Below, piece after piece: positions 1 to 47,605 of a DNA stretch of 47,605 bases (its first letter is position 1; each line of letters opens with the position of its first letter). The translations under genes and the position numbers were made by a program. Under the pieces are notes generated by a model that searched no databases, was not told where the DNA came from, and saw only the letters and a program-made list of their open reading frames with translations. This DNA comes from Candidatus Aenigmatarchaeota archaeon (lineage in GTDB: Archaea > EX4484-52): positions 1 to 47,605 of the forward strand of contig JAGLPV010000016.1 in assembly GCA_023137195.1 (NCBI GenBank). Reading direction: 5' to 3'.

Positions 1-1
1 T

Positions 2-1663
2 CCAAATATACCAATTTTAGACCTCCTCGAAAACAATACAAACACAACCAACAACACCCCTTTCTTCAACTGGACAATCTCGGCAGACATAGACGACGAC
101 ACAATAACATACGCCATACAAATAGACAACAATTCCGATTTCACCTCACCAGAACAGGTAAACCATTCCTTAACTCTCAACAACTACACCGCCAATATAC
201 TGACAGACGACACCTACTTCTGGAGAGTAAAAGCAATAACCTCAGACGCAAACTCAACATACACAACATACAGAATTTTCACAGTAGACACAACCCCTCC
301 AAACATCACAATAATAAACCCGCCAAATAACACAAATATTCCGGCAGGACTGGACTGGACATGGATAAACATTTCAACAGACGAAAATGCAATCTGTAGA
401 TACAACATTACAGATTCAAATTTCAATTTCGCAACAGAAGGAGCAGACTTCACAAACACAGGCGAACTAAATCATTCATTCAACTACTCTGTGGAGGATG
501 ACTATACATACACTTTTTTCTACAAGTGCAATGACTCTTTTGGAAATACAAACACCGGGTCAACTACGCACACCTTTTGGGTTGATCCAACAACTCCGCC
601 ATACAAACCAGAATTAAATTCCCCTGAAAATGACACATATATAACAAAGAATTATGCATTGCTCAACTGGACATGCACTGACCCGGAAGGAGATATGATG
701 ACAGCATACATCTATGCAGACAACTCAACAGCAACCACATTGATTAACACAACAACAGGTTGCCAGAACGGAAGCTCTTACACATTCAACTGGACTAATC
801 TAAACGACACAACATATTATTGGAGAGTTAACTGTACAGACACAGGCGGTTTTTCTAATATATCAGATACCTGGCAATTCACCGTTGACACAGCACCACC
901 GGAAATTAACATAATATCTCCATTGGCAAAAAAATATTCAGACAATACAATATGGTTCAATGTTACATTAAATGAAGTAGGAAACTGGTGTGGATACTCT
1001 TTAGACGGCGCATCAAACATAACCATGACAAACGCCTCAGGAAACTGGAATGCAAAAAACACATCTATGACAATAAAACAGCACAATGTAATATTTTACT
1101 GCAATGACTCTGCAGGAAACATGGATTCAACTCCAACAAGATATTTTGAAATCATACAGCTGACCGGGAAATTATATGTTTCATTAGCCCTTCCAAACAG
1201 CAATTATGTCTGTTCCAGGCAATCAGGCATCGTGGATGCAGGCGCAGTAAGCTTTAATTATTCAAACCCGGAAGAGGCATATGTAAATTCTTTCGGAAGC
1301 AATATAGTTTATTCTCTCTCCTCAGACCGTGCAGCAATCATAAACGCGCAAAATTATCCGGTCAACCATAAGATAAGCATATATACAAACAGTGATGTAT
1401 ATCTCGGATTCACAAAAGGAGACTGCCAGACAATAACCAAAAAATACAGCATGATAAAAGACAGCACCCTGCTTTATGAGTTGTCGCCTGCATTTGCCTA
1501 CATCGACGTTGATGACAAGGTCAGCATAAGGGCAGGCGCAAGATACAGCAATACGAACCTAACCGGAGATATAGGTCTGACTGCCGGAGCATACGAACTA
1601 ATGATAAAAAACAAAGGCAGGGATTCTTCAAGAGAAGAGATAATAAATATAAGAAGAAATTGA
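2..1663 (+). CDS. Secreted Ig/FnIII-like repeat surface protein, 5' end cut by window
   Basis: The reading frame is open from the first bases of the window, so the protein starts upstream; the GTG near position 491 is internal and is not the start. The 553 visible residues form repeats of about 100 residues with the beta-sandwich signature of FnIII/Ig-like archaeal surface proteins (repeated YFWRV/YYWRV, VDTTPP/VDTAPP linkers, NWTC/DWTW). N-glycosylation sequons (NxS/T) are very frequent, which fits an exported glycoprotein. The last 240 residues or so are nearly the same as the C-terminus of the next gene and contain paired cysteines (NWCGYSL, FYCND, YVCS, GDC). No C-terminal membrane anchor is visible. 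Role in adhesion or cell envelope is inference. Confidence 0.8.
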   Translation, partial: PNIPILDLLENNTNTTNNTPFFNWTISADIDDDTITYAIQIDNNSDFTSPEQVNHSLTLNNYTANILTDDTYFWRVKAITSDANSTYTTYRIFTVDTTPPNITIINPPNNTNIPAGLDWTWINISTDENAICRYNITDSNFNFATEGADFTNTGELNHSFNYSVEDDYTYTFFYKCNDSFGNTNTGSTTHTFWVDPTTPPYKPELNSPENDTYITKNYALLNWTCTDPEGDMMTAYIYADNSTATTLINTTTGCQNGSSYTFNWTNLNDTTYYWRVNCTDTGGFSNISDTWQFTVDTAPPEINIISPLAKKYSDNTIWFNVTLNEVGNWCGYSLDGASNITMTNASGNWNAKNTSMTIKQHNVIFYCNDSAGNMDSTPTRYFEIIQLTGKLYVSLALPNSNYVCSRQSGIVDAGAVSFNYSNPEEAYVNSFGSNIVYSLSSDRAAIINAQNYPVNHKISIYTNSDVYLGFTKGDCQTITKKYSMIKDSTLLYELSPAFAYIDVDDKVSIRAGARYSNTNLTGDIGLTAGAYELMIKNKGRDSSREEIINIRRN

Positions 1664-1668
1664 AGAAA

Positions 1669-1678
1669 ATATATAAAA
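1669..1678 (+). promoter_or_regulatory. TATA box for second surface protein
   Basis: atatataaaa is centred about 25 nt before the ATG at 1698 and lies just after the stop of the preceding gene. It supports a separate, leaderless transcript for the second surface protein. Confidence 0.55.
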
Positions 1679-1697
1679 ATAAAATACAGAAGAATCT

Positions 1698-3212
1698 ATG
1701 AAATTTCAAAAAAAATCAAAAATCGTTGTGCTTACACTTTTTCTTCTACTGTTTTTTTTGACATCTTTTTCTTATGCGTTTTCCCCAACATTTTATGATA
1801 ATTTTTGCGAAACAGAAAAAATTACAGATTTAACAATACTCAATACTCAATCATATCCAATAGTCGGAGGCAACTGGACTGTCAAGTTCAATACAACAGG
1901 AATTGCAGATTTGACAATTTTCCCGGCAGATGAAACTAATTGGAATAAAGCAGAAAAAAATAATGACCTGGAATTCCTGGAACTAAAATGCGGCAGTCAA
2001 ACATTAAATTACAGATGGACAAATAATGCAGTTTTTATTGAAAACTACTCCTGCGACCAGACCAGTTATGAAATATCAAATGTTTTGACTTCCGGCAAAC
2101 ATGCATTGAAATTTAGTTATGGAAATATCATAAGATATGCCAACAATTTTGCATCGGAAAATATAACTTTTGTCCTGCCTACAAAAGAAAACAATTCTTA
2201 TACTCCCAGCAACTGGGTCTATATAAACATCACCTCTGATGAAGACCTGAACCAGTCTTTGGTGGAATGGGGAAACTCTTCGGGATATACCAATATTTCG
2301 ATGAGCAATTCTTCCACAACAAATTGGCATATCAACATAACAGATTTGCAGGATTATGCTTATAATTACACTATTTTGGCTCAAAATACATCTGGCTATT
2401 GGGTGCAGACAGGGATAAGATATATCGATGTAGATACGACAACAACTTTAATTAATATACAATCCCCTTTATCTTACAACTATTCCACCCCCACAATATG
2501 GTTCAATACCACACTAAATAAGCCGGGAGACTGGTGCGGCTACTCTCTTGACGGAGCATCAAACATAACCATGACAAACTCTTCCGGCAACTGGAATGCA
2601 AAAAACACATCAATGACAATAGGACAGCACAATGTGAGATTTTACTGCAACGATACAGCAGGAAACATGAATTCAACTCCGGTAAGATATTTTAATGTTA
2701 AACAGCAGATGACCGGAAAGCTATATATCTCTTTATCTCTTCCAAACACAAACTATGTCTGCTCCAAACAATCAGGAATTATTGATTCAGGCACAGCAAG
2801 CTTTAATTATCCAAACCCGGAAGATGCATATGTAAATTCTTTTGGAAGCAATATAGTTTATTCTTTATCCTCAGACCGCGCAGCAAACATAATAGCGCAA
2901 AATTATCCATCCGACCACAAGATAAGCATATTTACAAACAGCGAAATATATCTTGGATTCACGAAAGGAGACTGCTCAACAATCACAAAAAAATACAGCA
3001 GGATAAAAGACAGTACCCTGCTTTACGAGTTGTCGCCTGCATTTGCCTATATTGACAGCACTGACGAGATTTGCGCAAAGGCAGGAGCAAGATACAGCAA
3101 TCTGAAACTCTCAGGCGAATCAGATATTCCATCAGGAAAGTACAATTTTCTGGTAAGCAAGCTTGACCCGGACAGCCAGGGCAGACCAACAGTAGATGTA
3201 AGACGAAGTTGA
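1698..3212 (+). CDS. Secreted Ig-like surface protein, paralogue of upstream gene
   Basis: The 504-residue protein begins with a clear Sec signal peptide: KKSK, then about 18 hydrophobic residues, then SYA before the predicted cleavage near residue 28. The mature N-terminal part (residues 30-250) is unlike the upstream protein and has Ig/FnIII-like character with many NxS/T sequons. From about residue 260 to the end it closely parallels the upstream protein, including DWCGYSLDGASNITMTN, YVNSFGSNIVYSLSSDRAA and LLYELSPAFAYID. The C-terminal module is therefore a shared domain, possibly for envelope attachment or assembly. The start is supported by the signal peptide and by a TATA box 25 nt upstream. 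I do not recognise a named family. Confidence 0.85.
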   Translation: MKFQKKSKIVVLTLFLLLFFLTSFSYAFSPTFYDNFCETEKITDLTILNTQSYPIVGGNWTVKFNTTGIADLTIFPADETNWNKAEKNNDLEFLELKCGSQTLNYRWTNNAVFIENYSCDQTSYEISNVLTSGKHALKFSYGNIIRYANNFASENITFVLPTKENNSYTPSNWVYINITSDEDLNQSLVEWGNSSGYTNISMSNSSTTNWHINITDLQDYAYNYTILAQNTSGYWVQTGIRYIDVDTTTTLINIQSPLSYNYSTPTIWFNTTLNKPGDWCGYSLDGASNITMTNSSGNWNAKNTSMTIGQHNVRFYCNDTAGNMNSTPVRYFNVKQQMTGKLYISLSLPNTNYVCSKQSGIIDSGTASFNYPNPEDAYVNSFGSNIVYSLSSDRAANIIAQNYPSDHKISIFTNSEIYLGFTKGDCSTITKKYSRIKDSTLLYELSPAFAYIDSTDEICAKAGARYSNLKLSGESDIPSGKYNFLVSKLDPDSQGRPTVDVRRS

Positions 3213-3222
3213 TTTAAAAAAG
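3213..3222 (+). promoter_or_regulatory. TATA-like element for archaeosine enzyme
   Basis: tttaaaaaag directly follows the stop codon of the preceding gene and is centred about 24 nt before the ATG at 3241, consistent with a leaderless start. Confidence 0.4.
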
Positions 3223-3240
3223 TTTATTCTTAATTTACTC

Positions 3241-4605
3241 ATGGACTTGGATACAAAGACAATGATAATTGAAAACAACAAATGCGCATGGGGAAAATGC
3301 ATATTTTGTTCATTCAGCAAAAAGCAGAATGTGCAGATTCTTAGCGAAGACAAATTAAAACAATTAATTGAAAACGAATTAGATGGAATAACAACCTTAA
3401 AACAATTAAAATTTTTTAATTCCGGCAGTTTCCTGGATGAGAATCAAATACCCATTCCGGTTCAGGATTTTTTATTAGAAAAATGCAAACAGCTAAAGAC
3501 AGAAGAATTAATTTTCGAGTGCCACCCGATGTTTATTACCGACAAGAACATCAGCAGAATCAGGAAAAAACTAAACGATATTAATTACAGCCCCAAAATC
3601 AATGTTGCAATAGGATTGGAGAGTGCAGATAACACAATCTTAAAAAAAATTAAAAAAGGCATCACAAGAGAAACATACACAAAAGCAGTAGAACTACTAA
3701 AAAAATACAATTTTTATGCAAGAACATATCTGATGGCGAATCTCCCGTATAAAAAAGATTATTCCAAATCATTAAATGATTCTGTTGATTTTGCGCTTCC
3801 AATGAGCGACACAATATGTATAATAAATGCATATCCTTACGGCTATGCAGAATTGTTCGACATCTGGCTTAGCCGAAAATGGCACCCTCTAAACAAAAAT
3901 GAATTTGAAAAAATCACCAAAAAATACAAAAACAACAAAAAAATTGAGATATTTTTTGATGATTTCATTTCCTATCCGAAATTTTCACTTCCTAAGCAAA
4001 AAAAAGTTGATTTGTACGGGGCAAACAAATTCAATCTGACTCATCCATATTACGAAGTATGGCAGGAATACCTTGCAGATTTTTATATCCCTCCAAAAGT
4101 CAAAGAACATGTTTTAATCCTTCCATGCAGTTATAGAAAGCCGTATTCAATGTCAAAGACACACAAGGCAATTATTACACGACTCAAAGGAGCATATAGT
4201 TACGGGAAAATCCACCAAATTATGGTATCCAATCCGGGACTTATCCCGAGAGAGTTTGAGTCCAAATATCCTTTTGCCAAGTATGACTGGCCCGAAGCAC
4301 AGGAAACGCCAAATATAAAAAAATTATATACTGTTGTGACACAGGCAAGAATAGAGAACTATTTAAAAAATCACAAAGATTACTATTCTTACAATTCAAA
4401 AAAGCCTGTTTTTTGCTATCTGAAATACGAAGCAGAATCTTACATTGCATTAAAAAATGCATGCAAAAACCTGGATATTTCTCTAATAAATCTTGTAGAC
4501 AAAGACACATATGACTTGTTTAAAAAACAGGGAATGAAGGACATATTAATCAACGAGATGCTTCTGGACAAGATGTTTTTGGGTCTGGCAAAAAGAAAAC
4601 TATAA
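3241..4605 (+). CDS. Archaeosine biosynthesis fusion: RaSEA-like radical SAM plus ArcS-like domain
   Basis: The 454-residue protein combines two enzymes of archaeosine (G+) formation at tRNA position 15. Residues 1 to about 245 match the RaSEA radical SAM lyase: cluster cysteines C15, C20 and C23, then FNSGSFLDENQIP, ECHPMFITD and VAIGLESADN. Residues about 265-450 resemble the core domain of archaeosine synthase ArcS and contain its signature PCX3KPYX2SX2H at residues 295-308 (P295-C296, K300-P-Y302, S305, H308). ArcS attaches lysine to preQ0-tRNA, and RaSEA then cleaves the adduct to archaeosine. The cluster spacing here is CX4CX2C rather than the common CX3CX2C. PUA and TGT-like parts of full-length ArcS are not seen. 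The family assignment is from motifs; that one chain does both steps is inference. Confidence 0.7.
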   Translation: MDLDTKTMIIENNKCAWGKCIFCSFSKKQNVQILSEDKLKQLIENELDGITTLKQLKFFNSGSFLDENQIPIPVQDFLLEKCKQLKTEELIFECHPMFITDKNISRIRKKLNDINYSPKINVAIGLESADNTILKKIKKGITRETYTKAVELLKKYNFYARTYLMANLPYKKDYSKSLNDSVDFALPMSDTICIINAYPYGYAELFDIWLSRKWHPLNKNEFEKITKKYKNNKKIEIFFDDFISYPKFSLPKQKKVDLYGANKFNLTHPYYEVWQEYLADFYIPPKVKEHVLILPCSYRKPYSMSKTHKAIITRLKGAYSYGKIHQIMVSNPGLIPREFESKYPFAKYDWPEAQETPNIKKLYTVVTQARIENYLKNHKDYYSYNSKKPVFCYLKYEAESYIALKNACKNLDISLINLVDKDTYDLFKKQGMKDILINEMLLDKMFLGLAKRKL

Positions 4606-4717
4606 TTATTTGAAATACAATCCCCCCAAATGGCATAAACAATCGTCTTAGAGGCAATAAAGAGGCATGTTCGGAAAATAGAAAAGCACTAAATATTTTG
4701 ATGGATTCTGGTTTCCA

Positions 4718-4727
4718 TTTATAAAAT
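4718..4727 (+). promoter_or_regulatory. TATA box upstream of the Lys-rich membrane protein
   Basis: tttataaaat is centred about 25 nt before the ATG at 4747. The rest of 4606-4746 shows no gene or structured RNA that I can recognise. Confidence 0.5.
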
Positions 4728-4746
4728 TTTTATCCAAATAATAAAC

Positions 4747-5196
4747 ATGAAAAAACAAGACAAAAAGTTAAACAACACTACAACAGAATTAAAATCATCA
4801 AAAAAAGAAGAAACCAAGACAACTGAAAAAATCAAGGAAGATAAAACCAAAAAAAAAGAAAAATCCAAAAAAAAGAGAAAATCAGATAATCTTGACAAAG
4901 TAATGACAATAGTCGCAGTTCTTCTTCTTCTTTGCGCAATAGGAGGCTACCTTATTTTGAAAGATAAAAATGAAACAGAAGCCTTGGTTGAAAAGTGCTT
5001 TGCAATCCAAAACAGCCCGGACCTCCAATATGAATGCAAATGCGTCCCGACATTTCTTTTAAATAGGACAGACACAGGCGAATATGTAAAGAAGAGAAGT
5101 AAAGAGATGTGCACCTGCTCCTGCGACATTGGAACAGGAACCCCTTATGTCGTGGAATTAAGGGTTGCAGAAAACCCGGATGAATTGAAGCAGTAA
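4747..5196 (+). CDS. Lys-rich single-pass membrane protein, Cys-rich C-terminus
   Basis: I do not recognise this 149-residue protein. Residues 1-55 are an extremely Lys/Glu/Thr-rich, probably disordered cytoplasmic tail. Residues about 58-78 form one membrane segment (VMTIVAVLLLLCAIGGYLIL). The C-terminal 70 residues would lie outside the cell and carry seven cysteines (ECKC, MCTCSCD), suggesting disulfides or metal binding. The start is supported by a TATA element 25 nt upstream. It precedes the SecE/Spt5/L11 genes by only 56 nt, so cotranscription with them is possible. Confidence 0.7.
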   Translation: MKKQDKKLNNTTTELKSSKKEETKTTEKIKEDKTKKKEKSKKKRKSDNLDKVMTIVAVLLLLCAIGGYLILKDKNETEALVEKCFAIQNSPDLQYECKCVPTFLLNRTDTGEYVKKRSKEMCTCSCDIGTGTPYVVELRVAENPDELKQ

Positions 5197-5252
5197 ACTT
5201 CTATTTAAACTTTTAAACTTATCATACAATTAAGGTTGACGAAGAATTCAAT

Positions 5253-5456
5253 ATGGCAAGTAGTAAAATGCATAAGATGATGTTATATATCAAGAATTAT
5301 GCAATCAAATGCAAAAGGGTGTTAAAACTACTGAAATATCCCGCAAAACAAGAATTGATGATGTCTATGAAAATAACAATAGCTGGTTTTTTAATAATTG
5401 GCTTTATTGGATTTTTGATAGCATTAATAATAAACAAATTGGATTTATTCGTTTAA
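5253..5456 (+). CDS. secE: Preprotein translocase subunit SecE (Sec61 gamma)
   Basis: This 67-residue protein has the archaeal SecE/Sec61-gamma plan: an amphipathic N-terminal helix with CKRVLKLLKYP (the conserved K-R-V-L-K-x-x-K-x-P-x-x-x-E pattern) followed by one C-terminal membrane helix, about residues 40-63. SecE clamps the two halves of SecY in the membrane channel. The position directly before spt5, 6 nt away, is the classical archaeal order secE-spt5-L11. An ATG four codons later than the alternative upstream start cannot be excluded. Confidence 0.85.
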   Translation: MASSKMHKMMLYIKNYAIKCKRVLKLLKYPAKQELMMSMKITIAGFLIIGFIGFLIALIINKLDLFV

Positions 5457-5462
5457 TAGATT

Positions 5463-5912
5463 ATGGTAATATATGCAATAAGGACGACAAGAGGCAGGGA
5501 AAAGCTTATAATGGAAACCCTTTACAGTAAATTGGAGACCAATGAAGACAGCGACGTGTATGCTTTATTTCATCCCCCAAGTTTAAGAGGCTATATTTTT
5601 ATAGAGGCAAGAGACAAAGATGCCATAAGAACAGTAACTTCTCACGTACCAAATATTAGAGGAATGTTAAACGAGGAAGTGACAATAGAAAGTTTGGAAC
5701 ATTACTTTGCCAAGAAAGAAGAAAAAATAGTATTCAGGCAGGGTGATCTTGTAGAAATTATCCGCGGACCATTCAAAAAAGAAAAAGCAAAGATAAAGAC
5801 AGTAAATGAGGCAAAGGAAGAGGCAAAAATAGAATTGATAAACAGCGTTGTTCCAATACCAATTACAATTAAATTAAACCAGTTAAAACAATTAGAGACA
5901 CAAAGTGATTAA
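5463..5912 (+). CDS. spt5: Transcription elongation factor Spt5 (NusG family)
   Basis: The 149-residue protein has an N-terminal NGN domain (residues 1-80; YAIRTTRGREKLI, LRGYIFIEA, HVPNIRG) and a C-terminal KOW domain (residues about 88-145; FRQGDLVEIIRGPFKKEKAKI). Spt5 binds the RNA polymerase clamp, normally with Spt4, and promotes processive elongation. It lies between secE and the L11 gene, the conserved archaeal neighbourhood. Its stop codon is separated from the L11 ATG by a single base, so the two are probably translationally coupled. Confidence 0.92.
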   Translation: MVIYAIRTTRGREKLIMETLYSKLETNEDSDVYALFHPPSLRGYIFIEARDKDAIRTVTSHVPNIRGMLNEEVTIESLEHYFAKKEEKIVFRQGDLVEIIRGPFKKEKAKIKTVNEAKEEAKIELINSVVPIPITIKLNQLKQLETQSD

Positions 5913-5913
5913 T

Positions 5914-7258
<1,345 letters not shown>

Positions 7259-7266
7259 AAAATAAT

Positions 7267-7701
7267 ATGGAAGAAAAAAAAGTAAGAAACATAATCAACG
7301 GCACAGTGATAGACCATATAAAACCAAATTGCGCAATGAAAGTGCTGTCTATTTTAAAGGACATAGACCAGGAATGCCTGATTGTCTGCATCAATACAGA
7401 TAGTAAAAAATACGGCAGAAAGGATGTGATAAAAATAGAAAACAAATTCCTACAGGAAAACGAGTACAATGAACTTGCCCTTATCAGCCCGGAGGCAACA
7501 ATAAGCATGATAAAAGACGGGAAAATAACAAGCAAGGAAAAAGTAAAAACACCAACACATATCAAAGGAATAGGAAAATGCAAAAATCCGCGCTGTATAA
7601 CAAACTGCCAGGACATAGAGACAGAATTTGATGTAGAGAACGGGGATAAAATTATTCTAAGATGTGTTTATTGCGAAAGCACCAACGAGTACAAAAACTA
7701 A
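7267..7701 (+). CDS. pyrI: Aspartate carbamoyltransferase regulatory subunit
   Basis: The 144-residue protein has the N-terminal allosteric domain (NGTVIDHIKPNCAMKVL, the nucleotide-binding start typical of PyrI) and a C-terminal zinc domain with C105, C110, C133 and C136. With PyrB it would form the allosteric holoenzyme inhibited by CTP or UTP. The ATG at 7267 is preferred because it matches the usual PyrI N-terminus; a longer frame reaching back into pyrB is not needed. Its end meets the stop of the convergent RimK-like gene with a single base between. Confidence 0.95.
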   Translation: MEEKKVRNIINGTVIDHIKPNCAMKVLSILKDIDQECLIVCINTDSKKYGRKDVIKIENKFLQENEYNELALISPEATISMIKDGKITSKEKVKTPTHIKGIGKCKNPRCITNCQDIETEFDVENGDKIILRCVYCESTNEYKN

Positions 7702-7702
7702 T

Positions 7703-8617
7703 TTATTCTTCCTTTTTGAATTCTTTTTCTTCATCCAGCATCCGGTGAATCCTCTCAACAAGTCTCTTTGCAATATTGACTTCTGTTGCCTCTGTCAGTC
7801 CAACAATCCCTGGATTAATATTGAGTTCAATGCAGTAATAATTACCCTCCATGTCCTCGACAAAATCCACGCCGCAAATATCTGCATTGATGAGTTTTGT
7901 GCATTTAAATGCCATTCTTTTTAGGTTCATGTCGGGTTCAAATTTCTCACCTTTATTTCCGCATTTTATATTGGCACGGGTTGTGTCTTTATCCTTTATC
8001 ACTCTTTTCATTGAGCCAATTACTTCGTCACAGCATACCAGTATTCTTATATCCTCGCCTTTGTTTTTCACAAATTCCTGGATAAGCATGGTTTGCTTCA
8101 TAGATTCAAGAGAAGAGACAACAGAGTCAAGAGTAGTTAAATCCTCGATATACATAACTCCCTTGCCGCCGGAGCCCTCGAGCAGTTTCAGCATAATAGG
8201 AAAGCGTAATTTTTTCCCGACATCAGAAATGGTCTCTTTATTTGCCAGATATGTTTTTGGCGTAAGAATACCGTTTTTTGCCAGGAGCATGTTTGTCAGG
8301 AATTTGTCATGCACTGTGTTTATGGCCCCAGAAGGGTAATTTGTCTTTATTCCCAATAAACCAAATGCCTCGATGATTTTATATCCTCTACCCTTCCTAT
8401 GAGAATCTATTTTTGCAAAAACATAATCTGTTTGCGTCAAATCCACTTCCTTCCCGTCAACAAAAACTGTAATTTTAATACCACCATTAATCGTCAGGAT
8501 AACTTCCTCAATAAAGGCATGCGTGACATCAAAGACTTCTTCTGCTTCTTTAAGAATCATTTTTGTTGTTTTAGCGAAGTTCTTAGGGGTTAAGAGTAAA
8601 ATACGATGTTTATTCAT
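7703..8617 (-). CDS. RimK-family ATP-grasp ligase
   Basis: The 304-residue protein has the ATP-grasp fold of RimK/LysX-type amino-acid ligases. Visible elements are FPIMLKLLEGSGGKGVMYIE (ATP-binding loop, about residues 135-155), LIQEFVKNKGEDIRI and the metal-binding end CGVDFVEDMEGNYYCIELN. Such enzymes use ATP to attach an amino acid, often glutamate, to a carboxylate on a protein C-terminus, coenzyme F420 or an amino-acid carrier protein. The substrate cannot be told from the sequence, and no lysine/arginine carrier genes are nearby. The hairpin repeat at 8673-8795 lies in front of its start, after the superoxide reductase gene. Confidence 0.82.
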   Translation of the reverse strand: MNKHRILLLTPKNFAKTTKMILKEAEEVFDVTHAFIEEVILTINGGIKITVFVDGKEVDLTQTDYVFAKIDSHRKGRGYKIIEAFGLLGIKTNYPSGAINTVHDKFLTNMLLAKNGILTPKTYLANKETISDVGKKLRFPIMLKLLEGSGGKGVMYIEDLTTLDSVVSSLESMKQTMLIQEFVKNKGEDIRILVCCDEVIGSMKRVIKDKDTTRANIKCGNKGEKFEPDMNLKRMAFKCTKLINADICGVDFVEDMEGNYYCIELNINPGIVGLTEATEVNIAKRLVERIHRMLDEEKEFKKEE

Positions 8618-8672
8618 TGTAATTAAAGTTTGTTTTTTTTAAAAAACTTTGTTTACAACATAATTGTAAAAT

Positions 8673-8795
8673 GTTTCCTTAATCCAATCCACAGGAACGC
8701 ACGGAACGGGGAAAGGAACAGTTAGAACCAGTTTATTCTTCTCTATGTTCTTGTGCTTTCCCGTGTCTTCCTGTGCGTTCTGTGGATTTAATTGG
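8673..8795. repeat. Long imperfect inverted repeat (hairpin element), copy 1
   Basis: Left arm 8684-8702 contains aatccacaggaacgcac. The right arm, read in reverse complement from 8788 to 8773, gives aatccacagaacgcac, which differs by one base. Inner arms ggggaaag and ctttcccg also pair. The right arm overlaps the stop codon of the superoxide reductase gene. A related element lies at 18579-18746 with the same tttcct-aatcca start and gtggattta end. It could act as a transcript terminator or be a small palindromic mobile repeat. Confidence 0.6.
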
Positions 8796-9171
8796 TCCAC
8801 AGACCGTGAATGTTGCACAATGCCCTTGCCTTAATCCCTTCTGTGTCTTCTAGATGGAATTCTGCCTCTGGTTTGTCGCCGGGGCTTAATCTCTTGCCGA
8901 CCAATATATTTCCGTCACGGACAATCTGTATCAATAGTATATGATGGCTTTCTTCCATAGGATGCTCTATTGACCCTACCTTTACAGTCACTTTGTTTTC
9001 ATCTATATCCACAACAGGAACATGCTTTTCTTTTCCCTCCTGCTCAACAGTCTTTTCTTCCAGCAAAGTCATATCCTGTCCGCAGCAGACTAATGTCCCC
9101 TGACCGGCTTCAAGCACAGAAACTACATTGCCGCATATTTCGCATTTATATATCTGATTTATTTTTGTCAT
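8788..9171 (-). CDS. dfx: Superoxide reductase, two-iron desulfoferrodoxin type
   Basis: The 127-residue protein reduces superoxide to peroxide without making oxygen, typical of anaerobes. Residues 1-36 form a desulforedoxin domain with C10, C13, C29 and C30 binding a rubredoxin-like iron. The catalytic domain has the iron ligands H50, H70, H76, H122 and C119 and the conserved lysine next to the first histidine (K49-H50). A Shine-Dalgarno-like gaggg lies about 7 nt before the ATG. It is the last gene of the minus-strand oxygen-stress operon, and peroxide it forms could be removed by the two rubrerythrins encoded upstream. Confidence 0.95.
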   Translation of the reverse strand: MTKINQIYKCEICGNVVSVLEAGQGTLVCCGQDMTLLEEKTVEQEGKEKHVPVVDIDENKVTVKVGSIEHPMEESHHILLIQIVRDGNILVGKRLSPGDKPEAEFHLEDTEGIKARALCNIHGLWTN

Positions 9172-9181
9172 TTTAATCCCT

Positions 9182-10180
9182 CTAATTAACTACATTCGTA
9201 TAATTTTTATCGCAATAAGATTCAATGTTTTGGGCTGTCGTATCGAGTATCCTTATCAATGCCTCTTTACTATTGAATGCATTATGCAGTGTAAATACAA
9301 CATTATCCATCTTGAATATCCTGTGATCCCGCAAAATCGTTTTCCATTTATCAACATTGTCCTCGTACAACAGCTGTTTTTCTTCTGTTATAAGTTCCTC
9401 TCCTTCAATGACATCAATGCCTGCCCCGGAAAGTATCTTGTTTTCAAGAGCATACAGGAGAGCATCAGTATCAACTATTTGTCCTCTTGCGGTATTTATC
9501 AGTATTGCTCCTTTTTTTATCAGGTGAATTGTTTCTTTATTTATCATATGGTGCGTGTATTTGTTGTAAGGCACATGCAGGGAAATTATATCTGATTTTT
9601 TCAGCAGGTCTTCAAAAGAGCTGTACTCAAAACATAGCACTTCAGACAAAAAAGTCTGCCTGTGCAGGTCATATACCAAAACATTCATGCCAAACCCTTT
9701 TGCTATTTTTGCGACATTCAGCCCAATATGCCCCCCTCCGACAATCCCTATGGTTTTCCCCTTGAGGTCAAAGCCAGTAAGCCCCTCAATAGAAAAATTA
9801 TTCTTGAGCGTCCGGACATAAGATTTATGAACATTTCTTGAAAGAGACATAATAAGCGCAAATGTGTGCTCTGCAACAGTATTTTCTCCGTAATAGGGAA
9901 CATTGCACACAGGAATCTTTTTTTTCTTTGCCTCTTTTACATCTATGTGGTCAAAGCCGGTAGATCTTGTTGCAATCAGTTTAAGGCTTGTTAATTTTTC
10001 AAGAACCTCAACATCAACTTTTGAATAAATAAAGACAGAAATAATGTCAGCGTTTTTTGCCTTCAATATATTGTTTTCATTGAGTTTTTCTTCAAAAAAA
10101 AGAAGGTCGTGTTCCTTTAATTTTTTCTTCAGGTATGCTTTTTCCCACGGCTTTACTTCAAAAAATGCTATTTTTGACAT
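9182..10180 (-). CDS. D-2-hydroxyacid dehydrogenase (D-lactate dehydrogenase-like)
   Basis: The 332-residue enzyme has the NAD-binding motif GGGHIG at residues 148-153 followed by D171, which favours NAD over NADP. Catalytic residues of the family are visible: R232 in NTARGQ, the acidic residue near 259-261 and H299 in TLHNAF. It would interconvert a 2-keto acid such as pyruvate and the D-hydroxy acid; length and the YGENTVAEHTFAL segment suggest the D-LDH subgroup. It sits within the oxygen-stress operon with aaggtg before its ATG. Its link there may be disposal of reductant, which is inference. Confidence 0.9.
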   Translation of the reverse strand: MSKIAFFEVKPWEKAYLKKKLKEHDLLFFEEKLNENNILKAKNADIISVFIYSKVDVEVLEKLTSLKLIATRSTGFDHIDVKEAKKKKIPVCNVPYYGENTVAEHTFALIMSLSRNVHKSYVRTLKNNFSIEGLTGFDLKGKTIGIVGGGHIGLNVAKIAKGFGMNVLVYDLHRQTFLSEVLCFEYSSFEDLLKKSDIISLHVPYNKYTHHMINKETIHLIKKGAILINTARGQIVDTDALLYALENKILSGAGIDVIEGEELITEEKQLLYEDNVDKWKTILRDHRIFKMDNVVFTLHNAFNSKEALIRILDTTAQNIESYCDKNYTNVVN

Positions 10181-10194
10181 TTCAGTTCACCTTT

Positions 10195-11322
10195 TCATAT
10201 TATTATATTGAATATATATCCTAATATTAATATCTGCGGAACAGTTATAAAAGGCAGCCATAATGCTGTTTTTTTCCCGATATTGCTCCATATAAGACCT
10301 ATCTCAGTATAGTCTGTTGCAACACCCGCCATAAGGAAGGTGAAACTGTTTCCAAAAGCTTGTGTCTGGTCAAAGATTTCAAAAGCAAGGACAGAACTTC
10401 CTTCAGAGCACACTTCTATTATTGTCGCAAAGAGTAATGTAACGCCAAGACCCAATAAGGTAGGTCCCATGTATCTGACAAAAAAATCATGAGGCACAAA
10501 TGTTCTTGCAAAAGCAGCCATAATCATTCCAATCAAGATCCACCATACGACCATCTTTGCCAATGCCCACGAACCGCTCATAATTCCATTCACATCCTTA
10601 AAAGAGAACTTATGATTTTTGAATCTTTTTTTCATGTCTTTTATCACTGAAAATTCTTTTTTTATATTAGATGTATTTGGATTTTTTTCTATTTTATTTT
10701 TCTTGTCCAATATCTGGTAAATAAACCCCGTCACAATAGCAATTATTATTGCCGAGACTATCAGGTAAAGGGCATTCGCGCCAAAGAATCCAAACAATAA
10801 AATAGTAATCGGCAGGTTGGCCCATGGAGAAGCCAGTAAAAAGGCAATTACAGCAGGAGGAGAAGCTCCTTTCTTGTAAAGCTCCATGGAAATTGCCAGT
10901 ATTCCGTGAGAACAGGCACTCATAAGGAATCCAAGACCAACAGCATAGAATATTGTTCTTTTTTTACGCCTGGAGAGAAATTTTAAAATATATTCTCTCG
11001 GAACCGAATAATCAATAATTCCTCCGATAAAAAGACCCAAAAGTATTGCCCACCAAACCAGATTAAAATAATCCATAAATGCATTGAAAAACCGGGGCAG
11101 AGTAAAATAACTGACAATCATCAAAACAACAGTTATCAGACCGACAACATATAATTTTTCTTTATACCACGGCAGGGATTTGTCGCAGCTTGCGCATTCC
11201 TTGACATGAGCAATATTATGCTCTTTTTCATATTTCCTTATGCAGTTGTAGGAACAGAAATAATGATTATGCGCCTTAATTGTTCCTTTCATGCCGCATA
11301 CAGGATCTGTTTTGTCTTCCAT
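10195..11322 (-). CDS. Permease (DUF318/ArsP-like) with N-terminal metal-binding domain
   Basis: The 375-residue membrane protein starts with a Cys-rich YHS/TRASH-like domain (DPVCGMKG, HYFCSYNC, CASC; residues 1-50) that is typical of heavy-metal sensing or binding. Eight or so membrane helices follow in two halves, with a charged cytoplasmic linker near residues 205-240. The motifs LLASPWANLPIT and EVCSEGSSVLAF are typical of the DUF318/ArsP permease family, members of which export organoarsenicals or other metal compounds. Its substrate here is unknown. The position between rubrerythrins and the dehydrogenase suggests a role in metal or redox stress. Confidence 0.82.
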   Translation of the reverse strand: MEDKTDPVCGMKGTIKAHNHYFCSYNCIRKYEKEHNIAHVKECASCDKSLPWYKEKLYVVGLITVVLMIVSYFTLPRFFNAFMDYFNLVWWAILLGLFIGGIIDYSVPREYILKFLSRRKKRTIFYAVGLGFLMSACSHGILAISMELYKKGASPPAVIAFLLASPWANLPITILLFGFFGANALYLIVSAIIIAIVTGFIYQILDKKNKIEKNPNTSNIKKEFSVIKDMKKRFKNHKFSFKDVNGIMSGSWALAKMVVWWILIGMIMAAFARTFVPHDFFVRYMGPTLLGLGVTLLFATIIEVCSEGSSVLAFEIFDQTQAFGNSFTFLMAGVATDYTEIGLIWSNIGKKTALWLPFITVPQILILGYIFNIII

Positions 11323-11367
11323 GATTTATGCCGTCAGATACTATAGAATAATATCTGTCGCATTTAC

Positions 11368-11886
11368 CTATTTTAATCTCGCTTCCGAGAGTTCCAGATG
11401 GTCAGTTTCTATTTCAACAAGAGCATCAAATATTTCCTTTAATCTTCTATTATCTGATTCCCGTGATGCTTTACTGTAAAATTCAATAGCATTTGTCTCT
11501 CTCCTGTGAGAATCTTCAAGATTTTCAATATTATCTGTATGGCATATATCCTTTCCTTTTTCAATTGATTTGAGTTTCAGTATTTTCCTCCATATGCTTG
11601 CATGTTCAGCCTCGACTTTTCCAAGTGCCTTGAAAAGGAGTTTCCCCTCTGCATCATCTGTTTGTGAAGCAGCACAGAAATAAAAAGCAGCATTGCTTAT
11701 TTCAACTTCCAAGGCATGTTGGGCATTTTTCCTGTCTGTTTCATTCAGCTCAACATCGAAATCAACTACAGCATTTTTTGCCTCTTTTATGTATTTTCTT
11801 TTTGCCCCGCAAAAAGGGCAGTTTGCAGGCGCTTCATCTCCAACATAGGAGTCGCCGCATATTTCACATCGGTATAATTTTACCAT
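11368..11886 (-). CDS. Reverse rubrerythrin: N-terminal rubredoxin-like domain plus ferritin-like domain
   Basis: The 172-residue protein has the domain order reversed from classical rubrerythrin. Residues 1-33 carry the rubredoxin-like knuckles YRCEICG and NCPFCG, then a four-helix di-iron domain follows with HALEVEISN, VEAEHASIW and HRRETNAIEFY/IETDHLEL as the ligand-bearing helices. It probably reduces hydrogen peroxide using rubredoxin-type electron transfer. I chose the internal MVKLYRCE start at 11886 because it begins 5 nt after the upstream rubrerythrin stop and at the zinc/iron knuckle; a longer frame would overlap that gene. Confidence 0.85.
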   Translation of the reverse strand: MVKLYRCEICGDSYVGDEAPANCPFCGAKRKYIKEAKNAVVDFDVELNETDRKNAQHALEVEISNAAFYFCAASQTDDAEGKLLFKALGKVEAEHASIWRKILKLKSIEKGKDICHTDNIENLEDSHRRETNAIEFYSKASRESDNRRLKEIFDALVEIETDHLELSEARLK

Positions 11887-11891
11887 AAGTT

Positions 11892-12410
11892 TCAAAACAT
11901 GTCCTGTGGCTCGTAATATTCTTTTGGATGCTTGCATGAAGGGCATTCTTCGGGTGGTTCTGTGCCCACATGAATATACCCGCACTTTGAGCATTTCCAT
12001 TTTATTGGTTTTTCTCTTTTGTAGACTGTGCCTTTTTCGACCATCTCAAGCATTTTTATGTATCTTTCCTCGTGCTTTTTTTCAACTTCCGCAATTTCCC
12101 TAAATAATTCTGCGGCTTTGTCATTTCCTTCCTCCTCTGCATCTTTTTGCATCTGAGGATACATCTTTGTATGCTCGTAATTCTCTCCTTCAATCGCATC
12201 CTTCAGGTTTGCTTTTGTATTGCTGATGCCGTTCAATAATTTGAATTCATCCTTTGCGTGTTGCACTTCATTCATTGCAGTTTCCTCGAAAATCTTTGCG
12301 ATGTAGTGGTATCCTTCTTTTCTTGCGACTTTAGCAAAATAAGTGTATTTGTTCCTTGCCTGACTTTCCCCCGCAAAAGCGGCTTTTAAATTTTCTTCTG
12401 TTTTTGACAT
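11892..12410 (-). CDS. rbr: Rubrerythrin
   Basis: The 172-residue protein is a classical rubrerythrin: an N-terminal four-helix di-iron domain (AFAGESQARNKYTYF, ETAMNEVQHAKDEF, AIEGENYEHTKMYP, AEVEKKHEERY) and a C-terminal rubredoxin domain with WKCSKCGY and CPSCKHP. It reduces hydrogen peroxide to water. It is the first gene of the minus-strand oxygen-stress operon. gaggt lies 8 nt before the ATG, and two palindromic sites are present at 12465-12514 upstream. Confidence 0.95.
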   Translation of the reverse strand: MSKTEENLKAAFAGESQARNKYTYFAKVARKEGYHYIAKIFEETAMNEVQHAKDEFKLLNGISNTKANLKDAIEGENYEHTKMYPQMQKDAEEEGNDKAAELFREIAEVEKKHEERYIKMLEMVEKGTVYKREKPIKWKCSKCGYIHVGTEPPEECPSCKHPKEYYEPQDMF

Positions 12411-12464
12411 TATAATTACCTCTATTATATAGTAAATAAATGTTAATAAATGTTTGTGGTTTTT

Positions 12465-12514
12465 TATCGATTATAATCGATAGAATTCGCAAAAATTGTC
12501 GATTATAGTCGATA
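12465..12514. promoter_or_regulatory. Pair of palindromic operator-like sites before the rubrerythrin operon
   Basis: tatcgattataatcgata at 12465-12482 is a perfect 18-bp palindrome. tgtcgattatagtcgata at 12497-12514 is a second copy with the same tcga-6-tcga arms. The copies are offset by 32 bp, about three helical turns, so a dimeric or tetrameric regulator could bind both on one face. They lie between the mazF-like stop and the rubrerythrin promoter. A redox regulator is a plausible ligand; this is inference. Confidence 0.6.
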
Positions 12515-12517
12515 GAT

Positions 12518-12898
12518 TTAACTCTCCAAAATCCCCACAATAGCACTTATCACTTCATTAATCTTTTCATCTGTCAAAGAACCGATTTTATACAATATAA
12601 TAGACTTATCTGCCGTAAATATTCTGTTTGGTCTTATCCTGCTTGTTAAATTTAGATTTCCTTCTTTGAGATCTGAATTTTCAAGAATAACAGAATATTT
12701 ATCATTTCTGTATTTGCTGGTTATCTGGCACAAAATTATGTCCTTTCCTTCTAATTGAGCAACAACCAAAGCAGGTCTTTTCTTGGAATCGCTCAAGTCT
12801 GAAAAAGGAAAAGGCAAAACAACAATATCGCCTTTTACAGTTGTGTATAAACTATATCTTGCGTACAAGTTTAGACACAACATGAAAAAATCCTGCAC
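12518..12898 (-). CDS. MazF/PemK-family toxin
   Basis: The 126-residue protein has the PemK/MazF fold: VKGDIVVLPFPFSD at the N-terminus, KKRPALVVAQ, and the C-terminal SRIRPNRIFTADKSIILYKIG. This family cleaves mRNA at short sites and stalls growth when its antitoxin is lost. The first 20 residues are extra, so the true start may be the second methionine at 12883; both are close to the antitoxin stop 13 nt upstream. The pairing with an AbrB-type antitoxin gene is typical of type II toxin-antitoxin modules. Confidence 0.85.
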   Translation of the reverse strand: MQDFFMLCLNLYARYSLYTTVKGDIVVLPFPFSDLSDSKKRPALVVAQLEGKDIILCQITSKYRNDKYSVILENSDLKEGNLNLTSRIRPNRIFTADKSIILYKIGSLTDEKINEVISAIVGILES

Positions 12899-12911
12899 AA
12901 TCTAAAAAAAA

Positions 12912-13199
12912 TCAAATCCGCGGGATTTTTGCTTGGTCTTTCCATGCTTCGTCCTCTTCTTTTGTGTTCCAGTCCTTTGCCAGCACTTTTTGGCTTGCCA
13001 AAGCGCATTCTCTTTTTTCGTCCAAATTTTCCAAAGAAGACTCTATCTGTCCCATGGGTCTTAATTCAATGTGGTCATCATAAGATAGGATAGTGATTTT
13101 TGAACCTTCCTTAAAACCGCTTGCTTTTCTTATGTCTATCGGAATGGCAATCTGACCTTTTTTCGTGATGGTTGCTGTCTTTATTTCTTTTAATAACAT
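12912..13199 (-). CDS. AbrB/MazE-type antitoxin
   Basis: The 95-residue protein has an N-terminal swapped-hairpin AbrB DNA-binding domain (TATITKKGQIAIPIDIRKA, residues 7-26, then GSKITILSYDDHIELRPM) and an acidic C-terminal tail that would embrace the toxin. I start it at 13199 because the AbrB domain begins there; a longer frame adds 16 unlikely residues that cross the TATA box. Promoter elements lie at 13206-13240. It is the first gene of the toxin-antitoxin pair. Confidence 0.87.
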   Translation of the reverse strand: MLLKEIKTATITKKGQIAIPIDIRKASGFKEGSKITILSYDDHIELRPMGQIESSLENLDEKRECALASQKVLAKDWNTKEEDEAWKDQAKIPRI

Positions 13200-13205
13200 A
13201 TTATT

Positions 13206-13240
13206 CTTATATGTAATACAAGTAAGAAAATTATATAAAT
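13206..13240 (-). promoter_or_regulatory. Antitoxin promoter with palindrome over the start site
   Basis: On the minus strand a TATA box (plus-strand ttatataaat, 13231-13240) is followed by the imperfect palindrome cttatatgtaatacaagtaag at 13206-13226, which would cover the transcription start before the ATG at 13199. This is the expected place for autorepression by an AbrB-type antitoxin. Confidence 0.5.
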
Positions 13241-13305
13241 GTTTCATTTAGATTCCAAAATTGTTTTCTGAGCGGTCTATTCTTTCTTCTGATTTTATGT
13301 ATTTC

Positions 13306-13357
13306 TTGTCCCTACATTTCTTTAAAATAACAAACATTTATATATTTGTAGGGACAA
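13306..13357. promoter_or_regulatory. fic promoter flanked by an 11-bp inverted repeat
   Basis: ttgtccctaca (13306-13316) and tgtagggacaa (13347-13357) are perfect inverted copies. The TATA box tttatatatt (13337-13346) lies against the inner edge of the right arm and is centred 25.5 nt from the ATG at 13367. A repressor bound to both arms would block TBP/TFB or the start site. The binding protein is unknown. Confidence 0.6.
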
Positions 13358-13366
13358 CATAATAAT

Positions 13367-14251
13367 ATGACAATAATCCGAAAGAAAAAAGCAGGCAACG
13401 AAGAATATTACTCTCTCGAGCATAGCTTCAGGGAAAACGGCAAAATCAAGAAAAAAGAGAAGTACCTGGGGAAAAATCTGCCGAAAAACATAGATGAAAT
13501 CAAGCGCGCCTTTATTCTGGAACTTTATAGTGAACGCTGGTTTTTGAAGTTTGATAAAATAAAAGAAGGATTCTTAAAAGAAAAAAAAGCAATGCCTAAG
13601 TCTGCTCTTGAAAAAGAAACCCAAACATTTGCAATCCGATTCACATATGACACAAACAGGATAGAAGGCTCAACCCTGACATTGAGAGAAACAGCCACTC
13701 TGCTCGGGCAGGGAATAACTCCATCAGAAAAACCACTGCGTGATGTAAAAGAGGCAGAAGCCCACATGAATGCATTTTACGAGATGCTTGATTACAAGAA
13801 AGACTTATCATTGCAGACCATCCTGTATTTTCACAAAAAAATGTTTGAAAGCACCAAACAGGATATTGCCGGAAAAATCCGGGAACATCAGGTAGCAATT
13901 GCCGGGAGCAAATTCCTTCCGCCGTTCCCCGCAGAAGTATATCCTCTGCTTGTTGATTTTTTCAAGTGGTACAATAAAAACAAAGCGTCTTTGCACCCTG
14001 TAGAACTTGCGGCATTAATCCATCTAAAGCTTGTGACAATACATCCTTTTGCAGACGGGAACGGAAGAATAAGCCGAATGATGATGAATTTTGCGCTGCA
14101 TAGGAAGGAGTTTCCTATGTTTAACATACTGTATGAAAAAAGGGAGGGGTATTATAATGCATTGGAGCGTTCGCAAGTTAAGGGAGATGAAGATGTTTTT
14201 TTGCGGTGGTTTTTTAAGAGGTATTTGGATGGGTTTGAGGGATATATGTAA
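13367..14251 (+). CDS. Fic-domain protein (AMP transferase-like)
   Basis: The 294-residue protein has the complete Fic active site HPFADGNGR at residues 226-234, with H226 as the catalytic base. An inhibitory helix motif T/SxxxEG is present as TNRIEG at residues 96-101, ahead of the Fic core, so the protein would be a self-inhibited class II Fic protein. Such enzymes usually transfer AMP to a protein hydroxyl. The N-terminal 70 residues are basic. It lies divergently from the MazE/MazF pair, with its own TATA box and an inverted-repeat operator. The target is unknown; many Fic proteins act in toxin modules or signalling. Confidence 0.9.
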   Translation: MTIIRKKKAGNEEYYSLEHSFRENGKIKKKEKYLGKNLPKNIDEIKRAFILELYSERWFLKFDKIKEGFLKEKKAMPKSALEKETQTFAIRFTYDTNRIEGSTLTLRETATLLGQGITPSEKPLRDVKEAEAHMNAFYEMLDYKKDLSLQTILYFHKKMFESTKQDIAGKIREHQVAIAGSKFLPPFPAEVYPLLVDFFKWYNKNKASLHPVELAALIHLKLVTIHPFADGNGRISRMMMNFALHRKEFPMFNILYEKREGYYNALERSQVKGDEDVFLRWFFKRYLDGFEGYM

Positions 14252-14392
14252 TTGGAAGCATGGAATTTATTATTGTTTTGTACTTTGTGTAAAAAGAAAT
14301 AATGTCAATCACATTTTTACATAGAATATATTTCACACAATGCTCTTTTCGTATAAATATTTATAATAGATGATATCCTTTAATATTATAAT

Positions 14393-16144
14393 ATGGATTT
14401 TCTACTTCCGCTCACGATAATAGGATTTGTTATCTCGATATATCAAATTAGTGAAGAGTATAAAAAAAGAAATTTTGTATTCAAGATTAATTGGATTGAT
14501 AAAGCATTATTCTTTATCTTTGCCGTCTTTTTAGTTTGCTCCATATTTCTTCAAAATTTTTATCTTATCCAAGAACAGGAACCTATTTTTAGGACATTTA
14601 ATTGTAACAGTCAAGGAAATTGTTATGACATAACTTATTCTTATTTATTTTCCATCATTGCATTTTTACTAGCGGTCATCCTCATCATATGCTTTATTAT
14701 AAAATTAAATTCAAAAAAGCTTTCAAAGAAAAAAGAATTTATTAACAATGCCTTGGATATGCTGAGTAGACAAAAATACGATGAACTTTCAGCGGATTTG
14801 GAATTGTTTCATGATGAATTATTGAAACATTACAAAAGACCAAAACAAAGGAACTTTTATTTTTTGAAGTATTTTCAATATATTCTATCAGAATATAATA
14901 AAGTTTTCAAACAAAGCAAACAAAAATCTAAATTTATTATAATATTGAAGAAAACATCCATGAAAATGAAGTCATATTCTAAATATAAAAAAGAAAGTCA
15001 AGAAAACTTTACCAAATTAGGTCATATGATTCGATTTTTTGAACCGAAAAAACCCATCTGGCAAATTAAACTAACAAAATTAATTGAAAAATTACAATTC
15101 ATGAAAAATAGTCGAATAAAATATTGTGATATGATTGATGATTTTTATTATGAGCTAATCAACAATACTGATTTTTTAGAGTATATAACAATGAATAACA
15201 CAGATCTAATGTTTAAATTATTGGATAATAAATTAAATTATAGAAAAGAAGAAGTTTGGTCGGTAATAGGAACAAAATTAATTAGAGATAAAAATAGTAA
15301 ATTGTGGAAAGAACTTCATTCTGACACAAGAAACAATACTAAGATAATAAACTTCTTATTTAATGATACTCGCAAAAGTGAACAATGGTGGGTTTGGAAA
15401 CCAATTGGAGATTACGTATTACAATATTTGAGAGAGCAAAAAAGAAAGGCTGTTGACGAAGAAAATTATTATGAAGAAAATTATGATGATATGAAATATA
15501 AGTCTCCTATTTATACAGGAATTAGATATTTTAATGTTATGATAATGGAAGCATTAAAACAAAATAATTCTCACCATATGTGGATTTTCTACCTTCAATA
15601 TTGGACGCGTAAAATTGTAAAAAATATTAAGTATGAAGATGAAAAACCCGCGGAATTTAAAAACATGTATGAATATTTTTTGTATCAAATTTTTGAGATT
15701 TATATGGATTGTATTAGATATATAATTGAAAATGATGATTATACTGTTAAATTCAAACCAAAGAGAGGTCCTAATATGATTCAGAATGCAATTAGCTCTT
15801 TTATAGTTGCTATGAAATGCATTTATGAATCCAATATTAGAAATAACGCTAAAACTTATTTTAGAGAACTGTTTATCGATTCTTATTTTGAACTTGCATC
15901 CCACCATAATCAAAAAAAAATTGGTTGTTATGTTGACTATTTTAGGCAACAATTAAGAAACGAAATAGTAGATTCTACTAACATAAACAAAAGATTTATC
16001 GCGTTTATAAAAGTCCCCATTGAAAATTACCGAGATAGGTCTATTTGGTATAAAGGAATATCTTATCCTGAGGAAGTAAGGCAAGAATTTGTTACTTTCT
16101 TAAATTCGTTGAATAATATTCAAAAAGAAATTGCTTTAAAATAG
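14393..16144 (+). CDS. Membrane-anchored protein of unknown function
   Basis: I do not recognise this 583-residue protein. Three hydrophobic segments lie at about residues 1-17, 38-60 and 83-105, and a loop with two cysteines (FNCNSQGNCYD) lies between the second and third. The remaining 475 residues are soluble, helical-looking and rich in Lys, Asn, Tyr and aromatic residues, with no nuclease or nucleotide-binding motif that I can see. Its composition is markedly more AT-rich than the genes before and after, which points to acquisition. It is followed 83 nt later by a second AT-rich membrane-protein gene. A role in an accessory or defence module is only a suggestion. Confidence 0.75.
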   Translation: MDFLLPLTIIGFVISIYQISEEYKKRNFVFKINWIDKALFFIFAVFLVCSIFLQNFYLIQEQEPIFRTFNCNSQGNCYDITYSYLFSIIAFLLAVILIICFIIKLNSKKLSKKKEFINNALDMLSRQKYDELSADLELFHDELLKHYKRPKQRNFYFLKYFQYILSEYNKVFKQSKQKSKFIIILKKTSMKMKSYSKYKKESQENFTKLGHMIRFFEPKKPIWQIKLTKLIEKLQFMKNSRIKYCDMIDDFYYELINNTDFLEYITMNNTDLMFKLLDNKLNYRKEEVWSVIGTKLIRDKNSKLWKELHSDTRNNTKIINFLFNDTRKSEQWWVWKPIGDYVLQYLREQKRKAVDEENYYEENYDDMKYKSPIYTGIRYFNVMIMEALKQNNSHHMWIFYLQYWTRKIVKNIKYEDEKPAEFKNMYEYFLYQIFEIYMDCIRYIIENDDYTVKFKPKRGPNMIQNAISSFIVAMKCIYESNIRNNAKTYFRELFIDSYFELASHHNQKKIGCYVDYFRQQLRNEIVDSTNINKRFIAFIKVPIENYRDRSIWYKGISYPEEVRQEFVTFLNSLNNIQKEIALK

Positions 16145-16227
16145 ATAATTGATTTTATTAGAATACTCTCATTTGCTGTAGCAAGTTTCCTTTTTTAAAT
16201 ATAAGTTTATCTTATTATTGAAATAAT

Positions 16228-16941
16228 ATGACAAATGAATTATATCATATGAGCCAAGCAATGATTAGACTCTTTAATTTTGGACAAACACAGAGTCAAA
16301 ATTATATATATGGTCTTATAGTAATTTTATTGGTTGCTTGGCTGGCTTTTAGCACGTATTTATTATTTTATAAGCCACGAGTATTAGAAAAATGGAAATA
16401 TCCCACATTATGTTCTTTAACCATAATAACACTTATAGGCATATCTTCTTTTTTTGTAGCTTATTTTTTTATTAATTTTTTAGATTCTCTCTTTTATCTC
16501 TTTCGTAATATCGTAAATTATAAAGAATTATCAAATCCTTTTTTAGTTATTTTAGTCGTTATGTTTTTTTACATTATATTCGCCTTAAATCGTAGTAAAT
16601 CCCAAAAATCAGAATCTAATGACTTTATACCTGCGGAACTAAAATTATTTATTCCAGAATCTTTTAGTTTAGCAGTCGCATTATTTTTTTTCTATTCTGT
16701 TTTCTTTGGCTTAGCATTGGTTCCAAATTTCATGGCTCTTGGCGGAATTGAAAATATTACAATTAAAATATTGTTTGTTTTTATTATTCCATTTATTATG
16801 GGCTCAATAATATTAATTGCTATTTATCGTCCAGTTTATTATAATAAATGGAACAAATTATTCAAAGAAAAATTTAAGATTTCTCTTTCTAATATTTTTT
16901 GGATTAATTTATTATATTTTATAGTTCGTTTATTATTTTAA
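16228..16941 (+). CDS. Multi-pass membrane protein of unknown function
   Basis: The 237-residue protein is almost wholly hydrophobic, with about six membrane helices (near residues 28-48, 60-85, 105-125, 145-170, 180-200 and 218-235) and short basic loops (RSKSQKSE, KWNKLFKEKFK). No family is recognised. It shares the AT-rich composition of the upstream membrane protein and is probably cotranscribed or coinherited with it. The convergent HerA-like gene ends 40 nt downstream. Confidence 0.7.
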   Translation: MTNELYHMSQAMIRLFNFGQTQSQNYIYGLIVILLVAWLAFSTYLLFYKPRVLEKWKYPTLCSLTIITLIGISSFFVAYFFINFLDSLFYLFRNIVNYKELSNPFLVILVVMFFYIIFALNRSKSQKSESNDFIPAELKLFIPESFSLAVALFFFYSVFFGLALVPNFMALGGIENITIKILFVFIIPFIMGSIILIAIYRPVYYNKWNKLFKEKFKISLSNIFWINLLYFIVRLLF

Positions 16942-16981
16942 AAATTTTAACAAGATTTTATTTTTACACAGTAAAAAATTT

Positions 16982-18550
16982 CTACATCCCAAAAACATTC
17001 TTCCGAACCTTCCCTTCCGCAACATCATCCACAACATCCTCAAACAGCGGACAATAAATAGGAACAGCAAACGGCACAAACGTAGAAGAAACAATCGCCT
17101 CTCCTTTATTCAATGACGCAATATTCTTAGAATCTTCAGACAAATCCTGCGAAGTAGTGCTTATAATCGCCTCCCTTTCCACAGCCATCTCAATCCCCAT
17201 AATAACTTTAGTATTAATATTCGCCAAAATCTCCCGCGGAATCAAACTAGGCAATTGCGTAATAGCAATCAACCCAATCTTAAACTTCCGCCCTTCCCGC
17301 GCAATAGTCCCGAAAATATTATTCCCTTTAGCAAGAACATCCTTCCCAATCACACGTGGAGCCTCTTCAATCACAACAGAAATAACCGGCTTGCCCGAAA
17401 GCTCCCCGGACTTTGAATAATTTTTATACCGATAAAACATCTTTTCAGCTATCATCGAACCCACAAGCATTTCAACACTCCCCGAAAAATGAGAACAGTC
17501 AATAATCACAGTCTTCCCACTTTCGAGTTCATCTGCAATATCAGAAATCGTCCTCTCCCCTTTAGAATCAGAAAAAACATCACTAAATTCAAGAACATTG
17601 TTCTTGCTCTTCTGGCATGACAAAATCCTGGAGAATTTTCTTCTAAGCACAAGAAGAGTCCCTTTCTGCACTTCTTCATATGCCTCGATATTGTCGTCAT
17701 TGAATATCTCTTCAATCCATTTCTCCCCAAACAAAGAGTGATAAAATCTCATCCCGTCCTTCTGCGCATCTGAGAAATTCCCCGCACCTTCAAAATGGGA
17801 CGGACGGACATCTGCAATATTTATAAAAAATGTTTTTGAGCCCACAGGCGCATCATAGTTCGTATAATACACAGCATTATCAGAATACTCTTTATGATTT
17901 TTCAGCCCTTTCTTTCCACCGCGACCGAAATATTCATCATGCGCATCCAGCACCAGCATCCCGTTTGAAGTCACTTCAATATTGTGCCAGAGCATGTTTT
18001 TTATAAAATTAGACTTCCCCTTACCTGTAGTCGCACAGAACAAAATATGATGGCTAAGGACATCATTTGCATCAAGATAGACATCCTTTTCAAATACATT
18101 TGAACCGCTTCTCAATTTCCCAAGGTACAATGGCTCAGCAGGTTTTTTCAAAAAGCAGATGTCCTTTTCGCTAAGGCGATAGATATTGCTGAAAAAATCC
18201 GGCAGTGTTTTTGGCGCCTTTACTCTATATTTATCATTCTCCCGCTTTTCGATGACAGCCAGATTCTTCATGTTCACGATGATGTAGGAGCGAAGGTCAG
18301 AGTCAAAAAAAGCAATTTCATCATTTTCCTCGTTTTCAAGATGCATCCCGCTCATAAGCTCAATTGTCTTTGGATCCATCTGCGTAGAATAAGAAATATC
18401 ATTCACCTGGTAAATTGCATATTCCTTTTCATTAAAATAAGACACAAGCAATTCCCCCAACTCTATTGTCTGCTTGTTTTTCTGCCTCGCGATTAAGTTC
18501 CCGATGCTCCCACCAATTATCTGGCAGACCTGCTTTTTGTTTTCATCCAT
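16982..18550 (-). CDS. HerA-like DUF87 hexameric ATPase
   Basis: The 522-residue protein is a HerA/FtsK-superfamily ATPase. Walker A is ATTGKGKS at residues 173-180, followed by [16 protein letters not shown] typical of HerA; Walker B is the [13 protein letters not shown] stretch near residue 395, and the arginine-rich [15 protein letters not shown] and ITQLPSLIP segments follow. HerA usually works with the nuclease NurA and Mre11-Rad50 in end resection, but no nurA gene is within this window. Stand-alone HerA-type ATPases also occur in defence and conjugation. A TATA element (attatataatg on the plus strand, 18570-18580) lies about 25 nt before the start. Confidence 0.88.
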
Positions 18551-18578
18551 AGAAATAAAGTAGGAATTAATTATATAA

Positions 18579-18746
18579 TGTTTCCTAATCCACGGGAGAC
18601 ACAGGAAGACACAGACCTGTTGAAATCCACAAGATTCTTGCGATTACACAAGATGACTTAGTTTAGTGAATTATCTTTAATCTCGTGGAAATCTGTGTTA
18701 ATCTGTGGATTAAATCACATTCCTGTGGGTTCCGTGGATTTAATTA
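18579..18746. repeat. Imperfect inverted repeat (hairpin element), copy 2
   Basis: aatccacgggagacacagg starting at 18587 pairs with cctgtgggttccgtggatt ending near 18740. The interior contains further variants of the same words (gaaatccac, ctcgtggaaatctgtg, taatctgtggatta). It is related to the element at 8673-8795. It fills the spacer between the divergent HerA-like gene and the gene at 18797. No gene is seen inside. Confidence 0.55.
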
Positions 18747-18796
18747 CGCATATGTCTTGTGGATATATTTATATAATTTTATGAATATATTTTACC

Positions 18797-19333
18797 ATGG
18801 GAGCTATCATAAATGGTTTAGAAAAAATAAAAAAATGGCATCCTCTTGGGAAAAAAGAGGATACTTCTTTTTCAAAGCGGGTTCTGGATGCAAATGAAAA
18901 TTACGAGAAAAGCGAATTTGTGGAAAACAATGCAAAAGAGGAATTTAATTCACTCCAGAAATCAAATCATCACACGCCGGAAAGACAAGAAAATTATAAA
19001 ATGGACTCCTACGAGCCAACACAACCACCCACCGAGTCATATACACCCTCAGACAGACAAAGACACTCTTCCTCTGCAAGAGAGCAGAACTACAATCAGG
19101 AACCAATATGGGAACGCAACGGACAGCAAAATCCAAGGCAGAATAATTATGGCGAGCAAAGAGGAATTCCTTTCGAGGAGCCACCCCCACTTTCAGTAGG
19201 AATGGATTCAAACTCCCCCGAAATGGAAAAACTAGACACAGTGATGATTGAAATAAGAAACATAAAAGCGCAGAACATACAGATATTAAGCGAACTTCGG
19301 CTTATCCAGGACAGGATAAGAAGAACATATTAA
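18797..19333 (+). CDS. Small disordered protein with C-terminal coiled coil
   Basis: I do not recognise this 178-residue protein. It has a basic N-terminus, then about 100 residues rich in Pro, Gln, Asn, Ser and Glu that look disordered, and a C-terminal heptad-like helix from about residue 140 to the end (MEKLDTVMIEIRNIKAQN, ILSELRLIQDRIRR). The hydrophobic spacing suggests oligomerisation. A TATA-like tttatataatttt lies at 18768-18780. It precedes the DHH nuclease gene by 52 nt. Confidence 0.65.
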   Translation: MGAIINGLEKIKKWHPLGKKEDTSFSKRVLDANENYEKSEFVENNAKEEFNSLQKSNHHTPERQENYKMDSYEPTQPPTESYTPSDRQRHSSSAREQNYNQEPIWERNGQQNPRQNNYGEQRGIPFEEPPPLSVGMDSNSPEMEKLDTVMIEIRNIKAQNIQILSELRLIQDRIRRTY

Positions 19334-19385
19334 TTTCAAATGAAAACATATTAAAAGATATTTTTTAATATACAATTATTAGTTT

Positions 19386-20816
19386 ATGGAAAGAGAAGAA
19401 ATTTTACAAAACATTAAAAGCAAGATAAATTCCTCGAGGGAAAACATTGCTCAATGCAAAGACATTTTAATTGTCGGGCATCTGGATGCAGACGGAATCA
19501 GCTCAACTGCAATCGCAAAAAAGACATTTGAACACAATGGATTCAACGTCGACTACAGGGTAGTAAAACAGCTCGATAGTGTAATAATAAAAGATATTGA
19601 AAAAAGCAAAAAAGACCTCACTGTATTTGTAGACCTTGGTTCAGGACAGCTGGATAACATCAGCGACTACATCGAAAAAAACAAGATAATGGTTCTTGAC
19701 CACCACGATCCTTCCCAAAAAACACACCCAAATATTCTCCTTCATCTTAATGCCCATCTGCTCGGGATGGATGGCTCAAAGGAAATCAGCGGCTCGGGAA
19801 TGTGCTATTTATTTTCAAGATATTTTCTGGAAAAAGATGAGAATCTATCAAAAGAATTGCAGAAGATTGCAATAATAGGCATGATGGGAGATATGCAGTT
19901 AAGGGAAGGCGCTGTTGGAATGAACAAACACATAATCTCATGGGCAGAGGACAATGAAGTAGTGAGCGTAAAAAAAGACATCTGCTATTTTGGCAAACAG
20001 ACAAGACCAATATGTAAATTACTCGAATACGCAACAGACCCGATAATACCCACAATATCATTTAGCCCGGAAAATACAAAGGCATTTGTAGGCAGTGTAA
20101 TCAACCCGCGGGACAATGACAATTTCTGGAAAAGATGGATTGACCTGAGCCAGTCTGAAGTGCAGGACATTACAACAGGCATAATAAAACTTTTCCTGTC
20201 CAACAACAACGGCAGTGCAAAATTTGCATTAGACCAGTTGTTTTGCGAGACATACCAATTTTTGGACGAGACAAAAGGCACAGAATTCCGCGATGTGATG
20301 GAATTTTCAACAGTATTGAATGCCTGCGGAAGGCATGACAGATGGAAGGACGGCGTCGAGCTAATCGTCGGAAACAGGGACAATCTCCCGGTAATAAGCA
20401 CTTTGCTTGAAAATCACAGGAGATATCTTGCAGAGTCAATCGATATCATAAAAAAAGCCAAGATCAAAAAGATGAAGAACATCCAGGTATTTTTTGCAGG
20501 AAACCGGATAAAGCCAACAATTATCGGAACTGTTGCCGGTATGGCATTGGGCGCAAGAATACTGGACTATAGGATTCCGGTACTGGCAATATCAGATGAC
20601 ACAGACGACCCGGATTATTCTAAAGTATCTTCCAGGGGCAATAAAAAAATGGTCTGGAAGGGTTTAAGATTAAACACAGCAATGAAACTCTCTGAAAAAT
20701 TCGGCGGAGAAGGAGGCGGACACGATATTGCGGCAGGATGCAGAATCCCAAACAAAAACAAAGAGGCATTCCTCGAAGCCGTTGACGAATGCATCGGGGC
20801 GCAGATAAAAGGATAA
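19386..20816 (+). CDS. DHH-family phosphoesterase/nuclease (archaeal RecJ-like)
   Basis: The 476-residue protein has the DHH active-site set: GHLDADGISS (residues 31-40), FVDLGSGQ (81-88, with D83), DHHDP (105-109), and the DHHA1 substrate-binding motif GGGHDIAAG beginning near residue 443. Archaeal members include RecJ-like single-strand exonucleases and the GINS-associated nuclease GAN; others hydrolyse oligonucleotides or cyclic dinucleotides. Length and RecJ-like architecture favour the first group. Its stop is one base before the UMP kinase ATG, so the two form an operon. Confidence 0.88.
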   Translation: MEREEILQNIKSKINSSRENIAQCKDILIVGHLDADGISSTAIAKKTFEHNGFNVDYRVVKQLDSVIIKDIEKSKKDLTVFVDLGSGQLDNISDYIEKNKIMVLDHHDPSQKTHPNILLHLNAHLLGMDGSKEISGSGMCYLFSRYFLEKDENLSKELQKIAIIGMMGDMQLREGAVGMNKHIISWAEDNEVVSVKKDICYFGKQTRPICKLLEYATDPIIPTISFSPENTKAFVGSVINPRDNDNFWKRWIDLSQSEVQDITTGIIKLFLSNNNGSAKFALDQLFCETYQFLDETKGTEFRDVMEFSTVLNACGRHDRWKDGVELIVGNRDNLPVISTLLENHRRYLAESIDIIKKAKIKKMKNIQVFFAGNRIKPTIIGTVAGMALGARILDYRIPVLAISDDTDDPDYSKVSSRGNKKMVWKGLRLNTAMKLSEKFGGEGGGHDIAAGCRIPNKNKEAFLEAVDECIGAQIKG

Positions 20817-20817
20817 T

Positions 20818-21531
20818 ATGGATAATAAAAAAATTGTGATTTCCCTTGGAGGGTCACTCCTAAGCGACGATTTTACTTACCAACACATAGCCGAATACGT
20901 AACTGTATTTGAAAAGCTATATGATGAAGGATACAGTTTAACAGTAACTGTCGGCGGAGGCAGGAGCGCAAGAAAATACATAGATATCCTCTCTCAAAAA
21001 CAGATGAAAGAAAAGAAAGAAAAGCACATAAAATGCGACATGATTGCAGTAAGCGTCACCCACTCCAACGCACTTCTCTTAAAATACATGACCGATGACA
21101 AAAAGACATACCCGAAAATCCCAAAGTCAAATTTCGCAATAAAAACAGCAATAAAAACACAGCAGAAAACAAACAATATAATTTATTGCGGCGGCACAAA
21201 ACCATTCCAGTCCACAGACGGTGTTGCAAGTTTCTGCGCACTTAATTCAGGCGCAGAGTTAATAATCAATGCAACAAACATAGACGGCGTCTATGACAAA
21301 AACCCAAAAGAAGACTCTAATGCAAAAAAAATAGACAAATTATCTTACGAAGAATTCAGAAAAATCATCGCCCCCAACCCCCAATCCCCGGGAAAATATG
21401 CTCTTTTTGATTTAAAGGCAATACCGCTCCTGGAAAACCAAAAGATAAAGCTGGTAATTCTAGACGGCAGAGACCCGCAAAATATTCTAAAGGCAGTAAA
21501 AGGAAACAAATCAGGAAGTTTAATTTCCTGA
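20818..21531 (+). CDS. pyrH: Archaeal UMP kinase
   Basis: The 237-residue protein belongs to the amino-acid kinase fold: KIVISLGGSLL at the N-terminus for ATP phosphate binding, VTVGGGRSARKYI for the substrate, and the later NATNIDGVYDKNPKE stretch typical of UMP kinases. It phosphorylates UMP to UDP. The short length matches archaeal rather than bacterial PyrH. It completes a pyrimidine theme with pyrB/pyrI elsewhere in the window. Confidence 0.92.
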   Translation: MDNKKIVISLGGSLLSDDFTYQHIAEYVTVFEKLYDEGYSLTVTVGGGRSARKYIDILSQKQMKEKKEKHIKCDMIAVSVTHSNALLLKYMTDDKKTYPKIPKSNFAIKTAIKTQQKTNNIIYCGGTKPFQSTDGVASFCALNSGAELIINATNIDGVYDKNPKEDSNAKKIDKLSYEEFRKIIAPNPQSPGKYALFDLKAIPLLENQKIKLVILDGRDPQNILKAVKGNKSGSLIS

Positions 21532-21536
21532 ACGCA

Positions 21537-22148
21537 TCATCTCCAAGGTCGCCACAAATTAAGTTTATATTTTATAGCCGCCAGTCTCAGGACAAAACAG
21601 GAGAATAAAAGCACATACACATATCTCATATCCTCCCTATACCCACCACATGCCGCATAAACCACACCAAAGAGTATTGCCACAGAAGCATAAAAATCAT
21701 GATAGAGAATTTCCGGCATGGTGTTCATAGCAATATCCCTCAACATACCACCACCAATAGCAGTAATTGTTGCGCAAAATACAATGGCAAAGAAGCCCAG
21801 TCCCAATTCATTTGCTTTGGATGCACCGATAAAAGCAAAAGTCACAAGTCCGACAGAATCCACTACAAGCATCCCCTTGTTGATTTTATAAAACAAATTA
21901 TATGCAACTATAGAAAATACAATTGCCGAGATAATAGTAAAAACATAATTGTTGTCATAAAAATAAAACGGAACATTCCCAAGAAAAAGTTCCCTGATGG
22001 TTCCGCCACCCAGAGCCGTCAAAAAAGCACAGACAAAGACGCCAAAGATATCAAACTTCTTTTTTATGGCAAAATAACTGCCGTAAGTTGCAAACGCAAA
22101 TGTTCCCAACAAATCCAGCATATAAATTTCATTGAGCATATAAATCAT
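21537..22148 (-). CDS. TRIC/UPF0126-type membrane channel
   Basis: The 203-residue protein has about seven membrane helices in two tandem halves, each with the family signature: ALGGGTIRELFLGN near residue 45 and AIGGGMLRDIAMNTMP near residue 130. The UPF0126/TRIC family forms trimeric cation channels in prokaryotes; some bacterial members are described as glycine transporters. The start may instead be the second or third methionine, a few codons in. It is convergent with pyrH, with 5 nt between the stops. Confidence 0.88.
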   Translation of the reverse strand: MIYMLNEIYMLDLLGTFAFATYGSYFAIKKKFDIFGVFVCAFLTALGGGTIRELFLGNVPFYFYDNNYVFTIISAIVFSIVAYNLFYKINKGMLVVDSVGLVTFAFIGASKANELGLGFFAIVFCATITAIGGGMLRDIAMNTMPEILYHDFYASVAILFGVVYAACGGYREDMRYVYVLLFSCFVLRLAAIKYKLNLWRPWR

Positions 22149-22310
22149 CAGACAATATCTTTATGAAACTTTTTACATTGTATATAAAGTGTAAATTTCG
22201 CAAGGAACTTTAGATATCAACATGAAAATTTTTTCTTCATTTTCGTTAAAAAATTTGCTTGAATACAATTCATAAAATACTTTTTTATATTTCATATCTA
22301 TTTATTTACA

Positions 22311-23192
22311 ATGAAAAAACAAAAAGACAAAGATGAATCTTCTTTGGAATCAATCAGGACAGAACTCAGCGACTCAGGAAAATTGCTGGAGCGTATGAGT
22401 ATAGCCGTTGCAAATGGACTGATAGATAAAGATTTTTATAAAAAAACAGAAAAAAAGATTGCCTCTGATTTGCTAAGTACATATGTCCAGCAGAAAAGAG
22501 TGGATTTTCTGGAATCACAGAAATCTCTTTGCTCGAAAAAAGAGTTGAAGGAAAAACTAAACGAAGATGTAAAGGAAATTCTAAAGAAAGCCAAAAAGAA
22601 AGTTAAGATTTCAAGAAAAAAAATACTGGAAAGAAAAAAACAGGTTTTAAAAGAAGAGGACAAAAAAATATTGTCTGATATCCCCGTATTAAGAGAGTTG
22701 TTTTTGAGAAATGCAATCGACAAAAAAGACTATGTGGCGGCAATGGAGTCCATAGAAAAGGAGCATGAAAAAATCGAGAAGCAATTATACGATTACATGA
22801 AGCAGGAAGACATGGAAAGGTTAAAAAAGAAGGTAAATGCCCTAATACACAGGCACCTGAAAAAAAGCCTGCTAAAAAAAGAAACAGATGAACTTGCCCT
22901 GGAACTCTCGAACCTGGAAGTTCTTTTTGAAAACAAGTTGATTTCACAGGAATTGTATGCCAGCAAATGCCACCTCATAAGAAACAAGGTAAACCTATAT
23001 GAGAGCCTTGCTTCAAAAATAGACGTTGTTTTTGATTTATATTCAAAGGTTGTGGATTCTGTAAAGCAGGAAGAAAAAAATCTTCAAAAAAACCTCGCTA
23101 AAGACACAAATATACAGGACAGTCAAAAAAAGAAAGTAGAGGAAGAAAAAAGAAGAGTTATCAATAAAATAAAAGAACTAACTGCGGATTAG
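22311..23192 (+). CDS. Lys/Glu-rich coiled-coil protein of unknown function
   Basis: The 293-residue protein is predicted to be almost entirely helical and highly charged, with runs such as KKAKKKVKISRKKILERKK and long heptad stretches. Three similar segments recur: ANGLIDKDFYKKTE, RNAIDKKDYVAAME and ENKLISQELYASK. They resemble a repeated short-helix motif before each coiled coil. No catalytic motif is visible. A TATA-like element (ttttttatatttcat) lies near 22280-22294. The 3' end overlaps the convergent signal-peptidase-like gene by 4 nt. Confidence 0.75.
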   Translation: MKKQKDKDESSLESIRTELSDSGKLLERMSIAVANGLIDKDFYKKTEKKIASDLLSTYVQQKRVDFLESQKSLCSKKELKEKLNEDVKEILKKAKKKVKISRKKILERKKQVLKEEDKKILSDIPVLRELFLRNAIDKKDYVAAMESIEKEHEKIEKQLYDYMKQEDMERLKKKVNALIHRHLKKSLLKKETDELALELSNLEVLFENKLISQELYASKCHLIRNKVNLYESLASKIDVVFDLYSKVVDSVKQEEKNLQKNLAKDTNIQDSQKKKVEEEKRRVINKIKELTAD

Positions 23193-23941
23193 CTGAAATA
23201 CTTATCAATCTTTATCTCTCCTTTGTCTGTTTTTTTGAATAGTTTAGTAGTGCGTTGAACCAACTGATTAAAATGAACAAGACCAAAAACACGCGAATCC
23301 ACTAAAAATCCGCCCTTTATATCTGCATTGTCTGACAAAACAAGACAGTAATCTTTTGGGATAACACCATTATTTGTTAATCTTAAAATATGCTCCTGCT
23401 CAAAGTCAAAAAAATTATGTCTGTAATGCATATTTGAGCCATCAATATACAAATATCCATTTCTGAACTCTATTTTATTAAACGGAACTGCCTTTATTCT
23501 TTTTCCAAGCATGGCGTGACCGGTTAAAAGGGGATTATTATATATATCATCAGATAGATTGTCCTTTTCTTTAGCCTCCATTTTCCGTTTTATATTTTTT
23601 TCAATATAAAAGATAGATGTATTAATAGAATCCTGAGCCCATGAAGGATCAAATGCAATCCCGACGATATGCCCTATTTCCGGTTGAAAATGATTGTAAT
23701 AATTATGGTCTCCTTCTACTATGCCCGAACTTGGAAGTGTCGGTTGCATGGAGGCTCCTTCTATCGGAACAATTCTTTTCTTTGATTTATACAACAATGT
23801 TGCAATAACAGATGCTATCAAAATGACGACGACAACTTCAATCGGAAAACTACCCGTATCAATGCTTGAAAGTGAAGAAAAATCATAAGATTGGGAAAAT
23901 GTCTGTTTTGGAAGCTCAAATGTCGGCAATTCAAATGCCAT
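23189..23941 (-). CDS. Signal peptidase I-like S26 protease
   Basis: The 250-residue protein has a membrane helix at about residues 34-52, then the catalytic serine box IEGASMQPTL with S64, GKRIKAVPF with K147, and LSDNADIKGGFLVDSRVFG with D204 and D215-S-R217. This is the bacterial-type Ser-Lys dyad pattern; archaeal signal peptidases normally carry histidine at the lysine position. The loop between Ser and Lys is long (about 80 residues). It would cleave exported proteins outside the membrane. It starts 4 nt after the radA stop and is probably cotranscribed with it. Confidence 0.82.
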   Translation of the reverse strand: MAFELPTFELPKQTFSQSYDFSSLSSIDTGSFPIEVVVVILIASVIATLLYKSKKRIVPIEGASMQPTLPSSGIVEGDHNYYNHFQPEIGHIVGIAFDPSWAQDSINTSIFYIEKNIKRKMEAKEKDNLSDDIYNNPLLTGHAMLGKRIKAVPFNKIEFRNGYLYIDGSNMHYRHNFFDFEQEHILRLTNNGVIPKDYCLVLSDNADIKGGFLVDSRVFGLVHFNQLVQRTTKLFKKTDKGEIKIDKYFS

Positions 23942-23945
23942 AAAT

Positions 23946-24959
23946 CTACATATCTTCTACGCCGTTAGATGTTATCTTATATAGGATTTCCCCATCAGGC
24001 AAATTAGGACTGTCAACCAGTTTTGCAACTCTGGTATCCCCTTTACTTTTCCTTAAATATATCCTGAAAGTCGCCGCATGATGCAGTACATGACCGCCTA
24101 CTGCCTGTGTCGGGTCCCCGAACATCATATCCGGTTTCGACATGACCTGGTTTGTAATATATACCACAAGGTTGAAACCATCTGCCAGTTTGCTCAAAAC
24201 GTGAAGATGCTTGTTTAATTTTTGCTGCCTGTCTGCCAGGCTTCCACGCCCGACATAATCAGACCTGAAGTGGCTCATCAAAGAGTCTACAATTATCAGC
24301 TTGATATTTTTTTCCTTTATCATATCCTTTGCCTTTTCAACAAGCAGCATCTGGTGGTCGCTGTTGTATGCCTTACCGACAAAAATATTTGAAAGCACTT
24401 TTTTCTCATCAAGACCTTTTGCTCTTGCCATCTCTATTATCCTTTCTGGTCTGAATGTGTGTTCTGTATCAACATAAAGGCATGCACCGTTTGCGCCGCC
24501 GTCCGCCCTGGGGCACTGGACATTCACTGACAACTGGTGAGCAAGCTGGGTTTTTGCAGAGCCGAATGCTCCATAGCATTCTGTGATTGATCCGCTCTCA
24601 AATCCTCCTCCGAGAAGTTCATCAAAAGAATTGCTTCCTGTTGTTATCTTGATTATATCCTTCCTTTTTTCAAGCACTTCCAGCCCTGTTTCATATCCCA
24701 TGCTAAGCATAGCACGGGCAGCCGCAATAACTTTATTTGCTGTAGGAACACCAATCTCGCAAATTGCACTTATTTCTGATGCGCTTGCAGTTGCAATCGC
24801 CATAATGTCGCTGTAGCCCGTCTCTTTTAATTTCTCTGCTGTCTTCGGACCAACGCCGGGAATTGAATCTATCTGTATTTCTTCTTCTTCCTTTTTTGTA
24901 GAATTATCTTCTGGTTCTTCTACTATTTCATCCAATGGTTTTTCTGTTGTTTCTTCCAT
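23946..24959 (-). CDS. radA: DNA repair and recombination protein RadA
   Basis: The 337-residue archaeal RecA/Rad51 homologue has an N-terminal helix-hairpin-helix domain (IDSIPGVGPKTAEKL, residues 29-43) and the ATPase core. The Walker A loop is GAFGSAKTQ at residues 130-138, with alanine where the second glycine of GxxxxGKT is usual. The Walker B region is IKLIIVDSLMSHFR, and L1/L2 parts follow (SLADRQQKLNKHL, VYITNQVMSKPD). It forms filaments on single-stranded DNA for strand exchange. An acidic N-terminal extension of about 27 residues precedes the HhH domain. The signal-peptidase-like gene follows it. Confidence 0.96.
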   Translation of the reverse strand: MEETTEKPLDEIVEEPEDNSTKKEEEEIQIDSIPGVGPKTAEKLKETGYSDIMAIATASASEISAICEIGVPTANKVIAAARAMLSMGYETGLEVLEKRKDIIKITTGSNSFDELLGGGFESGSITECYGAFGSAKTQLAHQLSVNVQCPRADGGANGACLYVDTEHTFRPERIIEMARAKGLDEKKVLSNIFVGKAYNSDHQMLLVEKAKDMIKEKNIKLIIVDSLMSHFRSDYVGRGSLADRQQKLNKHLHVLSKLADGFNLVVYITNQVMSKPDMMFGDPTQAVGGHVLHHAATFRIYLRKSKGDTRVAKLVDSPNLPDGEILYKITSNGVEDM

Positions 24960-25296
24960 AAATTTTAATGCATTATAATTTTAAAAGATTTTATGTTTAC
25001 TATTCTTAGATATATCGCGGCACAAAAGTAATCATGGAAGTTTCCTTACAATCCATACTACTTCTAAGCTTTTGTTCTTGTTTCCTTGCAGTTATGCAAC
25101 AACAACAAAATGCAAGTAATGTGGCGTGATATAATCTCAAACGCAATTGTATTACTTGTTGTGATAATTGCGTCTTCGAATATATTTGCCTGCTTAACTT
25201 TTGAATTTTATTCGCAGTCAAATATACAAGTAGAATACATAAATACTATATGAATGTCAAGTATATCTTTATATTATTTATGTGTTTTGCTATAAT
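24960..25296. other. 337-nt spacer between radA and the M29 peptidase
   Basis: This divergent spacer holds the promoters of both genes; tttatattattta at about 25268-25280 is placed correctly for the M29 ATG at 25297. Two short overlapping frames on the plus strand encode hydrophobic peptides: 25034-25129 (31 aa, one hydrophobic stretch with two cysteines) and 25119-25253 (44 aa, with IVLLVVIIA). Neither has a clear ribosome binding site. I see no structured RNA. Confidence 0.4.
25119..25253 (+). CDS. Possible 44-residue single-pass membrane peptide
   Basis: ATG at 25119 opens a 44-residue frame with a charged start (MWRD), a hydrophobic segment (AIVLLVVIIASSNIFACL) and a polar tail. It overlaps the end of another tiny frame at 25034-25129 by 11 nt, as coupled genes do. 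Coding is uncertain because no homologue or ribosome binding site is evident. Confidence 0.22.
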   Translation: MWRDIISNAIVLLVVIIASSNIFACLTFEFYSQSNIQVEYINTI

Positions 25297-26592
25297 ATGT
25301 TTGATTTAAAAAAATTGGCGCTGGACGTCTGCGATACCCTTAAGATATCACAAAAGGATAATGAAAATATTGAAAAAGCAAGGAATGAATTTGGGTCTGG
25401 CTTTATTGACCAACTTCTTCAAAAAAAGAATTTTGAACTCAACGGGTTTTTAGATGATGAATTAAAGACAATAGAAAAGCTAAGGCATCCTGATTACGGT
25501 CCATTAATATACAAGATAGACAACACATACTACACCAAGGAAAAGGTTTCAGAAAATATAAGGATAAGATATGTTTTTGAGTCAGAAGAGTGCTTTGCAT
25601 TAGCAAAAATAATAAGAGAAGAATGTTACAGGAGAGGATGCACTTGCGCCATAATACCTCTTTTCGAGGGAGACCAAAAAGAATATCTCTCTATGATTCC
25701 CGAGGACGTTCTGTTTGAATTAAATCCAATGTCGATTGCAATTGCCAAAAACATGGATGTAAGCATATTCATCGGAGACATAAGCGACCCGAACTGGTCA
25801 AAAGGTCTTGAAAAAAAGATTTCGATGAGCTCTCATTCAAATATGATTTTCTGGGGCATTTACGAAAAATTCAACATCCGCGGTGCTTTGCTGGCACTGC
25901 CTGTTGAAAGAAAAGAGACCTATGTTTCAAAAGACAAATACCGGCAGGTTTTTTACGACAGTCTTTTGGCAAGTTTTTCAGATGAAATGAGAACACTAAT
26001 TGACATTTACGAAAAAAAACTAAAAGATATAGATACAATAAGGATTGTTGCAGATGACGGCACAGACCTTTCCTTTTCCATAAAAGACAGAAAAATCCTG
26101 CGCGACGATAAATATGCAGCCACCAAAAAAAAGAGCGAGACATACAATTTCCCCACAGGAGAAGTATTTGTTGCGCCGGTTGAAACTTCTGCAAACGGCA
26201 GGATAATTTTTGATTATGTCACACCAAGAGGATTTGGTCTGATTGAAAATCTCGACATTACTTTTAAGGACGGCAAAGTATCAGAGTACACAGCAAAAGG
26301 TGACGGTGCAGAAAAGTTCAAAAAATTCCTTGATGCAAACACCGGCGAGAAAGACCGCATTGCAGAACTGGGAATAGGATGCAATCCCAAAGCAGAATTC
26401 ATAGGAACCACAATAGTGGACGAAAAGATATTCGGCAGCATACACATCGCCATAGGATTCAATCTCGGCTCATTCCAGGGGAAAAATCAGGCATCTTCGC
26501 ACCAGGATATGATAAAGATTATGAAAGACCGAGGTGGGTGCCTTTACGCAGACGGGAAAATGATAATGAAAGACGGTATGCCTCTTGACTGA
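25297..26592 (+). CDS. M29-family aminopeptidase
   Basis: The 431-residue protein matches the M29 (aminopeptidase T/AmpS) metallopeptidases. Characteristic segments in the C-terminal half are NFPTGEVFVAP, IAELGIGCNP, GSIHIAIGFN and SSHQDMIK, which carry the glutamate, histidine and aspartate metal ligands. It would remove N-terminal residues from peptides in the cytoplasm, using two metal ions. I prefer the ATG at 25297 to a GTG five codons upstream, because a TATA element lies about 22 nt before it. Confidence 0.88.
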   Translation: MFDLKKLALDVCDTLKISQKDNENIEKARNEFGSGFIDQLLQKKNFELNGFLDDELKTIEKLRHPDYGPLIYKIDNTYYTKEKVSENIRIRYVFESEECFALAKIIREECYRRGCTCAIIPLFEGDQKEYLSMIPEDVLFELNPMSIAIAKNMDVSIFIGDISDPNWSKGLEKKISMSSHSNMIFWGIYEKFNIRGALLALPVERKETYVSKDKYRQVFYDSLLASFSDEMRTLIDIYEKKLKDIDTIRIVADDGTDLSFSIKDRKILRDDKYAATKKKSETYNFPTGEVFVAPVETSANGRIIFDYVTPRGFGLIENLDITFKDGKVSEYTAKGDGAEKFKKFLDANTGEKDRIAELGIGCNPKAEFIGTTIVDEKIFGSIHIAIGFNLGSFQGKNQASSHQDMIKIMKDRGGCLYADGKMIMKDGMPLD

Positions 26593-26605
26593 TTGTTTTA
26601 GATGA

Positions 26606-26615
26606 ATATATAAAT
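26606..26615 (+). promoter_or_regulatory. TATA box of purC
   Basis: atatataaat is centred 25.5 nt before the purC ATG at 26636, indicating a leaderless start and its own promoter after the M29 gene. Confidence 0.6.
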
Positions 26616-26635
26616 ATTGGTCTTTAATATCTCTT

Positions 26636-27538
26636 ATGGAATTTATAAAATCAGGAAAAGTAAAGCAGATATACGATGCAGGAGAAAAGGAACTGGAATT
26701 TTTTTTTACAGACAATGTCTCTGTTTACGACTGCATCATACCGAGCAAAATTCCTCACAAGGGAGAGACGCTTTGCAGGGAAAGCGCATTCTGGTTTGAA
26801 AAATTAAATAAAATCGGGATAAAAAGTCATTTTATCCGACTGGCGGCGCCAGACAAGATGAGAGTAAAAAAAGTGGATGTAATCTATGATTATGACAAAA
26901 TAACTTCTAAAACAGTCAATTATTTAATTCCCCTGGAGGTAATCGCCAGGTATTATGTTGCAGGGTCTTTGTTCAGGAGAGTACAGGCAGGAAAAATAAG
27001 CGCAGCACAGCTGGGCTTTGAAGAAGGATACACCGTAAAATACGGCGACAAACTACCTCGTCCTTTTATCGAGTGCACAACAAAACTAGAGGAATATGAC
27101 AAAGAACTCACCGATGAAGAGGCAGTTAAAATGGCAAGCCTCTCCCCCGAAGAATTTGACAATCTCAAAAAAACCATACTAAAGACAGATGAATTAATCT
27201 CCCAAACAATAGAAAAAAACAATTTAATCCACGTCGACGGTAAAAAAGAATTTGCATTCGACGAAAACAGGAATCTAATGATAATAGACACTTTCGGCAC
27301 AACCGACGAAGACAGGTTCTGGGACAAGGCAGAATACGAAAAAGGAAATATCGTCGAACTGAGCAAAGAATTTGTAAGAGAATATTATACAAAAACCGGA
27401 TTTAAAGACGAGTTGGATAAAGCAAGACAGGAAGGAAAAGAAATCCCGAAGATACCTCCTTTGCCGGACGAATTAATAGATAAAACAAGCAAACTCTACA
27501 CCGATATGTTTGAGAAGCTGACCGGAGAAGCGTTTTAA
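26636..27538 (+). CDS. purC: Phosphoribosylaminoimidazole-succinocarboxamide synthase (SAICAR synthetase)
   Basis: The 300-residue enzyme joins CAIR and aspartate with ATP in de novo purine synthesis. Family landmarks are SGKVKQIYDAGEKELEFFFT at the N-terminus, SVYDCIIPSKIPHKGE, PLEVIARYYVAGSL and the EFAFDENRNLMIIDTFGT/DEDRFW region, where LTPDSSRFW is more usual. Length fits the 300-residue class rather than the short bacterial form. No other purine gene lies in the window. Confidence 0.92.
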   Translation: MEFIKSGKVKQIYDAGEKELEFFFTDNVSVYDCIIPSKIPHKGETLCRESAFWFEKLNKIGIKSHFIRLAAPDKMRVKKVDVIYDYDKITSKTVNYLIPLEVIARYYVAGSLFRRVQAGKISAAQLGFEEGYTVKYGDKLPRPFIECTTKLEEYDKELTDEEAVKMASLSPEEFDNLKKTILKTDELISQTIEKNNLIHVDGKKEFAFDENRNLMIIDTFGTTDEDRFWDKAEYEKGNIVELSKEFVREYYTKTGFKDELDKARQEGKEIPKIPPLPDELIDKTSKLYTDMFEKLTGEAF

Positions 27539-27558
27539 TACTCTTTTTTAAGAGGTGT

Positions 27559-28638
27559 ATGTCTATGAGTGAAAATCTATCTCCTGCTGATTTTATCGGA
27601 GTTTGCGGCGATGGGATAATATCCTTTGGTTCAGGTCAACCCGATCTCCCTCCTCCAAAAGAAGTCTATAAAATATTGCCCAATTATTCTGATTTCAAGT
27701 ACGGTCTTATACAGGGAAATGCCAATCTGAGAGAAGTCCTGGCAAAACAATACCCTTCTTCAACACCAGACAGTTTTGTTGTTACTAACGGCGCGTCTGA
27801 AGCCCTTGATTTAACCCTGAGAGTTATCTCAGCAAAGGCAGGCAAAGGAAAAAATAAAGTCCTGCTGCCAAAACCATATTACTATTCATACCCACACATG
27901 ATAAAATTCGCCGGTATGGAGCCCGTGTTTACAGAGCTGATTGACGGAAGAATAGATTTTGATGACTTTAAAGAAAAAATAAAGGAATGCAGTGCAGTTA
28001 TAATTAATTCTCCATCCAACCCCACAGGCAGAGTTGAGTCAATAAAAACCCTAAAGCAAATCGAAAAAATAACAGAAGAGTTGGGCGTTTATGTATTGTC
28101 TGACGAGGTCTACAAGGATTTGATATATACCCGGGAAAACTACCTGATAAAAGGACCTCGTGTTGTGACAATAAATTCTTTCTCAAAGACATACGCCATG
28201 TGCGGATTCAGGGTAGGGTATTTATGGTCTCGTGACCAGGAACTGGTTGATGAAGTCATAAAGATAAAGACCCACACTTCAATGAACACCAACATTTTAG
28301 GACAGGAAATGGCATACGAAGCCGCGACAAAAGTCCCCCGAAGCTTTATAGACAACCAGTTAAAAATATGGGAAGCAAGAAGGGATATGATTTACGAAGG
28401 GCTGGTAAATCTCGGTTTAGACCTATGGAAGCCAGAAGGAGCTTTTTATGTCCTGCCAAAAATCAAGAATCCAAAAGATTTCGTGATGGAGATGTTCAAA
28501 AAACACAAAGTGATAACCTATCCCGGCGAATGGTTTGGAGCACCCGACAGAGTAAGGTTTTCTTATGCTCTGGACATTGAAAACATTGAAGAAGGCTTAA
28601 GAAGAGTAAAGAAGTATTTAGACGAGCACGGGAATTAA
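27559..28638 (+). CDS. PLP-dependent class I aminotransferase
   Basis: The 359-residue protein is a fold-type I aminotransferase of the aspartate aminotransferase group. The PLP lysine is K210 in NSFSKTYAMCGFRVGY; NSPSNPTG (substrate and PLP contact) and SDEVYKDLIY (with the pyridine-N aspartate) are upstream, and a substrate-carboxylate arginine is expected near RVRFSYA at the C-terminus. The amino donor cannot be told. gaggtg sits 4 nt before the ATG, as in a second operon gene, and purC ends 20 nt upstream, so they may be cotranscribed. Confidence 0.9.
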   Translation: MSMSENLSPADFIGVCGDGIISFGSGQPDLPPPKEVYKILPNYSDFKYGLIQGNANLREVLAKQYPSSTPDSFVVTNGASEALDLTLRVISAKAGKGKNKVLLPKPYYYSYPHMIKFAGMEPVFTELIDGRIDFDDFKEKIKECSAVIINSPSNPTGRVESIKTLKQIEKITEELGVYVLSDEVYKDLIYTRENYLIKGPRVVTINSFSKTYAMCGFRVGYLWSRDQELVDEVIKIKTHTSMNTNILGQEMAYEAATKVPRSFIDNQLKIWEARRDMIYEGLVNLGLDLWKPEGAFYVLPKIKNPKDFVMEMFKKHKVITYPGEWFGAPDRVRFSYALDIENIEEGLRRVKKYLDEHGN

Positions 28639-28646
28639 GAACCGAA

Positions 28647-28695
28647 AATTATATAAGTGTCAACCAAATATATCCATATAATCAAAAGGAGGTGA
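28647..28695 (+). promoter_or_regulatory. Promoter with perfect Shine-Dalgarno for DUF4234-like gene
   Basis: A TATA box aattatataagt (28647-28658) is followed about 28 nt later by aaggaggtga (28686-28695), a near-perfect anti-16S match 3 nt before the ATG at 28699. This differs from the leaderless pattern of most first genes in the window and predicts strong translation. Confidence 0.6.
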
Positions 28696-28698
28696 AAT

Positions 28699-28998
28699 AT
28701 GGTTAAGAAAAGAAATATTTTGGTGGTGTACTTGTTGACTATAGTAACATTCGGACTTTACGGAATATACTGGACAATTTCAACAAAAACAGAAATGAAC
28801 GAGCTTGGAGCAGAAATCCCAACAGCATGGTTGATGATTATTCCTATCGTTAATCTATACTGGTTATATAAATATTGTGAAGGATTTGCGACAAAAGTCA
28901 AGAAAGACAACAATACTGTTTTATGGTTTGTAGTATATCTGTTCATAGGTATAGTTATGCCGTTCATAATACAATCAGAACTGAACAAATTAGCATAA
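28699..28998 (+). CDS. DUF4234-like small membrane protein
   Basis: The 99-residue protein has three to four hydrophobic helices. The N-terminal pattern LLTIVTFGLYGIYWTISTK and the later IPIVNLYWLYKYCEGF match the DUF4234 family of small archaeal and bacterial membrane proteins of unknown role. It has its own TATA box and an unusually strong Shine-Dalgarno sequence. Confidence 0.75.
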   Translation: MVKKRNILVVYLLTIVTFGLYGIYWTISTKTEMNELGAEIPTAWLMIIPIVNLYWLYKYCEGFATKVKKDNNTVLWFVVYLFIGIVMPFIIQSELNKLA

Positions 28999-29127
28999 TT
29001 TAACTATTTTTTTAATTATTTTTCTTTAATTTTCTTGTTTATCAATTCATATCTAAAAAATACTTTTATTCCAATTTTATTCTTTTCAGGAAAATAATAT
29101 AAATCTGAACAAATAATATCATATAAG

Positions 29128-29706
29128 ATGACAAGAATAAACGCAACCGGAAAAAAAGCCCAGATGTATCTGGCAGGAGGATTCATGCTATTTATAGTTT
29201 TATCTCTTTTTATCGTATCCCATATTTACAGGAATATCATAATAGTCCCGGACTATATGCCCCAAAACATTGCATCAGAATTTCAAAGGTCATTAAATGC
29301 ATTATTTATTGAAAACAACAGCATCGCATACATCAATTCCGGTCTGGATGATTATTCCCTTCTTATCGGGAATTTCACCAAATCAAAAGCCTACGGGCTC
29401 CGGGCATACTACGTTGTGGTAATGCCCAATGTCAGTGTGATATTCGGGAATTATTTCAATGAAACAATAGCCAATGTCAGCATATCAGTAAATAATGAAA
29501 CCCTGTCGCAGTCAATGCCTCCAAGAACCAGCCAAGTATTTTATTTCAATGCTTCAGGTTCAGACATATTAAATTTCACCTACTCTTTTTTTGCAGATTC
29601 AAAAACATTTGAAAAAAACAAGACAATCCAAAATACAATGTTTTATGTCCATTGGATAAAATTAACAACAGCCAATGATGTAATCATCAAAGAAGTTGTT
29701 GAATAG
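29128..29706 (+). CDS. Exported single-helix protein, possibly pilin-like
   Basis: I do not recognise this 192-residue protein as a named family. A short basic stretch ending in TGKKAQ is followed by one hydrophobic helix (residues 14-35, MYLAGGFMLFIVLSLFIVSH). This resembles the class III signal peptides of archaeal pilin-like proteins, where cleavage precedes the helix. The exported part has sequons (NFT, NVS, NET, NAS) and a beta-rich look. Surface location is likely; function is unknown. Confidence 0.7.
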   Translation: MTRINATGKKAQMYLAGGFMLFIVLSLFIVSHIYRNIIIVPDYMPQNIASEFQRSLNALFIENNSIAYINSGLDDYSLLIGNFTKSKAYGLRAYYVVVMPNVSVIFGNYFNETIANVSISVNNETLSQSMPPRTSQVFYFNASGSDILNFTYSFFADSKTFEKNKTIQNTMFYVHWIKLTTANDVIIKEVVE

Positions 29707-29771
29707 AGTCCATATTGTCAAAGCCTGTTCTTGCGCCGAAACCATTATAATAATTTCTATATATTTTACCT

Positions 29772-30245
29772 ATGAATTCTTCAATAATGAAAGGTTTTAG
29801 TTTTGGTCTAACCTCCGGAATCATAACTACTTTAGGACTTATGGTAGGATTATATTCCTCTACTTCTTCAAGACTCGTAGTTATTGGCGGTATTATTACA
29901 ATAGCAATAGCAGACGCCCTTTCAGATGCTTTAGGGATTCATATATCTGAAGAAGCAGAAAATGTGCATACGGATAAAGAAATATGGGCGGCGACAATAG
30001 TTACTTTTATATCCAAATTTGTTTTTTCATTGACTTTTTTAATTCCTGTTCTGTTGCTTCCTCTTTCTGTTGCAATGATTGTTGGCATAATATGGGGATT
30101 CTCAACCATAGCAATATTTAGTTATTATATTGCCGGGCAACAAAAAATAAAACCCCATATAGCAGTCACAGAACATCTACTCATTGCAGGTATAGTTGTT
30201 GTTGTAACTTATTATGTGGGATTGTGGGTGGCTGCTTTTTGTTAG
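29772..30245 (+). CDS. VIT1/CCC1-family transporter, short form
   Basis: The 157-residue protein has about five membrane helices. FGLTSGIITTLGLMVGL and AIADALSDALGIHISEEAE are the first-half signatures of VIT1/CCC1 iron and manganese transporters, with the conserved acidic pattern in helix 2. It lacks the long cytoplasmic metal-binding insertion seen in plant VIT1. It could move ferrous iron or manganese out of the cytoplasm. A TATA element lies near 29743-29753. Confidence 0.75.
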   Translation: MNSSIMKGFSFGLTSGIITTLGLMVGLYSSTSSRLVVIGGIITIAIADALSDALGIHISEEAENVHTDKEIWAATIVTFISKFVFSLTFLIPVLLLPLSVAMIVGIIWGFSTIAIFSYYIAGQQKIKPHIAVTEHLLIAGIVVVVTYYVGLWVAAFC

Positions 30246-30354
30246 TTGCGTGAATCAATACATAATATAAATACAAGTTTCCTAACATTCAGGGGAGTAT
30301 ATTAAAATATATAAACATGCGCGTAATTTAATAAGCAGACAACACAGAGTTAAT

Positions 30355-31527
30355 ATGGAACTTAACAAAGAGGAAACAGAGATTTTAAATGGCAGGGACG
30401 GCAATGCCGCGGCAAAGTCAATGGAAATTTTATATGCCCTCGGCGAGATTTTCGGAGCTGAAAAATTAATAGATATCTCATCTGTTCAGGTTGCAGGAGT
30501 TTCTTATAATAATCTGGGTGATGCAGGATTAGAATACCTGAACAACCTTGCAGTTGACGGCAAAGTAAAGGTAAAAACAATGCTCAACCCGGCAGGGATG
30601 GATTTAATTGACTGGAAAAAGATGGGAATTGAAGAGGATTTCGCGCAAAAGCAGATAAAAGTCATTGAAGCATTTAAAAAACTGGGCATCCGGATAAGCG
30701 CGACATGCACGCCGTATTTAATCGGCATTGAACCGAAAATAGGAGAACACATCGCATGGTCTGAGTCATCTGCTGTAATATATGCAAATTCAGTATTGGG
30801 CGCAAAGACAAACCGCGAAGGCGGTCCTTCAGCTCTTGCCGCCGCGATAGTCGGCAAAACCCCGTGTTATGGTCTGCACCTCGACAAAAACAGGCAGGCA
30901 GAGATAAAAGTATTTGTAGAATCAAACCCAAAAAATGAAGCGGATTTCAGCGCTCTTGGCTATTCAATCGGGAAAAAAATCGAAAATAAAATTCCTCTTA
31001 TTTACGGAATAAAAAATGCAACAGGAGAAGAGTTGAAGAACTTCGGCGCATCCCTCGCAACCTATGGAGGAACTGCAATTTTCCATATGGATGGCATCAC
31101 CCCAAACAAAACAACAATTCCTGGAGATTCAGTAAACATCAGCAAAACAGATATTGCAGATGCCTATGATTTTTTAAATGACAGAGAGGAAATAGATTTT
31201 GTAAGTGTCGGCTGTCCACACGCGTCCATTGCCGAAATCCAGAGCATAGCAAAACAAATAGAGGGAAAAAGCGTAAAAAAACCATTCTGGATATGCATAG
31301 CAAGAAAAACAAAAGAAAAAGCAGATGAACTGGGGCTGGTAAAGCCAATAGAGCAGGCAGGAGTTTTATTTGCATGCGATACATGCATGGCTGTCTCGCC
31401 GCTGAAGAACAGATTCAAATGCATGGCGACAAACTCAGCCAAAGCATGCTTTTATGGTAGGGGAACAAACAATTTTAATGTAAGATTGATGAGTCTGGAA
31501 GATTGCATAAAAGAGGCCACAGAATAA
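30355..31527 (+). CDS. Aconitase X large subunit (DUF521; possible phosphomevalonate dehydratase)
   Basis: The 390-residue protein is an aconitase-X catalytic subunit. Key segments are AGVSYNNLGDAGLEYL, SATCTPYLIG with C118, SESSAVIYANSVLGAKTNRE, FVSVGCPHAS and FACDTCMAVSPL, whose cysteines can hold the iron-sulfur cluster. In archaea this family with a DUF126 small subunit dehydrates 5-phosphomevalonate in the modified mevalonate route for lipids; elsewhere it acts on proline derivatives. No DUF126 small subunit is next to it or fused to it here, so the partner must be encoded elsewhere. Confidence 0.88.
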   Translation: MELNKEETEILNGRDGNAAAKSMEILYALGEIFGAEKLIDISSVQVAGVSYNNLGDAGLEYLNNLAVDGKVKVKTMLNPAGMDLIDWKKMGIEEDFAQKQIKVIEAFKKLGIRISATCTPYLIGIEPKIGEHIAWSESSAVIYANSVLGAKTNREGGPSALAAAIVGKTPCYGLHLDKNRQAEIKVFVESNPKNEADFSALGYSIGKKIENKIPLIYGIKNATGEELKNFGASLATYGGTAIFHMDGITPNKTTIPGDSVNISKTDIADAYDFLNDREEIDFVSVGCPHASIAEIQSIAKQIEGKSVKKPFWICIARKTKEKADELGLVKPIEQAGVLFACDTCMAVSPLKNRFKCMATNSAKACFYGRGTNNFNVRLMSLEDCIKEATE

Positions 31528-31577
31528 TCGTGCAAAAAAACACAATACACCAAACAGATACGATTCTTTTTAAGAAA

Positions 31578-32423
31578 TTACAAAGAAATAAGAAAAATAC
31601 CGGCAACCACAATAAATATTCCAATCAATCTATGCCAGTGGAATTTTTCCTTTAAAAATAAAGAAGCAAATATGAATATAAAAACTGACTCCAGTCCACC
31701 CACAGAATATACTTTAGATGCATTCCCTACAGAAAGCGCAGAATAAAGCAAAAATACTCCTGTAGCGGCAAAAAAAGAAGATAAGATAATTTTATGTTTT
31801 TTTGTATCGAGTAATTTTTTTTGTTTCCCGGATAAGAACATATAACAGGACAATATAATCGTTGCTGAAAAATACATCATTATTGCCAGGGTAATTGGCT
31901 CGATATCAAACAATAATTTCTTTACTGCCAGAGAATAAACAGTATTCAGGATAACCACTACAGAGATTAAAAATATGCCTTTATCCAATGTCGGAACTTT
32001 AAAGCCATTTTTTGAAAGCACGACATAAACCCCGATTAAAATCAAGGCAACTCCCACGCAATTATATAAATTTACAAACTCGTTAAACAGCACAGTTGAA
32101 CTGATAAAAATTAGCAAAATTGCAAAGGATTGAAAATAAGGCATTATTATATCAACATCTTTTAATTTTAGTGAAGTAAAATATATTATTGCTGAAAGTG
32201 CATACAGTATTCCAATAACAGATGCCCCTAAAAGAGATTCAAATGTAAAAGTTAAATCAAAGAATAATAGTCCAAACATAAGCAATATTATGCCGTCAAA
32301 AAACATTTTTAATGTGGTGGTGCCGGCTGTGTCGTATCCTTCATTCATAAAATATTTGTCCATGGAAGTGGAAATCGAATAAGAAAAATAACTCAATATT
32401 GCTAAGACTAGCCAAAGTTCCAT
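31578..32423 (-). CDS. EamA/DMT-family transporter
   Basis: The 281-residue protein has ten membrane helices in two five-helix repeats, the plan of EamA drug/metabolite transporters. The first repeat contains YALSAIIYFTSLKLKDVDIIMPY and the second LLYSALSVGNASKVYS, ending LIGIFIVVAGIFLISL. The substrate is unknown. It is transcribed divergently from the HAD phosphatase gene through a shared symmetrical TATA element. Confidence 0.85.
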   Translation of the reverse strand: MELWLVLAILSYFSYSISTSMDKYFMNEGYDTAGTTTLKMFFDGIILLMFGLLFFDLTFTFESLLGASVIGILYALSAIIYFTSLKLKDVDIIMPYFQSFAILLIFISSTVLFNEFVNLYNCVGVALILIGVYVVLSKNGFKVPTLDKGIFLISVVVILNTVYSLAVKKLLFDIEPITLAIMMYFSATIILSCYMFLSGKQKKLLDTKKHKIILSSFFAATGVFLLYSALSVGNASKVYSVGGLESVFIFIFASLFLKEKFHWHRLIGIFIVVAGIFLISL

Positions 32424-32443
32424 ATCACCAGAGGCGACAAATC

Positions 32444-32453
32444 ATTATATAAT
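32444..32453. promoter_or_regulatory. Symmetrical bidirectional TATA box
   Basis: attatataat is a perfect 10-bp palindrome whose centre is exactly 25.5 nt from both the minus-strand ATG at 32423 and the plus-strand ATG at 32474. One TATA could thus drive two leaderless divergent transcripts. Confidence 0.65.
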
Positions 32454-32473
32454 TGATAGATAATTTATATACA

Positions 32474-33196
32474 ATGAAAAAAGCAGCATTTTTTGATATA
32501 GACGGAACTTTAATCAAAGGTCAGATTGTAATGGAATTTCCACTCCATTTGATGAAGCGCAATTTTTTCAGCAAACGGGCATACCTGAAAATTCTGGCAA
32601 TCATCACAGCATATGGATCGGGCATCATGACATACAGGCAGGCAGGAATAAAAATCCTTGAAATATATTCTTATGCCCTCAAAAACAGGAGTGAAAAAGA
32701 GATAATAGAATGTTCAAAAGAGTTTGCAAAGGAACATATCAAAAAATCATATTCCTATTCATCACCCCTATTAAACTACCTCAAAAAAAATTACATACTT
32801 GTTGCCGTCAGCGCCTCCCCAATAGATCCAATTAATGCATTGACAGATTATTTTCCTTTCGATAAAGTATTTGCGACAGAAAGAGAGATAAAAAACAATC
32901 TATGCACAGGAAAGATAAAACTCGACATGCTTCAGAAAAACGCAAAGAAAAACACATTGCTGGATTTTTCTAAAAAGAACAATATTGACTTGACAAAGTC
33001 GTTTGCATTCGGCGATTCAAGTACAGATGCAGAATTTTTATACACTGTTGGTCATCCAATATCCCTTAACCCAAACAGGAAATTAAGAAAAATCGCATTA
33101 AAAAATAACTGGACTATGTTGACAGAGAGGGATGACGTTGTTGGAATAATCAAACAGATGATTTTAACAAATGGCAACAAATCCTCTCTTGACTAA
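32474..33196 (+). CDS. HAD-superfamily phosphatase, subfamily IB (SerB-like)
   Basis: The 240-residue protein has HAD motif I FFDIDGTL with nucleophile D8 and D10, motif II as VAVSASP, and motif IV as FAFGDSSTDAEFL. The helical cap between residues 15 and 95 and the subfamily IB layout resemble SerB/CicA-like phosphatases. The substrate cannot be told. I chose the ATG at 32474 over one seven codons upstream because of the TATA distance. Its last 33 nt overlap the convergent CMP-kinase-like gene. Confidence 0.85.
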   Translation: MKKAAFFDIDGTLIKGQIVMEFPLHLMKRNFFSKRAYLKILAIITAYGSGIMTYRQAGIKILEIYSYALKNRSEKEIIECSKEFAKEHIKKSYSYSSPLLNYLKKNYILVAVSASPIDPINALTDYFPFDKVFATEREIKNNLCTGKIKLDMLQKNAKKNTLLDFSKKNNIDLTKSFAFGDSSTDAEFLYTVGHPISLNPNRKLRKIALKNNWTMLTERDDVVGIIKQMILTNGNKSSLD

Positions 33197-33757
33197 AAAA
33201 TCACTGATGATTTTGACTTCCCCATCCTCTGTGTTGTTTTCACAATCTACCACTAAATCAAAAGGGCTTTCATCCCCCAGGGTAAATCCGTATAATTTTT
33301 TGTAGTGGGCAATGTTTATTTCATCTCTCATGGAAATTGCTTTTTGGGCTTTCTCTTCAGAAATACCATCTCTACCGGCAAGTCTTTTTGTCCTCTCTTC
33401 TTTAGAGACTTTCAGGTATATTTTGATGGCCTCACAGTCCAGATATGGCAATGTCCAACTCGTCAGGGCAACAGGTTTTTCTTTGACCAGTTTCAGCATT
33501 TCTTTATCCAGTTCCCTGTCGAAACTGTCATCATTTTCTCTTTTTTCAAAAAAAGCAAAACCTTCATCGGTTTCCCAGAAATCCCCGGAATCAACATGCG
33601 TTTCTTTGCATGATTTTTCCTTCATCATTTTTTTTAATATGTCTCCTGCGCAGGTATATTCGAGATTAAAAATCTTTGCTATTCTTTTGGCAATGGTCGT
33701 TTTGCCGGAAGCAGGATATCCGCAGAAAACAACGGATTTGTATTTATCTTTTTCCAT
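33164..33757 (-). CDS. Cytidylate kinase-like nucleotide kinase (archaeal type)
   Basis: The 197-residue P-loop kinase has Walker A GYPASGKT at residues 13-20, followed by YTCAGDILKKMMKE and DRELDKEMLKL, the layout of archaeal short cytidylate kinases (which show SAGDIFR and IDREID at these places). A lid region with KEERTKRLAGRDGISEEKA follows, and RDEINIAHYKKLYG fits the family's RYKEIYG segment. It would phosphorylate CMP or a related nucleotide. A TATA box (taaatatataaattt on the plus strand, 33774-33788) lies about 24 nt before the ATG. Confidence 0.78.
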   Translation of the reverse strand: MEKDKYKSVVFCGYPASGKTTIAKRIAKIFNLEYTCAGDILKKMMKEKSCKETHVDSGDFWETDEGFAFFEKRENDDSFDRELDKEMLKLVKEKPVALTSWTLPYLDCEAIKIYLKVSKEERTKRLAGRDGISEEKAQKAISMRDEINIAHYKKLYGFTLGDESPFDLVVDCENNTEDGEVKIISDFLVKRGFVAIC

Positions 33758-33997
33758 TAAATATATATGAGCGTAAATATATAAATTTTTGCAATGGATT
33801 CACTTTATGTAGTATCCTGATATTATTGCATGGTGAATTTAATATATATTTTTTATTATCCAGTTAATCACTATTTTCAAACATCAATCCAATAAGACAA
33901 TCTCTTGTGTTTAGATTTACCCCATATAAGGTAAATATCCAAAGGAATAAGAGTACAATAATTTTAGGATACTACGACCAGATATACAATAAAACAG

Positions 33998-34008
33998 TTT
34001 TATATAAG
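33998..34008 (+). promoter_or_regulatory. TATA box that fixes the radical SAM start
   Basis: tttatataagt is centred about 24 nt before the ATG at 34027. It shows that a longer frame opening at 33907 runs through the promoter and is not the real start. Confidence 0.6.
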
Positions 34009-34026
34009 TTATTATCAGATAACCTC

Positions 34027-34896
34027 ATGCAAAAAATATATTTATTACCTTATCTAATTATTTTAGACATAAAGAGAAAAATATTTGGTACGAAGTATTT
34101 TGCTGAAGTTGACGTGACAGATAATTGTAATCTTAGATGTAAACATTGTTATCACTTCAATGGCAAAGAAGACTTTAAAGCAAAAGAATTGCCCATCGAA
34201 GTATGGGAAAAAAGATTCAATGACCTTCATAAAAAAGGTGTAAGATTCATTCTATTGGTGGGTGGCGAACCAACACTTAGAAAAGACGTACTTATGCTTG
34301 CAGACAAAATATTTCCATTTATTCATGTGATTACTAATGGAATTCTTAGGATTTCCAGTAAATTTGATCATCTTTTGTTTGTTTCATTGGAGGGAGATCA
34401 GAAAACTAATGATATGATTAGAGGTAATGGTGTTTTTTCTAAAGTAATAAATAACTATGAAGGAGATAAGCGTGTTGTTGTCAATATGACCATAAAGAAA
34501 GATAATTATAAAGAACTTGAAACTGTTGTTAAGATAGCTAAAGAAAAGGATTTTCGTGGTGTTGTTTGCAATATGTATACTCCGACAATAGGAGAAAAAA
34601 GTAATTCATTTATAGAAAAAAAAGAAAGAAAAATAATTATTAATGAATTAAGAAGAGTAAAATCAAAATATCCTGATCATTTCCTTTTAACAAAATCAAT
34701 GATAAACTGGTATGAGTTTCCAAATCATGTTGGGTTTTGTCATTGGGGTGATGAAGTACTGCACTTTGACGTTTCATGGAAAACAAGAAGATGCTTTGCA
34801 AACGCAGATTGTTCGAATTGTGGATGCCTGGCAGGAGCAATACAAAATCCTTTAACATTAGTAAGGAATCCTAAAGAGATGATAAAATTAATTTAG
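34027..34896 (+). CDS. Radical SAM protein with Cys-rich C-terminus
   Basis: The 289-residue protein has the radical SAM cluster motif CNLRCKHCY (CX3CX2C) near residue 35 and the SAM-binding LVGGEPTLR. The C-terminus has additional cysteines (CHWGDE, RRCFANADCSNCGCL) that may bind a second cluster as in SPASM/twitch proteins. The substrate is unknown. The gene is AT-rich and isolated between a kinase and a DUF4143 ATPase, with no obvious precursor peptide beside it. Its start is set by the TATA box at 33998. Confidence 0.8.
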   Translation: MQKIYLLPYLIILDIKRKIFGTKYFAEVDVTDNCNLRCKHCYHFNGKEDFKAKELPIEVWEKRFNDLHKKGVRFILLVGGEPTLRKDVLMLADKIFPFIHVITNGILRISSKFDHLLFVSLEGDQKTNDMIRGNGVFSKVINNYEGDKRVVVNMTIKKDNYKELETVVKIAKEKDFRGVVCNMYTPTIGEKSNSFIEKKERKIIINELRRVKSKYPDHFLLTKSMINWYEFPNHVGFCHWGDEVLHFDVSWKTRRCFANADCSNCGCLAGAIQNPLTLVRNPKEMIKLI

Positions 34897-35213
34897 AATT
34901 GTTCTTAATGCATTGTGTCAAATTAAAAAAAGAAAGCTCAGATCACCATTATTAAAAAGAACTCAAGAAGATTTTTTACATCTCCAACTTCTCCATAAAG
35001 TTGTAGACCGTGGAATTCTCACTTCTTACAAAAACACGGAAAATTCCTTTGCTCACTCATCAAACAGTTATTTCTTCGCTCAATACGACTTTTTCTGCAT
35101 CCTTACAAAATTTACATGCAGGAAAAACCACAAAAATCCTTCTCTTTTCAGGTTATACTCGGCTTTTTGAGGTTTTTGATGGCTCACTGCGGAATTTCCT
35201 TTTTCTTCGAAAT
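34897..35213. other. 317-nt spacer with a degenerate copy of the next gene's 3' end
   Basis: Short frames here look non-coding. The segment 35036-35064 matches 35216-35244 (the last codons of the DUF4143 ATPase) at 26 of 29 bases, and weaker similarity extends to about 35010 and 35190. It may be the remnant of a second ATPase gene or a local duplication. Nothing else is recognised. Confidence 0.45.
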
Positions 35214-36536
35214 TTACGGGAAATTCATTTGCTCGCTCATCAAAAACAACCATGCAGGAATGAACAGAATCTTTCCTCCATTTATTTTTTGTTCTTCAAA
35301 ATAATTTCTGGTAACGACAATGCCTTTCCTGGCTTTATATTCCTCCATAAAAAACAGGACATTTTGAAAATCTTCTTTTCTTATTGTTGAACGGTATTTT
35401 ACCTCTATCGGCAAAGGGTTTTTTTTGCCCAATATTATGTCAACCTCGCGGCTTTTTTTGTCCTGCCAGTAAGATGGTCTGTTGGAATATTTTAACAGGT
35501 GATTAAAAACGCATGTTTCTACAACAAGACCCGTTTGAGTCCCGTTAAGCAAAAAAAGAGCATTGTCCGCAACATAGATTTTCGGGTTCTTTTCGAAAGT
35601 TTTTCTTGTGCTTTTTGAGAAAAACAAGCTTTTTTGTATCATAAAAGAAGTATCCAGATAGTCAATATATGTTTTGATGGTTTCAAATTTCGTCTTCAGG
35701 GAAAAGGAGAGATTATTGTAATTTACTGTATTTCCTGACTCTTTTACAAAACAATAGAATAATCCTTCCATTATGTCTGTTCTTTTTATGTTGAATATAT
35801 TTACAATATTCCTGTAAAAAGTCAGATCAATTATTGTTTTGACGGCTTGTTTTAACTGCGACTCTTCCAGTTCGTACAGCCCGGGAAGCCCGCCAATTTT
35901 AAGATAGTTTTCAAATAAAATCTTTATTTTTTCTGCTTCCGGAGGGTATTTTATGTTGTATATGGACATTGCCCCCGGGTTTATTCCATTGTATTTTAAA
36001 TATTCCCTGAAAGAGAACGGGTAAATCTTATGGATGTTGATTCTGCCGATTAAACTTTCTCCGCCGCCTTTCAGGATATTCATGCTCGAAGAGCCGGAAA
36101 TAAAAATTTTCAGGGGGTATTCCTTGTCATAAAATGATTTTAAATCTTCGCTCCAGTCTTTTATTTTCTGCACTTCATCAAAAAATAAGTATATTGTGTC
36201 TTTCAATTCATAGGCTGGTTTTTTTAATATTCTGCTAAAATACAGGAAGATTATCTTTTTGATGATCTTTTCTTCTTTGATTGAGTCAAAAGAGAAATAC
36301 AGGATGTTCTTTTTGTTGATGTTGTTATTTAACAGGTGATTTATTTGCTGTTTGAGGATGGTTGTTTTGCCAATTTGTCTTAAGCCTATTAGCCCGGTTA
36401 TTTGCTTTGATTTTAATTCATTGATGAGTTGAGGGTATATGTCGCGGGTTATTAGGTTGTCTTTTAGTTTTATTTTTCCGTCACGCCACCATGGGTTTTG
36501 TTCTGTTAGTTCGGTTAATAGTTCTTCTTCGTTCAT
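35214..36536 (-). CDS. AAA-family ATPase with DUF4143 domain
   Basis: The 440-residue protein is an AAA_14/DUF4143 ATPase, a group abundant in archaea. Walker A is LIGLRQIGKTTIL near residue 50, Walker B is TIYLFFDEVQKIKDW, and sensor ISGSSS follows. The C-terminal DUF4143 domain has YVADNALFLLNG and the nuclease-like EVDIILGK/LPIEVKY, which echoes a PD-(D/E)xK core. The biological role of this family is uncertain. The gene has a TATA box and a perfect palindromic operator directly upstream. Confidence 0.88.
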   Translation of the reverse strand: MNEEELLTELTEQNPWWRDGKIKLKDNLITRDIYPQLINELKSKQITGLIGLRQIGKTTILKQQINHLLNNNINKKNILYFSFDSIKEEKIIKKIIFLYFSRILKKPAYELKDTIYLFFDEVQKIKDWSEDLKSFYDKEYPLKIFISGSSSMNILKGGGESLIGRINIHKIYPFSFREYLKYNGINPGAMSIYNIKYPPEAEKIKILFENYLKIGGLPGLYELEESQLKQAVKTIIDLTFYRNIVNIFNIKRTDIMEGLFYCFVKESGNTVNYNNLSFSLKTKFETIKTYIDYLDTSFMIQKSLFFSKSTRKTFEKNPKIYVADNALFLLNGTQTGLVVETCVFNHLLKYSNRPSYWQDKKSREVDIILGKKNPLPIEVKYRSTIRKEDFQNVLFFMEEYKARKGIVVTRNYFEEQKINGGKILFIPAWLFLMSEQMNFP

Positions 36537-36556
36537 GGGTTAAATATAGAGGGAAT

Positions 36557-36586
36557 GTTTATATAGTTGACTCCAGTAACTGGAGT
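36557..36586 (-). promoter_or_regulatory. TATA box and 17-bp palindromic operator of the DUF4143 ATPase gene
   Basis: TATA element (plus-strand gtttatatag, 36557-36566) is centred 25.5 nt from the ATG at 36536. The perfect palindrome actccagtaactggagt at 36570-36586 lies directly upstream of it and overlaps the BRE position, so a bound dimer should exclude TFB. Confidence 0.65.
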
Positions 36587-36919
36587 GAAAATGGGGGTTT
36601 TTGTTCCGGTTAGGGGAGTGGATGATTTGTTAATTGGGACATATAGGACTTCGAGAAGTTTGCGAAGTGAAAATTTAGATGGAACGTAGCGAAATCCTAG
36701 GTTATATTCTCATCTGAAAGATTGTAAGGAGCGGAGCGACGAAGAGTTTTTGGATTACCAATAGATTCGACCGAAGGGAGTCAATATGTGCGTAGCACAG
36801 AGGCTGAGATGGTTTTTAAAAGACAAATTATATTATCATAAACAAGAAAGGGGGCGAGAAAATTCTAAAATAGCAATATTTATAACGATTTGCGGATATT
36901 TACTTATAGCAATAATATT
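36587..36919. other. Spacer with hairpin-forming, GC-richer sequence
   Basis: Between about 36600 and 36810 the sequence is richer in GC than its surroundings and has short stems: acttcg/cgaagt (36648-36668), and tgtgc-gta-gcaca near 36786. All frames are interrupted. It may be an unrecognised RNA, a recombined spacer or a decayed gene. No tRNA, RNase P or SRP RNA signature is present. The end holds the promoter of the defence operon. Confidence 0.35.
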
Positions 36920-39900
36920 ATGATTTCAAAAAACATCAGGGATTTAACTTTTATTACGAATGAAGAAGGAAATAAGTTATCCGATAAGTTTAGTATCCTT
37001 CTTAAAAATACAAAATTTTTTGATTGTTTGGTAGGATATTTCTATACGAGCGGATTTCATGCAATGTATAAATCTCTTGAAAATACAGATAAAATCAGAA
37101 TTTTAATTGGCATTAGTACGGATAGAAAAACATACGAATTAATTCAAGAAGCTGAAAATTCAGAATCTCAAATACAATTAGGTTTTTCAAGCAAGGAAGC
37201 AAAAACTCATTTTTCTGATAAAATAGTTGAGGAGATGAATAATTCTAAAGATTCAAAAAATGTAGAAGACGGTATTTTGAAATTTATTGGATGGCTGAAA
37301 TCGAAAAAGTTAGAGATTCGGGTTTATCCAGCAGAAAAAATTCACGCTAAATTATATATTATGACTTCCAGTGGAGGGGGTTTTGGAGATAAAGGTAGGG
37401 TGATAACAGGTTCTAGTAATTTTACAAAATCAGGATTAAATGATAATCTTGAGTTTAATGTTGTTCTGCAAAGACCAGAGGATTATGAATTTGCTTTAGA
37501 AAAGTTTGAGGGATTATGGGAAGATTCAGTTGATGTTTCTGAAAAATACATTGAAACTATTAAAACAAAGACTTGGCTAAATGATGAAATTACACCCTAT
37601 GAATTATTTTTGAAATTTTTGTATGAATACCTAAAAGAGAAGATACAATTAGATCAAAACCAGCTTTCTGATGATTTTAAACCTGAAAATTATATGAAAT
37701 TAAAATATCAGGAAGATGCGGTTTGGGATGCAAAGCAGAAATTAGATGAGTTTGGAGGAGTATTTATTTCTGATGTTGTAGGTTTGGGTAAAACATATAT
37801 GGCAACAATGTTAGCTCAAGAATTAAGGTGCAAAGTTTTGGTTCTTGCACCACCAATCCTATTAAATGATAATAATCCTGGTTCATGGCCTAATGCTTTT
37901 AGAGATTTAAGGGTTGGAGGGGTTTATTTTGAGTCATTGGGAAAATTGGATAATGTATTGAAAAGAGGCACGGAGAAATATGATGTTGTAATTATTGATG
38001 AAGCTCATAGATTTAGGACAGAAACTACACAAATGTATGAAAAGCTCTATAAAATTTGTAGAGGAAAAAGAGTTATTTTGGTTACAGCAACACCATTAAA
38101 TAATACGCCCATGGATATTCTTGCTCAAATAAAATTATTTCAAAATGCCCATAAATCAACATTGCCTAATCCCAAAGTAAGAGATTTAGAAAAATACTTT
38201 AAATCTCTTCAAGCAAAATTAAAAAATCTTCATAGGCAAGAAAATAAAGAAGATTACCTTAAAATTGTTCAGGAGAATGCAGAAGATATCAGAAAAAATG
38301 TTTTAAAACATTTAATGGTTAGAAGGACAAGAACCATGATTGATAATTATTATAAAAAAGATTTAGAAAAACAGAAATTAAAATTTCCGAAGATAAAAGA
38401 ACCAGAGGCAGTAATATATAATTTTTCAGAACAAACAGATAAAATATTTTTCAAAACATTAGAATTAATTGTTCATAAATTTAAATATTCTCGATATACA
38501 CCATTACTTTACTTAAAGGAAGAACTTCCAGAAAACCAACAAACACCTCAAAAGAATATGGGAAAATGGATGAAGATTCTCTTAATGAAACGATTAGAAA
38601 GCAGTTTTTATGCTTTTAAGAAATCAATTTCAAGATTTATTTATTCCTATACGAGATTTTTAGAAGAGTATAAAAACGGCAAAGTTTTCATTAGTGAGAA
38701 ATATACTTCTAAAGTATTTGAACTTTTGGAAGACGAGGATTTTGATGCTGTTGATAAATTAATTACTGAAGATAAAGCTAAAAAGATTGATTCAAGTAAA
38801 TTCACAAAGGGTTTTATTGATGATCTTAAGGCAGATTTAGCCATTCTTGAAGATGTTAATTTAATGTGGCGTGATGTTGATATAGATCCAAAGCTTGAAA
38901 CTTTTATTGAATTATTAAAAAATAATAAAATTCTTAAGGAAAATAAAATGATTGTATTCACAGAATCAAAGGAAACTGCTCAATATTTAGAATCTAAATT
39001 AAATCCTATATTTAATAACAAAGTTATTTCTTATTCTAGTGTTTCTGGAGAATCAACAAGAGAAAAGATTATTGATAATTTTGATCCTGCATCAAAGTCA
39101 AAAAAGAATGATGTAAGAATATTAATTTCAACAGAAATTTTATCTGAAGGCGTAAATTTGAATAGGTCTAATATTGTAATTAATTATGATATCCCTTGGA
39201 ATCCAATAAGAATGATGCAACGAGTAGGGCGTATAAACCGAGTTGGAAAAAATCTTCCTTTTGATGAAATTTATACTTATAATTTCTTTCCTGCCGGACC
39301 TATTAATGAGCAGATAAGTTTGACAGAGGCAGCAGAAGTAAAAATTCAATCATTTATAGAAATGCTTGGAAATGATGCGAAACTTCTTACTAATGAAGAG
39401 GTAAAATCTCATGAATTGTTTAAAAGATTAAATTCTAAAGAAATTTTAACTGGTGAAGAAGAAACAGAAGATATGGAATTAGAATGGCTTTTGAAGTTAA
39501 GAAAGATTAGAGATAACAAACCAGAACTTTTTGAAAAAATTAAAAGATTGCCAAAAAAATCAAGGACCTCAAGAAAAATGACCACAGAATTTGGACTTTT
39601 TACATTTTTTAAGAAGGGCAAATTAAGAAAATTATATTTTAATAATGGCAGATTTATTAATGAAATTGATTTTGATAAAGCTGTTGAAATGTTAAATGCA
39701 AAACCAACAGATAAAAAGATGAAATTAGCCTCTGATTTTTATAAGATGCTTAAACAGAATAAAGAAGAATTTAGTGACTTCTTCATAAATGAAGCAGATG
39801 CTCAAAAAGGAGGGAGTAAAGGACATGAAGGAAAGATTAAAAAAATCGTGAAAGCGATATTAAAGAAACCAGATGGATTAACTGATGATGATGAGGACTA

Positions 39901-40129
39901 TTTGAAAAATATACTAAACCTTATTCAAGATGGCGTAATTCCAAAAGAAACCCTGAAAAGAATAAATAATGCAATCAAAAAAGAAGAAATCAATCCCTTA
40001 AAGATATTTGCGAAAATTAAAGTTATTATCCCAGAGAATTCTGAATTTTTCAAAGAAACATATGCGAGTTTTTCAGGAAATATTGAAGGTCCAAAAGAGG
40101 TAATTTTATCGGAGATGTTTATAAAATGA
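36920..40129 (+). CDS. PLD-nuclease/SNF2-type helicase fusion
   Basis: The 1069-residue protein begins with a phospholipase D-like domain carrying one HxK catalytic motif (IHAKLYIM, H142 and K144) followed by GSSNFTKSGL at about residues 164-173. A superfamily 2 helicase follows: Walker A DVVGLGKT at 285-292, DEAH box near 360, VTATPLNN near 388, and motifs V/VI in SEGVNLNRSNIVINYDIP and MMQRVGRINRVG near residues 740-775. A charged C-terminal region of about 290 residues ends the protein. PLD domains in restriction enzymes cut DNA, and the helicase would translocate on it. I chose ATG 36920; a TTG ten codons earlier is less likely. It overlaps the next gene by 4 nt (ATGA). Confidence 0.9.
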   Translation: MISKNIRDLTFITNEEGNKLSDKFSILLKNTKFFDCLVGYFYTSGFHAMYKSLENTDKIRILIGISTDRKTYELIQEAENSESQIQLGFSSKEAKTHFSDKIVEEMNNSKDSKNVEDGILKFIGWLKSKKLEIRVYPAEKIHAKLYIMTSSGGGFGDKGRVITGSSNFTKSGLNDNLEFNVVLQRPEDYEFALEKFEGLWEDSVDVSEKYIETIKTKTWLNDEITPYELFLKFLYEYLKEKIQLDQNQLSDDFKPENYMKLKYQEDAVWDAKQKLDEFGGVFISDVVGLGKTYMATMLAQELRCKVLVLAPPILLNDNNPGSWPNAFRDLRVGGVYFESLGKLDNVLKRGTEKYDVVIIDEAHRFRTETTQMYEKLYKICRGKRVILVTATPLNNTPMDILAQIKLFQNAHKSTLPNPKVRDLEKYFKSLQAKLKNLHRQENKEDYLKIVQENAEDIRKNVLKHLMVRRTRTMIDNYYKKDLEKQKLKFPKIKEPEAVIYNFSEQTDKIFFKTLELIVHKFKYSRYTPLLYLKEELPENQQTPQKNMGKWMKILLMKRLESSFYAFKKSISRFIYSYTRFLEEYKNGKVFISEKYTSKVFELLEDEDFDAVDKLITEDKAKKIDSSKFTKGFIDDLKADLAILEDVNLMWRDVDIDPKLETFIELLKNNKILKENKMIVFTESKETAQYLESKLNPIFNNKVISYSSVSGESTREKIIDNFDPASKSKKNDVRILISTEILSEGVNLNRSNIVINYDIPWNPIRMMQRVGRINRVGKNLPFDEIYTYNFFPAGPINEQISLTEAAEVKIQSFIEMLGNDAKLLTNEEVKSHELFKRLNSKEILTGEEETEDMELEWLLKLRKIRDNKPELFEKIKRLPKKSRTSRKMTTEFGLFTFFKKGKLRKLYFNNGRFINEIDFDKAVEMLNAKPTDKKMKLASDFYKMLKQNKEEFSDFFINEADAQKGGSKGHEGKIKKIVKAILKKPDGLTDDDEDYLKNILNLIQDGVIPKETLKRINNAIKKEEINPLKIFAKIKVIIPENSEFFKETYASFSGNIEGPKEVILSEMFIK

Positions 40130-41463
40130 GATTTAGCGAGAATGAAACTTTAGAGCTGAAGAAATCAACTTCAGAATTAAAAGAAGGAATAATTTCTATT
40201 GTTGCTATTCTTAACAAACATAATTCAGGAGAGTTAATTTTTGGAATTAATCCAAAAGGAGATGTAAATGGACAACAAGTTTCAGAAAAAACAATTAGAG
40301 ATATCTCTCAAAAGATTGCAAGTTCAATAGAGCCAAAAATTTATCCGGAAATCAATAAAAAAATAATTGAAAGCAAAGATTGCGTAATTGTTAAGTTTAT
40401 GGGCGATGAACCAATCTATTATGCGGAAGGAAAAGCATATATTCGGGTTGGAGATGAAGATAGGCAGATGTCTGCCAAAGAGATTGAAAAACGAATAATC
40501 TCAAAAAGTAGCATGAGATGGGATTCAAAACCTTCTGACAAAAAAATAACAAATGTTAATGAAGAACTGCTTAAAAAATATTTTTCTGAAGCTAAAAATG
40601 CAGGCAGAATTAGTTTTTCTTATTCTAATAAAAAAAGTGTTCTTGAAAAACTTGAGTTAATTCATGGAGATTATTTAGTAAATGCAGGAAAGATCCTTTT
40701 TTGTGATGAGAATTCATTGGAAGTTCAAAGTGCAGTTTTTGCCGGAACGGACAAAAATACATTTCTCGATATAAAAGATAAAACCGGAAATCTTCTTGAT
40801 TTAATTGATTTTTCCGAAAATTACATTAAAGAGCATATTAATTGGAGAGCGGATTTATCCAGCAGTACCAGAATGGAGATTCCAGAAATACCAATAAGAG
40901 CTATATCTGAAGCATTAGTAAATTCATTTTGTCATAGAGATTATACTGCACCAGAGAGCAATAAAGTTGCGATATACAAAAATAGGGTTGATATATGGAA
41001 TCCAGGAGAATTTCCTTCTGATTTCAAACCTATGGATTTTATAAAAAAAGATTTGCCATCAATTCTTAGAAATCCTAAAATTGCTAAAATTTTGTACTAT
41101 AATAAGAAAATTGAAAGGTGGGGTTCTGGATTAAAAAGGATTTATGATGAATGCAAAACTCACAATGTTAAGGTTGAATTCAAGGTTTTAAGCTATGGAT
41201 TTAGCGTTATTTTTTATCGGACACAAATCGAACAGGAATTAGCTGCAAATCGGACACAAATCGGACACAAATCGGACGCTGAAACAAGGCAAAAATGGAT
41301 TCTTGATTATTTGAAACAAAAGAGTATAATTAAAAGTATGGAGATTATTAATAAATTTAAAGTCGTAAAAGATACTGCTTCTCATGATTTGAATAATCTG
41401 ATTGAGGAAGATAAAATTGTTAAAAAAGGAGCAGGAAATAATGTGTGGTATGAGTTAAAATGA
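40126..41463 (+). CDS. AlbA_2/Schlafen-like ATPase regulator with C-terminal winged helix
   Basis: The 445-residue protein has an N-terminal AlbA_2 (Schlafen AAA_4-like) domain (ENETLELKKS to YIRVGDEDRQMS, residues 1-120), a middle GHKL-type ATPase segment with AISEALVNSFCHRDY and VDIWNPGEFP (about residues 255-300), and a C-terminal winged helix from residue 390 on. This family often works as a regulator or partner in defence loci. A tandem 11-bp repeat lies in its gene at 41251-41277. Start and stop overlap both neighbours by 4 nt. Confidence 0.85.
   Translation: MRFSENETLELKKSTSELKEGIISIVAILNKHNSGELIFGINPKGDVNGQQVSEKTIRDISQKIASSIEPKIYPEINKKIIESKDCVIVKFMGDEPIYYAEGKAYIRVGDEDRQMSAKEIEKRIISKSSMRWDSKPSDKKITNVNEELLKKYFSEAKNAGRISFSYSNKKSVLEKLELIHGDYLVNAGKILFCDENSLEVQSAVFAGTDKNTFLDIKDKTGNLLDLIDFSENYIKEHINWRADLSSSTRMEIPEIPIRAISEALVNSFCHRDYTAPESNKVAIYKNRVDIWNPGEFPSDFKPMDFIKKDLPSILRNPKIAKILYYNKKIERWGSGLKRIYDECKTHNVKVEFKVLSYGFSVIFYRTQIEQELAANRTQIGHKSDAETRQKWILDYLKQKSIIKSMEIINKFKVVKDTASHDLNNLIEEDKIVKKGAGNNVWYELK
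41251..41277 (+). repeat. Tandem 11-bp repeat inside the AlbA_2 gene
   Basis: The unit cggacacaaat occurs twice in full plus the first 5 bases of a third copy, and a further copy of cggacacaaatcg lies at 41218-41230. The unit length is not a multiple of three, so gain or loss of one copy would shift the frame and remove the winged helix. Confidence 0.7.
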
Positions 41464-44400
41464 ATGAAGAACAGGCAAAATTGCTATTGGATGAGACATT
41501 TAATAAAGAGTTTAATATTTCAAGATTTTCGAATTTTTTAAAAGAATTAGTGAATACTTCAAATTTATTTTCTCAGGATAAAAGTCAATTTATTCCAAGA
41601 CAATTTAAGGATTACATTCTTGGAGTTACAAAGATAGGGCAATATAAAGACAATGCAGGAAAATCAATGGAACTTCTTGCCATAAAACTTGCGAAACATT
41701 CTTCTCTTGAAAGAGCAAGAACCATGCAGAGAAATTTTATAGCTAAATGGCTTTCAAATAATCCTGCTGAACCCGAAGGTGCCATTGTGGCATTTTATGA
41801 TGATGAACAAGATTGGAGATTTTCTTTTGTAAAATTAGAGTATACTCTTATTAAAGACGATAAAGGCAATCTAAAGGGGGAAAAAGAACTTACTCCTGCA
41901 AAAAGATATTCATTTTTAGTGGGGCGTAATGAACCAAATCATACTTGTAAAAAACAATTTGTGGATTTACTATCTGATAAACAGGATCCTTTATTCAATG
42001 AAATTGAAAATGCATTCAGTATTGAAAAGGTCACTAAAGAATTTTTTGAGAAATACAAAAATTTATTTTTGAGATTAAAAGAATCATTGCAAGAAGTAAT
42101 TGAAAAAAATTCTATTGTAAAAGATGAGTTTCTAAGGATTGCCGGAAACGATAAAGGCGAGCTTGAAAAGTTTGTAGTTGAGTTTTCAAAAAAATTGCTG
42201 GGGCAGATAGTTTTTCTTTATTTTCTGCAAAAGAAAGGATGGCTTGGAGTTCAAAAAGAGAGCAATGGAAAATTTAAAAAATGGGGAACCGGACCAAAAG
42301 ATTTTATGAAGCGGTTGTTCAATAAAGAATACGGATGTTATAATAATTTCTTTAATGATATATTGGAGTATTTATTTTATGATGCACTTGCAAGAAAAAG
42401 AGATCAGGATATACATAAATTTAATTCATTTGAATTTAAGATTCCTTTCTTAAATGGCGGTTTATTTGAGCCATTAGATGGCTATGACTGGGTAAACACA
42501 AACATCTACATTGAAAATGCAATATTCGAGGATATCTTCAAAACATTTGATGAATTTAATTTTACCGTAAAAGAAGATGAGCCATTGGAAAAAGAGGTTG
42601 CTGTTGATCCAGAAATGCTTGGAAAAGTTTTTGAGAATCTTTTGGGGGTGATCGATAGAAAATCAAAAGGGGCATTTTATACACCCAGAGAGATAGTGTA
42701 TTATATGTGTCGGCAATCTTTGATTAATTACCTGGAAACAAATACTTCTATTCTAAGGGGTGATATTGAGAAGTTTATCCAACTGGGAGATATTACAATA
42801 TCTACCAATATAAGAACATTGGACGAAATTAAAGAATTGGAAAAAAAAATGATCTCTGGTTTTGTTTCTGCAGAGGAATTTGGCAAAAAAATAAAAGAGC
42901 ATTCAGAAAAATTAGATATTCCATTAAGTATTGTCAGAAATAAAGAAAAAATTGACAATTTGCTTGAGACAATAAAAGTTGTTGATCCAGCTGTTGGCTC
43001 AGGGGCATTTCCTATTGGAATGATGAATGAAATAGTTAAGGCAAGGTCTATTTTATCCATTTTCTTGGGAAATGAAAGAGAGGTTTCTGATTTAAAAAGA
43101 CATTGTGTTGAAAATTCGCTTTATGGCGTTGATATTATGCCTTCTGCTGTAGATATATGCCAATTAAGATTTTGGTTGTCTTTGATAGTTGATGAGGATG
43201 ATAAAGATAAAGTAAAACCGCTTCCTAATCTGGACAATAAAATCATGTGTGGAAATTCATTATTAGAAGAGTTTGAGGGCGTAAAATTATTTGATGAGAG
43301 TCTGCTTGCAGAAGAAATCAAAGATATTCGCCCTGAACTCGATAGAATTGATAAAGAAATTAAAGAAACATATTTGAAGATTGGAGAGATAGAAAGAAGA
43401 GACCTTAAAGAAGACAGAACTAAACTTAAAAGAGAAATTAAAAAGTTGGAAAAGCAAAAAAAAGAGCTTCAATGCAAGCCGGAGAATACCGAGAGGAATT
43501 TGACTCTTGGGGAAATTGGAAAACAAAAGATTAAAGAATCTAAGCTAAAATTAGCTAAAATTCAGAATTTGCAAAAAAAATTATTCAATGAATATGATAG
43601 AGATAAGAAAACGGCGCTTAATAAAGAAATAGATAAGTTTGAATGGGATCTAATTGAAGTTACTTTAATGGAACAGAATAATGAAAAAGCTCTAGAAAAA
43701 CTAGAGAAAATAAAGAAAAGCAAATCAAAACCATTCTTCTTGTGGAAATTATACTTTTCAGAAGTCTTCCAAAGAGAAGATCCTGGTTTTGATGTTGTTA
43801 TTGCTAATCCTCCCTATTTGAGAGAGAAAGGGAATAAAGAAGTATTTGAAATTGTAAATAATTCGATTTTTGGTAAAAAATACCATCAAGGTAAAATGGA
43901 TTATTGGTATTATTTTTTACACAAAGCAATCGATATAGTTAGATTTAAAGGAAATATTGCTTATATCACCTCTAGATATTGGCTAAATAGCCATGGTTCT
44001 AAAAAACTAATTAATAGAATTAAGGGAGAACTTGTGTTTACAAATTTTATTGATATTGGGAAACTGAAAGTATTTGATAATGTAGTGGGGCAACATATGA
44101 TAGCCGTATACAAAAAAGATAATTTGCCCAATAAATTTATCTATAAGAAATTAGTAGATAATCTTGATGGAATAAATTCAAACTCAAATCCTCCAAATGT
44201 CGAGATAAGAACATTAAATAACGATAAGTTAATTGATGATGGAGAAATTATTTTACAAGTAGATTTTATTAATACAGATGGCACTATTCTTTTAGGAGAT
44301 ATCTGTAATACCTCGATTGGTATTCAAGAATCTGTTGATAAGATTAGCAGAAAGCAAATTGAGAACACAAAAAGGAAAGATATAGATGCTGGTAAAGGTG

Positions 44401-45125
44401 TTTTTGTTTTAACTCAAAAAGAAGTTGCAAAACTTGGCTTGAACGAAGAAGAAAAAAAGATTATAAAAAAATATGTTGATCCAAATGATATATATCGATA
44501 CAGTATAAGTCAAAAGAATAAGAAATATATAATCTATTCAGACAATTTAACCAAAAACAAAATTGCTAAAGATAAAGCCCATGTACATATCAAATCTCAC
44601 TTAGACAATTTAAACGAATTTATTACATCTTCAAATAAGCCGTATGGACTACATAGACCTCGGGAAGTAAAATATTTTACTATACCTAAGATAATATTTA
44701 AGGGCATGTTTAGAAAGAATGAGTTTTGTTATGATGAAAGTAGGTATTTTGTTGGTTTTTCGTTCTCAACAATCATTCAGAAAGATAAAAATTATTCTTT
44801 AAAATATATTTTGGCAATTTTAAACTCAAAACTTGCGTTACATTGGTTTTACAAAAACGGTAAACTGAGAGGTGGAGGGGTAGATATTGGTACTTTAAAA
44901 CTCAGGAAGTTTCCAATAAAGATAATTTCTTCAGAGCAACAAATACTATTTATCCACTTGGTAGACCAAATCCTTTCAATCACAAAAGATGACGATTATT
45001 TAGATAATCCCGACAAACAGGTAAAAGTCAAAAGATTGGAAAAAGAGATTGATGCACTGGTCTATAAATTATATGAACTGACTCATGAGGAGATAAAGAT
45101 TGTTGAGGGATTTGGTGAAAAATGA
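41460..45125 (+). CDS. Eco57I-type N6-adenine DNA methylase, possible restriction-modification enzyme
   Basis: The 1221-residue protein has a gamma-type adenine methylase core: AdoMet motif I DPAVGSGAF at residues 509-517, the preceding GAFYTPREIVYYM near 400-412, IMPSAVDICQLRFWLSL near 560, and catalytic NPPY at 783-786. A charged coiled coil of about 140 residues (roughly 617-760) is inserted between motif I and motif IV. The N-terminal 400 residues show no nuclease motif I can name, and the C-terminus is like the TaqI/Eco57I specificity region. It marks adenine in DNA; cleavage may be done by the PLD-helicase. Overlaps both neighbours by 4 nt. Confidence 0.9.
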   Translation: MNEEQAKLLLDETFNKEFNISRFSNFLKELVNTSNLFSQDKSQFIPRQFKDYILGVTKIGQYKDNAGKSMELLAIKLAKHSSLERARTMQRNFIAKWLSNNPAEPEGAIVAFYDDEQDWRFSFVKLEYTLIKDDKGNLKGEKELTPAKRYSFLVGRNEPNHTCKKQFVDLLSDKQDPLFNEIENAFSIEKVTKEFFEKYKNLFLRLKESLQEVIEKNSIVKDEFLRIAGNDKGELEKFVVEFSKKLLGQIVFLYFLQKKGWLGVQKESNGKFKKWGTGPKDFMKRLFNKEYGCYNNFFNDILEYLFYDALARKRDQDIHKFNSFEFKIPFLNGGLFEPLDGYDWVNTNIYIENAIFEDIFKTFDEFNFTVKEDEPLEKEVAVDPEMLGKVFENLLGVIDRKSKGAFYTPREIVYYMCRQSLINYLETNTSILRGDIEKFIQLGDITISTNIRTLDEIKELEKKMISGFVSAEEFGKKIKEHSEKLDIPLSIVRNKEKIDNLLETIKVVDPAVGSGAFPIGMMNEIVKARSILSIFLGNEREVSDLKRHCVENSLYGVDIMPSAVDICQLRFWLSLIVDEDDKDKVKPLPNLDNKIMCGNSLLEEFEGVKLFDESLLAEEIKDIRPELDRIDKEIKETYLKIGEIERRDLKEDRTKLKREIKKLEKQKKELQCKPENTERNLTLGEIGKQKIKESKLKLAKIQNLQKKLFNEYDRDKKTALNKEIDKFEWDLIEVTLMEQNNEKALEKLEKIKKSKSKPFFLWKLYFSEVFQREDPGFDVVIANPPYLREKGNKEVFEIVNNSIFGKKYHQGKMDYWYYFLHKAIDIVRFKGNIAYITSRYWLNSHGSKKLINRIKGELVFTNFIDIGKLKVFDNVVGQHMIAVYKKDNLPNKFIYKKLVDNLDGINSNSNPPNVEIRTLNNDKLIDDGEIILQVDFINTDGTILLGDICNTSIGIQESVDKISRKQIENTKRKDIDAGKGVFVLTQKEVAKLGLNEEEKKIIKKYVDPNDIYRYSISQKNKKYIIYSDNLTKNKIAKDKAHVHIKSHLDNLNEFITSSNKPYGLHRPREVKYFTIPKIIFKGMFRKNEFCYDESRYFVGFSFSTIIQKDKNYSLKYILAILNSKLALHWFYKNGKLRGGGVDIGTLKLRKFPIKIISSEQQILFIHLVDQILSITKDDDYLDNPDKQVKVKRLEKEIDALVYKLYELTHEEIKIVEGFGEK

Positions 45126-46033
45126 AAATAACCCAGAAAGTACGTGATTATCTCGCAGATCCAGATTTGTCTAAAGTGTTTTATAATGAGATTAGACTTG
45201 ACTTTGAACAAATAAAATCTGATGATGATGAAATTTTAGGTCTGTTTCATATTAATTTTCAAAAATTAAGAGGGGGAGAAGATTTTTTGGATGGATATTA
45301 TAATTATGAAGATAAAAAAATAGTCTATAATAAAGAGTTAGAATTACTTTTTATTAAAATTGAAGAAATTTTTATAATAGTATCATTAAATAAAGAAAAC
45401 ATTCAAAATTTAGTAGACAAAATTAATAAGAGTAAATTAAAGAACTTTTTTGTTCTTTCAGAGATTAAAGACTTAAAAAATTCTTCTTTTTCTATATTAT
45501 TTTATCCTTTTTTGTTAGAAGAATTTATTAATACAAAAAATAATTATACTATCGATTTTTATAACAAATTAAGCCTATCAATAAATGCATTTAGAACCGG
45601 ATTAAAAGATGATAATCAATTATATTATTATATGTCATTTATCTTACTTAGTTCTCTTTTAGAGGAATTGTTTATTTATATTGCTAAAAAAGAAAACATT
45701 TCTTTAGACAAAACTTATAGTATTGGTGATTGTATTGATAAATTGGAAGGAAAAATGTCTTTAATAGTTAAACATCCTGATGCTGTAAGAGAGAATAATG
45801 GAGAAAAAGAATTAATTGTATATTCTGAGCAAAACAATTCTAATAATCTATTTTCTAAAAACGATAAGCACATTGGAAAAAAGATAATTAAATTGCTTAA
45901 TGAAATTAAAGATATTAGAACAAAATATGTGCATTTTGTTTCGCAGAAACCTAATAATCCCTCAGATAATTTAATTGGAATAGTAAATTTTGGTCAGTTT
46001 TTAGTATGGTGTGAAAATAATGGTTACTTATAA
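45122..46033 (+). CDS. HEPN-like protein of unknown function
   Basis: The 303-residue protein begins inside the stop of the methylase gene (ATGA). The N-terminal half has an alpha/beta look with no recognised motif. The C-terminal half is helical and ends with IRTKYVHF, where R266 and H271 form an Rx4H pattern typical of HEPN RNase-like domains; this is compatible with a tRNA- or mRNA-cleaving toxin but is only a motif match. Its place in the operon suggests an effector or accessory protein of the defence system. Confidence 0.6.
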   Translation: MKITQKVRDYLADPDLSKVFYNEIRLDFEQIKSDDDEILGLFHINFQKLRGGEDFLDGYYNYEDKKIVYNKELELLFIKIEEIFIIVSLNKENIQNLVDKINKSKLKNFFVLSEIKDLKNSSFSILFYPFLLEEFINTKNNYTIDFYNKLSLSINAFRTGLKDDNQLYYYMSFILLSSLLEELFIYIAKKENISLDKTYSIGDCIDKLEGKMSLIVKHPDAVRENNGEKELIVYSEQNNSNNLFSKNDKHIGKKIIKLLNEIKDIRTKYVHFVSQKPNNPSDNLIGIVNFGQFLVWCENNGYL

Positions 46034-47605
46034 TCAAGAACGGGAAAGAGAAAAAATAAAACAAACAATGGATACTGAATATGAAAATATGTATCCGTTC
46101 GAAATAGAAAAAGAGTTATCCTCAATATTCAAATCTGCTGATGAAAATAAAGACGAACAATTAAAACAAGAGGTTTTATGGGAAATTGATTTAATAAATC
46201 GTGCTTTTGGGCATAAAGGAACTTATCAAGGAAAAGAAATTGTTGAAATCAGCAACAAATGGGATTATTTCATAGATGCAGTAAGATTTAAGCCATTTTC
46301 AAATCCTCCTTTTTGTGAGTGGAAAAAGGAAGCTGTTGATTATTACAAAGGAAGATATGGTCAAACAGAAAGCAATCTGACCAAAGCGAGGTATGCTTTT
46401 GCAGTTATGGTTTTTTCTTCTGGGCAGGATAAGATTAATTGGATGAAAAAATCTGTCATTAATTGGCTAAAATGTGCTGAAAAATATGTTGCAGAGGAAA
46501 AGTACAATAAAAAATATTATGAAGTACCTCCTTTTGCATATGAATTTGTTTTGAAACTAACCATTTCATTCCGAAAAAAGGATCTGGCTAAAGAGGCTTT
46601 AGATTCGTTACATAAAAGCATAATAACAATCTTGGATTCTGGAGAAAAGAGATGGCATTTAGAGTTTTTAGAAGTAGAATCAAAATATATCAATTCATTT
46701 GTTAATATTGATGAAATAAAAAAGGAAAGTACAGATAAAATTAAAGAGATTATTAAGCGGTTAGAATCTGAGTTTGAAAAAAGTGAAGACAAACAAAAAA
46801 GTAATCATTTTGTAAGAAGCCACATTAACATTTTATTGAATTATAAAACTGAAGATGATTATGTTTTGAATGAAAAAATTGCTGAATCTCATATTGTAGA
46901 AGCAGAAGCCAGAGATGAGCCTATTGTTAAATCTTCTTTTTACAATGATGCTATTAAGAAATACAAAGCCATGCAAAGCTCTTATGTATGTAAAAAAGAA
47001 ATTATTGAAAAAAGAATTAATGAATTAATCTTAAAAAGTAAAAAGATAAATTCCAAAATAACATACCAGCAGTTTCAAACCAAAATAAGTATCACTAAAG
47101 AACAGATGGATTCATATTTAACTCATCTAAAATCTCAAAAAAAAGATTTATTGATTGCATTTTTAGACGATTTTTCATTGTTTCCCAAATATGAACAAAC
47201 TAAAAAAATGAGTGAAGAACAGAAAAAACATCATCCTCTTCAATTCATAATGCCTATAATGATTTATAATATTGAAGAACCAATTATGAAAATAACTTCT
47301 GAAACAGATATTTTTAACTATCAAGTTAGAAGGAATATTTTATTAGAATTAAAAATGGGTGAGATTATGTGCAAAACTACAATAGAATCATTAAAAAAAG
47401 AATTAGGTGCTGAGATATCCAAGACTATAGAAAAGTTAATTAGTCAGGATGAATTAAAAAATATTAAACCAACATTAAAGATAGGTTTTGATTATGTATT
47501 TGGAGAACAAAAGGATGATGTTGCCAGTTTGCATATTCTTACTCCATATATCGAAGAAGTAATAAGATTACTTCTCAAAAAAGCAGGAAAGGTTGAAGTT
47601 GTATT
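46020..47605 (+). CDS. DUF4209-like protein, 3' end cut by window
   Basis: A frame from the ATG at 46020 stays open for 528 codons to the last base of the window. The start overlaps the HEPN-like gene by 14 nt; the ATG at 46068 is an alternative start. The protein is helical and Lys/Glu-rich. Near the end SLHILTPYIEEVIRLLLKK resembles the start of DUF4209, a domain that continues to an Rx4-6H (HEPN-like) motif beyond the window. I could not test that homology. If real, this would be a second HEPN-type effector in the same operon. Confidence 0.75.
   Translation, partial: MVTYNQEREREKIKQTMDTEYENMYPFEIEKELSSIFKSADENKDEQLKQEVLWEIDLINRAFGHKGTYQGKEIVEISNKWDYFIDAVRFKPFSNPPFCEWKKEAVDYYKGRYGQTESNLTKARYAFAVMVFSSGQDKINWMKKSVINWLKCAEKYVAEEKYNKKYYEVPPFAYEFVLKLTISFRKKDLAKEALDSLHKSIITILDSGEKRWHLEFLEVESKYINSFVNIDEIKKESTDKIKEIIKRLESEFEKSEDKQKSNHFVRSHINILLNYKTEDDYVLNEKIAESHIVEAEARDEPIVKSSFYNDAIKKYKAMQSSYVCKKEIIEKRINELILKSKKINSKITYQQFQTKISITKEQMDSYLTHLKSQKKDLLIAFLDDFSLFPKYEQTKKMSEEQKKHHPLQFIMPIMIYNIEEPIMKITSETDIFNYQVRRNILLELKMGEIMCKTTIESLKKELGAEISKTIEKLISQDELKNIKPTLKIGFDYVFGEQKDDVASLHILTPYIEEVIRLLLKKAGKVEVV

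Follow-up and report, generated by a model that had tools for sequence, protein, structure and literature searches.

The plasmid pLd8 of Lactococcus lactis carries two genes, orf33 and orf34, that were assigned in 2018 to a restriction–modification (R–M) system on the basis of their domains (PMC6098607). A PLD–SNF2-helicase is encoded beside an adenine methylase with a TaqI_C domain; the methylase, which has no recognized nuclease, was filed as Type IIG by REBASE, and the HKD site of the helicase was argued to be the nuclease of the pair (PMC6098607). Type-2 BR systems also combine an N-terminal HKD nuclease on an SNF2 helicase with an N6-methylase, but require a DUF499 ATPase and nearly always include DUF3780 (PMC12839542). 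In the PbeABCD/CxC-ABC-ATPase systems, a fusion of an HKD nuclease to an SF2 helicase, joined in some loci by a methylase, is found with ABC-ATPase, DndE-like and small-protein partners (PMC10853773). Class 1 DISARM (DrmD + DrmMI) pairs an SNF2 helicase and an adenine methylase of related families with a separate PLD protein, DrmC, while Type IIG enzymes hold the methylase and the recognition region in one chain. A PLD nuclease, an SF2 helicase and a methylase also make up the NgoAVII/CglI-type ATP-dependent enzymes, with the B3 recognition domain on the PLD protein and the helicase as a polypeptide of its own.

The locus described here lies in the window, by which we mean the whole 47,605-nucleotide stretch of DNA that was analyzed, and probably encodes an ATP-dependent two-protein R–M system of the pLd8 kind, followed and interrupted by passenger defense genes. 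The locus would then be a local elaboration of an already known type of immune system and not a new five-gene system. Both pLd8-type features, the PLD–SNF2/SF2 fusion and a co-conserved Eco57I/TaqI_C methylase neighbor, were found, whereas the AlbA, P4 and P5 genes of the window have no counterpart in the description of pLd8 (PMC6098607). In a Lactococcus relative (L020), the helicase is 26% identical over half of the protein and the methylase 31% identical over 496 residues, so the pLd8-type Lactococcus pair is regarded as a distant relative. The original prediction, that the genes could not be matched to a named system, has to be revised, since the architecture of the core pair was already published (PMC6098607) and PADLOC models match both proteins.

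Organization of the locus

ORF calling on the window yielded five ORFs on the plus strand, arranged head to tail between 36920 and 47605. The two core genes are P1 (36920–40129; 1069 aa, with an alternative TTG start at 36890), for a fusion of a PLD (HKD) nuclease with an SNF2-type SF2 helicase, and P3 (41460–45125; 1221 aa), for an N6-adenine DNA methylase with a TaqI_C-like target-recognition region. In the slot between them lies P2 (40126–41463; 445 aa), which encodes an AlbA_2 (Schlafen-like)–GHKL ATPase–winged-helix protein and appears to be an exchangeable passenger. P3 is followed by two further passenger genes, P4 (45122–46033; 303 aa), a possible HEPN protein with the motif R266-x4-H271, and P5 (46020–47605; 528 aa read, with an alternative GTG start at 46011), of the DUF7380/DUF4209 type. 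Start and stop codons overlap as ATGA at 40126, 41460 and 45122, and P4 and P5 overlap by 14 nt, in agreement with the original prediction. The five-gene chain is not a chance arrangement, because the frames are long and overlapping and four of the five have significant profile matches. The contig ends at 47605, which leaves P5 open at its 3′ end and places any downstream gene past the stretch read. Pfam supported the domains previously called for genes 1–3; the call for gene 5 was reached indirectly, through a relative, and that for gene 4 stayed weak, with an RTKYVH motif only.

An AAA_14/DUF4143 ATPase gene (35214–36536, minus strand) lies upstream of the operon in divergent orientation and matches the PADLOC candidate PDC-S01 (8e-68). 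Proteins of this type are a common unvalidated defense candidate in archaea (PMC12988326). Elsewhere in the window, a Radical_SAM–DUF5591 protein is encoded at 3241–4605, one of the features that suggest an archaeal source of the DNA.

Conservation of the helicase and methylase

We compared the locus with 80 related loci, the best 80 of 392 relatives obtained by scanning genome contigs with an alignment of the methylase alone and two peptide patterns; frequencies among these loci are neither a census nor population frequencies. The loci span many bacterial and archaeal phyla. A helicase (identity up to 76%) lies beside the methylase in 75 of the 80. Where it is absent, four loci (L029, L052, L075 and L079) begin at a contig start less than 300 bases from the start of the methylase, and in the fifth (L089; methylase at 10001–13222), no helicase was found in the 10 kb read upstream, which counts against reading the two genes as a pair. 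The L089 gene is a possible orphan methylase. The gap between helicase and methylase is at most about 160 bp in 48 of the 75 loci, often with overlapping genes, and the other 27 have an insert between them. Distances between helicases and between the N-terminal parts of the methylases correlate with r = 0.78 over 1891 pairs, a descriptive value, given that related sequences do not yield independent pairs.

With P1 and P3 as queries, searches of plasmids likewise returned a mobile pair with changing neighbors. Prevotella oral taxon 299 has the helicase–AlbA–methylase order of the window and Parabacteroides an AlbA–helicase–methylase order, while in Microcystis, Planktothrix, Natrinema, Deinococcus, Pelobacter and Synechocystis, the pair occurs with other inserts or none. 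On the Synechocystis plasmid pSYSX (L022, 17237–19488), genes for ThiF, E2/UBC-like and multiubiquitin-domain proteins adjoin the pair. Synechocystis slr6095 had been considered as a characterized member and was dropped, because it is placed in a Type I system in the literature. In a genome of the same phylum as the window (G033, contig C10; L005 and L013), a similar helicase and methylase, at about 30% identity, are encoded a few kb from each other.

P1 matched PLDc_2 (2e-12; a single PLD domain), ResIII/SNF2 and Helicase_C (4e-21) in Pfam, and the C3a139 "HKD+Snf2" model in PADLOC (2.6e-45). The motifs are intact: H142, K144, G164-SSN167, E178 and N180 of the HKD site are invariant in 68 of 68 aligned helicases, and of the helicase residues tested, only position 362 (A/S) varies among the 68 sequences. 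As there is one HKD motif per chain, the active site would be built by two chains. The score of P1 against the DrmD model was 145.9 bits, with a cut-off of 610.

The match to DrmD, and one to HmaA, together with matches of P3 to the DrmMI and PglX models, might suggest that the locus is what remains of a BREX-related (type-2 BR/Hma-like) or DISARM-like system after loss of its other parts, and type-2 BR loci do pair an HKD–SNF2 helicase with an N6-methylase (PMC12839542). However, the scores are far below the cut-offs (146 vs. 610 bits for DrmD and 61 vs. 500 bits for PglX), and the hallmark families, which the original prediction had reported as missing, had no match in the genome, which is 84.8% complete: DUF499 (PF04465; contig ends leave a small gap), PglZ (PF08665) and MZB/DUF1998 (PF09369, the DrmB type). 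Of 50 genomes that carry the methylase of the pair, 41 likewise gave no DUF499 match, and DUF3780 was not found in a Pfam scan of the five proteins. Here, in contrast to DISARM, the PLD domain is fused to the helicase, and the ABC-ATPase, DndE-like and small-protein partners of PbeABCD (PMC10853773) were not seen among the five genes. Hma was rejected as a match, as HmaB is an m5C methylase and HmaC an ATPase according to the PADLOC paper and DUF499 is missing here. By these profile searches, membership in BREX, DISARM or the DUF499-type BR/Hma systems fails, and we consider a reduced form of any of them quite improbable.

The methylase and its target-recognition region

P3 matched Eco57I (6e-25) and TaqI_C (3e-13) in Pfam. 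The DPAxGSG motif is invariant or nearly so in 74 methylases, and NPPY is present in 71–73 of the 74. The nearest solved structures are 7lni/8cxz, listed as adenine-specific methyltransferase, BseCI and BrxX; we take 7lni/8cxz to be CamA. The domains and motifs of P1 and P3 thus resemble those of a nuclease–helicase and a self-marking adenine methylase, as had been proposed.

The best PADLOC model for P3 was REase_MTase_IIG (7e-169), which would fit a stand-alone Type IIG enzyme with the helicase as an unrelated neighbor. The predicted alpha–beta order of the first domain is compatible with a nuclease core, although an inactive nuclease fold would also fit. Pfam detected no nuclease domain in P3, however, and the well-conserved N-terminal part retains no D...(E/D)xK set, position 73, after D/E71, being Leu. 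An AlphaFold model of residues 1–495 (pLDDT 84) gave chance-level matches only, none of the PDB folds reaching E ≤ 0.001. Moreover, the helicase is a nearly constant partner that co-varies with the methylase and adjoins it in 75 of 80 loci, so a stand-alone enzyme is very unlikely. On this sequence evidence, the HKD site of the helicase is a better candidate for the nuclease than the methylase chain. Annotation with a current library would label only the methylase, as Type IIG, and overlook what is probably the restriction subunit.

The variable target-recognition region of P3 (approximately 44130–44939, plus strand; aa 891–1160) has a mean column conservation of 0.30, compared to 0.72 in the methylase core. 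Its evolution is decoupled from that of the rest of the pair: the mean distance is 0.78, and the distances correlate weakly with all else (r = 0.13–0.18; about 0.15 with the helicase), as would be expected if specificities are exchanged. In three relatives, identified from annotations and inverted repeats, the region appears to be invertible. In L031 (7572–10164), a 37-bp perfect inverted repeat spanning GFDIVIGNPPYI is present in the methylase and in a spare module on the opposite strand, with a serine recombinase gene adjacent. L016 (10925–13662) is built in the same way, its inverted repeat being 47 bp long and 96% identical, and it too encodes an invertase. In L139 (7755–9540), an invertase gene and a spare TaqI-like specificity gene accompany an inverted repeat of 321 nt and 71% identity. 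In all three loci, the repeats cover or follow the NPPY region of the methylase, with spare recognition modules on the opposite strand and a serine recombinase in the vicinity. The apparent inversion modules are strong circumstantial evidence that the C-terminal region of the methylase sets the target.

For the two-protein system that we favor, we propose that P3 would use its TaqI_C-like region to recognize an asymmetric site and would mark host DNA with N6-methyladenine. On unmarked DNA, P1, guided by P3 in a presumed complex, would spend ATP on translocation along or remodeling of the DNA, and its metal-independent HKD nuclease would then cut. Against guidance by P3, the helicase itself could read sites or methylation. 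P2 may be an exchangeable component that regulates the system or serves as a back-up effector. P4 and P5 may be passenger effectors that work independently or provide a fallback. The pair occurs in a wide range of bacterial and archaeal phyla, with apparently invertible specificity in some hosts and swappable effectors, and naming and testing it would correct defense-system counts, notably in archaea and candidate phyla.

Slot and downstream genes

An AlbA-ATPase gene occupies the slot between helicase and methylase in 10 of the 75 loci with both genes. Other slot genes encode Bro-N, ORF6N, NYN, TumE, DUF1016, DUF3800, an IS200-like transposase or AAA proteins. The downstream genes are hypervariable and include Gabija/OLD-like ATPases, DarT, macro, GmrSD, SIR2, DUF488, KAP and UvrD. 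From one locus to another, most slot and downstream genes show no relationship, and many belong to known defense or toxin types. The cargo slots are a place to seek uncharacterized effectors such as P4.

P2 matched SLFN_AlbA_2 (1e-15), HATPase_c_4 (5e-15) and HTH_DeoR in Pfam. Two Schlafen acids, E5 and E10, are present, and the third (in G-x-x-D) is replaced by Pro; the positions of the E-E-D triad are, we assume, those of SLFN13. Because of this replacement, an RNase activity of P2 is doubtful, and a regulatory role is as likely. The AlbA protein of the window is 27% identical to that of L037, compared to 59% for the helicases, and the corresponding values for L062 and L083 are 25% and 72%. 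In a closer pair, L071 and L083, the AlbA genes are still similar (63%), and overall the AlbA and helicase identities correlate with r = 0.62. Since the divergence of the AlbA gene far exceeds that of the helicase, it has presumably been replaced between close relatives, which indicates that the AlbA-ATPase is swapped rather than travelling with the helicase.

P4 had no significant match in Pfam, PADLOC or NCBIfam, and as a query found no relatives in genome contigs, viral contigs or plasmids. The HEPN hint consists of one motif, R266-TKYV-H271, with no profile match, and a single-sequence structure model was unusable (pLDDT 38.7). A 304-aa gene after the methylase in Parabacteroides was considered as kin of P4, with no detectable relation. 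P5 had no Pfam match of its own but matched the single-gene PADLOC candidate PDC-S39 (1.8e-15). It had no relatives in viral contigs or plasmids and three (L106, L107 and L108) in 371 genomes of the phylum of the L023 host. The archaeal L106 protein (592 aa) has DUF7380, below cut-off, and DUF4209, while L107 and L108 have DUF4209. The part of P5 that was read ends before DUF4209, which would lie past the contig end, and the family label is given through L106.

These results bear on the earlier proposal that all five genes form one evolved unit, in which the methylase and helicase would restrict, the AlbA-ATPase would sense failure, and the HEPN-like and DUF4209 proteins would kill the cell. 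In favor of it are the tight overlaps at all four junctions, the recurrence of AlbA-ATPase genes in the slot, and the reported back-up effector role of Schlafen-type and HEPN RNases in BREX and BR loci (PMC12839542). A combination of restriction with abortive infection is conceivable. However, P4 and P5 had no match in any of the 80 related loci, and P2, which lacks one of the three Schlafen acids, is far more divergent than the helicase and seemingly replaced between close relatives. Proteins resembling P5 are also encoded elsewhere, with no such pair in the sequence read around them, and match a single-gene PADLOC candidate. Gene order in the 80 related loci thus keeps the helicase and methylase, largely not gene 2, and not genes 4 and 5, and we regard a true five-gene system as unlikely.

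The P2 gene contains an 11-nt tandem repeat in the linker (41246–41277, plus strand; unit AATCGGACACA, 2.9 copies), in which a change in copy number would shift the frame and truncate the protein. An 11- or 12-nt repeat is present in 9 of 13 R–M slot genes (the window, L024, L037, L062, L094, L096, L100, L007 and L009), and a repeat with a 12-nt period in 18 of 30 AlbA_2–ATPase–winged-helix genes sampled from one archaeal phylum (L109–L138). In such genes, the repeats lie mostly between the ATPase and the winged helix. The units are unrelated in sequence between AlbA genes, and the repeats score up to 54, compared to at most 14 in codon shuffles of the slot genes. A literature search found no paper naming a tandem repeat of AlbA_2–ATPase–winged-helix genes. 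We offer, as a speculation with a rather small chance of being correct, that the pair represents a widespread unnamed R–M class with two plug-in positions: an inner slot exchanging repeat-bearing AlbA-ATPase regulators, where 11-nt slippage would toggle the DNA-binding end of the regulator and so tune or silence restriction, and an outer slot for fallback killers. In L070 (8149–9618), the slot gene has another N-terminus (FISSVQKELTEER, DUF4062-like by eye) before the same ATPase, a domain swap.
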